Source: a virus. Taken from it: DNA of 46,024 nt. A program made the position numbers and the translations under genes. Of this stretch, positions 1 to 46,024 are shown in pieces (position 1 is the first letter of the stretch; each line of letters starts with the position of its first letter). The stretch is taken from positions 1 to 46,024 of IMG/VR virus record IMGVR_UViG_3300031237_000009. One strand, given 5' to 3'. Under the pieces are notes generated by a model. It had not been told where the DNA came from and did not search any database. It saw nothing but the letters and a program-made list of their open reading frames with translations.

Positions 1-96
1 GCCAAGGCATGCCTCGATGACAATCCAGCGCATGCCTTTTGCCCGCATTGATTCAGCTTGATCGATAACCTCATCAGTAAACTTGCGCGGCATCAT
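1..96 (-). CDS. HTH-like small phage protein, partial (N-terminal 32 residues)
   Basis: The gene begins at ATG ATG (96 and 93) and runs off the window edge. Its 32 visible residues are identical to the start of the 88-residue protein at 44399-44665, so this is the left allele of that gene. The N-terminus (MPRKFTDEVIDQAESMRAKG) has the look of a resolvase/transposase-like helix-turn-helix. Its start overlaps the stop of the small membrane peptide upstream (ATGATG/TGA), so the two are probably translationally coupled. Function unknown. Confidence 0.7.
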   Translation of the reverse strand, partial: MMPRKFTDEVIDQAESMRAKGMRWIVIEACLG

Positions 97-173
97 TGGT
101 TAATCCCCGCCAAGATAACGATTACGATGATTGCGGCCAGGCTGATGATCAGATCCCATTTGTTGGCGCGCAT
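93..173 (-). CDS. 26-residue single-pass membrane peptide
   Basis: This short ORF starts MRANKWDL, continues with one hydrophobic helix of alanine, isoleucine and valine, and ends AGINQ. The N-terminus is positively charged, so an N-in single-pass peptide is likely. The stop codon overlaps the start of the next gene. An intact copy lies at 44662-44742, differing by two bases (one alanine to valine, one isoleucine to valine). Conservation of frame and hydrophobicity in both copies supports real coding. The role is unknown; small membrane peptides in early phage operons may modulate the host envelope. Confidence 0.6.
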   Translation of the reverse strand: MRANKWDLIISLAAIIVIVILAGINQ

Positions 174-409
174 GGAAATGTCCTTCCCGCTTCGGCAGGC
201 GTGTAGGTCACATTGAAGGATAGATAGCTGCCGTCTTCGAAATGGAACACTTTGATCATTGGCGACGGCATGCCTTTGTAGGCTGCGTACATAACTGAGA
301 ATTCGTAGGCGTCACGGGATTCAAGGGCTTGCTGGGCTATGGTGGTCGGCTGACTGGTGCTTGGCTGAACCATCAATCGTCTGCCGTCGCTGAATTTGTC
401 GTTGTTCAT
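149..409 (-). CDS. Conserved phage protein of unknown function (86 aa, left allele)
   Basis: I take the start at 409 (MNNDKFSDGRRLMVQ) because a GGAG ribosome site (rc of gctcctgtc, 417-425) lies just upstream and the same start is preserved in the second copy at 44718-44978. Only one residue (S to T) differs between the copies despite several silent changes, which indicates purifying selection. The central part (YEFSVMYAAYKGMPSPMIKV) suggests a compact globular fold. The 3' end overlaps the membrane-peptide gene by 25 nt. It is driven here directly by the promoter at 448-476, whereas the right copy has an extra gene in between. Function not recognised. Confidence 0.7.
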   Translation of the reverse strand: MNNDKFSDGRRLMVQPSTSQPTTIAQQALESRDAYEFSVMYAAYKGMPSPMIKVFHFEDGSYLSFNVTYTPAEAGRTFPCAPTNGI

Positions 410-447
410 TTTCTTGGCTCCTGTCATGGATTTGTTTCTACGGTTGA

Positions 448-476
448 ACTGTAGCCCTGCATAATAACTATGTCAA
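448..476 (-). promoter_or_regulatory. Recurrent early promoter with dyad operator
   Basis: On the minus strand the -35 is TTGACA (471-476), followed by a 17-bp spacer beginning TAGTTATTATG and a -10 of TACAGT (448-453). The spacer and -35 together hold the dyad CATA-N5-TATG. It is one of about nine near-copies in the window. The stop codon of the upstream gene lies inside the -35. Confidence 0.8.
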
Positions 477-797
477 CAACCTTCAGCCCAATGTAACCGA
501 ACGGTAGCGGAAATCTCATCCTTGTCGCCGACGACCTCGCCGCCTGGCCAGGAGCATTGGAATTCGTCACCACCAAGGCGCTTCAGGATGAACAGGCCGA
601 GAGTCCATAGCCCTTTGCGCTGCTGCTCCCATGGCAGCTTCTCAGGCGGCGGTGCGATGATCCGCACCATCGGATTCAAGGCGACCGCAGAAGATCGCCT
701 CCAGGGCCGCACGCTCGGTCTGCTCGGTAGCTTCAGGGTCTGGGCATAGGTAGCGGCAGGCTTTGCCGTCGGTGAATTTTAGGTCGAAGATGAGCAT
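473..797 (-). pseudogene. Frameshifted copy of the 107-aa gene at 45381-45704
   Basis: Reading from 797 the protein begins MLIFDLKFTDGKACRYL and parallels MKIYDLFFTDGKQCRHI of the right copy. The two agree through IFCGRLES, where one extra base near 670 (catcggattc here, catcgactc on the right) shifts the frame. The downstream frame then continues MVRIIAPPPEKLPWEQQRKG, again parallel to the right copy. So a single +1 indel splits the gene. It may be a real mutation of this variant or an error at a contig end. The intact family is a conserved phage protein of unknown function. Confidence 0.7.
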
Positions 798-1003
798 GAA
801 TTTCTCCGCGCAGCATCAGCGACAGCGCCGCGATAGCTAGCCCATTTATCCCAGTGGATGCAAGAATCATCATCGCTTTCAGGGTGATGCCACATGAAGT
901 GCCCAGAGTCTAATTGAAGCAAGACATAACCGGCTGGCATCTTGGCGAAACCTAGGCGGTTAGTATGATCAATCGCATTTGTTCCGGGGTAGTAGTAGCT
1001 CAT
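779..1003 (-). CDS. Hypothetical phage protein (74 aa)
   Basis: The protein starts MSYYYPGTNAIDHTNRLGF and is rich in aromatic and histidine residues (GHFMWHHPESDDDSC). The ATG overlaps the stop of the gene at 1000-1317 (ATGA), a typical coupled start, with GGTGAAG upstream as ribosome site. At the homologous position on the right end there is an unrelated 68-residue gene (45701-45907), so this locus is a point of cassette exchange. It overlaps the frameshifted gene below it by 19 nt. Function unknown. Confidence 0.6.
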   Translation of the reverse strand: MSYYYPGTNAIDHTNRLGFAKMPAGYVLLQLDSGHFMWHHPESDDDSCIHWDKWASYRGAVADAARRNSCSSST

Positions 1004-1317
1004 GGCTTCACCTTCAGGCCGAGGGATTCGATGGCTTGCCGACAGTCAGCCAATAATGCATTGCACTCAGCCGCGCAATGCTGCTCGAAACTCGGCAGGC
1101 CACCTTCGCAATCTCCTGGGCCTTTGCCCAGCGGATCTTCGGCGGGCAACTCCACCTCGATAGCTGCGCGGGAGGCGATCCAGGCTGCCTGCCATCCGGC
1201 CCAATGTATCGATCCAAGTTCGCGGAAAGCTTTTGCTGCATCCGGGTAGCCCATTCGAATAAGCGATGAGATTTGTTCATTGCGCCATTCATCAAACTTC
1301 TGGTTTTCGATATTCAT
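1000..1317 (-). CDS. Conserved phage hypothetical protein (105 aa)
   Basis: I place the start at 1317 (MNIENQKFDEWRNEQ), 9 nt after a strong GACAGGAGC ribosome site (1326-1334); longer frames upstream have no such site. The protein contains AGWQAAWIASRAAIEVELP, a segment I know from phage hypotheticals that pair a WxAW motif with a cysteine-rich tail. The C-terminus (EQHCAAECNALLADC) has three cysteines. The same C-terminus recurs at 45904-46024, except that the last residue is serine instead of proline. It is translationally linked to 779-1003 and to 1317-1526. Confidence 0.65.
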   Translation of the reverse strand: MNIENQKFDEWRNEQISSLIRMGYPDAAKAFRELGSIHWAGWQAAWIASRAAIEVELPAEDPLGKGPGDCEGGLPSFEQHCAAECNALLADCRQAIESLGLKVKP

Positions 1318-1526
1318 TATTTGGTGCTCCTGTCTTTGCGAACCATAAGCGCTGCGATGTATAAAAATAGTGTAGGGCCGTGCTGGCAATCTCTAGCTAC
1401 TTCGAGTTTTCCGCCCAGCGCCTCAACCAATGGTACGGCATCCTCCCAGCACAGGAACTGCCCAGGGTCACGATCAATAAGATTGATCAACAATTTCGCT
1501 TCGTGTACTGCATTTTCAATATCCAT
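1317..1526 (-). CDS. Hypothetical phage protein (69 aa)
   Basis: The protein starts MDIENAVHEAKLLINLI and has a helical N-terminus, an LCWEDAVPLVEAL segment and a basic tail (RKDRSTK). A CTCCTGTC-type ribosome site (1533-1540 on the plus strand) precedes the start. The stop and the next ATG overlap as TAATG, so it is coupled to the gene at 1000-1317. Its initiation region resembles those of three neighbours (see findings). Function unknown. Confidence 0.6.
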   Translation of the reverse strand: MDIENAVHEAKLLINLIDRDPGQFLCWEDAVPLVEALGGKLEVARDCQHGPTLFLYIAALMVRKDRSTK

Positions 1527-1538
1527 TATTTTCTCCTG

Positions 1539-1883
1539 TCACAACCACGCCTCAAGCCTCTGCACGGCAAGCGCCAATCGCTCGCTATCTACACGGTTGA
1601 GTCTTTCGCCACGCTCCAGCATTGACCTGGCGGCTTCCCAGATCAGCCATTCGTGATTGATCTTCGAGCTTTCCTTCTGCGACAGCGGATTCCGAAACAG
1701 CCCGGATTCATTCAGAACGAAGAATTCACCTTCGATATGCGAGCCGAAGCAGGCATTCTTACCGATGACAAACAGAAAACCATTATGCAGCTCGTTGATC
1801 TTGAATACCCTGCGGAGGCACTGGCTCTGCGTGACGCTCAGCTTGATGCCGTAGACGTTGTAGATGGCCTCCTGAATATTCAT
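1539..1883 (-). CDS. Hypothetical phage protein (114 aa)
   Basis: The protein starts MNIQEAIYNVYGIKL. It looks mixed alpha/beta in the first half and helical at the end (EAARSMLERGERLNRVDSER). The ATG overlaps the stop of the replication gene (ATGA at 1880-1883), so it is probably made from the same message and coupled to it. Position beside the DUF3987-type protein suggests a minor early or replication accessory role, but I recognise no family. Confidence 0.6.
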   Translation of the reverse strand: MNIQEAIYNVYGIKLSVTQSQCLRRVFKINELHNGFLFVIGKNACFGSHIEGEFFVLNESGLFRNPLSQKESSKINHEWLIWEAARSMLERGERLNRVDSERLALAVQRLEAWL

Positions 1884-3493
1884 ACGACGCTCACATTTCC
1901 ATCTGTGCCGATGACCAGTGATCCGGCCTCGATCATCCTGGCGACGCGACGCTCTGCTGCCTTATAGCCGGATTTGCCCATGGAGCTGAACGGCTTCTTG
2001 TTGCGTAGTCGCTGGACGATGGTTCGAACCGACAACTTGCGCCCGTCTATAGTCAGGATAACCGACTCTTCCTCGGCTTCATTGCCTGACTCGCCAGCAT
2101 CTCGCAGCAACTGCTCCATGTGATCACTGATGATCTCGACGAACTCCATGGCCGCATCCAGTGTCTTATCAGGGATCACGTTTGGAACTGAGGCTCCGTT
2201 ACCCAGGCATTCGAAGACGTGAAGAACTGAAGCCACCTTGAGCGCATGCGTTTCGAACTTGCCAAGCCAGGACAGTAGAACCATGTCACCGCTATCCTTA
2301 AGCTCACCCAAGCGCGGCTCCATATCCTTCCTGGCTTGCTTGATCATCTGGTAGCCGTGCGCACTGGCCCGCAACTGCTCAAGATTCTCAGGGTCCATCA
2401 CCACGCCATCACCAGCCAGGACACGCTTCGAATACTCGCCGACGCAAGCGCGAACCGCAGACTCAAAAGGACGACGCTCTTCCGTTGTCGGAAATCCGCC
2501 TTCGAAATTTCTGGAGCCCAGGTTGCTTGGCTCTGCCATAAAGATGAATCGTTCGGCCATCCCTGAGCCGTTTGATGCCTTCAGGACGCGACGACTGGTG
2601 TTGCTCTGAGCGATCAGCACAACGCTCCCATTAGCCATGCCAGAGAACGCCGAGCGGCCACCACGCATGCCGGCTACATACTCGCCAGCGTACCCCTTCA
2701 GAATCAGCTCGTTTGTACTAGCAAAGCTGTTGCTCTCAGGGAACAGCGAGATCAAAGCCGACTGCTCAGCTGATGCGATGACGAACCGACCCTCTGAGCA
2801 TTCAGCCAGGTGCTTGTCCATCGCCGCCGACGTCGCATCGGTAGCAACCACAAACCCGTACTTCGGCGCATTGACTTCGTCATCCTTTCCAGCGCGCTCA
2901 ATAGCCTCGCGGATCTTCGACTTGACGCGCTTGTTGTGCTCACCCATGGCCATTGAATACGGATTCATACCCATGCCCAGGATGTAACTTTTCTGCGTCG
3001 CTGGTGGCTGCTCAACGATCACATAGAGGCCGGTCGTGATAGGCGAGCCAGTCCGATACTGGACCGCATAGTTCGCCGCGACCGCAGCACTTGCAGAGCC
3101 CAGCAGAGAAAGGAAAGTACTCGCCTCGGGGAACTCAACGCAGTCGGCGATAACCTTGGCAAGTCTGCCGATCACGGTATTCATGAGCGAATCAGGAAGC
3201 TGAATAAATGCCTCAAGCGATTCATCGTCCGGCAACTTTGCTTCAACTTTCTTGCGCTTATAAGGCGTCACCGCTTTCGGCTTTATATCCGGCGCTGCAA
3301 CTTCCTTGTGATGCGGAATCGGCTGAGCAGGAACTACTCCGATATCGAACGCCGTGAATTCGAAGTCCTCTTCGTCGGGCATTACTGCATCAAGATATTT
3401 GTCGATTGGCGGCAACTCAAGCTGCGGGGCTGAGCTGATATCAATGCCGCCGACATCTAATAGCACTGCGATTCTTTCTTCTGGAGAATTCAT
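1880..3493 (-). CDS. DUF3987-like replication protein (537 aa)
   Basis: The first 110 residues are acidic or low-complexity with a basic patch (TPYKRKKVEAK). Then comes the DUF3987-type pattern: LPDSLMNTVIGRLAKVIA, an alanine-rich helix (LGSASAAVAANYAVQYRTG) and GLYVIVEQPPATQKSYIL, where PPATQKS stands where the Walker A loop sits in relatives. Members of this family occur in phage and plasmid replication loci and are thought to act as helicase-like or primase-associated proteins. Its position next to the repeat-rich putative origin (3721-4110) fits a role in initiation. The degenerate P-loop means ATPase activity is not certain. The C-terminal part (RNKKPFSSMGKSGYKAAERR) looks like a winged-helix DNA-binding tail. 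It lies immediately downstream of the 71-aa gene at 3494-3709. Confidence 0.75.
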   Translation of the reverse strand: MNSPEERIAVLLDVGGIDISSAPQLELPPIDKYLDAVMPDEEDFEFTAFDIGVVPAQPIPHHKEVAAPDIKPKAVTPYKRKKVEAKLPDDESLEAFIQLPDSLMNTVIGRLAKVIADCVEFPEASTFLSLLGSASAAVAANYAVQYRTGSPITTGLYVIVEQPPATQKSYILGMGMNPYSMAMGEHNKRVKSKIREAIERAGKDDEVNAPKYGFVVATDATSAAMDKHLAECSEGRFVIASAEQSALISLFPESNSFASTNELILKGYAGEYVAGMRGGRSAFSGMANGSVVLIAQSNTSRRVLKASNGSGMAERFIFMAEPSNLGSRNFEGGFPTTEERRPFESAVRACVGEYSKRVLAGDGVVMDPENLEQLRASAHGYQMIKQARKDMEPRLGELKDSGDMVLLSWLGKFETHALKVASVLHVFECLGNGASVPNVIPDKTLDAAMEFVEIISDHMEQLLRDAGESGNEAEEESVILTIDGRKLSVRTIVQRLRNKKPFSSMGKSGYKAAERRVARMIEAGSLVIGTDGNVSVV

Positions 3494-3709
3494 CTATTCG
3501 ATCCTCCAAAGGCGGATGCCGTCCTCTACTGTTCGGCGCGTGAATTTTGCGCCGTTACCCCTGCGGTCAGCCCAGGATTTCGCTGAAGTTTGAGCGCTGT
3601 CTGCAGCCTCAAGGGTTTGGAGCAGGATGCTATCGCCCACCTTCCAGCTGTCAAAATTGTATTTGCTTTGCTTCGATGGAGGCACCGGGATGCCCTGCTG
3701 AATATCCAT
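3494..3709 (-). CDS. Small basic phage protein, KFTxRxxxxGxRxWR type (71 aa)
   Basis: I choose the ATG at 3709 (MDIQQGIPVPPSKQ) because it shares the AATAATGGATATT initiation context with neighbours. The body, WKVGDSILLQTLEAADSAQT followed by AKFTRRTVEDGIRLWRIE, matches a small phage/plasmid family that I know only as hypothetical. It has an S-x-G-D start, a helical middle and a basic KFTxR...RxWR end that could bind nucleic acid. It is the first gene leftward from the repeat region, so it is probably the lead gene of the replication message. Confidence 0.65.
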   Translation of the reverse strand: MDIQQGIPVPPSKQSKYNFDSWKVGDSILLQTLEAADSAQTSAKSWADRRGNGAKFTRRTVEDGIRLWRIE

Positions 3710-3726
3710 TATTTTGCGTTCCAATG

Positions 3727-3814
3727 TTGAGTTGACGTTGAGATCATATTTGAGCAGAGCTTGAGCGTCAAGCGTGTTGATTTTACGCTTGAGCGATATT
3801 TGAGTACGCTTGAG
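3727..3814 (+). repeat. Phased TTGAG array
   Basis: TTGAG occurs at 3727, 3738, 3750, 3761, 3789, 3800 and 3810. The spacings are 11, 12, 11, (28), 11 and 10 bases, about one helical turn. Several copies extend to CGCTTGAG or ATTTGAG. This looks like a cooperative protein-binding array at one side of the putative origin. Confidence 0.7.
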
Positions 3815-3825
3815 ATAGGATCATC

Positions 3826-4102
3826 TGAGTCTAATTGAGTCTGGTCTGAGTCTAATCATTAGACTCAACTCCAGGCCACGAAATACGTGGCTTACAGGTG
3901 GTTTGAGTCTAATGAGTCTACTTTTTTTAAAAATCACTTTTTCTGATCATTTTTTAACCAGATGTCAACCTGGGCCGATTTTCCAAAAATGCGCGCATCG
4001 GGAAAATTAGACTCATTAGACTCAAATGGCCTCCAGCCCTTTAAAGCCGTGGCCTAGACCTGAGTCTAATGACCAGACTCACAGCAGACTCAAATAGACT
4101 CA
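3826..4102. repeat. Twelve TGAGTCT iterons in both orientations
   Basis: Direct copies start at 3826, 3836, 3847, 3904, 3913 and 4061. Inverted copies (AGACTCA) start at 3861, 4009, 4018, 4075, 4086 and 4096. Most are extended to TGAGTCTAAT. The pair at 3847-3867 forms a perfect 10-bp palindrome with a one-base centre. Confidence 0.85.
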
Positions 4103-4185
4103 CCTCATTTCCTTACCCAAAAGTCAGGATTTGCAAAACGGCATAGATCCGGCCCTGGTTATGCAAAATCATTTTTGACAGAGTG

Positions 4186-4215
4186 TTGACATAGTTTGCT
4201 TGGTGCGAGATGATT
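4186..4215 (+). promoter_or_regulatory. Promoter for the 4298 gene and the non-coding RNA
   Basis: TTGACATAG (from 4186) matches the recurrent promoter's -35 and the first spacer bases, but the rest of the spacer diverges. A weak -10 (GATGAT at 17 bp or ATGATT at 18 bp) follows. A second TTGACA lies at 4175-4180. Confidence 0.45.
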
Positions 4216-4297
4216 CTTGCGCGGATAGGAGGCATCCGAACGTCAGCTAGTCACTGGCTTCCGCAAACCCACGACTTCCTCTGGACTGGAGCGAATA

Positions 4298-4900
4298 ATG
4301 AATACTCGTAAACTTATCTACGGCATTGGCATAAAAGATGTCGAGTACAAAACGATTGCCACTAGAGTTTTAGACGACGGAAAGCAGATTAATGTTTGGA
4401 TCTGCCCATTCTATAGAGCATGGAGAGATATGCTCTCCAGGTGCTACTCGGCATCCTATCAATCAAGATACCCTGCATATGTTGGCTGCTCCGTTTCCGA
4501 GAAATGGCTGAAGCTTTCAGCGTTTACCGAATGGATGATCAATCAAGACTGGGAGGGAAAGTGTCTTGATAAGGATATTCTCTTTCCTGGAAACAAAGTC
4601 TATAGCGATGAAACCTGTGTATTCGTCGAGTCAAGGCTGAATTTATTCTTGGTTGATCGCCGCGCCGACAGAGGCGCTTATCCTTTGGGTGTTAGTCGCA
4701 TCAATGGGAATGGAAATTTCAGAGCTTCATGCAGCAACCCGTGGTCGAGAAGGAATGAAAGCCTTGGAGTGTTCACGACTCCAGAAGCGGCTCATGAAGC
4801 ATGGAGAGCATGCAAGCATCGGCACGCACTCGTTTTCGCCGATATGCAAGATGATCCAAGAATCGCTTGCGCATTGAGAAGTAGATTCGCTATGATATAG
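4298..4900 (+). CDS. AP2/HNH-like free-standing homing-type protein (200 aa)
   Basis: The protein starts MNTRKLIYGIGIKDVEY, with GGAG upstream. Residues about 45-70 (YRAWRDMLSRCY) and 95-135 (CLDKDILFPGNKVYS, then CVFV) follow the LDKDI...PGNK.YS...C.FV pattern seen in phage homing endonucleases of the HNH/NUMOD type. The C-terminal third (GVSRINGNGNFRAS, SLGVFTTPEAAHEAWRACK) resembles an AP2 DNA-binding domain. I do not see a full HNH triad. A clear paralogue lies at 37288-37902. It interrupts the space between the putative origin and the packaging genes. Its base composition looks more AT-rich than the structural genes, which fits a mobile insert. Confidence 0.7.
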   Translation: MNTRKLIYGIGIKDVEYKTIATRVLDDGKQINVWICPFYRAWRDMLSRCYSASYQSRYPAYVGCSVSEKWLKLSAFTEWMINQDWEGKCLDKDILFPGNKVYSDETCVFVESRLNLFLVDRRADRGAYPLGVSRINGNGNFRASCSNPWSRRNESLGVFTTPEAAHEAWRACKHRHALVFADMQDDPRIACALRSRFAMI

Positions 4901-5377
4901 TTATCAACCAGCGCCGCCGCAATAGCCGTCAGACACATCGGTAAACTTCGCATCTGTTTGCAATGACTCAGGCCGTTCTCTCCTGATAGCGCAATGCGAT
5001 GAATGTGTTTAGCCAAGGGTCCGCTTACCTGTATGCCAGTTGTCTCGCTGGTGGCGAAGAGAGGCTTAAGACGCGGATGTAGTCGCCAGCCCGCAGATGC
5101 GGAAATCGTCTTTATCGGGAAGTGGCTTCGTCCAGTGGCAAAAGGTTTGGAGCTGATCAGCCAAGCCTAGGGCAGCCGACAAGGTTAACAGGGTGTTCGA
5201 TTCCCCTAGCCATTTCCCGATGCAGATGAGTGCGCCAACGAGCACGCAGCAACTGCATCACCCACCAGCGACAATGCCAGCGCAGGACCTGAAATCCTGT
5301 TAGCTTCTGGTGGAGCAAAAAGCCGATAAGCCTCTGCGTTGACGCTAGTCTGTAAGCTCAAATCTTCGGCGCAACAC
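4901..5377 (+). ncRNA. Structured non-coding region, candidate phage ncRNA
   Basis: No ORF here looks coding, yet strong pairings abound. GCT-N3-GGCGA (near 5049) pairs with TCGCCAGC (near 5084). CCGCA-GA-TGCGG forms a hairpin near 5094. A tRNA-like fold lies at 5117-5218. A 7-bp stem CCACCAG/CTGGTGG (5262-5268, 5307-5313) encloses a 5-bp, 7-nt-loop hairpin (5283-5299) shaped like an anticodon arm. An intrinsic terminator follows at once. The arrangement suggests an RNA co-transcribed with, or processed from, the message of the 4298 gene. A packaging (pac or cos) site is another possibility because the terminase genes are next. Confidence 0.5.
5117..5218 (+). ncRNA. tRNA-like structure (possible degenerate tRNA)
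   Basis: GGGAAGTGGCT (5117-5127) pairs over 11 bp, with one G-U, to AGCCATTTCCC (5208-5218). Directly inside it is a TTCGATT loop (5196-5202) with four of five T-stem pairs. The 5' side carries CTTCGTCCAGTGGCAAAAGG, very like a tRNA D-arm of the Glu/Gln class. The anticodon arm is not canonical (TTGG/CCAA around a 10-nt loop), the variable part is too long and no CCA is encoded. So it is tRNA-like rather than a confident tRNA. Confidence 0.45.
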
Positions 5378-5410
5378 AAAGCCCCGCACCTAAACCACGC
5401 GGGGCTTTTT
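5378..5410 (+). terminator. Intrinsic terminator before the terminase genes
   Basis: AAAGCCCCGC (5378-5387) pairs with GCGGGGCTTT (5399-5408), loop of 11 nt, followed by a T run to 5410. It separates the preceding gene and RNA from the packaging operon and argues against the longer upstream start of the small terminase. Confidence 0.85.
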
Positions 5411-5461
5411 CATTTCCGGATGCGTGATATAGTTTTGGCATACGGACAGGATGGGAAGACC

Positions 5462-6088
5462 ATGAACGCTGAGCAGCAAGCTTTATTCGATAACCTGACG
5501 CAGCTACAGCAGCGGGTAGCCACGAACGTGCTTGCGGGCATGAGTCAGCGTGCGGCCTACATCCAGGCGGGAGGCAAAGCCAATACGACCGAGAACAACA
5601 CGGACGTTTGCGCATCAGAGATCCTCAGGAATCCTAACGTGAAAGCCTTCATGGATTCCATGAAAGTGCAAGCTGTTTCTGATGCAATCATGACCCGCGA
5701 AGAAGCCATGAAAATCCTCACAACCCTAGGTCGAGGCAACCTCACGGACATCGTCAAGTTCAAAACCTCGCATGTCGGCCAAAACGCCGAGACAGGCGAC
5801 GACATCCATCAGACGACCTGGCTGATCGACGAAGACCTACAAGCGAATGATCCAGAGAAATTAATGATTATCTCTGAGCTTGAAGTCGGCAAGAATGGCC
5901 CGAAGATCAAGCAGCATTCGAAGGTCGCGGCTATTGCCCAGCTCGCCAAGATGGGAGGATGGGAGGCGGCACAGAAATTCGAACATGCAGGACCTGGCGG
6001 CGGACCAATCCTGACCAAGGATGTCAGCGAGCTTTCTGATGAGGCTCTGATGGCGCTGATTGCAGGCTCTTCGGCGAAAGACGAATGA
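5462..6088 (+). CDS. terS: Terminase small subunit (208 aa)
   Basis: This is the DNA-recognition subunit of the packaging motor. The N-terminus (LQQRVATNVLAGMSQRAAYIQAGGKA) is the helix-turn-helix of the Terminase_2-type small subunit, followed by VCASEILRNPNVKAFMD and a helical middle (TREEAMKILTTLGRGNLTDI). The C-terminus is short and acidic. I start at ATG 5462 (MNAEQQALFDN) because the longer frame would run through the terminator at 5378-5410. The stop overlaps the start of the large subunit (ATGA), so they are translationally coupled. Confidence 0.9.
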   Translation: MNAEQQALFDNLTQLQQRVATNVLAGMSQRAAYIQAGGKANTTENNTDVCASEILRNPNVKAFMDSMKVQAVSDAIMTREEAMKILTTLGRGNLTDIVKFKTSHVGQNAETGDDIHQTTWLIDEDLQANDPEKLMIISELEVGKNGPKIKQHSKVAAIAQLAKMGGWEAAQKFEHAGPGGGPILTKDVSELSDEALMALIAGSSAKDE

Positions 6089-7518
6089 CACCAGTGCAAC
6101 TGGCGGCCCAAGAGCTGCTTAGGCGCAGGAAGGCTCGCAGGGGCCTTCTAGACTTCATCCTGTATATCAACCCTGAATACATCGTCAGCGAGTTTGCGCA
6201 GGAGTTGTGCGCGGCGCTGGATCAGTTCTTCGTTGATCAGCAGGCTGGATTGCGTCCGGTGCTGGTTGTCCAGGCGCCGCCGCAACACGGCAAGTCGGAT
6301 ATCGTCAGCCGGTACGCCCCTGCATTCCTGTTCGGCCAATCGCCTGATCTATCCATTGGCGGCCTGTCCTACTCGAAAGACCTGGCTACCGACATGAACC
6401 GCGATGTTCAGCGGATCATGCTCAGCCCTGAATATCACCGGCTGTTTCCTGGCGCCTCGCTGAGTGCCAAGCGCGCCGTTACTGTGGACGTGGAAGCCAA
6501 GCGTAACAGCGACGTGTTTGAGATCGTTGGGCGCAAAGGTCGATATGTTGGCCAAGGTGTCGGCGGCCCGCTAACTGGTAAGCGCCTGGACATCGGCTTG
6601 ATCGATGACCCGATCAAGAACGCCCAAGAGGCGCTTAGCGAGACGATCAAGGACGGCATCTGGAACTGGTATATCACCACCTTCCTGACGCGCCTCAGCA
6701 AGAACAGCGGCCAGATCATCATGGCCACCAGCTGGGCGACTGACGACTTGTCAGGCCGCATCCTGAACATCAACGCGAAAGCCAAACACCTGAAGTTTGT
6801 CGCGGTCAACCTGCCAGGCGAGAAGGGATACGATCCGAGCCGCCGTGAAGGCGCGCTGGTCCCTGATCTGCACCCGCTCGACAAACTGCTCGAAACGAAA
6901 GCGATCATGTCCGATTACTTCTGGTCGGCGATGTATCAGCAGTCTCCCGTCGCGCTCGGCGGCAACATGTTCAAGACGGATGAATTCCGATTCTATGACG
7001 TGCTGCCAAAACTGAAATGGCGGGCGATATTCGGCGACACCGCGCTCAAGACCAAAGAGCAAAACGATTATTCCGTGTTCCAATGCTGGGGCGAATCCTT
7101 TGAAGGACAGGCCGTCATGGTCGATCAGATCCGTGGTAAGTGGGAGGCTCCGGAGTTGCTGACCCAGGCGCGGGCATTCTGGACCAAGCACAAGGGCGAA
7201 GCGACTGGAACGCTTAGGTCATTCAACGTCGAAGACAAGGCAAGCGGAACCGGCCTGATCCAGACGCTGAAGAAGGAGGGAATCCCCATTCTTGGCATCC
7301 AGCGATCTGTTGACAAAATCACCCGAGCCATGGACGCCATCCCCCTGATACAATCAGGGAACGTACTGCTGCCACGCAACGCGCCATGGCTCTCTGACTA
7401 CCTGTCCGAGTTCGCGGCCTTCCCCAAAGGCAGCAATGATGACCAGATCGACCCAACGATGGACGCCATCGATAACGTCCTGAACCAGGGCAAGCGAGAT
7501 TGGAGAAGCATGCTATGA
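6085..7518 (+). CDS. terL: Terminase large subunit (477 aa)
   Basis: This is the ATPase and nuclease that pumps and cuts DNA at the portal. The Walker A-like QAPPQHGKS is at residues 63-71, a Walker B-like segment (LDIGLIDDP) lies around 170-178, and a coupling-motif-like MATSWATDDLSG follows. The C-terminal RNase-H-fold nuclease begins IFGDTALK (first acidic residue) and ends with a conserved SNDDQIDPTMDAID acidic segment. Length is normal for the Terminase_6C group. It overlaps both neighbours by 4 nt. Confidence 0.95.
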   Translation: MTPVQLAAQELLRRRKARRGLLDFILYINPEYIVSEFAQELCAALDQFFVDQQAGLRPVLVVQAPPQHGKSDIVSRYAPAFLFGQSPDLSIGGLSYSKDLATDMNRDVQRIMLSPEYHRLFPGASLSAKRAVTVDVEAKRNSDVFEIVGRKGRYVGQGVGGPLTGKRLDIGLIDDPIKNAQEALSETIKDGIWNWYITTFLTRLSKNSGQIIMATSWATDDLSGRILNINAKAKHLKFVAVNLPGEKGYDPSRREGALVPDLHPLDKLLETKAIMSDYFWSAMYQQSPVALGGNMFKTDEFRFYDVLPKLKWRAIFGDTALKTKEQNDYSVFQCWGESFEGQAVMVDQIRGKWEAPELLTQARAFWTKHKGEATGTLRSFNVEDKASGTGLIQTLKKEGIPILGIQRSVDKITRAMDAIPLIQSGNVLLPRNAPWLSDYLSEFAAFPKGSNDDQIDPTMDAIDNVLNQGKRDWRSML

Positions 7519-8765
7519 GCAACAAGAAGCGCGGCGGTAATGGCAAGCCAAAGTTCCGGGACGGCATGACGAACATCGTCAACGGCCTGGCCAATCGCCG
7601 GTCTGCTGTTGCGACCAACGTAATTACCTCGACTCGCCTGGATGACACCCAGCTTCGCGCCATCTTCAAGACAGGCCTAGGCGCCAAGATAATCAGTATC
7701 AAAACTGGTTACGCGCTCAATGACACGCTCCAGTTCGAGAACGACAAGGACGAAGAGCTTTACAAGCGCCGATTGCAGCGAGCCGTGAAGAAGGCGTCAA
7801 AGTTCATGCTTGGCTTCGGTCGCGGGATCATCCTGTTGAATGAGCGCGGCGCAGATTTGTCGAAGCCGCTCACTGGCACGCTGGACATCGCCAAGGTAAA
7901 GCTCGACGTATTCAGCGGCGACATGGTCACGCCGATGAATGTCAGCATTGACCTGAACGATATCCGTTACCAGAAGCCGAAGACCTACAGCGTGCGCGGC
8001 AAGTCCTTCCACTGGTCGAGGGTCATAGACTTCACCTATTACGCACCCCCAGAGCTTGACCTGCCGACCTATCGTTACGGCGGCATCAGCGAATTCGAAA
8101 TGATCCACACGCAACTCATCAACGACGGCATCGTTGAACGGGCAAGCGGTGCGATCCTCGAAAAGAACTCGACGCTGTTCCACAAGATCAAGGGCTTCGC
8201 TGATGCCGTGCGCTGCGGCGATGATGACTACCTGATCAGCTATTACGCCAAGCTTGCCGAGGTTCGCGGCATCTACGGTGACGGCCTGATCGATGGCGAA
8301 GACGATGTGGTCAGCATCGCGCAGACGTTGACCAACCTGGACGCAGTCGACAACATCACCATTCGACGCCTGGCCCTTGTGACATCCATCCCGGTTCCTC
8401 TGCTGGTCGGCGAGTCCGTCCAAGGTCTGAACAGTACGGGCAACCAAGAGCGCCAGTCTTTCCAAGACATGGTAGAGGGGTTGCAGTTCGATTATCTGGA
8501 AGACCCGATTCGCGATCTGTGCCGTCATTACGGCATCGACGAAGTCTGCTTCAAGGAGAACCAGGGCGGCACCGCGACCGAGCGCATGGACTTCGAAACC
8601 AAGGTGATCGACAACGCCGTCAAGCTGGAGGCGCTGGGCGAGGACTACCGCGAATACCTGATCACTCACGACATCATCAAGGATGACCCGTGGGAGAAAT
8701 TGTTTGCGCCGCCAACTGAAACCAATGATCCGGCTGATGATCTGACCACTGGATTGCAACCATGA
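7515..8765 (+). CDS. Portal protein, DUF1073 type (416 aa)
   Basis: It forms the dodecameric head vertex through which DNA enters. I start at ATG 7515, overlapping the terminase stop (ATGA) and about 9 nt after GGAGAAG. Family signs are the N-terminal LDDTQLRAIFKTGLGAKII, FMLGFGRGIILLNERG, and the conserved GLNSTGNQERQSFQDMVEGL near residue 290, which corresponds to the NSTG..R..Y motif of DUF1073 portals. The final 30 residues are acidic and probably disordered. Order terminase-portal-MuF is standard. Confidence 0.9.
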   Translation: MSNKKRGGNGKPKFRDGMTNIVNGLANRRSAVATNVITSTRLDDTQLRAIFKTGLGAKIISIKTGYALNDTLQFENDKDEELYKRRLQRAVKKASKFMLGFGRGIILLNERGADLSKPLTGTLDIAKVKLDVFSGDMVTPMNVSIDLNDIRYQKPKTYSVRGKSFHWSRVIDFTYYAPPELDLPTYRYGGISEFEMIHTQLINDGIVERASGAILEKNSTLFHKIKGFADAVRCGDDDYLISYYAKLAEVRGIYGDGLIDGEDDVVSIAQTLTNLDAVDNITIRRLALVTSIPVPLLVGESVQGLNSTGNQERQSFQDMVEGLQFDYLEDPIRDLCRHYGIDEVCFKENQGGTATERMDFETKVIDNAVKLEALGEDYREYLITHDIIKDDPWEKLFAPPTETNDPADDLTTGLQP

Positions 8766-9586
8766 AGCGCCAGATAACAGCTGCCAAGCCTACGCCGATC
8801 AAGGCGCCGAAGTCACCACGAGGCATCGAGAACGAACTCGCGGACATGCTTGAATTCATGATCGCGCAGATGGCGCAGCGATTTCAGAATCAGGTGCTTG
8901 GCCAGCTTCAGGCGAGGACGGTTGAGAAGTTTGCCGACGCCCAAACCGGCAACTTCGCATCAATCCTGCTTAAGCTGTCGAATGCAGCCGCGAAAAAGCT
9001 GCTTCAGCAGTTCAGCAATGAGCGCATCGACACCATCAGTCAGAAGGCGCTCGGCAAGCTGGACAAGAAGTCCAAGGAGGAATTCTATAAGCGAGTCGCC
9101 GCAAAAACCGGAATCAACGTTACCGACCTGATCGCAAAGGAGGGCATGAAGTCGACCACCAATGCGCTGGTCGCCGAGACATCGCAGTGGATCAAGACCC
9201 TGCGTGATGACACCTTCCAGAAGTTCACGAACAACACGCTGTTCGCCATGAGTCAGGGTGAATCGCTCGATACCATCGTCAGCCAGTTTGATGACGTCGT
9301 CAGCGAGCGCAAGAACAATGCCAAGTTCCTGGCTCGCAATCAGGTTCAGAACTACAACTCGATCACGACCAAGATCCGGGCGCAGAACCTGGGGATCACC
9401 AAGGCCATCTGGGAGACTGCTGGTGATGAGCGGGTTCGGCCATCACATGAGGATAGGGAGGGAAAGGAGTTCGATCTTGCTGAAGGGCTCTATTCCTCGG
9501 TTGATGGCCTATACCTGTTGCCAGGCACCGACTACAATTGCCGCTGCACGTACACGATGATCATTCCAGAGGAAGGTGAAGAATGA
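8762..9586 (+). CDS. Mu gpF-like head morphogenesis protein (274 aa)
   Basis: A helical N-terminal half is followed by the MuF-type module: LARNQVQNYNSITTKIRAQN, then IWETAGDERVRPSHEDREGK and a closing NCRCTYTMIIPEE. The R-x-x-H...CRC pattern is diagnostic for phage minor head proteins that enter the capsid with the portal. Start overlaps the portal stop by 4 nt and its own stop overlaps the next start. Confidence 0.9.
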   Translation: MKRQITAAKPTPIKAPKSPRGIENELADMLEFMIAQMAQRFQNQVLGQLQARTVEKFADAQTGNFASILLKLSNAAAKKLLQQFSNERIDTISQKALGKLDKKSKEEFYKRVAAKTGINVTDLIAKEGMKSTTNALVAETSQWIKTLRDDTFQKFTNNTLFAMSQGESLDTIVSQFDDVVSERKNNAKFLARNQVQNYNSITTKIRAQNLGITKAIWETAGDERVRPSHEDREGKEFDLAEGLYSSVDGLYLLPGTDYNCRCTYTMIIPEEGEE

Positions 9587-10455
9587 CAACCAGCCATAAG
9601 CTTCAGGCCGCAAATGGCCCTCAGATAATTCCCGTGATAGACGGATCGATCAGAAGCTATGCCGTTGCTCTGTCGTTCAATGTCGCGCCATCCGCTGGAA
9701 CTGTCACGGTTGAGGTCCAGGCAATAGGCTCATCCACCTGGGATGCGGTGAATCTTGGGCAGAACGTTGACGTAACCACCGGCAATGCATTCTTTTCATT
9801 TGATGGCGCCATCAGATTTATTCGGGTTACATTTGCAGGTCTTGTCGGCGGCCAGATCCCGATCTTGTGGGTATCAAGCCAGGCCGTACTTATTCCGATT
9901 TTCGACCTGCTCACTGATAAGGGCAACGGGCCTGTTCGTAGACTTCGCGTCGACCAAGGCCAGACTGGTTTTTTTGGTCGTCGCATGTGGGCGCTGAGTT
10001 ACGAATTCGCTACGGCCAACCCGATTGCCGCCACTCCGCTTGTGTTTAAGCTGGTCATTCCAGTGAATTTCATTATTCATGCCCACTTTCTTAGCGTGGA
10101 TCAGGGCGGCCTGACGCTAAGAACTTACCAAGCCAGCCAGGGTGTCGAGGGCGGGGTGTTCGGTGATACCTATGCCCCGGTTACTGAAAACGGCATGACC
10201 GAAGAGCCAGCCTATGTATTTCAATCTCTTATCTCTTCTGGCGGAACATTCACTCCTAACGTTGGCCAGCGCCCACTCACCCCGTTGAGGGTCAGGACAT
10301 CTGGAGCGACAGCTCAGCAGTCTAGTGTTGGACTTGGCGCAGTGTCTGAGAAGGGGCGGCCGCCTGGAACGTACTATGCGGTTCTGGCGCGAATGACGGG
10401 TGTGAGCGGTGATTGCACGGGGGTTTACAATCTGGTGATTGAAGAGAGGCCGTAA
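9583..10455 (+). CDS. Predicted virion-associated protein (290 aa)
   Basis: It is beta-rich throughout, with alternating hydrophobic residues (SAGTVTVEVQAIGSSTWDAV, GGQIPILWVSSQAVLIPIFD) and several glycine-containing turns. I recognise no named family. The start overlaps the MuF-like stop, so it is part of the head operon and probably a minor head or decoration component. The accessory cassette at 10471-11005 follows immediately. Confidence 0.65.
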   Translation: MTTSHKLQAANGPQIIPVIDGSIRSYAVALSFNVAPSAGTVTVEVQAIGSSTWDAVNLGQNVDVTTGNAFFSFDGAIRFIRVTFAGLVGGQIPILWVSSQAVLIPIFDLLTDKGNGPVRRLRVDQGQTGFFGRRMWALSYEFATANPIAATPLVFKLVIPVNFIIHAHFLSVDQGGLTLRTYQASQGVEGGVFGDTYAPVTENGMTEEPAYVFQSLISSGGTFTPNVGQRPLTPLRVRTSGATAQQSSVGLGAVSEKGRPPGTYYAVLARMTGVSGDCTGVYNLVIEERP

Positions 10456-10470
10456 ATAACCATTATGCTG

Positions 10471-10499
10471 TTGACATAGTTATTATCTCGGGATAGTCT
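10471..10499 (+). promoter_or_regulatory. Recurrent promoter driving the first inserted cassette
   Basis: TTGACA (10471-10476), a 17-bp spacer TAGTTATTATCTCGGGA and -10 TAGTCT (10494-10499). The leader that follows (GAAACGAACAACGGAGCA) is also found downstream of the minus-strand promoters at 31602-31630 and 45356-45384, so promoter and leader travel as one unit. Confidence 0.85.
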
Positions 10500-10534
10500 T
10501 GCTCCATCGAAACGAACAACGGAGCAAGACGATC

Positions 10535-10702
10535 ATGAAAATTTTCAGCACGAAACAAGAAGCTACTCAGTACATGATTGAAAAATACAGCGCTGACTTT
10601 GTGTCGATGAACTTGGTCAACGTTGTGTATGCAGGCCCAGTAATGGCAAAAATCATGAACGTGTCGGCCGGTTGGTTCGTAGACATCGAAGAGGGGAAAT
10701 AA
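10535..10702 (+). CDS. Small cassette protein (55 aa)
   Basis: The protein starts MKIFSTKQEATQYMIEKYSA. A GGAGC site lies upstream in the shared leader. It has an amphipathic helical N-terminus, then a hydrophobic stretch (LVNVVYAGPVMAKIMNV) and an acidic end. It is the first gene of a promoter-two-gene-terminator unit sitting between head genes. Function unknown; moron-type genes often act on the host rather than in the virion. Confidence 0.6.
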   Translation: MKIFSTKQEATQYMIEKYSADFVSMNLVNVVYAGPVMAKIMNVSAGWFVDIEEGK

Positions 10703-10703
10703 G

Positions 10704-10943
10704 ATGGGGAGGCCTGAGTTTAAAATAACCCTCAAGAGTACAGGAAGTGGCTCAGAGCGCCTCGGAGTTTGCGAGGCCTGCGGAGGAAAATGCGTAGAGG
10801 TTTTCTCGCTGAGAATTCAGAAAGCGTACTATTCACCGTTACTCGGCAGGGACAGTTTTACCTTCGAGGGAGGCCTATCCATGTTCGGGCACGAGCAGTG
10901 CTTAAGAGACCAAAGAATGCATTTCACTCGAGGATCGCACTGA
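10704..10943 (+). CDS. Cysteine-rich small cassette protein (79 aa)
   Basis: The protein starts MGRPEFKITLKSTGSGSE. CEACGGKC gives a C-x2-C-x3-C knuckle near residues 23-30, and a lone FGHEQC near residue 65 could complete a zinc site. It starts one base after the preceding stop and ends just before the terminator, so it belongs to the same cassette. Probable small zinc-binding protein of unknown role. Confidence 0.6.
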   Translation: MGRPEFKITLKSTGSGSERLGVCEACGGKCVEVFSLRIQKAYYSPLLGRDSFTFEGGLSMFGHEQCLRDQRMHFTRGSH

Positions 10944-10977
10944 TTGAAGGGTGCGAAAGAGTAAACTCTACGCCACC

Positions 10978-11005
10978 AAAAGCCCCTTAACCTGGGCTTT
11001 TCTTT
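10978..11005 (+). terminator. Intrinsic terminator closing the first cassette
   Basis: AAAAGCCC (10978-10985) pairs with GGGCTTTT (10994-11001), 8-nt loop, then CTTT. It ends the short transcript started at 10471. The capsid genes downstream then need read-through or their own promoter in 11006-11089, where I see no convincing one. Confidence 0.75.
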
Positions 11006-11089
11006 GCCCGAAATTTCACCTCGGCACAATATTTGCTTTGCCATCAATCAGGGTTTACAATTCGGCAAGATTCGTGCCAAGGCAAGATA

Positions 11090-12232
11090 ATGACTACGTT
11101 CAAGTTCAGCGACGCGGCGACATATGATGGCAGTCTGAAGACGGCTATCTCTGTGCGCGATGGCGTCTTGGAATACTTGGGCAGTGAGTTGGGCATGGAG
11201 CCAGCCGACAGGATTTTCTACGTCTACCGGTCGCCAGCCACCATCGCCAGCCTGGCCGCGCAGATGCCTGGTATCCCGGTGATCAGCGACCATATCGAGC
11301 CAGGCACCGAACCTGACAACATTCCGAGTCGCGTTGAATCGGCGTCCCTGATCGATGCATTCGATGACGCCACCAGTTCAACCCTGGCCATCCAGAACAA
11401 GCTCTCCCTTGATCCTGCGATGCTCGCTGAGATCGAAAGCGGTAAGGATGAGCTATCCCTTGGCTATGAGGGTCGTTTGATTCCTCACGCCAAGTGGGAT
11501 TTCGAACAGCGTGATCTGGTGCCAACGCACCTGGCCACTGTGACAGATGGACGTTGTGGCACTGGTTGCCGCTTCATCGACCGCAAACCAACCCCGGAGG
11601 CTAACAGGCCTATGAAAAAGCTGCATAAGGCGTTCTTGGACGCCGAAGGTTCTTTGAGCCTTTCGCAGATCGTTGAGCTGGCCGCTGGCCTGCCGGAAGC
11701 GATCAAAAACGTACCTGCCGACAAGCTCGCCGAGCTGTTGCCAGCCCTGCAAGAAGTCATGGCTGCCGCAACAGCTGCCGGCGTCGAAGCTCCAGGCGCA
11801 GAACCTGTTGTCGAAGAGCTGCCGGTTATGACCGACGAAGACGCTGACAAGCTGATGGACGAAAGTGCCGACGCTGCTGGCGGTGATCCGGTCAAGGTGA
11901 CTGACTCCGCTCGCAAGGTTCTGCGCAAGAAGTTCGCCGACAAAATGGCTGTTGCGATTGGCGAGGCCGTCAAGGTCCACGCCTCTGTCATCGACAAGGC
12001 TCGCACCATTCTGCCAGAAACTTACAGCTTTGCTGACAAGTCGACCGCGCAACTGATGCGTGACGCCCTGGCTGTCGAGCATGGCTCGCAGAAGTTCGCG
12101 GACGCCGAGTTGTCCGTTGCCTTCAAGCTGCTGAAGAAATCCGGTGGCGAATACAAAACGTTCGGCGATCACAAGGCAGATGAAACCAGTCTGACTGCGC
12201 GCCTGAAAAAATCCATCGGCGCCGAGGAATAA
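11090..12232 (+). CDS. DUF2213-type prohead protease/scaffold (380 aa)
   Basis: The N-terminal half carries the DUF2213 pattern: RIFYVYRSPATIASLAAQMPG, IPVISDHIEPG and a later ELSLGYEGRLIPHAKWD with AVTD-like THLATVTDGRCG. This group is linked to prohead maturation. The C-terminal half is helical and rich in alanine, lysine and glutamate, as expected of a fused scaffold domain. I start at ATG 11090 (MTTFKFSDAATYDG). It immediately precedes the decoration and capsid genes. Protease activity is family inference; I cannot name the catalytic residues with confidence. Confidence 0.8.
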   Translation: MTTFKFSDAATYDGSLKTAISVRDGVLEYLGSELGMEPADRIFYVYRSPATIASLAAQMPGIPVISDHIEPGTEPDNIPSRVESASLIDAFDDATSSTLAIQNKLSLDPAMLAEIESGKDELSLGYEGRLIPHAKWDFEQRDLVPTHLATVTDGRCGTGCRFIDRKPTPEANRPMKKLHKAFLDAEGSLSLSQIVELAAGLPEAIKNVPADKLAELLPALQEVMAAATAAGVEAPGAEPVVEELPVMTDEDADKLMDESADAAGGDPVKVTDSARKVLRKKFADKMAVAIGEAVKVHASVIDKARTILPETYSFADKSTAQLMRDALAVEHGSQKFADAELSVAFKLLKKSGGEYKTFGDHKADETSLTARLKKSIGAEE

Positions 12233-12235
12233 ATC

Positions 12236-12721
12236 ATGGCCTTTAATGAAGCTGTTGTAACCACTCCACCAGACCTGATGCCTGGCGAGTTCATCGCCGC
12301 GTCGCCTTATAACTGCTCTGCGTTCGACGTCTGGGAAGAAGGCTTGGTGCCTGGCCGCTTCGTCAAGTACGACGCAGGATCCATTGACCTGCTCGACACC
12401 TCGGCGACCCCGGTGATCGCTGGCGTTGTTCGCCGCAAGATCTCCAGCGCCTTGGAAAACCTGACCTACACCAAGCTGGGCATCGCGCCTGACCAAGTGG
12501 CCGAGATCGTGAACTTCGGTTTCGTCAGCGTGGAAGTCCTGGCGGGCGATACTCCGGCTCGATTCCAGCAGGTCTATGCGGTGAATACCGCTGGCGCCAA
12601 CCTGGGCAAGGCGACCGAAACCGCAACCAACAATGCCATCGTCCCTGGCTGCGTGTTCTGGGAAGCGAAACGTCCCGGCACTTGGCTTGTGCTGATTCCA
12701 AAATACCTGACCGGGGTTTAA
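12236..12721 (+). CDS. Structural cement/decoration protein (161 aa)
   Basis: This small beta-rich protein lies between scaffold and capsid genes. GEFIAASPYNCSAFDVWEEG and a central VAEIVNFGFVSVEVLAGDTPARF match the pattern of capsid cement proteins, which start with a short arm and then a compact barrel. It is only 3 nt from both neighbours, consistent with tight co-expression with the capsid. Confidence 0.7.
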   Translation: MAFNEAVVTTPPDLMPGEFIAASPYNCSAFDVWEEGLVPGRFVKYDAGSIDLLDTSATPVIAGVVRRKISSALENLTYTKLGIAPDQVAEIVNFGFVSVEVLAGDTPARFQQVYAVNTAGANLGKATETATNNAIVPGCVFWEAKRPGTWLVLIPKYLTGV

Positions 12722-12724
12722 GTC

Positions 12725-13708
12725 ATGAGCAAAATCATCAAGCCTGATCCGTTCAAGCTGTACAACATCAAGTCCTTCGAGGACAAGGCTGCGCACGCCA
12801 AGAAGTTCACCGACGCCGGTGGCATCATCCTGGCGCGCAACCTGGAACACCTCAGCACCGAGATTTTCACTCAGGAATACCCTGAGCTGACCTTCTTGAT
12901 GCAAGGCATCGTTGTCAACAATGAAGGCGGTTATGCCGACACGATCAAGAAGATCAAGCTGGCCATCGCTGGCGACTTCCGTGAAGCCGGCACCAACACC
13001 AACACCACCGGAAAGATCACACTGGAAGGTGAAGACGACAGCATCCCGGTTTTCACTATGGATGCCGAGTCCGACTGGTTGGAAATCGAGCTGAAGAAGG
13101 CCGAGCTGCAAAACGTGAACCTGCCAAGCCGGTTCATGGAAGCGCACAACGAGCTGTACAACCGCAAGATCGACGCCATCGGCTATGTCGGCCAGGTTCG
13201 CTCCGACGGCTCGTTCAAAACTCGCGGCCTGTTGAACTACGCCGGCTGGGATACCGACACCTCGGCAGTAACCGCCGCGGCCGCAACTGGTGCCGAGCTG
13301 TATCAGGAGATCGCCGACCTGATCAACCGTCAGTGGGCGAACGTGTTCAACGTGCCAGCTTACAAGGCTGATCATGTGACCATGCCATGGTCCGTGTACA
13401 ACATCGCCACGACCAAGATCCTGAACACCGCTGCTGGCAGCTCCAGCGTGCTGCGCGCATTGCAGGATAACTTCCCTGGCGTGACCTTCGGCATGACCAA
13501 TCGGGCCGAAGCTGGTCAGGCTGCCGTGACATCGACCACTATCGCGTTCTCGCGAAACCGTCGTGCCATGCAGTTCCGTCTGCCGGTGCCGCTTGAGATC
13601 TCCAGCATCGACCAGCGTGGCTTCAAGTACTACATGGAGTCGTACTTCTCCATCGCTGGCCTGGACGTGATCGAAGACGGCGCCGCCGCTACTTTGACCG
13701 GTCTCTGA
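12725..13708 (+). CDS. Major capsid protein, DUF2184 type (327 aa)
   Basis: This is the main shell protein. The N-terminal arm (SFEDKAAHAKKFTDAGGIILARNLEHL) is followed by a beta/alpha body with IEIELKKAELQ-like strands, GLLNYAGWDTD, an alanine-rich loop (AVTAAAATGAEL) and a conserved PLEISSIDQRGFKYYMESYFSIAGLDV near the C-terminus. Codon choice is strongly GC-biased here, as usual for a highly expressed gene. A hairpin follows directly. Confidence 0.9.
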   Translation: MSKIIKPDPFKLYNIKSFEDKAAHAKKFTDAGGIILARNLEHLSTEIFTQEYPELTFLMQGIVVNNEGGYADTIKKIKLAIAGDFREAGTNTNTTGKITLEGEDDSIPVFTMDAESDWLEIELKKAELQNVNLPSRFMEAHNELYNRKIDAIGYVGQVRSDGSFKTRGLLNYAGWDTDTSAVTAAAATGAELYQEIADLINRQWANVFNVPAYKADHVTMPWSVYNIATTKILNTAAGSSSVLRALQDNFPGVTFGMTNRAEAGQAAVTSTTIAFSRNRRAMQFRLPVPLEISSIDQRGFKYYMESYFSIAGLDVIEDGAAATLTGL

Positions 13709-13715
13709 TTCCCTA

Positions 13716-13740
13716 GGCGCAAGGATGCGCCGCCTATTTT
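13716..13740 (+). terminator. Hairpin after the capsid gene (attenuator or weak terminator)
   Basis: GGCGCA (13716-13721) pairs with TGCGCC (13726-13731) around AGGA, followed by GCCTATTTT. The T run is short and offset, so partial termination is likely. It would lower expression of downstream connector genes relative to capsid. Confidence 0.5.
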
Positions 13741-13753
13741 GGAGGGTTTGCTC

Positions 13754-14083
13754 GTGAGCAAGTCTGATAAGCAAGCGAAAGCTCAGCCAGTCGCTGAAGA
13801 AGTTGTCGATGCAGCCACCGCCGAAGCAATGGCCAGGGGCAACGAAGAGATTCAGGCCGCAATCGAGGCTCGCGCCCCAGCTGATGGTCGCGCATCCGAT
13901 GATGTCGAGCCAGTCGAGTCATCGGTCACTGTTATCAATCTGCAAGCCAACCCGATGAAAGTTCTGGGTCTGGGAAGCTACGGTTTGGCGGTGTTTACCG
14001 AGCGTCAGCTGGATGCTGATCCGCGTCTGTACGCGAAGATCAAGCGCGGTGTTGACCTGGGCATTCTCAAGGTTGAAGGTTAA
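13754..14083 (+). CDS. Head-region protein with charged N-terminus (109 aa)
   Basis: I choose GTG 13754 (MSKSDKQAKAQPVAEE) because GGAGGG lies 8 nt upstream. The first 60 residues are charged and alanine-rich, likely disordered. The last 45 (VINLQANPMKVLGLGSYGLAVFTERQLDADPRLYAKI) look folded and resemble small head-completion proteins found after DUF2184 capsids. Not assigned to a named family. Confidence 0.65.
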   Translation: MSKSDKQAKAQPVAEEVVDAATAEAMARGNEEIQAAIEARAPADGRASDDVEPVESSVTVINLQANPMKVLGLGSYGLAVFTERQLDADPRLYAKIKRGVDLGILKVEG

Positions 14084-14086
14084 ATA

Positions 14087-14419
14087 ATGACTATCCAGAC
14101 CGACTTCGAGGCCCGCTTTCCATCGATCCCATGGGTTGAAGAAGTCGCGTCGACTTGGATTTATTACACCTGCCTGCAATACAGCGATTCAACCAAGGAG
14201 GCGATCCTTAATCTGATCGCCCACCTTCTGACCTTGGCGTCACTACCTGGGTCTGGCTCATCTCGAAACGTTGCCAGCAAGTCTGTCGGCAGCGTCTCAG
14301 TTTCCTATGAGGCATCGGCTACCCAGTCGAGCAACCTGGCCTCTTGGTACAACACCACTCGTTACGGCCAGGTTTACTGGCTGCTCACCGGTCGCCGTGT
14401 CGGGGCTCGCTTTGTATGA
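14087..14419 (+). CDS. Head-tail connector, DUF4054 type (110 aa)
   Basis: FEARFPSIPWVEEVASTWIYY, then AILNLIAHLLTL, VGSVSVSYEASATQSS and a final YGQVYWLLTGRRVGARFV follow the DUF4054 layout, a helical adaptor of the gp6/gp15 connector class. It follows the capsid gene by one small gene and overlaps the next start by 4 nt. It probably forms a ring under the portal. Confidence 0.8.
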   Translation: MTIQTDFEARFPSIPWVEEVASTWIYYTCLQYSDSTKEAILNLIAHLLTLASLPGSGSSRNVASKSVGSVSVSYEASATQSSNLASWYNTTRYGQVYWLLTGRRVGARFV

Positions 14420-14895
14420 CGCCCAAGGACGTTCTGGCGCTGGCTCAAAAGCAGCTAGCCGCCATGGAGCGCGCCAAGAATGCGGTCGTGAAGGTCGGCT
14501 TGCCTGAGGGCGAGTCTGCCACCAGCAAGGCTTATAAATCCGATGGCGACAAATCAGCGCCGACAGTCCTTGAGGTCGGCATATGGCATGAGTACGGAAC
14601 TCAGTTCACGCCGATGCGCTCATTCCTGCGGGCTCCATTCATCGAGAAACAAGCGGACATCAAGAAGCTGATCGACGGCCAATTCAAATTGGTGCTAGAG
14701 AAAGGCCTTGATGTTGAAGTCGCACTTGGCCGCGTTGGCGTAGGAGCCGTGAACATCAGCAAAGGCGCATTCAAAACGCAGGGTTACGGCGAGTGGCCGG
14801 ACATTACGCAATCAACCAAGGATGCCAAGGGTTCTTCTGGTATTCTGATCGACACCGGATTGCTCCGGAACTCCATTACCTGGGTGGTTGAATAA
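14416..14895 (+). CDS. HK97 gp10-like neck/completion protein (159 aa)
   Basis: I start at ATG 14416 (MTPKDVLALAQKQ), overlapping the previous stop. The signature is VLEVGIWHEYGTQFTPMRSFLRAPF, which is the V.E.G....PaRPFLR pattern of HK97-gp10-like and virion-morphogenesis proteins, followed by a helical dimerisation segment and a closing LIDTGLLRNSITWVVE. These close the head-tail joint. Confidence 0.8.
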   Translation: MTPKDVLALAQKQLAAMERAKNAVVKVGLPEGESATSKAYKSDGDKSAPTVLEVGIWHEYGTQFTPMRSFLRAPFIEKQADIKKLIDGQFKLVLEKGLDVEVALGRVGVGAVNISKGAFKTQGYGEWPDITQSTKDAKGSSGILIDTGLLRNSITWVVE

Positions 14896-14939
14896 TGAAT
14901 AGTGCAAACTCCACAACCGGCGTCGGCGAGGGCTAATCA

Positions 14940-15287
14940 ATGCTCCCCGACATGTCCGACGTCCTGACCGAATGGTCGCAGCCGATCAAGCTGAAGACGG
15001 TCACCGAAACGACTGTTGACTTCGTGCCGACCACGACAATTGTTGTCGAGAACATCGTTGCAGTCGTCCAGCCAGCCGACCCGGAAAAGCTCAAGGTCGA
15101 GCAGATTGATTTCTCCCTTGAGTACATCCAGATCCATAGCGTCTCGGCCATGGCTATCGGTCAATACGTTGAATGGGATGGCCGCGATTTCAAGCTGGTG
15201 CCATTCCGTAAGGGCTATGGCCAGTACGGATATACCGAGGCTGTAGGCGAAGAAACGAAACTCCAGCCGCTGGTGGCTACGCCATGA
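14940..15287 (+). CDS. Head-tail joining protein (115 aa)
   Basis: This beta-rich protein (LKTVTETTVDFVPTTTIVVENIV, then FSLEYIQIHSV) has a conserved-looking YVEWDGRDFKLVPFRKGYGQYGY end. Position between the gp10-like gene and the tail terminator, with a 4-nt overlap to the latter, marks it as a connector component. No exact family recognised. Confidence 0.65.
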   Translation: MLPDMSDVLTEWSQPIKLKTVTETTVDFVPTTTIVVENIVAVVQPADPEKLKVEQIDFSLEYIQIHSVSAMAIGQYVEWDGRDFKLVPFRKGYGQYGYTEAVGEETKLQPLVATP

Positions 15288-15790
15288 CAGAGCCAATCCT
15301 GATTCAGCTCCAGCGCTACGTGCGTGACCTGCTTGTCCATCCAGAGCAATTCATCAAGGCTGGCCGCGTCAACTTCAATCGCCAGGAGTTCGAACAGCCC
15401 TACATCGTGGTTGATTCTCTGTCGCCTGACGTGCCGCTGGCCAGCTCAACCAAGTACGATGAAGTCAACGAGCAAATGCAGTATTCAGAGCTAGTATCCA
15501 GAGCTTTTACGTTTGATTTTTACGGCCCGACTGCCGCCATCCTTTGCCGTGACTTTCGGATCATGGCTCGCACTGAAAAATCTCTTGATATACAGCGCGA
15601 CCTGAACATAACTGTTTTCCATCCGGGCGCAGCGACCAACGTCAAGCAGTTGACCGGCCAGCAGTACGGCGAACGCATGCAACTAGAATGCCAAGTCCAC
15701 TACAGCCCGTCCTTGATTGTTGATATACTGCGTATCGACACTGCACAACTTCGCATAATCGGCGAACGAGGTTTGATCTATGAGCAATAA
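15284..15790 (+). CDS. Tail/neck terminator protein, gp12-like (168 aa)
   Basis: The N-terminal helix (LIQLQRYVRDLLVHPEQFIKAGRVNFNRQ), QPYIVVDSLSPDVPLASSTKYDEVNEQMQYSELVSR and FTFDFYG follow the phage neck terminator (LIC_12616-like) layout. The N-x-Q-x-x-x-x-P-Y-I-V-V-D pattern is typical. It caps the growing tube and sheath. Start overlaps the preceding stop; its end overlaps the sheath start by 11 nt. Confidence 0.75.
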   Translation: MTEPILIQLQRYVRDLLVHPEQFIKAGRVNFNRQEFEQPYIVVDSLSPDVPLASSTKYDEVNEQMQYSELVSRAFTFDFYGPTAAILCRDFRIMARTEKSLDIQRDLNITVFHPGAATNVKQLTGQQYGERMQLECQVHYSPSLIVDILRIDTAQLRIIGERGLIYEQ

Positions 15791-17282
15791 CGCAAGCATC
15801 ACGAACGTGATCAACGTCGCGCTGATTCCCGAGGGGCAGCTTGCTCAGCGCGACAACATGAACACCGTCGCGGTACTGACCAGCGAAACCGGCGTGATCA
15901 CCAGTGCGGAGCGATTCCGTAGCTATCGTGATGCTGCTGCCGTAGAGGCTGATTTCGGCACAGCTTCGATCACCACCCAGTATGCGCAGACGGTCTTCGG
16001 TACGCGGCCAAACCCGATCAACTTCGGTGGCTCGCTGATCATCGGCCTGCATCGCGCCGTCGCTGAGACCGTTCCGGCAACCGCAGCGACTCTGCGCAGC
16101 ACGCAACTGGTCGAAGCCACAATCATTTCTCAGCTCCAGACCATCACCGATGGCAGCTTCAACATCACCGTTGACGCGACCCCGGTTGTGGCTGCATCTC
16201 TGGACTTCAGCGCGGTAACCACCCTGGATGGCGTTGCTGCTGTTCTCGATACCGCTATCACTGGCGCGGTCGTGTCGCACAATAACGGTTATCTGACCGT
16301 GACCAGCTCGACAACTGGCGCAACCAGCTTGCTGACCTACATGTCGCCTGGCCCATCCGGCACCTTCATCGGCGCACTGCTGACCATGTCCAGCGGCACC
16401 GGTGGCACCCTGACCCAGGGCGCCGCATCGGTTGTGCTGCCAATCGAAACCAAGGTCGAATCGATTAGCGCACTGAAGGCTCTGGTCAACATCAAGGGCG
16501 CGGTCTTCACCGACATAGTTCTGGATGCCGAGGTTCCTACCCTAGCCGCATGGGCTGGCGCAAACCAGACCATCATCTACAACGTCTTCACCGGCTCCAG
16601 CTACTTCGCGGTATCGGCATCCAACCCGGTTTGGGCGGTCAAGCTGGCCAGCCAAACAAGTTTCCGCTGCCTGTACAGCAAGGCAGGCAACCGGCTGATG
16701 GCGGCGACCTACATGGCGCGCACGCACACCGTGAACTTCAACGCCGAGAACTCAGCGATCACCATGAACCTCAAGGAATTGAGCGTTCCTGCCGAGTCCT
16801 ACAGCCAGACCGAGATCGACTCGGCGAAGCGTGTCGGCCTGGACATCTACACGACCATCAAAGATACCCCAGTCGTGCTGACCAGTGGCGCGAATGATTT
16901 CGTTGACAACGTGTACAACATCATCGCGTTCATCGACGCTATCCAGACGGACAACTTCAATGTTCTGAAGCAGACCGGAACAAAAATTGCGCAGATTACT
17001 CGCGATGTGAACACAATGGTTGCCGCCAATGAAAAAACATGCCGGGGATTCGTGCGCGCCAACGTGTTCTCTCCGGGCAGCTGGTCCAGCTCGGACACCT
17101 TCGGCAACATCAATACGTTCAACCGCAATATTGAACAATTCGGTTTCTATGTGCTTGCCGGCCTACTGAGAGATCAGCCGCAATCTGATCGCCAGGCGCG
17201 CAAATCTCCGCCTATTCAAATTGCCGTAAAGAACTCCGGTGCGATTCACTCGGCTGACATCATCATCAATTTCAACCTGTGA
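15780..17282 (+). CDS. Tail sheath protein, DUF3383 type (500 aa)
   Basis: This is the contractile sheath subunit. NVINVALIPEGQLAQRDNMNTVAVL opens the family pattern. A middle insertion is rich in threonine and serine (VVSHNNGYLTVTSSTTGA). The C-terminal half has the sheath core (LASQTSFRCLYSKAGNRLMAATYMARTHTVNF, SARRVGLDIY-like segment, FVDNVYNIIAFIDAIQTDNF) and ends ADIIINFNL. Presence of a sheath proves a contractile tail. Confidence 0.9.
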   Translation: MSNNASITNVINVALIPEGQLAQRDNMNTVAVLTSETGVITSAERFRSYRDAAAVEADFGTASITTQYAQTVFGTRPNPINFGGSLIIGLHRAVAETVPATAATLRSTQLVEATIISQLQTITDGSFNITVDATPVVAASLDFSAVTTLDGVAAVLDTAITGAVVSHNNGYLTVTSSTTGATSLLTYMSPGPSGTFIGALLTMSSGTGGTLTQGAASVVLPIETKVESISALKALVNIKGAVFTDIVLDAEVPTLAAWAGANQTIIYNVFTGSSYFAVSASNPVWAVKLASQTSFRCLYSKAGNRLMAATYMARTHTVNFNAENSAITMNLKELSVPAESYSQTEIDSAKRVGLDIYTTIKDTPVVLTSGANDFVDNVYNIIAFIDAIQTDNFNVLKQTGTKIAQITRDVNTMVAANEKTCRGFVRANVFSPGSWSSSDTFGNINTFNRNIEQFGFYVLAGLLRDQPQSDRQARKSPPIQIAVKNSGAIHSADIIINFNL

Positions 17283-17293
17283 GGGGCTGACCA

Positions 17294-17725
17294 ATGAGTG
17301 TTATTACCATCGCGGTAGGCAGCGGAACGCTGATCCTCAATGACTACACCTTCAAGAGCTTTGCCGAGGGTGATTACCTGACGCTGACCCCGGTTAATGC
17401 ACATACGTCGCGGGTAAACTCGGCGGACGGTGGCGTAACCATCGGCGATCGCATGGATAAGGATGTTCATGACTGCGTATTCTCTGTGCAAAAATACAGC
17501 CCAGATGACGTATTCATGCTGAGCCAGATCAATGCCGAGGGTCCGACAGTATTCGAGGGTTCGGCAAAAGAAGCCTACACCATCGACGGCGGCGCGGGAA
17601 TTGAGAGCTGGAACCTTGACGCAGGAAGTATCACCACGCTGCCGACGCAAACCAAGAACAACCAAGACGGTAATGCGATGATGCAGTACACCGTCCAATT
17701 CCGATCCGCGAAACGGAGCTTGTAA
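17294..17725 (+). CDS. Tail tube protein, DUF3277 type (143 aa)
   Basis: SGTLILNDYTFKSFAEGDYLTLTPVNAHTSRVNSADGG, then DVHDCVFSVQKYSPDDVFML and YTVQFRSAKRSL give the compact beta-barrel of DUF3277-type tube proteins. Placement right after the sheath gene supports inner-tube identity. A GAGGGGCTG ribosome site lies upstream. Confidence 0.85.
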   Translation: MSVITIAVGSGTLILNDYTFKSFAEGDYLTLTPVNAHTSRVNSADGGVTIGDRMDKDVHDCVFSVQKYSPDDVFMLSQINAEGPTVFEGSAKEAYTIDGGAGIESWNLDAGSITTLPTQTKNNQDGNAMMQYTVQFRSAKRSL

Positions 17726-17728
17726 TTT

Positions 17729-18145
17729 ATGGGTATGCAGGAGCAACGGGAAAAAGCAATGGCCATGGTCCGCGCCGTCTATGAAGACGGCGAGGCCGAA
17801 GTCAATGGTCGCAAGTACAAGTTTCACAAAATGACGCATGTCGAGCGGCGGAAGGTGTTCGCGTTCTACACGTCTGTTCAGCGGCAGATCAATGGTCAGG
17901 ATTTCAGTTTTCTTGATACGCCACAATACGCAATCGTGGAAGAAGTAATGTGGTCCAACATCTCTTTCGAGGGCGTCACAATCAACAAGGCTCGCGATCA
18001 TTGGGAGGAATACCCTGAGGACTATGTAAGCTTGCTCAGCGTTGCCATGGGGGTAATGTCCTATCCTTTTATTCGCGCCGCAGGTATCGCCTCAGCTTCC
18101 ACAGCAAGCGAAACCGAGAAGACTTCATCGTCGAAACCAATGTAA
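17729..18145 (+). CDS. Tail assembly chaperone (138 aa)
   Basis: The protein starts MGMQEQREKAMAMVRAVYEDG. KYKFHKMTHVERRKVFAFYTSVQ and NISFEGVTINKARDHWEEYPEDYVSLLSVAMGVMSYPF match the G-type chaperone that precedes tape measures. The C-terminus is serine and threonine-rich. The alternative -1 frame is open from 18019 through 18297, so a G/GT frameshift pair is likely. Confidence 0.75.
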   Translation: MGMQEQREKAMAMVRAVYEDGEAEVNGRKYKFHKMTHVERRKVFAFYTSVQRQINGQDFSFLDTPQYAIVEEVMWSNISFEGVTINKARDHWEEYPEDYVSLLSVAMGVMSYPFIRAAGIASASTASETEKTSSSKPM

Positions 18146-18156
18146 GCGGCGAACGC

Positions 18157-18297
18157 ATGGCAATGTTTGCTCTCGCAAAGGCCGGGTATGGCAGCCTGGC
18201 CGAAATCGAGGCGATGGACACGACCGAGTTTCTTGACGCGATTGAATTTGAGCAGATCACCGCCGACATTCAGGCGCACAGAATGGAGAATCCCTAA
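18157..18297 (+). CDS. Second chaperone cistron or -1 frameshift extension (46 aa)
   Basis: From ATG 18157 the frame reads MAMFALAKAGYGSLAEIEAM, then FLDAIEFEQITADIQAH, a typical T-part of tail chaperones. The same frame is open back to 18019, so it may be expressed by -1 slippage in the chaperone gene (a TTTT stretch at 18067-18070 is the only candidate; no canonical heptamer is present), by re-initiation, or both. Its stop overlaps the tape measure start (TAATG). Confidence 0.65.
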   Translation: MAMFALAKAGYGSLAEIEAMDTTEFLDAIEFEQITADIQAHRMENP

Positions 18298-19847
18298 TGG
18301 CTGTAGTCAGCGAGCTGGTCAGCAAGTTCAGCTTTGTCGGGGATCTGGCTCCGCAGCGTGAGTTCAATGAGAACCTGAAGCTTTCGTTGGCGCTATTGGC
18401 TGGCGTAGGTGCGGCAATCATCGGCGCTGCTGGCGGTGTATTTGCGTTTGTCGCCTCGACCACTGAGGCGGCAGATGCATTGACCGACATGAATGCCGAA
18501 ACCGGCATCTCTGTTGAGGCCATTCAAGAGCTTGGCTTTGCAGCCATGATGTCGGGCTCTAGCGCCGAGGCCATGACAGCAAGCCTGTCCGGCCTATCCA
18601 AAGTAGCGGGTGACGCTGCTCGTGGGCTTGGACGCGGGCGCAAGGCTTTTGATGACCTCGGTATCAGCGTCAAGGACGCCAGCGGCAATGTGAAGACTGC
18701 TGACGTTCTGTTCAATGATCTGCGTGAATCGTTCGCAAGGCTGGGCACTGACAAGGCCACTCAGAAATCTATTATCGCATCGCTCGGCCTGGATCCTTCC
18801 ACGCTTCAGCTTCTCAATGCGACGAGCGAAGAGATCGGAACGCTGGTCGAGAAGTCTCGAGCACTTGGCATCGTGACGACGGAGCAGGCCGAAAAAGCCG
18901 CCGCATTCCAAGACTCACTGGATACCGCCAAGTTCGCAGTCAGCGCACTCAGCCAGCAGATCGCAATCAACCTGGCGCCATCCATGCAGGGGATCACCGA
19001 TGGCTTCGTTGAATTCCTGATTGCCAACAAAGACTTGATCAAGAACGGACTCCAATATCTCGGCGAGGTGATCACCGCGACCGCCGGTTTCATCGTTCGC
19101 ATGACTCCGCTTGTGCTTGGCCTGGGATCGGCATTCATCGTTGCCAAGCTGGCCACCGGTGGATTCGCTGCGATCCTAGGCTTCGTCACGTCGCCTGTCG
19201 TGCTGATCACTGCCGCCATCGTTGCGCTACTACTGATCGTCGATGATCTGATCGCCGCCTTCCAGGGCGGACAATCTGTGATCGCCGATTTCTTCATGGA
19301 GTTCTTCGGCATCGATATCGTGCCGATCATGCATGGAATCGTTGATGCATTCATGGATATGGTCGACGCAGTATTGGCCGTATTGCAGCCACTGTTTGAT
19401 TCTTGGTCCGCCATGTTCGATGCCGTGATAAAGCTTTTCAAGGGCGACTTCGACGGTGCGCTTGACTCTCTATCGCAATCGTTCTCATCGTGGATTGATT
19501 TTGTGAAGGGAGTATTCGGCCTGCTGTTCGATTACCTGGCATGGGGATGGGGGAACATTCTCAATGGCATCAAGCAGGGGGCGATGTCGATCCTGCCTGA
19601 TTGGGCGGTCGATCTGATTGGCTCCGGTGACGCGCCTTCGCCTGAAGATATGGCCAGCCTGAGCCCGAATGAAGCCGTGGCAATTGGTGGCGCCAGTAGC
19701 AGCAGCGTGAGCAACAGCAGCATCGAGCAGCAAAACCAGATCAACGTGTATAGCAGCGATCCGAAAGCCGCTGGTGCTGCCGTGGATAACGCGCTGCAAG
19801 ATCAACTGAAGACCGCGAAGACCCAGGTTAACCGAGGTGGCCGATGA
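18297..19847 (+). CDS. Tape measure protein (516 aa)
   Basis: It sets tail length and fills the tube. An alanine/glycine hydrophobic helix (LALLAGVGAAIIGAAGGVFAFVAS) near residues 33-60 is followed by the TMP pattern ALTDMNAETGISVEAIQELGFAA, and FDDLGISVKDASGNVKTADVLFNDL. Several hydrophobic segments lie between residues 255 and 320, and a serine/glutamine-rich end. At 516 aa it is short for a tape measure, so a short contractile tail is expected. Confidence 0.85.
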   Translation: MAVVSELVSKFSFVGDLAPQREFNENLKLSLALLAGVGAAIIGAAGGVFAFVASTTEAADALTDMNAETGISVEAIQELGFAAMMSGSSAEAMTASLSGLSKVAGDAARGLGRGRKAFDDLGISVKDASGNVKTADVLFNDLRESFARLGTDKATQKSIIASLGLDPSTLQLLNATSEEIGTLVEKSRALGIVTTEQAEKAAAFQDSLDTAKFAVSALSQQIAINLAPSMQGITDGFVEFLIANKDLIKNGLQYLGEVITATAGFIVRMTPLVLGLGSAFIVAKLATGGFAAILGFVTSPVVLITAAIVALLLIVDDLIAAFQGGQSVIADFFMEFFGIDIVPIMHGIVDAFMDMVDAVLAVLQPLFDSWSAMFDAVIKLFKGDFDGALDSLSQSFSSWIDFVKGVFGLLFDYLAWGWGNILNGIKQGAMSILPDWAVDLIGSGDAPSPEDMASLSPNEAVAIGGASSSSVSNSSIEQQNQINVYSSDPKAAGAAVDNALQDQLKTAKTQVNRGGR

Positions 19848-20635
19848 CCATTCAGGAATTCAAGGCGGGCCAGGACCAGGCGCTTGACTCGGCATCGACT
19901 CAGCAGGTCGGCATCGGTGGTTTCACCATGTTCGCCCGCGTCAGCGATCAGGCGCAGTACAGCACGGCATCACCGACATCAGTCGTCGAGGACGGAAGCT
20001 ATATCGGCGACCACCTCATCAATGCGCCGATCAAGCTGACGATCTCCGGAGACGTGGCGGATCTGTTCGTTCAGCCGCCACCACAGAGCGCATCCGAAAG
20101 CCGGATTCCAACCGTCGCACAGATGAATTCGTTCCTGCCGAAGCGCACGGTGTCGCAGATCCAGCGCGTCAACAAGGTGATCGACTCGGCGGCGGATCGG
20201 TATCGGTCGATCAACAACAGCATCAATGACGGCATCAAGATCGGCATGAACGCGGGCGACTTCTCGGGCAACAAGACCGGGACGAAAAGCCTGCGCGAAC
20301 AGTTCATTGACTACATCGAGTCGGTCCACTACGGCAAACAACTGGTTTCGATCAGCATGCCGTTTCGCCTGCACGACAGCATGGCGATCAATGACGTAAC
20401 GATTACGCGGGACAACCAGCGCAATGCACTGACGTTCTCGCTGACCGCGCAAAAGTTCAGGATCGCCAAGACAGTGTTTTCCGACGTGTCGAAGTTCTAC
20501 AAGAAGCCAGCGCCAGCCGTGAAAAGCCAGGTTGGCAAGACGGTAGACAAGGGTGTGCAGTCGCCGAAATCTGGCGATGGCGCTGGCGCCAAGAAAGAGA
20601 AGTCGCTTTTATCTGCAATTATCGGGCGCTCATAA
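19844..20635 (+). CDS. Dit-like baseplate/tail protein (263 aa)
   Basis: TSVVEDGSYIGDHLINAPIKLTISGDVADLF (residues about 44-76) is the VEdG..isDHv...p..l.i.G.v pattern of Dit-like phage tail proteins. LREQFIDYIESVHYGKQLVSI and DVTITRDNQRNALTFSLTAQKFRI complete the fold. A lysine/glycine-rich linker ends the protein. It lies right after the tape measure and overlaps it by 4 nt, as expected for a tube-baseplate adaptor. Confidence 0.75.
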   Translation: MTIQEFKAGQDQALDSASTQQVGIGGFTMFARVSDQAQYSTASPTSVVEDGSYIGDHLINAPIKLTISGDVADLFVQPPPQSASESRIPTVAQMNSFLPKRTVSQIQRVNKVIDSAADRYRSINNSINDGIKIGMNAGDFSGNKTGTKSLREQFIDYIESVHYGKQLVSISMPFRLHDSMAINDVTITRDNQRNALTFSLTAQKFRIAKTVFSDVSKFYKKPAPAVKSQVGKTVDKGVQSPKSGDGAGAKKEKSLLSAIIGRS

Positions 20636-20636
20636 A

Positions 20637-20978
20637 ATGGCATTTCAGATAACCGATATCACCGATGAGCCGAGCCAGCGTCACGTGCTGCTGGTCGATG
20701 ACGAAGAGATCATCATCATCCTGAATTTTTATCAGGTGTCGGAGTTCTGGTCGTTTGATGTGAGCTGGCGTAATGAGCGGTTCAACGGCTTCATGCTGAG
20801 CCTGGGTTGCCTACACATCCAGTCGCTGAACTGGCCGTTTGACTTCTTTGTGTCGACCACGGATTCAAGTGGGTTGGCGCCGTTCAGGCTGGGCGATTTC
20901 AGTGAAGGTCGATGCGAGCTGTATTTCGTGACTGCCGAAGAGATGCAGGAACGCAGAGGATTGGAAGTTCCGACTTGA
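20637..20978 (+). CDS. Baseplate plug-like protein (113 aa)
   Basis: I start at ATG 20637 (MAFQITDITDEPSQRH), one base after the previous stop. IIIILNFYQVSEFWSFDVSWRNERF, FMLSLGCLHIQSLNWPFDFFV and GLAPFRLGDFSEGRCELYFVT match the small beta-barrel that plugs the baseplate in many myophages. Its stop codon (TGA, 20976-20978) lies within the -35 of the next promoter. Confidence 0.7.
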   Translation: MAFQITDITDEPSQRHVLLVDDEEIIIILNFYQVSEFWSFDVSWRNERFNGFMLSLGCLHIQSLNWPFDFFVSTTDSSGLAPFRLGDFSEGRCELYFVTAEEMQERRGLEVPT

Positions 20979-21003
20979 CATAATGATTATCCTGTACGAT
21001 TAT
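20975..21003 (+). promoter_or_regulatory. Recurrent-type promoter driving the second inserted cassette
   Basis: TTGACA (20975-20980), 17-bp spacer TAATGATTATCCTGTAC, -10 GATTAT (20998-21003). The spacer keeps the AT-rich pattern of the family but has only half of the dyad. The -35 contains the stop codon of the plug gene. Confidence 0.7.
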
Positions 21004-21040
21004 TCGTTTGCGCAATGACGCGCTTATAGGGATACGAATT

Positions 21041-21367
21041 ATGAGTACCAAGAATAATGGTGGGTCTGCATTCCCTCGCGAAATTGAATATGAGATTTCT
21101 ATTCAGCCTCTCGACTTCAGCAATGTAGGCTCGATGGATGATGTAGCAAAGGCCACAGAGGACGCTATTAAAAACGCTGATCGTGGTCACGGCATGTCCC
21201 TGCGAGATTACTTCGCCGGACATGCGCTCGCTGGCATGTTCGCGAATGACGCGATGATTACCCGTTACGGCGCGCACGCCAAAGACAATCTCATTGATCC
21301 TGACGTGCTGACAGCTACTGCCGCTTACTCCATCGCTGACGCCATGATTTCGGAGCGCTCGAAATGA
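21041..21367 (+). CDS. Conserved phage protein with LRDYFAGHAL motif (108 aa)
   Basis: I start at ATG 21041 (MSTKNNGGSAFPREIEYE). MSLRDYFAGHALAGMFAND and a final ATAAYSIADAMISERSK are hallmarks of a very common small phage protein family of unknown function, usually found among early or accessory genes, not tail genes. Its location inside the tail operon, behind its own promoter, marks it as cargo. Confidence 0.8.
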   Translation: MSTKNNGGSAFPREIEYEISIQPLDFSNVGSMDDVAKATEDAIKNADRGHGMSLRDYFAGHALAGMFANDAMITRYGAHAKDNLIDPDVLTATAAYSIADAMISERSK

Positions 21368-21927
21368 AAAATTCCTACATCCAACAAACCCTCGCCGCCG
21401 AAGAAACCCTGCTGGCCGAGGGCAAGATCTCCAAGTGGTCGCTGTTCCACATCTACTGCGCCGCAGTCATCTTCGGGCTGTCGATCATCTGCTTGCCGAT
21501 CAGCGCGATGCTGCTGCTGTATGCATACCTGAAGATCCGTTCAACCGAGATGGGCATTACCAGCAAGCGCGTCATCCGCAAGTCGGGCGTTATCATGCGC
21601 GATACGGCAGAGATCCGGCTGGCAAAGGTCGAATCGGTATCGGTCAAGCAGGGGTTTCTCGGGCGCATCTTTGGCTATGGCGACGTGATCATCTCGGGTA
21701 GCGGCGGGAATGATGCGGTGATGAAGGGGGTTAAGGATCCGTTGGTTTTTCGCAATGCGGTTGATGACGCTTGCGAACAAAAAAATAACCCGGTTATCTT
21801 CCCGGTATTTTCCGCACAAGGCGAAGGCCTTGATGCTCTGGCGCTGCATCGTGGGCTATGGCAGCGAGACGATGAAACAAAGGATGAGTTCGTTGCTCGA
21901 CTGAAGTCGCAAGGCGGTGCAGCATGA
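21364..21927 (+). CDS. Membrane-anchored bacterial PH-domain protein (187 aa)
   Basis: Two hydrophobic segments (HIYCAAVIFGLSIICLPISAMLLLYAYL, residues about 28-56) precede a bacterial PH domain: TEMGITSKRVIRKSGVIMRDTAEIRLAKVESVSVKQGFLGRIFGYGDVIISGSGG. The C-terminal 50 residues form a soluble tail. It should sit in the inner membrane with the PH domain in the cytoplasm. In a phage tail operon this is cargo; superinfection exclusion or envelope modulation is a reasonable but unproven idea. Overlaps both neighbours by 4 nt. Confidence 0.8.
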   Translation: MKNSYIQQTLAAEETLLAEGKISKWSLFHIYCAAVIFGLSIICLPISAMLLLYAYLKIRSTEMGITSKRVIRKSGVIMRDTAEIRLAKVESVSVKQGFLGRIFGYGDVIISGSGGNDAVMKGVKDPLVFRNAVDDACEQKNNPVIFPVFSAQGEGLDALALHRGLWQRDDETKDEFVARLKSQGGAA

Positions 21928-22427
21928 GCCAGATCGATTGGAGAAAGGCGCCGGAAGGGGCGGAATTTTGGAATCCTAACAGCGAGCTTTTTTACCGATC
22001 GGCTGATGGGGGGTTTCAGAAGTTCTCTGAAACTCGGGGACGCTGGACATTAGCAGCCGGCGAAAGGTATGAATATCAAACCCTGATTGCAAAGCCAACC
22101 GAATGGAGTGGCGAAGGCCTGCCGCCTGTTGGGATTTGCGAGCTGCGTCTAGTCAGCGCTGGCGGAGACTGGCATAAGGCGGATATTAAATTCGCTTCGC
22201 GCAACGTGGTTGTGTGGGACTGGGTTGGCGAGCCATCCATAAATGGTCTTTGCACTGCGTACGCGCATGCAGTTCAGTGCCGCCCAATCCGCACGCCCGA
22301 GCAGATCGCGGCGGAAGATCTGCGCGAGATTATCGAAAGTGGGTTGAATGGCAAGAAAACGTTAGACGAGGTCGTTGATGAGATCATCGCCAATGGCTAC
22401 CGCAAATTCGAAATCGTGGAGAACTGA
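21924..22427 (+). CDS. Phage hypothetical protein of the second cassette (167 aa)
   Basis: The N-terminus, IDWRKAPEGAEFWNPNSELFYRSADGGFQKF, is typical of phage proteins that begin with W..AP.GA......, known only as hypothetical. The C-terminus (RTPEQIAAEDLREIIESGL) is helical. It overlaps the PH-domain gene and is the third gene of this cassette. Function unknown. Confidence 0.6.
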   Translation: MSQIDWRKAPEGAEFWNPNSELFYRSADGGFQKFSETRGRWTLAAGERYEYQTLIAKPTEWSGEGLPPVGICELRLVSAGGDWHKADIKFASRNVVVWDWVGEPSINGLCTAYAHAVQCRPIRTPEQIAAEDLREIIESGLNGKKTLDEVVDEIIANGYRKFEIVEN

Positions 22428-22428
22428 T

Positions 22429-22482
22429 ATGATCGCCCTCGCATTCATGCTCATCCACATCCGCAACCTCGGGAAACGATAA
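22429..22482 (+). CDS. Possible 17-residue hydrophobic peptide
   Basis: An ATG 8 nt after GGAG opens a 17-codon frame (MIALAFMLIHIRNLGKR). It is hydrophobic then basic, as in toxic or membrane-active phage peptides. Nothing beyond the ribosome site and composition supports it. Confidence 0.25.
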   Translation: MIALAFMLIHIRNLGKR

Positions 22483-22484
22483 AA

Positions 22485-23387
22485 ATGACCGACAGATTCC
22501 TGCGCGACTACCGGCTGACCATTGGGATAGGCGCGCAGGCTGTCACCATTCTGCCGCCATTCCGAATTCGCTTCAGCGTCGACAAGTCAGACAAGGCCGA
22601 CCTGAACAAAGCGACAATCAAGATCGACGGGCTCAATCCTGACAAGCGCCGTCGACTTGTTCGCGATGCCGACGAAAAGCCGAAGACGGAGAAAAAGAAG
22701 AATGGCGAGACGGTTGCAGCTCCAGCCCCAACTTCGAATTCAAATAGTGGTTATTTCCCGGTGCTGCTGGAGATCGGCTATCAGGGCAAGCTAGAAACAA
22801 TCTTTCGCGGCTCCATTGATGAGGCTGGCAGCACTCGCGAGAATGACGGCCAGTTCATCACCACGCTGTCAGCAATGGATGGCGGTGAAGACTTCCTGCG
22901 CGGATTCGTCGCCACTACGGTGACCAGCAAGGCCGCCGCAGTCGATGCGGCGCTCGGCACTATGCCCAACACCAAGAAGGGTAAGATCGGCGCCATGGGC
23001 GACATCACGCGACCCAAGGTTCTGGTCGGCAACTCCATGGCCGTCGTGTCGGAGATGCTTGACCCTGACCAGCGCTGGTTCATTGACGACGAGCGCCTAA
23101 ACATCTTGGGTGGCGATGAGGTCGTATCTTCATTCATCCCCGTTGTCAGCGCCGAGACTGGCCTTCAGAACACGCCTGAGGCCGACAAGAAAGAAGTAAC
23201 CATCACAACCTGGCTGAACCCATCGCTTAAAGTTGGCGGACTTTATCAGCTAATCTCCGTTACAGCCCCTCACCGAAATGGGATTTACAAGATCAAGCTG
23301 ATTACCTACAGCGGAGACACGGATGGCAGTGATAACTTCCAACGCGTTACCGGGGAAATCGCCGAAAACTATGTGGTGCCGAGATGA
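22485..23387 (+). CDS. Baseplate hub-like protein (300 aa)
   Basis: RIRFSVDKSDKADLNKATIKIDGLNPDKRR and FPVLLEIGYQGKLETIFRGSIDEA give the first beta domain. A charged lysine-rich loop with KKKNGE lies between them. TTLSAMDGGEDFLRG and LNILGGDEVVSSFIPVVSAETGLQNTPE follow the gp27/hub pattern, ending YQLISVTAPHRNGIYKI and GEIAENYVVPR. It lies before the gp138-like spike and overlaps it by 4 nt. Confidence 0.7.
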   Translation: MTDRFLRDYRLTIGIGAQAVTILPPFRIRFSVDKSDKADLNKATIKIDGLNPDKRRRLVRDADEKPKTEKKKNGETVAAPAPTSNSNSGYFPVLLEIGYQGKLETIFRGSIDEAGSTRENDGQFITTLSAMDGGEDFLRGFVATTVTSKAAAVDAALGTMPNTKKGKIGAMGDITRPKVLVGNSMAVVSEMLDPDQRWFIDDERLNILGGDEVVSSFIPVVSAETGLQNTPEADKKEVTITTWLNPSLKVGGLYQLISVTAPHRNGIYKIKLITYSGDTDGSDNFQRVTGEIAENYVVPR

Positions 23388-24007
23388 CCGACAAGAAAGA
23401 AGAACTGACGGATGTAATGAATGACGCCATGATCACGGCGTTGGCGAATACGCATACCATCGTCATCGCCAAGATTACTTCGGTTGGCGCGACAACAATT
23501 GATGCGCAGCCCGTCATACAGCGCGTTGTTGATGGCCAGGCCGTAACGCTCCCCGTGTTTCCTTCTATCCCTCCAGTCTTCCTCAGCGGCGGCACCAGCT
23601 ATGACGCCCATCCGATAGCTGTTGGCGACTACTGCCTTCTGCTGGTAAGTGAGCGGTGCTTCGACCGCTGGTATGGTGGCGCCGATAACGTGCCTCCAAT
23701 CGAGCAGCGCATGCATGACTACAGCGACTGCTTCGCGCTGGTCGGCGTATCCCCCGCATCCATGGCAAAGACCATTCCGAATACCATAGAACGCTTCGGC
23801 GACTCAACGGTAACTGGCGAGTGGATTCATACTGGCAGCTATGATCTGACCGGCCCGCTAACGGTCACTGGCAGCACTGACACGACCGGCAACACAGATT
23901 CAACAACCTATTCCGTAAACGGCACACCTGGCTGGACAGGAACTTTCGCTACAGGCGACAGCCGAACGGTGACGGTTGTCTCAGGACTCATCACAAACGT
24001 CGCATGA
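23384..24007 (+). CDS. Baseplate spike, gp138-like N-terminal domain (207 aa)
   Basis: Residues about 20-120 (IVIAKITSVGATTIDAQPVIQR, VTLPVFPSIPPVFLSGG, AHPIAVGDYCLLLVSERCFDRWY) match the OB-fold N-terminal domain of gp138-type spikes. A threonine/glycine beta-helix-like tail follows (GPLTVTGSTDTTGNTDSTTYSVNG). It forms the membrane-piercing tip. The region around its stop contains an inverted repeat with the next start. Confidence 0.85.
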   Translation: MTDKKEELTDVMNDAMITALANTHTIVIAKITSVGATTIDAQPVIQRVVDGQAVTLPVFPSIPPVFLSGGTSYDAHPIAVGDYCLLLVSERCFDRWYGGADNVPPIEQRMHDYSDCFALVGVSPASMAKTIPNTIERFGDSTVTGEWIHTGSYDLTGPLTVTGSTDTTGNTDSTTYSVNGTPGWTGTFATGDSRTVTVVSGLITNVA

Positions 24008-24049
24008 TGATGTAAGATGCTGGCATAGCTCTTGCAGGTGACATCATGC
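24002..24049 (+). promoter_or_regulatory. Start-codon hairpin for translational coupling
   Basis: GCATGATG (24002-24009) pairs perfectly with CATCATGC (24042-24049). The 5' arm contains the stop of the spike gene (24005-24007) and the 3' arm contains the ATG of the next gene (24046-24048). A ribosome reaching the stop would open the stem. Confidence 0.5.
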
Positions 24050-24399
24050 GCGTATCAGGCCTAGACAAAGACGGAGATTGGCGATTTGGCCGAGGGCTGG
24101 CATCGTACATCTCTCGCGGAGACGCCGTCCGGCAAAATGTCGTCACGCGCATCAAGTCATTCCGCTCGGACTTCTTCCTAGATATCGACGCCAACATCGA
24201 TTGGATAGATCTGCTCGGTCGCCGCGACACCAAAGATGAAATCCTTCGCGCTATCGAACGTGTCACCCTGGCAACAGAGGGCGTGACCACGATCACCAAG
24301 CTCGAAATCGAGACAAAGACAAGCACTCGTAAAGCCACTATAATGCTCTCGTTTGGCACGATTTTTGACGACAGCATTACTGAAGAGATAACCATCTGA
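24046..24399 (+). CDS. Baseplate wedge-type protein (117 aa)
   Basis: The protein starts MRVSGLDKDGDWRFGRGLA. IKSFRSDFFLDIDANIDWIDLLG and ILRAIERVTLATEGVTTITKLEIET place it in the family of small wedge proteins that precede baseplate J in myophages. It overlaps gpJ-like by 1 nt. The initiation site sits in the hairpin described at 24002-24049. Confidence 0.75.
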   Translation: MRVSGLDKDGDWRFGRGLASYISRGDAVRQNVVTRIKSFRSDFFLDIDANIDWIDLLGRRDTKDEILRAIERVTLATEGVTTITKLEIETKTSTRKATIMLSFGTIFDDSITEEITI

Positions 24400-25589
24400 T
24401 GGCAGGCCCAACGATTGATGCTAGCGGCATTACGATCCAGAGCTTCGACGAGATCCTTGCCGAGCTTGTTGCGGGCTATCAGGGTATCTACGGCGTTGAC
24501 ATCAATCTTAGCCAAGAGAGTCCGGATGGCCAGCGCGTAGCCATTGAGGCGAAGTCCAGGGCTGACATGCAGGCTTTCGGCCTGTGGATCGCCAACAACT
24601 TCGACCCTGACTTTGCTCGCGGGATCTTCCAGGCAAAAATCGCCAAGCTTTCGGGCGTATTTCCACGACCGGCAACGCGGTCATTCTGGGATCTCTCCGT
24701 TGTGACCACCCGCGTGGTCACGCTGCCGACCGGATATCAAATATCTGACGATCTTGGCCAGCTCTGGGAGCTTCCGGCGCCAGTAATTCTGCCAGTTGGC
24801 ACATCTCCGATCACGTTCCAGGCTACCGACTTCGGATCGGTAACCGGACTCGCTGGCGCCGTGTTCACGCCGGTCACCGTGGTGCTGGGCGTCACTGGAT
24901 TTACCGCTGCCGTCGATGCAGAGCCAGGCAAGGATGAAGAGACTGACGAAGAGTTTGTTCAGAAGCGCAATCTGAGCTTGGAAAATCCGGCTTTCTCGAC
25001 GACCAATTCCCTTACTGCTCGCCTACTGAACACTGCCGGTGTGACGGATGCCTTTGTTTACGATAACGATACGGATGATTTCGGGCCGCCACTGCATCCA
25101 GATTGGATGCTGAATGCTCATAGTATCTGGGCTGTCGTTGAAGGCGGGACAATCGACGATATCGGTCAGGCGCTGCTGTTCCAGAAGACTGGCGGAACAG
25201 GCATCAAGGGGGCAATCGTTCTGAACATCCCTGAGACTCTGACCCGGCCAGACGGCAGCACTTTTGTAGTTATCCAGATTCGTCACTTCGACCGCCCTGT
25301 CATGGTTCCGATTTATGTCCATGTAACAGCAACCAGGAAAGATCCGCTGGTCCCAGTTGACGTGCCACTTCTCAAGCAGAAGATCGCCGCGCATAAATTC
25401 TATATCGGCACTCCGCTTCAGGCCGCAGAGCTGTACTGCCCAGCCTATACCGCTGGCAATGACTTCATCCTGACCGACATGGAAATCAGCGATGACAACC
25501 TAGCATTCACCGATGGAAGCCTGACGCCGGATGCTGGTTCTAAATTCGAAATAGTGGTCACCAACATCACCGTCACCGAGGTGATCTGA
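24399..25589 (+). CDS. Baseplate J-like protein (396 aa)
   Basis: SFDEILAELVAGYQGIYGVDINLSQESPDGQRVAIEAKSRADM is the typical J start; AKLSGVFPRPATRSFWDLSVV, then EPGKDEETDEEFVQKRNLSLENPA and TARLLNTAGVTDAFVYDNDTD follow. IWAVVEGGTIDDIGQALLFQKTGGTGIKG marks the conserved third domain. It is part of the wedge that links hub and fibres. Confidence 0.9.
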   Translation: MAGPTIDASGITIQSFDEILAELVAGYQGIYGVDINLSQESPDGQRVAIEAKSRADMQAFGLWIANNFDPDFARGIFQAKIAKLSGVFPRPATRSFWDLSVVTTRVVTLPTGYQISDDLGQLWELPAPVILPVGTSPITFQATDFGSVTGLAGAVFTPVTVVLGVTGFTAAVDAEPGKDEETDEEFVQKRNLSLENPAFSTTNSLTARLLNTAGVTDAFVYDNDTDDFGPPLHPDWMLNAHSIWAVVEGGTIDDIGQALLFQKTGGTGIKGAIVLNIPETLTRPDGSTFVVIQIRHFDRPVMVPIYVHVTATRKDPLVPVDVPLLKQKIAAHKFYIGTPLQAAELYCPAYTAGNDFILTDMEISDDNLAFTDGSLTPDAGSKFEIVVTNITVTEVI

Positions 25590-26305
25590 TGGCGATGGTC
25601 GACGAGACGGTCAACCTCCTGATCAAACAGTATTGGGAGAAGCCAAAGGCGAAGGCTGAAATTGAACTTCAGGCATCGACCTGGGAGACGACTCGCGCCT
25701 TTCTTGGTGCGCTAGATCCGGCTTTCGATCTGGATAACGCTATTGGTGCCCAGCTCGATGTGCTTGGCCGCATTGTCGGCATCAGTCGATCAGTTCCAGG
25801 CGTGATCCCGAAAATCTACTTCGGCTTCAGCATCAATCCAAACAACGAGGGGTTCGCCAGCAAATTCAATCCGATGCGAATCGGCGGCCCATTCTTCAGC
25901 AAATTCTCGTCGGCGTTCACCGATCTTCAGCTTGGCGATAACGATTATCGATTTTTCATCAGGGTAAAAGCATCGCTGAACAGGGCCGCTGGCTATCTGT
26001 CGAGTGACAAATACATCGGCATCCAAGACGTTGTTCTTGCCGCATTTGATGGCAGAGCCTATGTAGTCGATAACCTCGACATGACGCTGACCCTCTATGT
26101 TTCACCAGTTGTCAGCCTCGACAGACTCACGCTCATCAGGGCTCTAAATTTGCTGCCTAAGCCCCAAGGTGTTCGCTACAAGGTGATCATCCAGGCAGAG
26201 CCAGGCGTGACATTTGGCTTTTCAAACAACCCTATTTCGCGTGGTTTCGCGAGTAAATTTGATCCGCTGCGTGAGGGCGGCTTCTTCGCAAGAAAGGTGA
26301 TCTAA
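25589..26305 (+). CDS. DUF2612-type baseplate protein (238 aa)
   Basis: LIKQYWEKPKAKAEIELQASTWETTRAF, DNAIGAQLDVLGRIVGISRSVPG and DNDYRFFIRVKASLNRAAGY are the DUF2612 pattern, equivalent to Mu-like gp48/I proteins. Two short repeats, FGFSINPNNEGFASKFNPMR and FGFSNNPISRGFASKFDPLR, occur near residues 72 and 210. Directly precedes the fibre gene. Confidence 0.85.
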   Translation: MAMVDETVNLLIKQYWEKPKAKAEIELQASTWETTRAFLGALDPAFDLDNAIGAQLDVLGRIVGISRSVPGVIPKIYFGFSINPNNEGFASKFNPMRIGGPFFSKFSSAFTDLQLGDNDYRFFIRVKASLNRAAGYLSSDKYIGIQDVVLAAFDGRAYVVDNLDMTLTLYVSPVVSLDRLTLIRALNLLPKPQGVRYKVIIQAEPGVTFGFSNNPISRGFASKFDPLREGGFFARKVI

Positions 26306-26306
26306 C

Positions 26307-27209
26307 ATGGCAAAAATTGTCCGGTATAACGGCAACCTTGAAGCCTTTGCGTCTGCCGCGCCAGGGACTGAGCGCACCATTTTTGGTGACATTACCCAGG
26401 CTAACGACCTGACGAGCCAGATCAACGCTGACTTCCTGCGCGGATGGGGCATTGTGGGGCCGTCTGATCAGCCTGCGCTTGAAGACTTCAACGCGGTAGG
26501 CTACACGCTAGGCCAGCTCATTGCGTACCTGCATCAGGTGGGCGTGCCCGAATACAATGCGACGCAGGAATACCACATCAATAGCGTCTGCAACTCGGCA
26601 GGGATCCTCTATGTGTCCTTGATCAACACCAACGTCGGGAACACTCCAGCATCGTCTCCGTCTCAATGGGCTGAGCTTTACGCGCAGGCAACAGAAACGG
26701 TTCGCGGGACGGCGGAAGTTGCCACAGAGGCGGAAGTGACCGCAGGCACGGACGACGCCAGGATTGTTACCCCGCTAAAACTTCTGCAAAGGCTGACAAC
26801 TTATATCGTTCAGGCAACAGAAACAGTTTTCGGCTGGGCCAAGATAGCCACACAGGCGCAGACGAATACCGGCACCGATGACAACACCATCGTAACGCCA
26901 AAGAAACTGCGGTTCGGCGTTACGATGAATATCGCGGCGACGGGATACCTCGCCTTCCCTTCATGGCTGGGCGGCTTCATTATTGAATGGGGCTCCACGT
27001 CCGTGACTGCCGGGATCGTGGCGGGTGTCACTTTCCCCTTGCAGTTCCCAACTGAGTTTCTGAGTGGCGCCCTGTTGACTGGACAGCCGAACGGAAACAA
27101 CACCGCAACCCTTACTCAGGGCATCCAATCTGTTCCAACTTCTACCGGCATGAACCTAATCAACAGCAGCGGCACCGTCATTGTTCGATGGATCGTGATC
27201 GGCCACTAG
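26307..27209 (+). CDS. Tail fibre protein (300 aa)
   Basis: The N-terminus (FASAAPGTERTIFGDITQANDLTSQINADFLRGWG) is the baseplate attachment part of short Mu-like fibres. Two repeats follow: QATETVRGTAEVATEAEVTAGTDD with IVTPLKL, and QATETVFGWAKIATQAQTNTGTDD with IVTPKKL. The C-terminal 90 residues (LAFPSWLGGFIIEWGSTSVTAG) resemble the pyocin-type receptor-binding tip and end MNLINSSGTVIVRWIVIGH. It determines host range. Confidence 0.85.
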   Translation: MAKIVRYNGNLEAFASAAPGTERTIFGDITQANDLTSQINADFLRGWGIVGPSDQPALEDFNAVGYTLGQLIAYLHQVGVPEYNATQEYHINSVCNSAGILYVSLINTNVGNTPASSPSQWAELYAQATETVRGTAEVATEAEVTAGTDDARIVTPLKLLQRLTTYIVQATETVFGWAKIATQAQTNTGTDDNTIVTPKKLRFGVTMNIAATGYLAFPSWLGGFIIEWGSTSVTAGIVAGVTFPLQFPTEFLSGALLTGQPNGNNTATLTQGIQSVPTSTGMNLINSSGTVIVRWIVIGH

Positions 27210-27219
27210 AGGATTCAAC

Positions 27220-27567
27220 ATGTACGCAAAATGGATTCAAGACGAAGGGCGTTTCGGATTTTCCAATACGGATAATGGCGGCGTCGAAATCACAAAAGAA
27301 GAATACGACTCTCTTCTTGCGGGCAACTCGGCAGGCAAACTGATCTCGAAAGGCTCTGATGGGCGCCCAGCGCTTACTGATCCAGTGATGCTGCCAATGA
27401 CCCTGGAACAAATCCTTGATGCCAGGCAGCGCGCCTATGTGGCAGAGTCAGACCCACTCAAAAATGAAGCAGAGTATGACGCTATGGTGGCGGGAGTTGA
27501 GCCGGATTATGCAGCATGGATGGCGAAAGTCCTGGAAATAAAAACCCGTTATCCGCTTCCGGAGTGA
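27220..27567 (+). CDS. Tail fibre assembly-like protein (115 aa)
   Basis: YAKWIQDEGRFGFSNTDNGGVEITKEEYDSLLAGNSAGK fits the small chaperone that follows many fibres (F.....g...I....Y..L..g...Gk.i). LTDPVMLPMTLEQILDARQRAYVAESDPL and a C-terminal AWMAKVLEIKTRYPLPE complete the pattern of the fibre assembly chaperone family. Confidence 0.75.
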   Translation: MYAKWIQDEGRFGFSNTDNGGVEITKEEYDSLLAGNSAGKLISKGSDGRPALTDPVMLPMTLEQILDARQRAYVAESDPLKNEAEYDAMVAGVEPDYAAWMAKVLEIKTRYPLPE

Positions 27568-27575
27568 AAAGCCGA

Positions 27576-28064
27576 ATGAATAAATTTATCTTCCTGGCTT
27601 CTCTGCTGCTGGCGTCTTTCGGCGCAAACGCGGAAATCATTCTCGACAAGAAAATGAATACTGAGCTTATGGCCAGCTCAAACATTCCATACCATGAGGT
27701 ATTCATGGAGAGGGTCGACTTCCAAACCACACAGGAGAATGAAGAAGTCACGATAAACATCTCCATTCCCTTCTCTGGGCATATCGTGGGGGGCGATGCC
27801 GCAAGTAATGCGATCCGCGTCTATCTCGATGGCAACAGCTATTACAACTACTCATATGCCTCCTACTGGAATGGCGAGATGCTTCTGAACTCCGGGACCT
27901 TTCCGCATATTGCCAATCTGCCGCAGATAGGCCATCTCAGTGGTTCGATCAGAAAAATAATCGCTATGCCTGGAACGCATTCGATATACGTTCAAAGTTC
28001 TGGTGGCAGTCTCGGCACTGCGTCGACGATAAAGTCTGAGCGCCGATATCAGGTTTGGAAGTGA
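27576..28064 (+). CDS. Secreted beta-rich protein with signal peptide (162 aa)
   Basis: I start at ATG 27576. The first 19 residues (MNKFIFLASLLLASFGANA) form a classical signal peptide with ANA before E. The mature part is polar and beta-rich, with SGHIVGGDAASNAIRVYLDG and YYNYSYASYWNGEMLLNSG. No lipobox is seen, so it is likely periplasmic. Exported proteins are unusual between fibre and lysis genes; superinfection control or surface modification are possible roles. I recognise no family. Its AT content looks higher than neighbours. Confidence 0.6.
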   Translation: MNKFIFLASLLLASFGANAEIILDKKMNTELMASSNIPYHEVFMERVDFQTTQENEEVTINISIPFSGHIVGGDAASNAIRVYLDGNSYYNYSYASYWNGEMLLNSGTFPHIANLPQIGHLSGSIRKIIAMPGTHSIYVQSSGGSLGTASTIKSERRYQVWK

Positions 28065-28324
28065 TGACGCGCGCAACCTGCTTCAGCATGCTCGCCCTAT
28101 CCGTCGCGATCTGGAATTTTGTCCAGCATCGCGACATAAGCGCCAACATGTACATCGCGGCCTTCATGGTGATCCAGGGTGCAAGATATGTTCCCGACGA
28201 AACCCCATCCAAACATTGGGATCGCGTGGCTTTGCTCTGTACAATACTGAGTGTGGCCATATGCCTGTTTTCGGCGTATGGATTATCTGAAGGCTTCCAA
28301 TGGGGAAGGCCGAAATCATGGTAG
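28064..28324 (+). CDS. Small membrane protein, holin-type region (86 aa)
   Basis: I take ATG 28064, overlapping the preceding stop (TGATG). Two membrane segments are visible: CFSMLALSVAIWNFV and VALLCTILSVAICLFSAYGL; the part between them (MYIAAFMVIQGARYV) may be a third. Loops carry several charges. It lies first in the lysis block ahead of two further membrane proteins and may be a holin partner. Confidence 0.65.
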   Translation: MTRATCFSMLALSVAIWNFVQHRDISANMYIAAFMVIQGARYVPDETPSKHWDRVALLCTILSVAICLFSAYGLSEGFQWGRPKSW

Positions 28325-28332
28325 GAGAGAAT

Positions 28333-28722
28333 ATGGCCGATGGACTGACTAGCGCGGGGGCTTCGCTGGCTGTCGGCGGGGCTGGTATAACGCTCGCAAG
28401 CTTGCTGCCAGGGGTTGATCTCCAGGCGGTGATAGGATCGTTTGGCGGGGCGTTCTTCTTCATCCTGTTCGCCAAGGATATCAGCGCCTGGCAACGCGCA
28501 GGCTATCTCCTTGTTGGCTGGATTGGTGGCTACTTCGGTGCAGCCGAGCTGTTATCTCTGGCCTGGACAAAGACTTCGGGATTTTCTTCGTTCGTTGCGG
28601 GTCTATTCTGTGTCGCCATCGGTATTAGTTTGATCGAGGCATTCCAGACAGGTAAGCCGCCGAGATGGTTGCAGTGGGTCATTAACCGCTTTCTCGGAAA
28701 AAGGGAGACGGATAATGGTTGA
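28333..28722 (+). CDS. Putative holin-like protein (129 aa)
   Basis: I choose ATG 28333 (MADGLTSAGASLAVGG) with GGAG six bases upstream, rather than 28300. Three to four hydrophobic segments: LASLLPGVDLQAVIGSFGGAFFFILFA, GYLLVGWIGGYFGAAELL and FVAGLFCVAIGISLIEAF. The C-terminus is basic (NRFLGKRE). Similar proteins in related phages are annotated as holins. Overlaps the next gene by 8 nt. Confidence 0.7.
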   Translation: MADGLTSAGASLAVGGAGITLASLLPGVDLQAVIGSFGGAFFFILFAKDISAWQRAGYLLVGWIGGYFGAAELLSLAWTKTSGFSSFVAGLFCVAIGISLIEAFQTGKPPRWLQWVINRFLGKRETDNG

Positions 28723-29056
28723 TTCAATTGACTGGGCTATTGCCCATTGGATACAGATCAAGGCGCTATTGCAGGCGTTCTTCTGCGGCGGAATCGCATT
28801 CGTGATCGCCTTCAAGTATCAGCGCGGCGATTCCAGCTACCACTTTCTGCCCAGCCTATGCGCGTTCGGCCTTGCCTCGTTGCTGGCTCAGCAATGGCTG
28901 TCAGTCATGGGCGAGATCCTTGTCCGTGGCGTCTGGCCTGATGTATCCATCTACAACACTCTGACATTTGCGTTCCTGTTCGTTCTGATTGTCCGGGCGA
29001 AGGGTAATGTCGCCCGGATGTTCCACCGTGACGGAAGCAAGGGAGAGGCCAGATGA
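28715..29056 (+). CDS. 3TM holin-like protein (113 aa)
   Basis: Three membrane spans: ALLQAFFCGGIAFVIAFKY, LPSLCAFGLASLLAQQWLSVM and TLTFAFLFVLIVRAKGNVARMF. The GNVAR after the third span is a hallmark of phage 3TM holins. It would make the inner-membrane hole that releases or activates the endolysin. Overlaps the endolysin start by 4 nt. Confidence 0.75.
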   Translation: MVDSIDWAIAHWIQIKALLQAFFCGGIAFVIAFKYQRGDSSYHFLPSLCAFGLASLLAQQWLSVMGEILVRGVWPDVSIYNTLTFAFLFVLIVRAKGNVARMFHRDGSKGEAR

Positions 29057-29520
29057 CCTATCCAAAAGCGGCGGTAGACGCGGCATTCCTGCTGCTTCCA
29101 GCCAAGATGGATACACGTCAGGCACGGGTCATCCATGCGGCAATCGGCTATCAGGAATCAAAATACAAGGTCCGCATTCAGTACGGCAATGGCCCAGCTA
29201 GATCCTACTGGCAATTTGAGAATGGTCGACTGGCTGGCATCAATGGCGTGCTGAATCATCGGGCAAGCGCCGAACTGGCAAAGACCGTGTGCAAGGCTCG
29301 CGGTGTCGCTCCGGAACGCATGGCTGTATGGAAGGCCATGGAGACGGATGACGTATTGGGCGCCGCCTTTGCTCGCCTACTTATGTACACCGATCCGCTC
29401 CAACTGCCGGACAATGCCGCCGACGCCTGGGAGATGTATGCCAAGCGTCTCTGGCGTCCAGGCAAACCCCATCCAGATGAGTGGCCAGCCTCTTGGGCGT
29501 TTGGCCTGGAGTGCGTGTGA
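29053..29520 (+). CDS. Endolysin, lysozyme-like (155 aa)
   Basis: ARVIHAAIGYQESKYKVRIQYGNGPARSYWQFENGRLAGI contains a probable catalytic glutamate (E35, QES context) followed by a GP-rich substrate loop and YWQFE. The remaining helices (DDVLGAAFARLLMYTDP, AWEMYAKRLWRPGKPHPDEWP) match phage transglycosylase-like endolysins that have no signal peptide. So a holin must deliver it. Position between holins and Rz fits. Confidence 0.75.
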   Translation: MTYPKAAVDAAFLLLPAKMDTRQARVIHAAIGYQESKYKVRIQYGNGPARSYWQFENGRLAGINGVLNHRASAELAKTVCKARGVAPERMAVWKAMETDDVLGAAFARLLMYTDPLQLPDNAADAWEMYAKRLWRPGKPHPDEWPASWAFGLECV

Positions 29521-29966
29521 ACATAACCGCTATCTTGGCTGGCGTGGCATTCGTGGTCGGATCTGGGCTGGCCTGGAACGTACAGGCCTTGCGATGGGAT
29601 GCCGATGTCGCCGAGCTTCGTCAGGAGCAGGCCAGCAAGCTGCTGGAGTCGTGGGCTGATGGCGAGCGCAAGGCATTGGCCGCAGAGGATCAGAAAGAGG
29701 CTATTCAAAATGAGTTCAATGAGTTCAAGCAGATCGAAGCTCTGCGCAATGCTTCTATCAATAGCGGCGCTACACGGGTGCGCGTCCGCGCAACTTGCCC
29801 CGCAGTGTCCGGCGCCGAAGCAAATGCCAGCGGAACTTCGGGCGGAACCGTCGAGCTTGATCCAGCTTATCGACAAGCTCTTTCCGACCTCAGAAGCGGG
29901 GCAGCCGAGCAGCTAAGGTTGCTGAATGTTTGTCGAACTGAGTTGAAAAGTAGAAGCGCCCCGTAG
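29517..29966 (+). CDS. Rz: i-spanin, Rz-like (149 aa)
   Basis: I start at GTG 29517, overlapping the endolysin stop (GTGA). One N-terminal membrane anchor (ITAILAGVAFVVGSGLAWNV) is followed by a periplasmic coiled coil rich in E, K, A and Q, then CPAVSGAEANAS and a helical CRTELKSRS end. Inner-membrane half of the spanin complex that fuses the membranes during lysis. Confidence 0.85.
   Translation: MNITAILAGVAFVVGSGLAWNVQALRWDADVAELRQEQASKLLESWADGERKALAAEDQKEAIQNEFNEFKQIEALRNASINSGATRVRVRATCPAVSGAEANASGTSGGTVELDPAYRQALSDLRSGAAEQLRLLNVCRTELKSRSAP
29710..29916 (+). CDS. Rz1: o-spanin lipoprotein, Rz1-like, nested in Rz (68 aa)
   Basis: In the +1 frame inside Rz. MSSMSSSRSKLCAMLLSIAALHGCA gives a basic n-region, hydrophobic core and the lipobox LHGC, followed by a proline-containing mature part (APQCPAPKQMPAELRAEPSS). 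A GAGG site lies 9 nt upstream of 29710. Starts at 29719 or 29749 are also possible. Outer-membrane partner of Rz. Confidence 0.8.
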   Translation: MSSMSSSRSKLCAMLLSIAALHGCASAQLAPQCPAPKQMPAELRAEPSSLIQLIDKLFPTSEAGQPSS

Positions 29967-29976
29967 GGCGCTTTTT
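29955..29976 (+). terminator. Intrinsic terminator at the end of the late region
   Basis: AGCGCCC (29955-29961) pairs with GGGCGCT (29966-29972), loop CGTA, then TTTTT. It overlaps the Rz stop region and separates the late operon from the convergent early operon. Confidence 0.85.
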
Positions 29977-30214
29977 ACTGATCGATAATTTTCCAGCTTT
30001 TTGGCTCAATACCCGGCCCGCCTGTGTAGTCTGACCAGTGCCAGCGCTCGTCTTCAAAATCGTAATAGGCGTCAGCTTCGCCGTCAGGATAGAGGCGCCG
30101 ACCGAACCTATCATCATCTGCCAGCGTAATTTTTGCGGTCACTGTCCACGGATATTCTGCGCCTGGATTCTCCGAGCCTTCAGGCATTGTCTCTTTTGGC
30201 GGATAAGTGATCAT
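29975..30214 (-). CDS. Hypothetical phage protein (79 aa)
   Basis: The protein is acidic with an aromatic-rich end (YDFEDERWHWSDYTGGPGIEPKSWK). It overlaps the next gene's stop by 4 nt on the minus strand. Last gene of the minus operon, ending right at the terminator. Function unknown. Confidence 0.6.
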   Translation of the reverse strand: MITYPPKETMPEGSENPGAEYPWTVTAKITLADDDRFGRRLYPDGEADAYYDFEDERWHWSDYTGGPGIEPKSWKIIDQ

Positions 30215-30408
30215 TTCCGCATCGCCCTCAAAATTGCCGCAGTCGCTTTGACTCCGGCATATTTAGCTCGGCTGTCATCTTCAAGATCGCAAAGTTGCTG
30301 CGCGCTGCAATTTAGCCAGTTATCACCGATTAGATTACTGGTGACGAGGATTCCGCCAACCCAGCAAGTCGGCCTCCATGGGAGATCTTGGTGGAGATTG
30401 TTTTTCAT
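30211..30408 (-). CDS. Hypothetical phage protein (65 aa)
   Basis: I choose ATG 30408 (MKNNLHQDLPWRPTCW), preceded by GGGGATC and overlapping the upstream stop; the longer frame above it is a shadow of the 30405-30719 gene. Two cysteines in CSAQQLC and a basic end (RAMRK). Function unknown. Confidence 0.55.
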   Translation of the reverse strand: MKNNLHQDLPWRPTCWVGGILVTSNLIGDNWLNCSAQQLCDLEDDSRAKYAGVKATAAILRAMRK

Positions 30409-30719
30409 GGAAGATCCCCTGTATCTGAAAAATGTTGGAGGATTGGAAGCAGCTCGGCCACTAGTTCGCGGGTTAGATGCATGCGCGTCGTGAGCAGCAC
30501 GTTCTTTGGGATTGGATACGGAACCCATCCGGTCGTTTCTTCTGTATCCACGCCAGCCGCCAGGGCATCGCTGGCCATGATCAGCGGGGTCGCATCCTGA
30601 ATCCCGAACCATATGGCATCCTCGGTGGCTAGGCTGCTTTTCTGGATGATGCAGGCATCGCCGTAGCGATCTTCGAATTCGATTGTGGCGAAGCCGCGAT
30701 TGGTTTTTGACTGGATCAT
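30405..30719 (-). CDS. Hypothetical phage protein (104 aa)
   Basis: The protein starts MIQSKTNRGFATIEFEDRYG, continues ACIIQKSSLATEDAIWFGI and ends with helical RELVAELLPILQHFSDTGDL. The pattern D.YG..C.IQ.SS.A.......G......LTre.v..LlP.L..F...G.L is known from phage hypotheticals that follow replication genes. Coupled by 4-nt overlaps to both neighbours. Confidence 0.65.
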   Translation of the reverse strand: MIQSKTNRGFATIEFEDRYGDACIIQKSSLATEDAIWFGIQDATPLIMASDALAAGVDTEETTGWVPYPIPKNVLLTTRMHLTRELVAELLPILQHFSDTGDLP

Positions 30720-30970
30720 TTCGTGACCTCATCCACAACAACAACCCATTCCTTCCCAGGCTCCTTGCCGAGCTTGATCGAATAACGATTACCGCTGAAC
30801 ACCATCTTCTCGGCCATGGCGAAAGCTGATGCGGCATCCTGAGTGGTCAGCGTGAAGCCGGTGCCGTCTTCGTGTTCACGGAGGACCTCGGTGAATCCAG
30901 GCTTGCTGATAACGCCACGATCATCAATTTCATGCCAGTCAATCGTGTATTTAATTTCTTCAGGCTTCAT
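30716..30970 (-). CDS. Hypothetical phage protein (84 aa)
   Basis: The protein starts MKPEEIKYTIDWHEIDDRGV. It is a compact alpha/beta protein with one helix (DAASAFAMAEKMVFSG) and a closing strand (EWVVVVDEVTK). Coupled by overlap to both neighbours. Function unknown. Confidence 0.6.
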   Translation of the reverse strand: MKPEEIKYTIDWHEIDDRGVISKPGFTEVLREHEDGTGFTLTTQDAASAFAMAEKMVFSGNRYSIKLGKEPGKEWVVVVDEVTK

Positions 30971-31332
30971 AACGCCACCCCCTTAATCTTAGCCGAACTC
31001 TTCCGCTCAACAGCGCGACCATTAACCAGATCATAATGAAACACCGATGTCGATTTGGCGCCCATCTGAACCCGCATGAATTCTGGCAGATAGAAGACAA
31101 TCGAACCTTCATCGGCAGCATAAAAGCATTCGCCGTGCGAGCTTGTGCGTGTCAATTCTCCGCGCTTAACGACCGCCGATTCCATGCGAATTGCTTCCTT
31201 GGTTGCGAGTTTTGCGCATTCAGGCTGTTCAGCGTAGATGCCGTGGTAGACCTGGGCGCGGCAGGCTAACGGCGCGCCTGGTTCTCGCAGTGCTCCGCAG
31301 ACGATTACTGCGGCGGTTAGTAGGGCTGGCAT
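30967..31332 (-). CDS. Putative exported or membrane-tethered small protein (121 aa)
   Basis: I choose ATG 31332 (MPALLTAAVIVCGAL) because GACAGGAGC lies 7 nt before it. The N-terminus is hydrophobic for about 15 residues, without strong basic residues; it could be an anchor or atypical signal. Four cysteines occur (VC, AC, EC and EC). Mature part: GIYAEQPECAKLATKEAIRM. Function unknown. Confidence 0.55.
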   Translation of the reverse strand: MPALLTAAVIVCGALREPGAPLACRAQVYHGIYAEQPECAKLATKEAIRMESAVVKRGELTRTSSHGECFYAADEGSIVFYLPEFMRVQMGAKSTSVFHYDLVNGRAVERKSSAKIKGVAL

Positions 31333-31355
31333 GGTGGTTGCTCCTGTCAAGGTGT

Positions 31356-31390
31356 TGGTACTGGCAAAGCCCCAGTGAATGGGCTTGAGT
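31356..31390 (-). repeat. Intercistronic hairpin element, copy 1
   Basis: TGGTACTGGCAAAGCCCCAG (31356-31375) is identical to 44997-45016. On the minus strand it forms AAGCCC...GGGCTT with only TTT after it, so a weak terminator or processing hairpin. Both copies lie between a promoter-proximal gene and a GACAGGAGC ribosome site. Confidence 0.65.
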
Positions 31391-31401
31391 TGTTATGACG
31401 G

Positions 31402-31566
31402 CTAGGCGTGCCACTTATCAATCTTTTGGTATTCAGCCACTACATCTTCATAGCCAAGTGATTCGAGCAAATCACAAAGCACTTCATCTGCATTGATATG
31501 AGCTACTTCGGTATCACGACTTACCTGCTCGACCTTTAAACACTGAATTGCTTCTTCTCTGGTCAT
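31402..31566 (-). CDS. Small acidic phage protein (54 aa)
   Basis: The protein starts MTREEAIQCLKVEQVSRDTE and ends EYQKIDKWHA. GGAGC 9 nt upstream and the recurrent promoter at 31602-31630 make expression likely. Helical, acidic, one of many single-gene units in this genome that have their own promoter. Function unknown. Confidence 0.65.
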   Translation of the reverse strand: MTREEAIQCLKVEQVSRDTEVAHINADEVLCDLLESLGYEDVVAEYQKIDKWHA

Positions 31567-31601
31567 CTCATCTTGCTCCGTTGTTCGCTTCTGTTGAGCT
31601 G

Positions 31602-31630
31602 ACTATAGATCCGCATAATAACTATGTCAA
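31602..31630 (-). promoter_or_regulatory. Recurrent early promoter with dyad operator
   Basis: On the minus strand TTGACA (31625-31630), spacer TAGTTATTATGCGGATC (17), -10 TATAGT (31602-31607). The dyad CATA-N5-TATG is intact. The downstream leader with GAACAACGGAGCA matches the 45356 and 10471 promoters. Confidence 0.85.
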
Positions 31631-31641
31631 CACCAGATAAC

Positions 31642-31665
31642 AAAAAGCCCGCACGAATGCAGGCT
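31642..31665 (-). terminator. Intrinsic terminator
   Basis: On the minus strand AGCCTGCA-TTCG-TGCGGGCT (one U-G pair) then TTTTT. It ends the message of the 31673-32329 gene just before the promoter at 31602-31630. Confidence 0.75.
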
Positions 31666-31672
31666 TATGTTT

Positions 31673-32329
31673 TCACTCTGGCATGTCGTCGCCGAATGCA
31701 TCGCCGTCGTATTGAGGTGGTTCATCGTCCTCAATAACCGGCGCAGGAGTCTTCTTGACCCGCGCCTTCTGACCGGCAGTCATCGGCGCCTTCTTCTCCA
31801 GCTTGGCGATGAACTGATCGGCAGTGATTTCGCCAGAATCGATCTTCGCCTGGGCGCCGGTCAGTTGCTTGGCGAATGCTTCGTCGGGCCAGAAGATTGG
31901 CTCGGCATTGGCTGTCGACGCATCTTCCTGCGGATAGTACGGCTCGATGGTCTGGGTACCCTTCTTGCCTCGCGCCGTATTGACCGCGACCTTTTTGGTT
32001 CCAGTGATGTGGCTCAGATGACTGGTTCGAATCCCTCCGATTGCTTCGCCGCCGAACTTCACGGTTTCGTCACAGAACAGCACGGCATAACGACCGATCC
32101 AGTGCTGAGGCTCATTCCCCCAGCACGCGCACAGGACGCGCAGGGATGTCTTTGATGGCTTCCACGGCTGAGGCCAGGAGTCAATAATGATGATCACAGG
32201 CTGCTCGCTACTGCCCGACCTCACATCAACGATCTTGGCTACCAGTGATCCACCCAAGATGTCGCAGCTGTTGAGCTGGTCTGATTTTGCCTGTGTTGCG
32301 CGTTGCAGGTCTTCGGCTGTAAGGGTCAT
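31673..32329 (-). CDS. Putative recombination/ssDNA-binding partner (218 aa)
   Basis: The protein starts MTLTAEDLQRATQAKSDQLN; then VAKIVDVRSGSSEQPVIIIIDSWPQPWKPSKT, RVLCACWGNE and YAVLFCDETVKFGGEAIGGIRTSHLSHI make a beta-rich core. An acidic tail (EDDEPPQYDGDAFGDDMPE) resembles ssDNA-binding proteins. It is the downstream partner of the RecE-like exonuclease, a position usually held by an annealing protein or SSB. The role is inferred from position and shape, not from a recognised motif. Confidence 0.55.
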   Translation of the reverse strand: MTLTAEDLQRATQAKSDQLNSCDILGGSLVAKIVDVRSGSSEQPVIIIIDSWPQPWKPSKTSLRVLCACWGNEPQHWIGRYAVLFCDETVKFGGEAIGGIRTSHLSHITGTKKVAVNTARGKKGTQTIEPYYPQEDASTANAEPIFWPDEAFAKQLTGAQAKIDSGEITADQFIAKLEKKAPMTAGQKARVKKTPAPVIEDDEPPQYDGDAFGDDMPE

Positions 32330-32544
32330 TCTGGGATCTCCGGTAATTCGATATCATTGTCGATCAGCTCTTGCTGATACACCTCGGCTTCTGACATTGA
32401 ATCGCCCCATCCACAACCAGTTACCGATGCGCCAGGGAAAATGCCGTCATGCATCATTGCCTCAGTGAAACTGCTGAGATGATCTTGAAAGGCATCCTTG
32501 TCGCGGATCTGGAAAACCACTGTGAAATATTTTACATCCATCAA
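32326..32544 (-). CDS. Hypothetical phage protein (72 aa)
   Basis: The protein starts MMDVKYFTVVFQIRDKDAFQ and has an acidic C-terminus (LIDNDIELPEIPE). It sits between the exonuclease and the 218-aa gene with 4-nt overlaps on both sides, so it is coupled to recombination genes. Function unknown. Confidence 0.6.
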   Translation of the reverse strand: MMDVKYFTVVFQIRDKDAFQDHLSSFTEAMMHDGIFPGASVTGCGWGDSMSEAEVYQQELIDNDIELPEIPE

Positions 32545-33353
32545 GCACCCCCAAAATCAACATCGCCAAGCAGCTCGTTAGCCGCCCAGATCGTCACGCT
32601 AGTGACTTCCGATTCATCTTCATACGCAGGCCAGATCCCACAGTCCAGGCAGCGCGCATAAGTATTGAGCGCTTCACGATAATGAATACGCCCAAGCTCA
32701 AGAGCGATCTCGTCGAGGTCGTGAAACATTGTGCCGTGCGGTGATTCTTCTTCGATGGCGAACAATGGGAATTCCTTCAGTCGCTCGCCAGTTTCCCAGA
32801 ACCACACGTCGCTGTAGAAGGCGACCTGCATGTAATAGCCGTAGTTGGTGATCGGCTTGGTGAACTCAACTCCACGTGCATCCTGGCATTTCTTAACGTC
32901 CAGAGCGAAGAACGAGTCGCCCATACGGTCGAAGCGGCATTTCACCTGCACGCCTGTTTCTGGATCGGTAGCGGTTACTGACAGCTCATTGCGTCCAGGT
33001 GCTTTCATGTAGGCGGCGAAGCGCTTGTTGCGATACGCGGCGTCCTGCATGCCGATCAGCTTGCGATGATCCGTCATGGTCAACACGCGGTCGGCACCGA
33101 CGTCTTTAACAAGCCCCTTGTAGTAAGCGCTGCGCTTGTCCAGGGCTTCGGTAGCGACGACGTAATGCTTGGCGAATCGCTCAGGCTCAAGGAGCGCCAT
33201 ATGCAGGTGCGTACCCATTGCCATTGCTGGCGTTGGTTCTTTCTCTTCCTTATACTTGAAGTGTGCAGGGCTGCGGCGGATCAGCTTGAGGCCTGAGTTA
33301 CTGGCGGCTTCGATGGCGAAGTATTCTTCGGCTGGCAGGTTTTCGTAGATCAT
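32541..33353 (-). CDS. RecE-like PD-(D/E)XK exonuclease (270 aa)
   Basis: The N-terminus (LPAEEYFAIEAASNSGLKLIRRSPAHFKY) and AMAMGTHLHMALLEPERFA are typical of the exodeoxyribonuclease VIII-type family. Catalytic elements: D142 (RFDRMG), D152 and K154 (LDVKK), with E123 nearby and H51 as an accessory. It would resect double-stranded ends for annealing recombination. The start is behind GACAGGAGC (33360-33368). Coupled downstream to small genes. Confidence 0.85.
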   Translation of the reverse strand: MIYENLPAEEYFAIEAASNSGLKLIRRSPAHFKYKEEKEPTPAMAMGTHLHMALLEPERFAKHYVVATEALDKRSAYYKGLVKDVGADRVLTMTDHRKLIGMQDAAYRNKRFAAYMKAPGRNELSVTATDPETGVQVKCRFDRMGDSFFALDVKKCQDARGVEFTKPITNYGYYMQVAFYSDVWFWETGERLKEFPLFAIEEESPHGTMFHDLDEIALELGRIHYREALNTYARCLDCGIWPAYEDESEVTSVTIWAANELLGDVDFGGA

Positions 33354-33370
33354 TGTGTTGCTCCTGTCAT

Positions 33371-33388
33371 GGGATAATAACTATATCA
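33371..33388 (-). promoter_or_regulatory. Degenerate copy of the recurrent promoter/operator
   Basis: On the minus strand CTGATATAGTTATTATCC. The conserved spacer is present but the -35 is CTGATA and no good -10 follows; the ribosome site of the exonuclease gene overlaps where the -10 would be. It may function as an operator-only site or a weak promoter. Confidence 0.45.
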
Positions 33389-33392
33389 GAAA

Positions 33393-34574
33393 TTACAGCG
33401 GCTCACCTGCCAATTGCTCGCCAAGCGAAACCAGCGAGTCAAACAAAAAGTTCTGCATGCTGCGTGTCTCGTCGGCCAGTTTATGGCGCAGATGGATGAA
33501 TTCCTCGATCAGCGTTCCGGCGACCATTTTAGTACCCTGCATGAAGACGATCTTCGACAGGTAAATCTTGTCGTTGGCGGCACGGCCTAACACGCCCTCG
33601 CCAAGATGCTCAATGACAACGATTTCATATTCGTCGACAGCGAACCCGATGGAATTGGCAAAGTTGATCGCCTTCTTGAGTCGCAGATTGTCGACTTGGC
33701 TGATAGCCATGCGTGGCAGGTCGTCGAGCAATTCGTTACTGTCGAACCGGGCGCAGTTGGTGGCTGATTGGTTTAGGCCCGGAGTTTGCAAACGCGCCAT
33801 CTGCTTGACGATGCCGGTGAAGTCATCCGAGGCGGTAACGCTTCCGAAGTCCAGACGATGCTCGAACCATTCTTTGCTAGCGGTAAGCGTGCGTTCAAGA
33901 AAACCGCGATCAGAAAGCGTGGCGATGCCCTTGGCCGCATACCAGCCAGCCAGAACGACATGTTTCATGGTGCGATCTTCAGTCAGCTCGACATGGCTTT
34001 TCAGGTTGTAGGTGTACATCGACGGATTAGGCAAATCGTAAACGCGCACGCCTTTGTAGTAGACGTGATTCGAGCGGCCTTGATAGATGTCGACATGTTC
34101 GGTTTGATAGATCGGCGTTCCGCTGATCATGATCGTGTCGCGCATTGACCATGCTTCGGCAGCAGCCCGACCAGAAACCAAAATCACGGTTTCATCTTCG
34201 CTCGGCGCATCGTCGAAATATTCGGATGAAAACGCCTCACCTTGCTCGTCCAGGCAGTTGCACCACAGTTCACGGATTGCCTGCCAGGTTTCCCAGTTCT
34301 TGCCCAGCTCAGTGGTGAACGACAGCGGATCACCGTTCATGGTCACGAACGTGAAGTCATCGACGCGCACACGCTGCTCAGAAGTGCCGAACGACAGATG
34401 TTGACCGCCAGTGTAGATATCGACAGTGCAGCCTTCGCGCAACAGGATAGCGATTGCGTACTTGAGGCCGGTGCCGAAGTAGCCAATGGCGGTGTCCGAT
34501 CCCTTGGAGCTGACGCCAAAAGTGGTGATGCTGCGCGGGTCGATGCTGCCTTTGTTGCGGAATACGATTTGCAT
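33393..34574 (-). CDS. GHKL-ATPase-like protein with zincin-like C-terminus (393 aa)
   Basis: IGYFGTGLKYAIAILLREG (residues about 30-48) matches the FG.GLK lid motif of GHKL ATPases (MORC/topoisomerase type). The N-box and G1 box are not obvious, so the ATP site may be reduced. Residues 50-200 are beta-rich. Near the C-terminus LIEEFIHLRHKL (357-368) has a metalloprotease-like EExxHxxxH arrangement, but the first histidine of HExxH is replaced by glutamate. It has its own recurrent promoter (34614-34642) and GACAGGAGC site. It may be an anti-host protein. No certain family name. Confidence 0.65.
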   Translation of the reverse strand: MQIVFRNKGSIDPRSITTFGVSSKGSDTAIGYFGTGLKYAIAILLREGCTVDIYTGGQHLSFGTSEQRVRVDDFTFVTMNGDPLSFTTELGKNWETWQAIRELWCNCLDEQGEAFSSEYFDDAPSEDETVILVSGRAAAEAWSMRDTIMISGTPIYQTEHVDIYQGRSNHVYYKGVRVYDLPNPSMYTYNLKSHVELTEDRTMKHVVLAGWYAAKGIATLSDRGFLERTLTASKEWFEHRLDFGSVTASDDFTGIVKQMARLQTPGLNQSATNCARFDSNELLDDLPRMAISQVDNLRLKKAINFANSIGFAVDEYEIVVIEHLGEGVLGRAANDKIYLSKIVFMQGTKMVAGTLIEEFIHLRHKLADETRSMQNFLFDSLVSLGEQLAGEPL

Positions 34575-34613
34575 GTGATGCTCCTGTCAGGGAATGTCTG
34601 TTTCGGTAGCGAG

Positions 34614-34642
34614 AGATTAGGCTCGCATAATAACTATGTCAA
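34614..34642 (-). promoter_or_regulatory. Recurrent early promoter with dyad operator
   Basis: On the minus strand TTGACA (34637-34642), spacer TAGTTATTATGCGAGCC, -10 TAATCT (34614-34619). The dyad is intact. The stop of the VRR-NUC gene (TGA, 34639-34641) lies inside the -35. Confidence 0.85.
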
Positions 34643-35034
34643 CTCTTCTCTGCGATAAATTCCAGGTAATCGGCGTAGGCCAGCTTGAATTGTTCGAATC
34701 CATAGACGATGGCGGCGAATCCACCTGAGTCAGCGACAGCCTGGAGAAATGCTCGCTGCTCCTTGCTGACCGAACACTTTGACTTGTCCAGCCGCTTCAG
34801 CTCAAATGCGCCGCGAACCAGGCCGAAGTCGATGATGTCCGACACTCCTGACTTGACCCCCATCTTCTGGCGCTTCTGCATGTAGCTGGCAGTAGCTCTA
34901 GCCTCGTTCGGCGTGTGCCAAATCAGAGGCCAGCGATCAGGGTGATTGAACTCCAGCCACCCCGCGCAGTCGATCTGCTCGATGGTTTCCACGCGGCAAT
35001 CACCTCGATAGCCGCTGTCGTAGATGCGGATCAT
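34639..35034 (-). CDS. VRR-NUC nuclease (131 aa)
   Basis: The stand-alone VRR-NUC pattern is clear: NEARATASYMQKRQKMGVKSGVSDI, catalytic D66, then E78-x-K80 (FELKR) and a helix SKEQRAFLQAVADSGGFAAIVYGFE. These phage nucleases are thought to cut branched DNA in recombination or packaging. It neighbours a helicase and overlaps the 35034-35309 gene by 1 nt. Confidence 0.85.
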   Translation of the reverse strand: MIRIYDSGYRGDCRVETIEQIDCAGWLEFNHPDRWPLIWHTPNEARATASYMQKRQKMGVKSGVSDIIDFGLVRGAFELKRLDKSKCSVSKEQRAFLQAVADSGGFAAIVYGFEQFKLAYADYLEFIAEKS

Positions 35035-35309
35035 CAGTAGAGATCCTCGCTGAATAGCGTGTCGGCAGGAGAGGATTTCTCGCGCCTGACATTTATCTGT
35101 CCCGCTGCCCGAGCGACCAAAAAAGCCTCCTTGCGATCCATGAATACGCCGCGCTGATCAATGAATCCCTGTTCGCACTGGCCGTATGGCTGATCGCCGA
35201 ACACCTTCTGGCAAACAGAGTGCATGGCAAGATCGAAATGTCTTGCGCTCATTATCACAAGTCCGCACGGCCATCGGCTGGCAGCGCATACAACGAAACG
35301 ATCACTCAC
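35034..35309 (-). CDS. Conserved phage protein with EQGFID...LFSEDLY motifs (91 aa)
   Basis: IMSARHFDLAMHSVCQKVFG, EQGFIDQRGVFMDRKEAFLVARAAGQI and a closing LFSEDLY mark a widespread phage family of unknown function. Two cysteine-containing parts occur. It lies between helicase and VRR-NUC genes with overlaps, so it is likely part of DNA metabolism. Confidence 0.85.
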   Translation of the reverse strand: MSDRFVVCAASRWPCGLVIMSARHFDLAMHSVCQKVFGDQPYGQCEQGFIDQRGVFMDRKEAFLVARAAGQINVRREKSSPADTLFSEDLY

Positions 35310-37288
35310 AATGCCACCTCCATTTCAGCGTACCGCCGCCGCCCAATCGTCCAGCGACTCCCCTTCTTCCGCGCCGACAACTCAGCCGGAACCGGAATCA
35401 AATCAATATTCTCCATCACGGTTTCCGCCTTCATTGCCCGCAACCGTAACCGAGACCGCTGATCAATCGGCAGCGCATCAACGAACTTGCCCCATATGAT
35501 GTTGTTGACCTTCTTGTTCTCGCCAGCATGCGGATAGAAGATCTCCATCGGCGTGTCACCGGTTGACAGTTCATAGCGGAACCAGAGCTTGCCGCCTGAT
35601 CCGTGGCCAGCCTTCATGGAGCGAACTGGGATCGATTCCGCATCCGAGTAGCTCTTATTGTTCAGCGGCTTGTTCGGATCGATCAGGGTTGTTTTGCATC
35701 CCCTGCATTCCCTTGCAACCTGATCATTTTGGACGTTGCACCGAGGACACAGCCTGAAGTGCCAGAAATGGTCACACCTCTGCGCAGCTCCAGTTAAAGG
35801 ATCCTTCGCTGTCATGCCGATACAACGCCTTGCGTTTGGACTGTTCATAGTGCTAATGCCGTGTTCTTTCATGCACTTAGGGCATTCAATGAGATCTTTC
35901 TTCTCCTTTTTCGCCTTATCCAATTCAGCCTGGTCGAGGATTTGACTCTCGTACAAGTGCCCCAGTGCATCCATTACGCCGCCGTAATCGAGAACAAGTG
36001 CATCAGGCTTGCCGCTGGAAGCTATGAGAGCCTTTCGCTGATCAGCAGACAGTGCGTCACGGTCAAGCATTGGCACATCGCCAGGCGCAATCAGCAGCCG
36101 TAGAACACGGCCAATGGCTTGTATCAGGAGAACGATTGAGGCTATTGGGCGCATGAAAACCACGACATCCCATTCGGCGCAGTTGATTCCCGTTGTCAGC
36201 ACAGATACGTTTATGACGTACTTCAGCTTGCCCGCCTTAGCAGCGTTCAAAATTCTGGTTTGATCTTTCTGCGGCGTGCTTTCAGTGATGATGCCTATTT
36301 GCTCCTGGTCAACTCCGAGCAATTTCAGCGCGGCTGCAATCTGCCTGGTGTGCCGCTTGGTTGCCGCAAAAACCAAAACACCCCTGCGATTCTCAGACTT
36401 ACGCACAAAGTCGGCGCATATCGCAAGGCACAGCTCTTTGTCGCTGACAGCAGCATCAAGCTCATGCTCGGGGTAAGACCACTCTTCTGCGGCCAGTTCC
36501 GAAAAATCATAGTGGACGCTTTCATCGTCTGGATAGCCAAAGACCGGGCCGACAATCCACCCCTGCTCGATGCTGAAGTCTGTAGAAATTATGCCGTCAC
36601 CTACGCCGCCTTCTGGATAATCACTATCTTGCGGCGAAATGCTAGCCACCGATTTCCAGAGGTGATCGGGCGTATTACCCACAATGGAGTTTGTTCCTCG
36701 AAACGGAGAGCCAGTCATGCCGGCCAATCTCATATGGGGCTTCTGGTCGTAAAAATGAGACAGCACTTTCATATACTGAGACTCAGGATTCTCGAAAGGA
36801 ACCTGATGGACTTCATCAATAAGAATCAGATCTGGATGCCACTTCCCGAGCCTTGAGCGTTTTTCGGGATCAAGCGCCAGCTCTTCGGGGGTAAATCCCG
36901 AGAACCGGTATTGATCTAGTGCTCTTGCGATGGTTCCAATGGTGCCGTAAACGACGGAGTAGTGAGTGGACTTTCTGCCGCCGCAAGAGGCGGAAAACAC
37001 GGAATTCTTCATTCCGATGTCCCATGCAGCCGCCGCGTTCTGTTCGCAGAGCAAACCCTGGTTTTGAACTACCAGCACGAATACCGTGGATGGTTTTTCT
37101 CGGTTCGCTGCAGCATCACGAACGGCTTTAGCGCACTCGGCGATCATCACGCTTTTCCCGGAAGACACCGAGGCGGAAACTATCGCAGGCGGGTGAATGT
37201 CACGCTCGCCAAACTTGGCTGTTTGGCGAGTCCTGAAGTGCTTTGTTAGCGCGGCTACTACTGGCTTTTGGTGAGAAAGAAGACCCAT
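35306..37288 (-). CDS. Superfamily 2 helicase with zinc-ribbon C-terminus (660 aa)
   Basis: I start at ATG 37288, with GGAG 8 nt upstream. Motif I is ASVSSGKSVM, motif II DEVH (LILIDEVHQVPF), motif III GMTGSPFRGT, motifs IV-VI include INVSVLTTGINCAEWD and QAIGRVLRL. After about residue 455 come zinc knuckles: CPKCMKEHGI, RCIGM, CDHFW, CPRCN and CRGCK. It likely unwinds recombination or replication intermediates. The start overlaps the stop of the AP2/HNH-like gene (TGATG). Confidence 0.85.
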   Translation of the reverse strand: MGLLSHQKPVVAALTKHFRTRQTAKFGERDIHPPAIVSASVSSGKSVMIAECAKAVRDAAANREKPSTVFVLVVQNQGLLCEQNAAAAWDIGMKNSVFSASCGGRKSTHYSVVYGTIGTIARALDQYRFSGFTPEELALDPEKRSRLGKWHPDLILIDEVHQVPFENPESQYMKVLSHFYDQKPHMRLAGMTGSPFRGTNSIVGNTPDHLWKSVASISPQDSDYPEGGVGDGIISTDFSIEQGWIVGPVFGYPDDESVHYDFSELAAEEWSYPEHELDAAVSDKELCLAICADFVRKSENRRGVLVFAATKRHTRQIAAALKLLGVDQEQIGIITESTPQKDQTRILNAAKAGKLKYVINVSVLTTGINCAEWDVVVFMRPIASIVLLIQAIGRVLRLLIAPGDVPMLDRDALSADQRKALIASSGKPDALVLDYGGVMDALGHLYESQILDQAELDKAKKEKKDLIECPKCMKEHGISTMNSPNARRCIGMTAKDPLTGAAQRCDHFWHFRLCPRCNVQNDQVARECRGCKTTLIDPNKPLNNKSYSDAESIPVRSMKAGHGSGGKLWFRYELSTGDTPMEIFYPHAGENKKVNNIIWGKFVDALPIDQRSRLRLRAMKAETVMENIDLIPVPAELSARKKGSRWTIGRRRYAEMEVAL

Positions 37289-37902
37289 CAATATTTCTCC
37301 TTTATTTCGGAATATCTGGCACGCAAAGATTCTGCAATTCTTTGATCGATCTGCATATCTGCGTATCGCAGTGCATGCTGGTGCTTGCGCGATCTCCAGG
37401 CATCATGCGCAGCATGTGGACAAGAAAACCCACCAAGACGCTCTCTTTTGCCAGTGAATGGATTGCTGCACTCGGATCTAAATCTTCCTGACTCTGCATG
37501 TAGGTGTACGCCTATCGGCCATTCGCCTTGAGATGCTCCATGATCATTCAGGAAGCTATTTAGGCTCTGACTTATGAACACGCATCTGTCGGACGCATAA
37601 ACTTTATTTCCTGGAATTATTATGTCTTTATCTAGGGCTAGACCCTCCCAGTTCTGGCTAAGCATCCATTTCGAGAAGTTAGAAAATCTCAGCCATTCAG
37701 GATCTACCGAACATCCTATGTAGGTAGGCTTGCCGGCTTGATATGACAATGAATAGCAGCGAGATAGCATACTGCGCCATACCTGATATATAGGGCACGT
37801 AGACCACCGACGAGATCCATCTGCTAAAATTGCTTGAGTTCTTATTTGATAATCTGAGTCACTTATACCGACCCCGCAAACTAAGCGATTTCTCTTGCGC
37901 AT
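37288..37902 (-). CDS. AP2/HNH-like free-standing protein, paralogue of 4298-4900 (204 aa)
   Basis: I start at 37902 (MRKRNRLVCGVGISDSDY), which aligns with the paralogue. Shared blocks: YQVWRSMLSRCYSLSYQ, YIGCSVDPEWLRFSNFSKWM, LDKDIIIPGNKVYA, CVFISQSLNSFL and the AP2-like LGGFSCPHAAHDAWRSRK. Base composition looks more AT-rich than neighbours. It sits just downstream of a large hairpin/terminator and overlaps the helicase start, as a mobile insertion would. Confidence 0.7.
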   Translation of the reverse strand: MRKRNRLVCGVGISDSDYQIRTQAILADGSRRWSTCPIYQVWRSMLSRCYSLSYQAGKPTYIGCSVDPEWLRFSNFSKWMLSQNWEGLALDKDIIIPGNKVYASDRCVFISQSLNSFLNDHGASQGEWPIGVHLHAESGRFRSECSNPFTGKRERLGGFSCPHAAHDAWRSRKHQHALRYADMQIDQRIAESLRARYSEIKEKY

Positions 37903-37914
37903 AAATCCAACCCA

Positions 37915-38027
37915 CAAAAAAGCCCTTTGACTGTTCGCTGGTGAGACTCCTGGCAGGACTTGGATCGACGGCGGTCAATCCTGCAAGGAACAGCGAACAT
38001 CAAAAGGCTCTGGTTAGCCGTCGATCC
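37915..38027 (-). ncRNA. Pseudoknot-capable structured element with terminator tail
   Basis: 37921-37940 and 37991-38009 are inverted repeats of about 19 bp with one mismatch and one bulge, followed on the minus strand by T5 (37920-37916). Within the loop lies GCAGGA/TCCTGC (37953-37958, 37979-37984). CCGTCGATCC (38018-38027) is the exact complement of loop bases GGATCGACGG (37962-37971), allowing a pseudoknot or an alternative fold. It separates the methyltransferase-like gene from the AP2/HNH-like gene. It may be a terminator/antiterminator switch or a stable small RNA. The remaining bases to 38093 contain no ORF. Confidence 0.6.
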
Positions 38028-38093
38028 TGTTTTGCTTCGGCGTCTCACGGCCTGCGCAAAACAATTATGCCCTCACTCAATCGGCAATTCAAC

Positions 38094-38714
38094 CTATCCC
38101 CACTGATCAGCCATGGCGCGCGCAATAGCAAGATAGGTCCTGCTGCGCTCCTTCTCTCGCTCTTCGCCAGGGGAGGCCTTGTGGCATGCGTCCTCAATCT
38201 TTTCGTAGTCTGTCTTCTTGTGGGTAGACACCAGCTTTGGGAGGCCTTTGAGCCATAGGCATGCGCCCTTAGTGAAGGCGTCGCCAAACATCCATGGCTG
38301 AACCTTCTGGGTGTATTTACCAATAACCGACATGGCCAACCCGTGCGGCTGGGAATTCTCCAGGCAGATCAGGGGGATATTGGCGGCTGCCAACTTCTTG
38401 AAGAATGCAGCGCCTTCAAGGAAATTATCCATGCGATCAGGATATTGCGGATGGCGGCGGCGCTCAGCGCTCGGCAAGTCAGTATCAGCGGGGTGATACA
38501 TCCACCGGATGCCAGCCAACGTGTTGAAGGTGCACGGCGGATGACCGATAAGCATATCCCAGCCCTGATCGAGTACCGCCAGAACATCACCCTTGATATG
38601 CCATTGCGGATCACCCTCGCACTCGCGAACATCGCAAGACCAGGCGTCATGACCTTTGGCGCGGAAAGCATCGCGGACGCGAGCCGAATATTCACAAGCC
38701 ACGAGAATACGCAT
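38094..38714 (-). CDS. Cytosine methyltransferase-like phage protein (206 aa)
   Basis: RILVACEYSARVRDAFRAKGHDAWSCDV is the SAM-binding first motif as seen in phage Dcm-like proteins. GHPPCTFNTLAG (P59-P60-C61) stands where the catalytic PCQ loop is expected and LENSQPHG replaces the ENV/ENP motif. IGKYTQKVQPWMFGDAFTKGACLWLKGLP is a known block of this phage family. Methyltransferase activity is not assured given the altered motif. Overlaps the ParB-like gene by 1 nt. Confidence 0.75.
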   Translation of the reverse strand: MRILVACEYSARVRDAFRAKGHDAWSCDVRECEGDPQWHIKGDVLAVLDQGWDMLIGHPPCTFNTLAGIRWMYHPADTDLPSAERRRHPQYPDRMDNFLEGAAFFKKLAAANIPLICLENSQPHGLAMSVIGKYTQKVQPWMFGDAFTKGACLWLKGLPKLVSTHKKTDYEKIEDACHKASPGEEREKERSRTYLAIARAMADQWG

Positions 38715-39628
38715 TATTCCTCGCCTCCGATCAAATCCATCTGCTTATCAGCATCCAATGCCTTGCCAGATTCGCGCATATCGTTGACGGCCATGATCAA
38801 ATCCGCGAGAGCGTAGGAACTGACCATCACGTATTCGACATCAGGGTTTTCGAACGACTCAAGCGTTTTTGCATCGAGCCCATTGACCAGCACAACCGCA
38901 TTCGAAACAACCATATCCACCTTAGGCCGACTCGGAGCGGCAGCCTTCTTCGGCGCAGAAACCTTGGCCGTTACCTTGTTCTTTCCGAGATCTTTGGCTG
39001 CTTCTTTGCGGCGCTCCAGCTCGGCTGGCGCATCAACACCATGATCGCGGATCAACTTGGTGGCTTCGGTTGCGCTGATCTCTTTGCGCTCGACAGCTTC
39101 ATGAATCTCTGGCGATCCACCGGAAGCAAACAGGATCATCTGATCAACATGCGCAAGCGACATGCCCGCCTCGGCGGCGATCTCTTGGCGGCTCAGGCCG
39201 TCGATATCGCGGGCATCAATGTACAGACGCCCAAGCTCGACAGGCTTCAACTTGAGCTGCTTATTACTGGATGCGATGCGCATACGGCGCTGACCAGGCG
39301 TGCCATCGAACTTCACGGCTGAGATGTAGCCGTCAAAGTCGTCAGTCATCTCGGCGTATTGCTGATAGGCATGAAAGCGGCAGTGGCCATCAACCAGCTC
39401 AATATCACCGGTTTCTGGATTTACCCATACTTCAATCGGTGGAATCGGCAGATTGGCGGTCAGTGCGCCAGCGATGCTCGCAACGTGTTCGCGCAACTCA
39501 TCATCGTCGATGCGGACATTGAAGCCGTCGATCACCTTGATGGCTTGTATGTTTACGCGAATTGCGTCGCCACGGCGGGCGTCGAGGTTGTTCTTGTCGG
39601 ATGCGATGTTGTTCAAGGTATACGCCAT
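38714..39628 (-). CDS. ParB-like DNA-binding protein (304 aa)
   Basis: IKVIDGFNVRIDDDELREHVASIAGAL, then IPPIEVWVNPETGDIELVDGHCRFHAYQQ is the ParB/Srx N-terminal fold. IDGLSRQEIAAEAGMSLAHVDQMILFASG is a helix-turn-helix. The C-terminal part is lysine-rich with KKAAAPSRPKV. No ParA is visible, so partitioning is unlikely; phage versions are often transcription or nuclease factors. Start behind GACAGGAGC (39637-39645). Confidence 0.8.
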   Translation of the reverse strand: MAYTLNNIASDKNNLDARRGDAIRVNIQAIKVIDGFNVRIDDDELREHVASIAGALTANLPIPPIEVWVNPETGDIELVDGHCRFHAYQQYAEMTDDFDGYISAVKFDGTPGQRRMRIASSNKQLKLKPVELGRLYIDARDIDGLSRQEIAAEAGMSLAHVDQMILFASGGSPEIHEAVERKEISATEATKLIRDHGVDAPAELERRKEAAKDLGKNKVTAKVSAPKKAAAPSRPKVDMVVSNAVVLVNGLDAKTLESFENPDVEYVMVSSYALADLIMAVNDMRESGKALDADKQMDLIGGEE

Positions 39629-39655
39629 GCTTTAGTGCTCCTGTCGTGATTTTGA

Positions 39656-40237
39656 TTATTCGGCGGAAGGAAGGCCAACAAGGGCGTTTAGGTCGGCAAC
39701 TTGGATTGCGGGAAGCTGCGGCTTTGACTCTTCCACGTATGCTGGCAGCAACTCTTTAGCTTCTGGCCAAGCCTTAAGCAGAGCCTTCACAGTGCTGACA
39801 GCATGGGTGGCCGCATTGACGCTAGCCTTCACCTTTTCCCACTGATCGGTATTCGCTTTTTCTTCAGCGCAGATGTCGTGGAATTGCTGAGCGAGAGGAT
39901 TGTTGGCAGTGATAGTGAAGCGGCTTGGAGCGACCTTGTAGCCTTCCCATCCGCACACATGTAGAGACAGCCCTGCGCAGTTTACCGAGATAGATCCGCG
40001 ACGCTGAATTGGACTGTCATCCCCACGAAAATCGATAGGAACCAACTGGCGAATCGCCTCTACCTCCTTGTCGAGAGATTCAAGCAATTCAGCATGCACG
40101 CCAAGCGATTCGATGCGAACAGCTTCATCCCAGGCTTTGCGCTTATTTTGAGTGTCTTCGCGGCGCTTACGGTTGCCGGATTTGGTCTGAGCATTTGCAA
40201 GGATCTGTTCGCGGATGCTTTTGGTTAGTCGAGTCAT
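39656..40237 (-). CDS. Nmad5-like protein, DNA-modification-associated (193 aa)
   Basis: The N-terminus (MTRLTKSIREQILANAQTKSG) is basic and helical. The later halves include a beta part (RGSISVNCAGLSLHVCGWEGYKV), then a helical KASVNAATHAVSTVKALLKAWPEAKELLPAY and LPAIQVADLNALVGL, which is the Nmad5 layout as I remember it. The protein is upstream of the ParB-like gene and behind a promoter-like site. Assignment is moderate; function in relatives is only predicted. Confidence 0.55.
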   Translation of the reverse strand: MTRLTKSIREQILANAQTKSGNRKRREDTQNKRKAWDEAVRIESLGVHAELLESLDKEVEAIRQLVPIDFRGDDSPIQRRGSISVNCAGLSLHVCGWEGYKVAPSRFTITANNPLAQQFHDICAEEKANTDQWEKVKASVNAATHAVSTVKALLKAWPEAKELLPAYVEESKPQLPAIQVADLNALVGLPSAE

Positions 40238-40251
40238 TTTGTTGCTCCTGT

Positions 40252-40280
40252 CATTTGAAGTCGGATAATAACTATATCAA
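40252..40280 (-). promoter_or_regulatory. Weak copy of the recurrent promoter/operator
   Basis: On the minus strand TTGATA (40275-40280), spacer TAGTTATTATCCGACTT, then CAAATG where a -10 should be. The dyad is incomplete (TATA-N5-TATC). It precedes the 39656-40237 gene with GACAGGAGC just after. Confidence 0.5.
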
Positions 40281-40293
40281 CAAACTATGGCAA

Positions 40294-40563
40294 TCATTGA
40301 TCGCCAAAATCACGCCAGCTACCATCAGGTTCGAACATGCAGCTACTCGACCCCCTGCGGTGCGGATAGTGGAAGCATTGTCCGCAGACTGCATAGCGGC
40401 CTTCTTTGGCGCGCATCTGCGGAACCTCGACGCGATGGCGATAGTTATCCTTTTGCCAGTCTCGGGCGCCGCATATGCATTTGGGTTGCGTTCGGTAGGC
40501 GTCCGGGTGCTTGTTGAGCTTGCGCCTGGCTTTGCAGTGGCGGCAGCGGGAGTGGGTTTTCAT
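40294..40563 (-). CDS. Zinc-ribbon phage protein (89 aa)
   Basis: CRHCKARRKLNKHPDAYRTQPKCICGA, then YAVCGQCFHYPHRRGSSSC gives C-x2-C pairs and a CGxC knuckle. The long GARDWQKDNYRHR segment is typical of a small phage protein known from early operons. Probably binds zinc and nucleic acid. Overlaps the next gene's stop (ATGA). Confidence 0.7.
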   Translation of the reverse strand: MKTHSRCRHCKARRKLNKHPDAYRTQPKCICGARDWQKDNYRHRVEVPQMRAKEGRYAVCGQCFHYPHRRGSSSCMFEPDGSWRDFGDQ

Positions 40564-40763
40564 GCCGACTGCTCGTCGCAGAAATCTTCCTTTGCTCCGC
40601 CAGCATCAAGATGAGCGAACATTGCGTCGCACTTTGGTTTGCCGTGCTCACCGATAAAATCGCGCTGCTTGAGCCTAGCCTCAATTCTCACCAGCTGATC
40701 AGGACTGCCCACGCCATCAATAAGCCGGTCAAATTCTGTTATTTCCTCTTTAGTCCAGCGCAT
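40560..40763 (-). CDS. Small phage protein (67 aa)
   Basis: The protein starts MRWTKEEITEFDRLIDGVGS and contains RLKQRDFIGEHGKPKCDAMFAHLDAGG. Helical, with two cysteines. It is the first gene leftward from the 40806-40835 promoter. Function unknown. Confidence 0.6.
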   Translation of the reverse strand: MRWTKEEITEFDRLIDGVGSPDQLVRIEARLKQRDFIGEHGKPKCDAMFAHLDAGGAKEDFCDEQSA

Positions 40764-40780
40764 TGCCGCCTCCTAATTAA

Positions 40781-40810
40781 TTGCCATAATTGTCTCTCCG
40801 GTGGTACTAT
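40781..40810 (+). promoter_or_regulatory. Candidate rightward promoter of the HTH gene
   Basis: TTGCCA (40781-40786), 18-bp spacer, TACTAT (40805-40810). Its -10 overlaps the -10 of the leftward promoter on the other strand, and the CATA-N5-TATG dyad lies just downstream. Confidence 0.4.
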
Positions 40811-40835
40811 CCGCGAAACATAATCACTATGTCAA
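40806..40835 (-). promoter_or_regulatory. Recurrent promoter, leftward, with dyad operator
   Basis: On the minus strand TTGACA (40830-40835), spacer TAGTGATTATGTTTCGCG (18), -10 GATAGT (40806-40811). The dyad CATA-GTGAT-TATG is intact. It faces the HTH gene on the opposite strand, so one regulator site could serve both directions. Confidence 0.75.
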
Positions 40836-40850
40836 CACGGAATTTTAAAT

Positions 40851-41288
40851 ATGCCACCAATCGACCTGCAACAAGACGACCGAGGCCGCGCACTGGCTAG
40901 CGTCATCGCTGAGTACGGCGGCAATGCTGCCCTGGCTCGCGCTACAGGCTTTCGACGCGACGCCGTGGGTATGTGGGTTCAGCGTGGCTATATGTCTCGT
41001 CGTGCCGCTTATACGCTGGCAGAGGTCACTGGTCGCGAGAAAGAAGAATTCAGGCCGGATCTGACCGCCGAAGAGTGGGCGAAGGATTTCGCGGGACCGG
41101 TTCCTGGAGAGAAGCCGGAGCCAATCACTCAAGACGCCAAACTGCTGGTTCAACTCGCCAAGCAATACGGCAGCGTCAAGGCTCTTTGCGCAGCAGCATT
41201 CATCACTGTCGGCGACTATCACACGTACAAGACTCGTGGTCGCATTCCGGCGATCAAGCTGCCGACCTTTTTGAGTCTGCAGAAGTGA
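40851..41288 (+). CDS. Tandem helix-turn-helix regulator, YdaS-like (145 aa)
   Basis: The first HTH (residues about 19-62: EYGGNAALARATGFRRDAVG, then RGYMSRRAAYTLAEVTG) follows a Cro/YdaS-like layout. A second HTH-like segment (AKQYGSVKALCAAAFITVGDYHTY) comes at about 105-130. It lacks a visible protease or dimerisation domain. The gene is divergent from the leftward early operon and next to an operator copy, so a Cro-like regulator of the recurrent promoters is plausible. No strong ribosome site is visible. Confidence 0.7.
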   Translation: MPPIDLQQDDRGRALASVIAEYGGNAALARATGFRRDAVGMWVQRGYMSRRAAYTLAEVTGREKEEFRPDLTAEEWAKDFAGPVPGEKPEPITQDAKLLVQLAKQYGSVKALCAAAFITVGDYHTYKTRGRIPAIKLPTFLSLQK

Positions 41289-42148
41289 GCGGCGAACTAG
41301 TTCCACAACACATTGTCGACCGCGCCAACGAGGATATCGTCGGCGTGATTCGCGGGTATCTGCCAGACCTGAAGAAGGCCGGGAAGAACTGGTCGGCGCG
41401 CTGCCCATTTCATCAGGAGAGATCGGCCAGCTTTACCGTCAGCGAAGGCAAGGAGATGTATTATTGTTTCGGTTGCGGCGCTGGTGGCGATGCCGTCGGG
41501 TTCGTTCGCGAGATGAATCCAGGCATGAGCTTTCGCGATGCCGTCCAGTCCATCCTTGGCGAGTTGACGCTTGAATCGTCAGCAGTCCGCAGGGTTCCAG
41601 TAGTTCGCGCCACACGCTGCGACTTGCCAGGTCACGCTGAAGACCGAGAAAAATCAGCAAGAGTTCTTTCCATTTGCCATCCAGTAGAACAGCACAAATA
41701 TTTCATGCAGAATAATACCGCCCCAAACGACACATGCCTTGTAAACGCCAGGGGAATCCTGATGGTTCCGCTGATCAACAACATCGGCGAGACAACCAAC
41801 ACCGCCGCGATTCTTTCCACTGGTGCAATCAATTACGCAGCCGGTAACCCATCGTTCGGCTCGACTGCCATCCTGGAGCCACAAGGCGAGCACGACGGCA
41901 AAACAATTATCTGCATCGACTACGCCCACGCCTGGCGGCTGTGGTGGTCGCAATCAGGCCGTAGTCGCGTCCTGTGCGCTATGGAGTTCGACAACTTCAA
42001 CTGGATGCTGGCGAACTGCAAAGACCGGTTCACGCATATTGGTTGCGATCCATCAGAAGCCGATCAGTTCGCTGATGACGGTTACGCAATCGTCGCGCTG
42101 CCACTAGACCCGTACGCAAAAGTTGACAGGCGCAAGTGCTGCGCATAG
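41285..42148 (+). CDS. CHC2 zinc-finger primase (287 aa)
   Basis: I start at GTG 41285 (overlap GTGA with the HTH stop). VDRANEDIVGVIRGYLPDLKKAGKNWSARC starts the DnaG-type zinc domain: C40, H43, C61 and C64. GVPL-like ILMVPLINNIGE and a weak Toprim-type TIICIDYAHAWRLWW follow. The RNA-polymerase core is shorter than in DnaG, so a small phage primase is likely. It would work with the DUF3987-type protein at 1880-3493. Confidence 0.75.
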   Translation: MSGELVPQHIVDRANEDIVGVIRGYLPDLKKAGKNWSARCPFHQERSASFTVSEGKEMYYCFGCGAGGDAVGFVREMNPGMSFRDAVQSILGELTLESSAVRRVPVVRATRCDLPGHAEDREKSARVLSICHPVEQHKYFMQNNTAPNDTCLVNARGILMVPLINNIGETTNTAAILSTGAINYAAGNPSFGSTAILEPQGEHDGKTIICIDYAHAWRLWWSQSGRSRVLCAMEFDNFNWMLANCKDRFTHIGCDPSEADQFADDGYAIVALPLDPYAKVDRRKCCA

Positions 42149-42193
42149 TCTGGAGTTCCTAGGCAAGCTCCTGTCAAGTGCCGCGCCAGGCTA

Positions 42194-42217
42194 GCCACTC
42201 TTCGGAGTGGCTTTTTT
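42194..42217 (+). terminator. Intrinsic terminator after the primase
   Basis: GCCACTC (42194-42200), TTCG loop, GAGTGGC (42205-42211), T6. It ends the HTH-primase message; no coding is seen in 42149-42253. Confidence 0.9.
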
Positions 42218-42240
42218 GTGGGCGAAGAAAATGCAGGCGT

Positions 42241-42263
42241 AAAAAAGCCCGCGTTATGCGGGC
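42241..42263 (-). terminator. Intrinsic terminator for the leftward operon
   Basis: On the minus strand GCCCGC (42263-42258), loop ATAAC, GCGGGC (42252-42247), T6 (42246-42241). It overlaps the end of the 42254-42550 gene and converges with the primase terminator. Confidence 0.85.
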
Positions 42264-42550
42264 TGCTGTGTTGCCTCAATAAAGTATCGCCTCAATGTCC
42301 TTTCTGAGAATCCAATCTTATCGCTGATAGATCTCCAGGGGATTCCGTCTGCGCGCAAGGAGTGGATCATGGTTGAATATTTCCTGGCTTCTGCCACCTT
42401 GCGATTATGCAGGTTGGTATCGATACCGAGAGACAGCATGCAGCGCCGAACTGTCTCGCGATGAATGCCTAGTTGTTCTGCTATGGCGCCGAGTGAATAC
42501 CCGCGCCCATACATCCAGACCATTCGCTCAGTCTGCGAACTGAAATTCAT
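42254..42550 (-). CDS. Tandem HTH protein, resolvase/transposase-like (98 aa)
   Basis: Two similar HTH halves: YSLGAIAEQLGIHRETVRRCML and IPWRSISDKIGFSERTLRRYF. The arrangement resembles DNA-binding parts of phage regulators or transposases without a catalytic domain. Overlaps the 42547-42693 gene by 4 nt. Confidence 0.7.
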   Translation of the reverse strand: MNFSSQTERMVWMYGRGYSLGAIAEQLGIHRETVRRCMLSLGIDTNLHNRKVAEARKYSTMIHSLRADGIPWRSISDKIGFSERTLRRYFIEATQQPA

Positions 42551-42693
42551 GCGCCAGCCCTCTTGAGGGATTTGATGATGGTAGAGCGCTTATAGCTCGT
42601 ATGGCGCTCGATCTGTTTCCATGACAGGCCTTCTTGTCTCAGCTCATAAGCAAAGGCCAGGTCTGGCATATTTATTATTGCGTGGCGGCTCAT
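42547..42693 (-). CDS. Small HTH protein (48 aa)
   Basis: I choose ATG 42693 (MSRHAIINMPDLAFAYE) with GGAGC upstream. LRQEGLSWKQIERHTSYKRSTIIKSLKRAG is an HTH similar in layout to the downstream 98-aa protein. Longer upstream frame is a shadow of the 158-aa gene. Confidence 0.65.
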   Translation of the reverse strand: MSRHAIINMPDLAFAYELRQEGLSWKQIERHTSYKRSTIIKSLKRAGA

Positions 42694-43166
42694 TGATTCA
42701 GCTCCTTGACCTTGTCGATGCAGGCGTCTGCGATTTCGTACAGACGTTCTTCGTCGAGAGTGATCGGAACAAAGTCGTCTTCGGACATGGTCCCTATTCC
42801 CCAAGCGCTCCAGACTCTGGTGCAGTCGTAGGTGTCACCGCCGATGGCCTCAGCGATTATGTCTCGCATGGCTTCGCGGGACGGAAGCACAACCGCTACC
42901 GGCGCGGGCGGCGAGGTATAGAGCTTCGTTCCAGGCAGAAGGTATGGCTTCGAGGTGTCGCCTGTCGCCCGGTAAAACTTCACGCAGTTGTATTTCATGT
43001 CCAGAACTTCGCCGACCGGCTCTTGGCGCTCGACGACTGGCGCGGCAAGCAGGGCGCGGATATCGGCCACAGCTTTTCTGTATGAAGCGTAGACAGCAGG
43101 ATCAGAACTTCCGTCCTTAAGACTGTTTTCCAGTGTCTCCCGAGAAATCTCAATTTTCCCGCTCAT
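42690..43166 (-). CDS. Conserved phage hypothetical protein (158 aa)
   Basis: The protein starts MSGKIEISRETLENSLKDGS. YTSPPAPVAVVLPSREAMRDIIAEAIGG and YEIADACIDKVKELN are typical of a frequent phage family with (YTsPPapVAVvLP) a linker after a small beta domain. Coupled to neighbours by 4-nt overlaps. Function unknown. Confidence 0.75.
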   Translation of the reverse strand: MSGKIEISRETLENSLKDGSSDPAVYASYRKAVADIRALLAAPVVERQEPVGEVLDMKYNCVKFYRATGDTSKPYLLPGTKLYTSPPAPVAVVLPSREAMRDIIAEAIGGDTYDCTRVWSAWGIGTMSEDDFVPITLDEERLYEIADACIDKVKELNQ

Positions 43167-43591
43167 TCGCTTGCTCCCGATTCGGTGGGTTTGATCAATC
43201 CAATACTGTCAGGCTGTATTACGGCCAGTATTCTTTGGCAAAGTTGTCTCCAACCGTCGTTTTCGTCGATTGCGCCATACGCATGCTCAAGCAACTCGAC
43301 GAGCTCCGCATTCCGCTGCTCGGCGGCTGTCAACTCGTCCATGCGCTTGCAGTAGTCGTCACCGAGCTTGGCCAGCTCTTCCCGCAGCGCAGCCAGCTCT
43401 TGCGCCCTATCTACACAAATTGCGTAGTAGTTATCGCTGATTTTCTGGACGCGCTCTAACTCAGAAAGCAGAACAACCTCAGCCCCGATTTCATAATTAA
43501 AGGCAGGCTTGTCTGGATGCCAGCACAAATAACGCTGGACATCATCAACCTGAACGGTTGCCACCACTAAATCAGTCTTCACATCACTCAT
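43163..43591 (-). CDS. Coiled-coil phage protein (142 aa)
   Basis: The protein starts MSDVKTDLVVATVQVDDVQR; a long helical region (AQELAALREELAKLGDDYCKRMDELTAAEQ) suggests a coiled coil. GAGGAATT ribosome site upstream. This type is common among Pseudomonas-like phage early genes, without known function. About 35 bases upstream of it (43592-43628) hold no feature. Confidence 0.65.
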   Translation of the reverse strand: MSDVKTDLVVATVQVDDVQRYLCWHPDKPAFNYEIGAEVVLLSELERVQKISDNYYAICVDRAQELAALREELAKLGDDYCKRMDELTAAEQRNAELVELLEHAYGAIDENDGWRQLCQRILAVIQPDSIGLIKPTESGASE

Positions 43592-43628
43592 AATTCCTCC
43601 GATATTCCGTTATGAAACAGGCAGTTAC

Positions 43629-43745
43629 TTATGCGATAAAAATTCCATCGCCGCGCTTGGATTTATGAATAGCCCTGCACAGAGCGAATACAGTGATGAT
43701 GCCGATCAGCGGCCAGAAGGCGATTAGGTAGTATGGCCAGGTCAT
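43629..43745 (-). CDS. 38-residue single-pass membrane protein
   Basis: MTWPYYLIAFWPLIGIITVF forms one membrane helix followed by a basic segment (CRAIHKSKRGDG). Start overlaps the stop of the zinc-finger gene (ATGA), supporting real translation. Function unknown. Confidence 0.6.
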   Translation of the reverse strand: MTWPYYLIAFWPLIGIITVFALCRAIHKSKRGDGIFIA

Positions 43746-43936
43746 CCGGAAGAACCCATCATGTCGTCTCCGGACCAAGGATCATCCTTGTCCTGCATAT
43801 CGACATCATCCCCTTCAAGGCGAAGTGCCTTCTGACAGCGATAGGTGTGAACATCCAAGGACCATGGACCGCCGAACTGCTGGCCACATCCATGGCATTC
43901 GTAGTCTGATTCAGATATTTCATCTGGCTCACTCAT
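43742..43936 (-). CDS. Zinc-finger-like small protein (64 aa)
   Basis: YECHGCGQQFGGPWSLDVHT plus YRCQ gives C-x2-C...H-x3-C, a C2H2-like finger, then an acidic, aspartate-rich C-terminus (DDVDMQDKDDPWSGDDM). Probable small nucleic-acid or protein binder. Confidence 0.65.
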   Translation of the reverse strand: MSEPDEISESDYECHGCGQQFGGPWSLDVHTYRCQKALRLEGDDVDMQDKDDPWSGDDMMGSSG

Positions 43937-43964
43937 TTTGTGCTACCCCTTCGTTAGATTGCGA

Positions 43965-44237
43965 TCAGGCGCCGGATTGGGGCGATGCAATTTCGAATTT
44001 CCTAAAATCTGTCTCGCCGCTTTCCGTATGCTCAAGATTGCCTTGTTGATTGGTATGGAACTGTCCTTTTGGCAATAGGCGGCGCGGGAAAACGTTGTGC
44101 CATTTTCCAATGCTCGGATCGCAGACCGCGCATAGCTTTCGGCCATTGCATGGATTACCTTTGTCGTTGCGGAACCAGTAGCCACTTGTAGCCGTGTTGT
44201 CGCATGCGCCACACTCTTCACACTGAAACAAACTCAT
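43965..44237 (-). CDS. Zinc-ribbon-containing small protein (90 aa)
   Basis: MSLFQCEECGACDNTATSGY, then GNPCNGRKLCAVCDPSIGKWHNVFPR shows C-x2-C pairs and matches a small phage protein often found as filler in early operons. The overlapping frame 43943-44221 is a shadow. Function unknown. Confidence 0.7.
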   Translation of the reverse strand: MSLFQCEECGACDNTATSGYWFRNDKGNPCNGRKLCAVCDPSIGKWHNVFPRRLLPKGQFHTNQQGNLEHTESGETDFRKFEIASPQSGA

Positions 44238-44240
44238 AAC

Positions 44241-44402
44241 TCAATCCTCCTCAACATATAGGGCGCCACACTTAGGGCACTTCCCTCGGTTATCGCGATA
44301 GTCCTTCAGCGTGTTCAGGCGCTGGCAGACGCATTTGTGTAGCGGTGACCGGTCGCCAGGATCTGGTGGCGAGCTACCGAAGAATCGATTTGCTGGCTTC
44401 AT
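44241..44402 (-). CDS. Zinc-ribbon microprotein (53 aa)
   Basis: The protein starts MKPANRFFGSSPPDPGDRSP, contains HKCVCQ and ends GKCPKCGALYVEED; the two CxC/CxxC pairs make a zinc ribbon. Its ATG overlaps the stop of the 44399-44665 gene (ATGA), and three zinc-knuckle genes follow in a row here. Confidence 0.65.
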   Translation of the reverse strand: MKPANRFFGSSPPDPGDRSPLHKCVCQRLNTLKDYRDNRGKCPKCGALYVEED

Positions 44403-44665
44403 GAGAAAGACCGCTCACGCTTGGCGCGCAACTTCCAGCCATCGACAAAGCTCTGCTTATCGCCTTCACCATTCCAGGCCATGACCGCATTCAGGCTTTC
44501 GAGATCTTCGTTGTAGCTGCCGACATAGCCCTTGGTCTTGCGGTAATAACAGGCTTGCTTGATGCCTTCGCCAAGGCATGCCTCGATGACAATCCAGCGC
44601 ATGCCTTTTGCCCGCATTGATTCAGCTTGATCGATAACCTCATCAGTAAACTTGCGCGGCATCAT
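44399..44665 (-). CDS. HTH-like small phage protein (88 aa)
   Basis: MMPRKFTDEVIDQAESMRAK, then RWIVIEACLGEGIKQACYYRK give an HTH-like N-terminal domain; the remainder (LNAVMAWNGEGDKQSFVDGW) is helical. Its N-terminus is repeated at window bases 1-96. Coupled to the membrane peptide upstream. Confidence 0.65.
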   Translation of the reverse strand: MMPRKFTDEVIDQAESMRAKGMRWIVIEACLGEGIKQACYYRKTKGYVGSYNEDLESLNAVMAWNGEGDKQSFVDGWKLRAKRERSFS

Positions 44666-44742
44666 TGGTTAATCCCCGCCAAGATAACGATTACGACGAT
44701 TGCGACCAGGCTGATGATCAGATCCCATTTGTTGGCGCGCAT
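44662..44742 (-). CDS. 26-residue single-pass membrane peptide (right allele)
   Basis: Identical to the left copy except for two substitutions in the helix (both to valine). Starts MRANKWDL and overlaps the next start. Conserved hydrophobicity in both alleles supports translation. Confidence 0.65.
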   Translation of the reverse strand: MRANKWDLIISLVAIVVIVILAGINQ

Positions 44743-44978
44743 GGAAATGTCCTTCCCGCTTCGGCAGGCGTGTAGGTCACATTGAAGGATAGATAGCTGC
44801 CGTCTTCGAAATGGAACACCTTTATCATCGGCGACGGCATGCCTTTGTAGGCCGCATACATAACTGAGAATTCATAGGCGTCACGGGATTCAAGGGCTTG
44901 CTGGGCTATGGTGGTCGGCTGACTGGTGGTCGGCTGAACCATCAATCGTCTGCCGTCGCTGAATTTGTCGTTGTTCAT
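44718..44978 (-). CDS. Conserved phage protein of unknown function (86 aa, right allele)
   Basis: Start at 44978 (MNNDKFSDGRRLMVQ) behind GACAGGAGC (44986-44994). One residue differs from the left allele. Here a separate gene and hairpin lie between it and the promoter. Function unknown. Confidence 0.75.
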   Translation of the reverse strand: MNNDKFSDGRRLMVQPTTSQPTTIAQQALESRDAYEFSVMYAAYKGMPSPMIKVFHFEDGSYLSFNVTYTPAEAGRTFPCAPTNGI

Positions 44979-44996
44979 TTTTATTGCTCCTGTCGG

Positions 44997-45040
44997 TGGT
45001 ACTGGCAAAGCCCCAGTTAAGGGGCTTGAGGTGGGCGGGG
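44997..45040 (-). repeat. Intercistronic hairpin element, copy 2
   Basis: The first 20 bases are identical to 31356-31375. On the minus strand AAGCCCC-TTAACT-GGGGCTT with TTT only. Weak terminator or processing site between 45045-45320 and the 86-aa gene. Confidence 0.65.
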
Positions 45041-45044
45041 TTGG

Positions 45045-45320
45045 TTAGGCGTATATGCCGCCGAAGACGTGGATAACCAAAGCTCCATCATCCATTTGGA
45101 AAGTTCCGAGAAATGGCGCAGCTGAAACCTGCGGCGGGATTTCGTTACCTGTTCCGCATATCCCGAAAACCTGCCGACGCATCGGGCGAGAGTCGTCAAC
45201 CTTGAACCACATCTGCGGTTTACCGTGCTGCATTTGCAGGGACAAGAAGGTAGCGCCTTCCGGCAAGCTGATGGTGAAAGTGTCGCCAAGGAATACCGCG
45301 TGTTTGTGAATGGTGATCAT
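45045..45320 (-). CDS. Conserved phage protein, compact beta fold (90 aa)
   Basis: ITIHKHAVFLGDTFTISLPEGATFLSLQMQ, QMWFKVDDS, FGICGTGNEI and FLGTFQMDDGALVIHVFG follow a family often seen in phages (i.lP.ga..L.vq.Q...p.lW..vd...p...r.f...gTG..i......ylGT....dg.lV.HVFe). Promoter 45356-45384 and GGAGCAGGACGAG leader lie upstream. Absent from the left allele. Function unknown. Confidence 0.75.
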   Translation of the reverse strand: MITIHKHAVFLGDTFTISLPEGATFLSLQMQHGKPQMWFKVDDSRPMRRQVFGICGTGNEIPPQVSAAPFLGTFQMDDGALVIHVFGGIYA

Positions 45321-45355
45321 CTCGTCCTGCTCCGTTGTTCGTTTCTGTTGTGCTG

Positions 45356-45384
45356 ACTATAGAACCGCATAATAACTATGTCAA
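45356..45384 (-). promoter_or_regulatory. Recurrent early promoter with dyad operator
   Basis: On the minus strand TTGACA (45379-45384), spacer TAGTTATTATGCGGTTC (17), -10 TATAGT (45356-45361). Best match to consensus. The stop TGA of the upstream gene is inside the -35. Leader CAGAAACGAACAACGGAGCA follows. Confidence 0.9.
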
Positions 45385-45704
45385 CAACCTTCAGCCCAAT
45401 GTAGCCGAACGGTAGCGGAAATTTCATCCTTGTCGCCGACGACCTCGCCGCCTGGCCAGGAGCATTGGAATTCATCGGCGTTAAGGCGTTTCAGGATGAA
45501 TAGGCCGAGAGTCCATAGTCCTTTGCGCTGCTGCTCCCATGGCAGTCTATCCGGAGGCGGCGCGATGATCCGCACCATCGACTCAAGGCGACCACAGAAG
45601 ATCGCCTGAGTGATGCGCAGCTCTTCCTCTTCGGTGTCTTGGGGTTGCGGGACGATGTGGCGGCATTGTTTGCCGTCGGTGAAGAAGAGGTCGTAGATTT
45701 TCAT
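45381..45704 (-). CDS. Conserved phage hypothetical protein (107 aa)
   Basis: MKIYDLFFTDGKQCRHIVPQ, FCGRLESMVRIIAPPPDRLPWEQQRKGLWTLGLFILKRL, then DEFQCSWPGGEV. The left allele is frameshifted after GRLES. Beta-rich with one helix. Function unknown. Confidence 0.7.
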   Translation of the reverse strand: MKIYDLFFTDGKQCRHIVPQPQDTEEEELRITQAIFCGRLESMVRIIAPPPDRLPWEQQRKGLWTLGLFILKRLNADEFQCSWPGGEVVGDKDEISATVRLHWAEGC

Positions 45705-45907
45705 GACCGCAACGACTCATCAGGATCAAAACCGAATTCTCGACACAGACCGCGAGCCACGGTACTACCAACGCCGAACAGGTCTTTCACCAGAATCCAG
45801 CGCTCGATGCCGTACTTGCTGCGATACTTGCTCGGTCCTCTCAGGCTTCGAATTGCGCTACGGATCAGATCACGCTCTTTCAGCTCGTTGCCGTCTATTG
45901 TGATCAT
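45701..45907 (-). CDS. Small basic phage protein (68 aa)
   Basis: MITIDGNELKERDLIRSAIR, then SLRGPSKYRSKYGIERWILVKDLFGVGSTVARGLCREFGFDPDE. Probable helical nucleic-acid-binding protein. The left allele carries a different gene at this place (779-1003). Start overlaps the stop of the partial gene to the right. Confidence 0.65.
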   Translation of the reverse strand: MITIDGNELKERDLIRSAIRSLRGPSKYRSKYGIERWILVKDLFGVGSTVARGLCREFGFDPDESLRS

Positions 45908-46024
45908 GACTTCACCTTCAGGCCGAGGGATTCGATGGCTTGCCGACAGTCAGCCAATAATGCATTGCACTCAGCCGCGCAATGCTGCTCGAAACTCGGC
46001 AGGCCACCTTCGCAATCTCCTGGG
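45904..46024 (-). CDS. C-terminal part of the 105-aa gene, right allele (partial)
   Basis: Reads PGDCEGGLPSFEQHCAAECN, then ALLADCRQAIESLGLKVKS and stop, matching the end of the gene at 1000-1317 except for the last residue (serine versus proline). Its 5' end is cut by the window edge, which shows the end joins to about base 1130. Confidence 0.85.
   Translation of the reverse strand, partial: PGDCEGGLPSFEQHCAAECNALLADCRQAIESLGLKVKS

Follow-up and report, generated by a model that had tools for sequence, protein, structure and literature searches.

A 13-bp oriented operator, probably read by a candidate tandem-HTH regulator, heads variable gene slots across a phage family

The window, a 46,024-nt stretch of viral DNA analysed at its full length, carries nine copies of a 13-bp near-palindrome, CATArTnAtTATG/C, as read directly from its coordinates. 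This repeat is probably the operator of the phage's own 40851 regulator, which would shut off the early gene slots as well as itself. We infer binding, repression rather than activation, and early timing from sequence comparisons across the phage family. The tandem-HTH build of the candidate regulator, a second class of sites, the variability of the slots and the probable identity of two copies as one locus go beyond an earlier sequence-only reading of this DNA.

That reading had described nine near-identical promoters with a weaker one at 4186, a description that holds for seven. At these class I sites (n = 7) the 13-mer fills the spacer between the -35 and -10 elements of a sigma70-type promoter, built as TTGACA-17/18-(-10) with a spacer starting TArTkATTATS, and the core TTGACATArTkATTATS lies at 448, 10471, 20975, 31602, 34614, 40806 and 45356. 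The dyad CATA-N5-TATG, earlier noted in five copies, is exact at 448, 31602, 34614, 40806 and 45356, the 13-mer ending in TATC instead at two of the seven, and the coordinates bear out the placement of sites on both strands and in both late-region inserts. The copies at 33371 and 40252 belong to a different class (class II, 33371/33373 and 40252/40264), which has the form TGATATAGTTATTATC and no -10 element at 17 bp; here the -10 lies inside the motif, as part of an extended -10 of the form TGnTATAGT, and TGA precedes TATAGTTATTATC at both 33373 and 40264. With 448 and 45356 counted as probably one locus, the window holds about eight distinct full sites and one half-site, that at 4186 (Table 1).

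Table 1. Operator-bearing promoters and associated genes in the window
Feature	Position	Strand	Details
Class I operator-promoter	448..476	-	TTGACA-TAGTTATTATGCAGGGC (17)-TACAGT; operator 460-472; probably same locus as 45356
Half-operator promoter, probable late	4186..4214	+	TTGACATAGTTT...GATGAT
Class I operator-promoter, late-region insert 10532-10943	10471..10499	+	Operator 10475-10487 (CATAGTTATTATC)
Class I operator-promoter, late-region insert 21041-22427, slot 4	20975..21003	+	Operator 20979-20991 (CATAATGATTATC)
Class I operator-promoter, slot 1	31602..31630	-	Operator 31614-31626
Class II operator over extended -10 (TGATATAGT)	33373..33385	-	19 nt before exonuclease-like gene 32541-33353
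Class I operator-promoter, slot 2	34614..34642	-	Operator 34626-34638
Class II operator over -10 (TGATATAGT, or TATTAT with TTGCCA at 40293)	40264..40276	-	26 nt before Nmad5 gene 39656-40237
Predicted regulator promoter PR, TTGCCA-18-TACTAT	40781..40810	+	-10 overlaps PL -10; operator at about +1 to +13
Class I operator-promoter PL, TTGACA-18-GATAGT	40806..40835	-	Divergent to regulator gene; operator 40819-40831 (CATAGTGATTATG)
Candidate 145-aa regulator with two predicted Cro/YdaS-like HTH domains	40851..41288	+	Profile match, AF2 model, internal repeat
CHC2-type primase-like gene, exact start approximate	41237..42148	+	PF01807 8e-27; downstream of regulator; found in all 16 operator genomes
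Class I operator-promoter, probable second allele of 448 locus, extra cassette 45045-45320	45356..45384	-	Operator 45368-45380

A scan of the genome with a symmetrised matrix, as had been proposed, gave seven window sites scoring at least 12 against 0.02 expected per 46 kb of Markov sequence, a figure that is partly circular in that the matrix was trained partly on window sites. The better, independent test is a spacer-blind count in ten genomes, for which an exact TTGACA had to be followed at 16-18 nt by a -10 matching in at least four of six positions: 42 of the 55 pairs carry the motif. A generic sigma70 scan of 30.2-46 kb gave about as many promoters as chance predicts (12 against 11.1), so what stands out is the shared spacer and not promoter likeness.

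Among 81 distinct class I sites of the network shared with the relatives, selected on the -35 and operator positions but not on the -10, operator positions 1-4, 6 and 8-12 are near-invariant: each carries 1.6-2.0 bits, and no -10 base exceeds 1.4. Apart from 5 and 7, spacer positions 1-12 thus surpass the -10 in conservation; position 7 takes T or G, position 13 has G more often than C, and the stretch from the operator to the -10 is poorly conserved. Position 5 is G in 63 of the 81, yet its mirror, position 9, hardly ever has a C; the site is therefore asymmetric, with an orientation that follows the promoter. This asymmetry recurs in the 13 class II sites, for which the TGATATA form was the selection criterion (sites in the isolate Pseudomonas phage Amjad_SA, OP917824, and in contig G026 were selected otherwise), and there position 5 coincides with the fifth -10 base, at which sigma70 alone would prefer A. 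The -10 inside the class II operator is mostly TGATATAGT; it is TGATATAAT at the G012 site orthologous to 33373, and the Amjad_SA orthologue of the 40264 site reads TGGTATAAT. One core therefore serves two geometries, in the spacer (class I) and over the -10 (class II), and its conservation above the -10 together with its occurrence beyond the spacer geometry argues for the earlier suggestion that the spacer carries a regulator site.

Two further elements accompany the operators. In many slots the stretch from the predicted start point to the gene contains a recurrent leader element, GAAACrAAcaacGGAGC (for example 10505-10530 and 31575-31600), which may be a translation aid or a further site. 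Paired operators 13-16 bp apart occur within one promoter at L075:15759-15784 (G011) and L084:14149-14174 (G021), and also in Amjad_SA (L096:2436-2464 and 3309-3337), which suggests cooperative or graded control in more distant relatives.

The operator network is common to related IMG/VR contigs and to Amjad_SA, and the comparison of these relatives speaks for the phage-wide regulon that had been postulated. Searched independently for 40851 homologues and for the exact 17-mer TTGACATAGTTATTATG, IMG/VR returned largely the same contigs, those with the 17-mer and without the regulator being short fragments, or low-GC or very large contigs with chance-like matches. Further regulator homologues emerged from a wider IMG/VR search. 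Operator-bearing contigs of sufficient length to judge encode a 40851 homologue, and 16 of 16 operator-bearing genomes tested have one. From a degenerate motif scan of IMG/VR only contigs with at least two hits were used: among the matches listed, these multi-site contigs belong to the regulator-bearing family or are its fragments, and many single-hit contigs, again among the matches listed, are of other kinds, as chance predicts. Contig G026 (L128), picked solely for its two degenerate operators, encodes the regulator. In Amjad_SA the regulator homologue (MAJJADAN_00068) is 33% identical, and operators lie at its promoter and elsewhere; the paper describing this phage makes no mention of a promoter, operator or repressor (PMC12968170). 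A 32%-identical homologue in KLEP17-4 lacks both the first-HTH Trp and the conserved Lys in HTH two, in a genome without operators, and AH02, which shares one cargo gene (81%), has neither operators nor a regulator match. Helicase, ParB-like, primase, regulator and other early or replication-type genes are present in all 16 operator genomes, whereas the window's virion module is found in only eight of the 16, and therefore the network travels with the early module.

These patterns favour the 40851 protein as the candidate binder, as had been proposed, given homologues in the operator contigs and a site at its own promoter in nearly all of them. The protein looks like two Cro/YdaS-like HTH domains in one chain. 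Pfam returns YdaS_toxin at 4.2e-6, below the curated cut-off, and P22_Cro at 0.09; a profile search of the PDB gives weak Cro matches, and the N and C halves align with each other at an hhalign probability of 91. The AF2 model predicts four-helix HTH units at residues 10-60 and 94-143 joined by a flexible linker, with a pLDDT of 74 and a pTM of 0.45 that make the relative placement of the heads tentative, a point against our assignment. The closest single-domain structure in Foldseek is Xfaso 1 Cro (TMt 0.80-0.83, E 0.09-0.2), and the search with the model gave nothing at E of 0.001 or below. The recognition region of the first head varies among relatives, and the second head is more conserved, with His124, Lys127 and Arg129 kept in all operator-bearing genomes aligned. 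A literature search for tandem-HTH Cro proteins found nothing relevant.

Nearly every regulator start has a site in the 60 bp or so upstream of it, just past PR. Most regulator homologues are preceded by a predicted TTGCMA-17/18-TAYYAT promoter whose -10 overlaps the -10 of the divergent PL. A single bound regulator could block both PL and PR. Counting against our assignment, G009, G010 and G023 have degenerate operators at the regulator promoter. Another phage DNA-binding protein, most likely the ParB-like product of 38714-39628, might instead bind the repeats as parS-like sites in partition, replication or regulation. The ParB-like protein is as universal as the regulator (16/16), as is a small zinc-ribbon protein (40294), which weighs against our assignment, and class II sites often precede the ParB-like gene. 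However, the sites are locked in promoters in one orientation rather than arranged in parS-style clusters, and Amjad_SA has no operator directly before its ParB-like gene, whereas an operator stands at the promoter of the 40851 homologue there and in nearly all relatives; we judge this explanation unlikely, although it is the best placed of the alternatives.

The copies at 448 and 45356 had been counted separately. Both sequences are present, but the imperfect overlap of the contig ends (1-1120 and 44570-46024) makes them probably two alleles of a single locus. The ends match between 1-425 and 44570-44994 (97%), 448-799 and 45356-45706 (83%), and 1000-1120 and 45904-46024 (99%). These matches most likely mean that the window is a circularly permuted genome, with one version of the locus from a mixed population at each end, or else a two-strain assembly. 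The end alleles differ by the cassette 45045-45320, which begins at the operator-promoter, and by a replaced gene, the unrelated 779-1003 and 45701-45907. Over 73 nt, promoter and leader of the extra cassette (45314-45386) match slot 1 (31560-31632) at 92% identity, and the end of the cassette resembles sequence at 31338-31392. Such a copy, and alleles that differ by a cassette at the operator-promoter, would also be expected if no regulator were involved and one strong promoter had been copied by recombination and kept as homology for cassette exchange. This account is less likely again, since the 13-mer is constant while flanks and -10s vary between slots, Amjad_SA included, and is kept in class II, where the -35 and spacer context is gone.

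A lower ranking still goes to a host Fur-family repressor (Fur or Zur) reading the sites and tying early expression to metal status. The motif does resemble the Fur box core GATAATnATTATC, a point against our assignment: the 7-1-7 Fur-box core is TGATAATnATTATCA, to which CATAATnATTATG is near, and some copies are one base away from it (20979, CATAATGATTATC). Yet the outer bases are mostly C..G, the reverse of the Fur G..C, position 5 is usually G, the third hexamer of the Pseudomonas Fur box is missing, the sites lack the GATAAT-type repeats over 19 bp of a Fur box, and all multi-site contigs among the matches listed fall in the regulator-bearing family or its fragments.

With the 40851 protein as the reader, host sigma70 RNA polymerase would on infection read the strong operator-promoters, about seven in number, together with the two promoters in which the operator covers an extended -10. 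These would drive early genes, many of them accessory genes that vary between relatives while their slots stay in place. Made from PR beside the PL operator, the regulator would accumulate and occupy the 13-bp sites, between the -35 and -10 in class I and over the -10 in class II, shutting all slots and its own gene; the 4186 promoter, with its half-site only, would largely escape. The candidate target DNA of the 40851 protein and MAJJADAN_00068 is CATAGTTATTATG. Lambda Cro shuts PL and PR, and 17-bp spacers require no MerR-like activation. The placement of the sites in the spacer or over the -10, the 17-bp spacers, the Cro-like fold, the autoregulatory site and the lack of an integrase or resolvase together favour a lytic-cycle shut-off of the early slots. 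Neither Phage_integrase nor Resolvase was found in the 16 genomes, which is in keeping with a lytic shut-off role and also compatible with extrachromosomal prophages, and no prophage relatives appeared in a regulator scan of 84,980 genomes, a peptide-pattern scan that distant ones can escape. That the 40851 protein binds the spacer and activates, for example by distorting it, is the least probable alternative: a site placed between the -35 and -10 would fit MerR-like action, but the spacers are an optimal 17 bp with good hexamers, in class II the -10 itself is covered, and the predicted fold is Cro-like, not MerR-like.

The genes behind the operators are the variable part of this architecture. 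When sites were clustered into slots on their upstream 400 nt, the promoters proved to lie at fixed places while the genes downstream differ among relatives, with sharing of 0.96 upstream against 0.12 downstream in slot 4 and 0.86 against 0.07 in slot 2. Overall, upstream-minus-downstream sharing is 0.287, compared with a null of random positions in the same genomes (standard deviation 0.030, maximum 0.097 in 2000 draws). Slot 1 alone holds 13 first-gene families in 15 genomes, and the 91 first genes behind operators, called by a simple rule of start codon and Shine-Dalgarno sequence, fall into 55 families from about 19 genomes or fragments. Few of them are named by Pfam or PHROGs: Nmad5, exonuclease VIII, ParB-like, a bacterial PH/membrane-flanked domain and DUFs. 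More tentatively, and with rather less confidence than we attach to the operator itself, we propose that a natural single-chain tandem Cro reads the asymmetric 13-bp operator and controls portable operator-headed slots, whose positions stay fixed and whose genes are swapped through recombination at the operator-promoter. This would make the operator both switch and cassette joint, marking new early genes, perhaps for host takeover or anti-defence, across a family with differing virion modules.

By site layout and domain build, the closest functional parallel is the two-domain L5-type repressor with its 13-bp stoperators (PMC9283540). In cluster A mycobacteriophages (L5/TipsytheTRex) one chain with two DNA-binding domains reads many oriented 13-bp operators and stoperators, which lie genome-wide in fixed orientation to transcription, in promoters and short intergenic gaps (PMC9283540). 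The window likewise has nine sites, orientation having been partly used in calling them, and one chain with two predicted DNA-binding domains. Here, however, the domains resemble Cro repeats, the sites occupy sigma70 spacers or cover the -10, the 16 genomes gave no integrase match and the sole isolated relative has a pseudomonad as host. Monomer binding and elongation block are features of the mycobacteriophage system.

Lambda and P22 Cro, and YdaS, the Cro equivalent of CP-933P (PMC8630535), share with the 40851 protein a Cro-type HTH, by weak profile and Foldseek scores and in each modelled head, and a gene divergent from an early-type promoter with the operator between them, at 40819-40831 here, which would imply autorepression. 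Unlike these single domains of about 60-100 aa, the 40851 protein has 145 aa and two HTH heads per chain, a genome-wide target set, and one short operator per promoter rather than clustered OR/OL. In archaeal viruses a shared regulatory motif marks anti-defence genes (PMC11065993); as there and in Aca-controlled acr operons, variable and probably early accessory genes stand behind a common regulatory sequence, which can serve to find them, but the present case concerns a bacterial phage family, a sigma70/operator module, an identified candidate regulator and cargo for which anti-defence is only a possible role. Most early accessory genes of lytic phages are orphans that are difficult to spot. 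A single short operator that marks them would be a handle for finding unknown early phage genes, and a regulator resembling a natural two-headed Cro offers a testable parallel to the two-domain mycobacteriophage repressor.

The promoter at 4186, which had been listed as a weaker copy, is ruled out as a full one: only TTGACATAG is retained, the left half of the operator. The half-site promoter, TTGACATAGTTT with GATGAT, is kept in five relatives (G002, G005, G006, G007 and G022), and from its place before head and tail genes it is probably a late promoter. Two related proteins of about 200 aa are encoded on opposite arms, at 4298-4900 and 37288-37917; they share RDMLSRCYS.SYQ...Y.GCSV and have homologues in 10 of the 16 relatives. 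Upstream of the 4186 promoter, 3826-4102 holds a cluster of TGAGTCTAAT and ATTAGACTCA repeats together with inverted repeats (55-nt arms, 85%); the cluster occurs among the relatives in G003 and G022 only and is possibly an origin or a set of sites for a second regulator.
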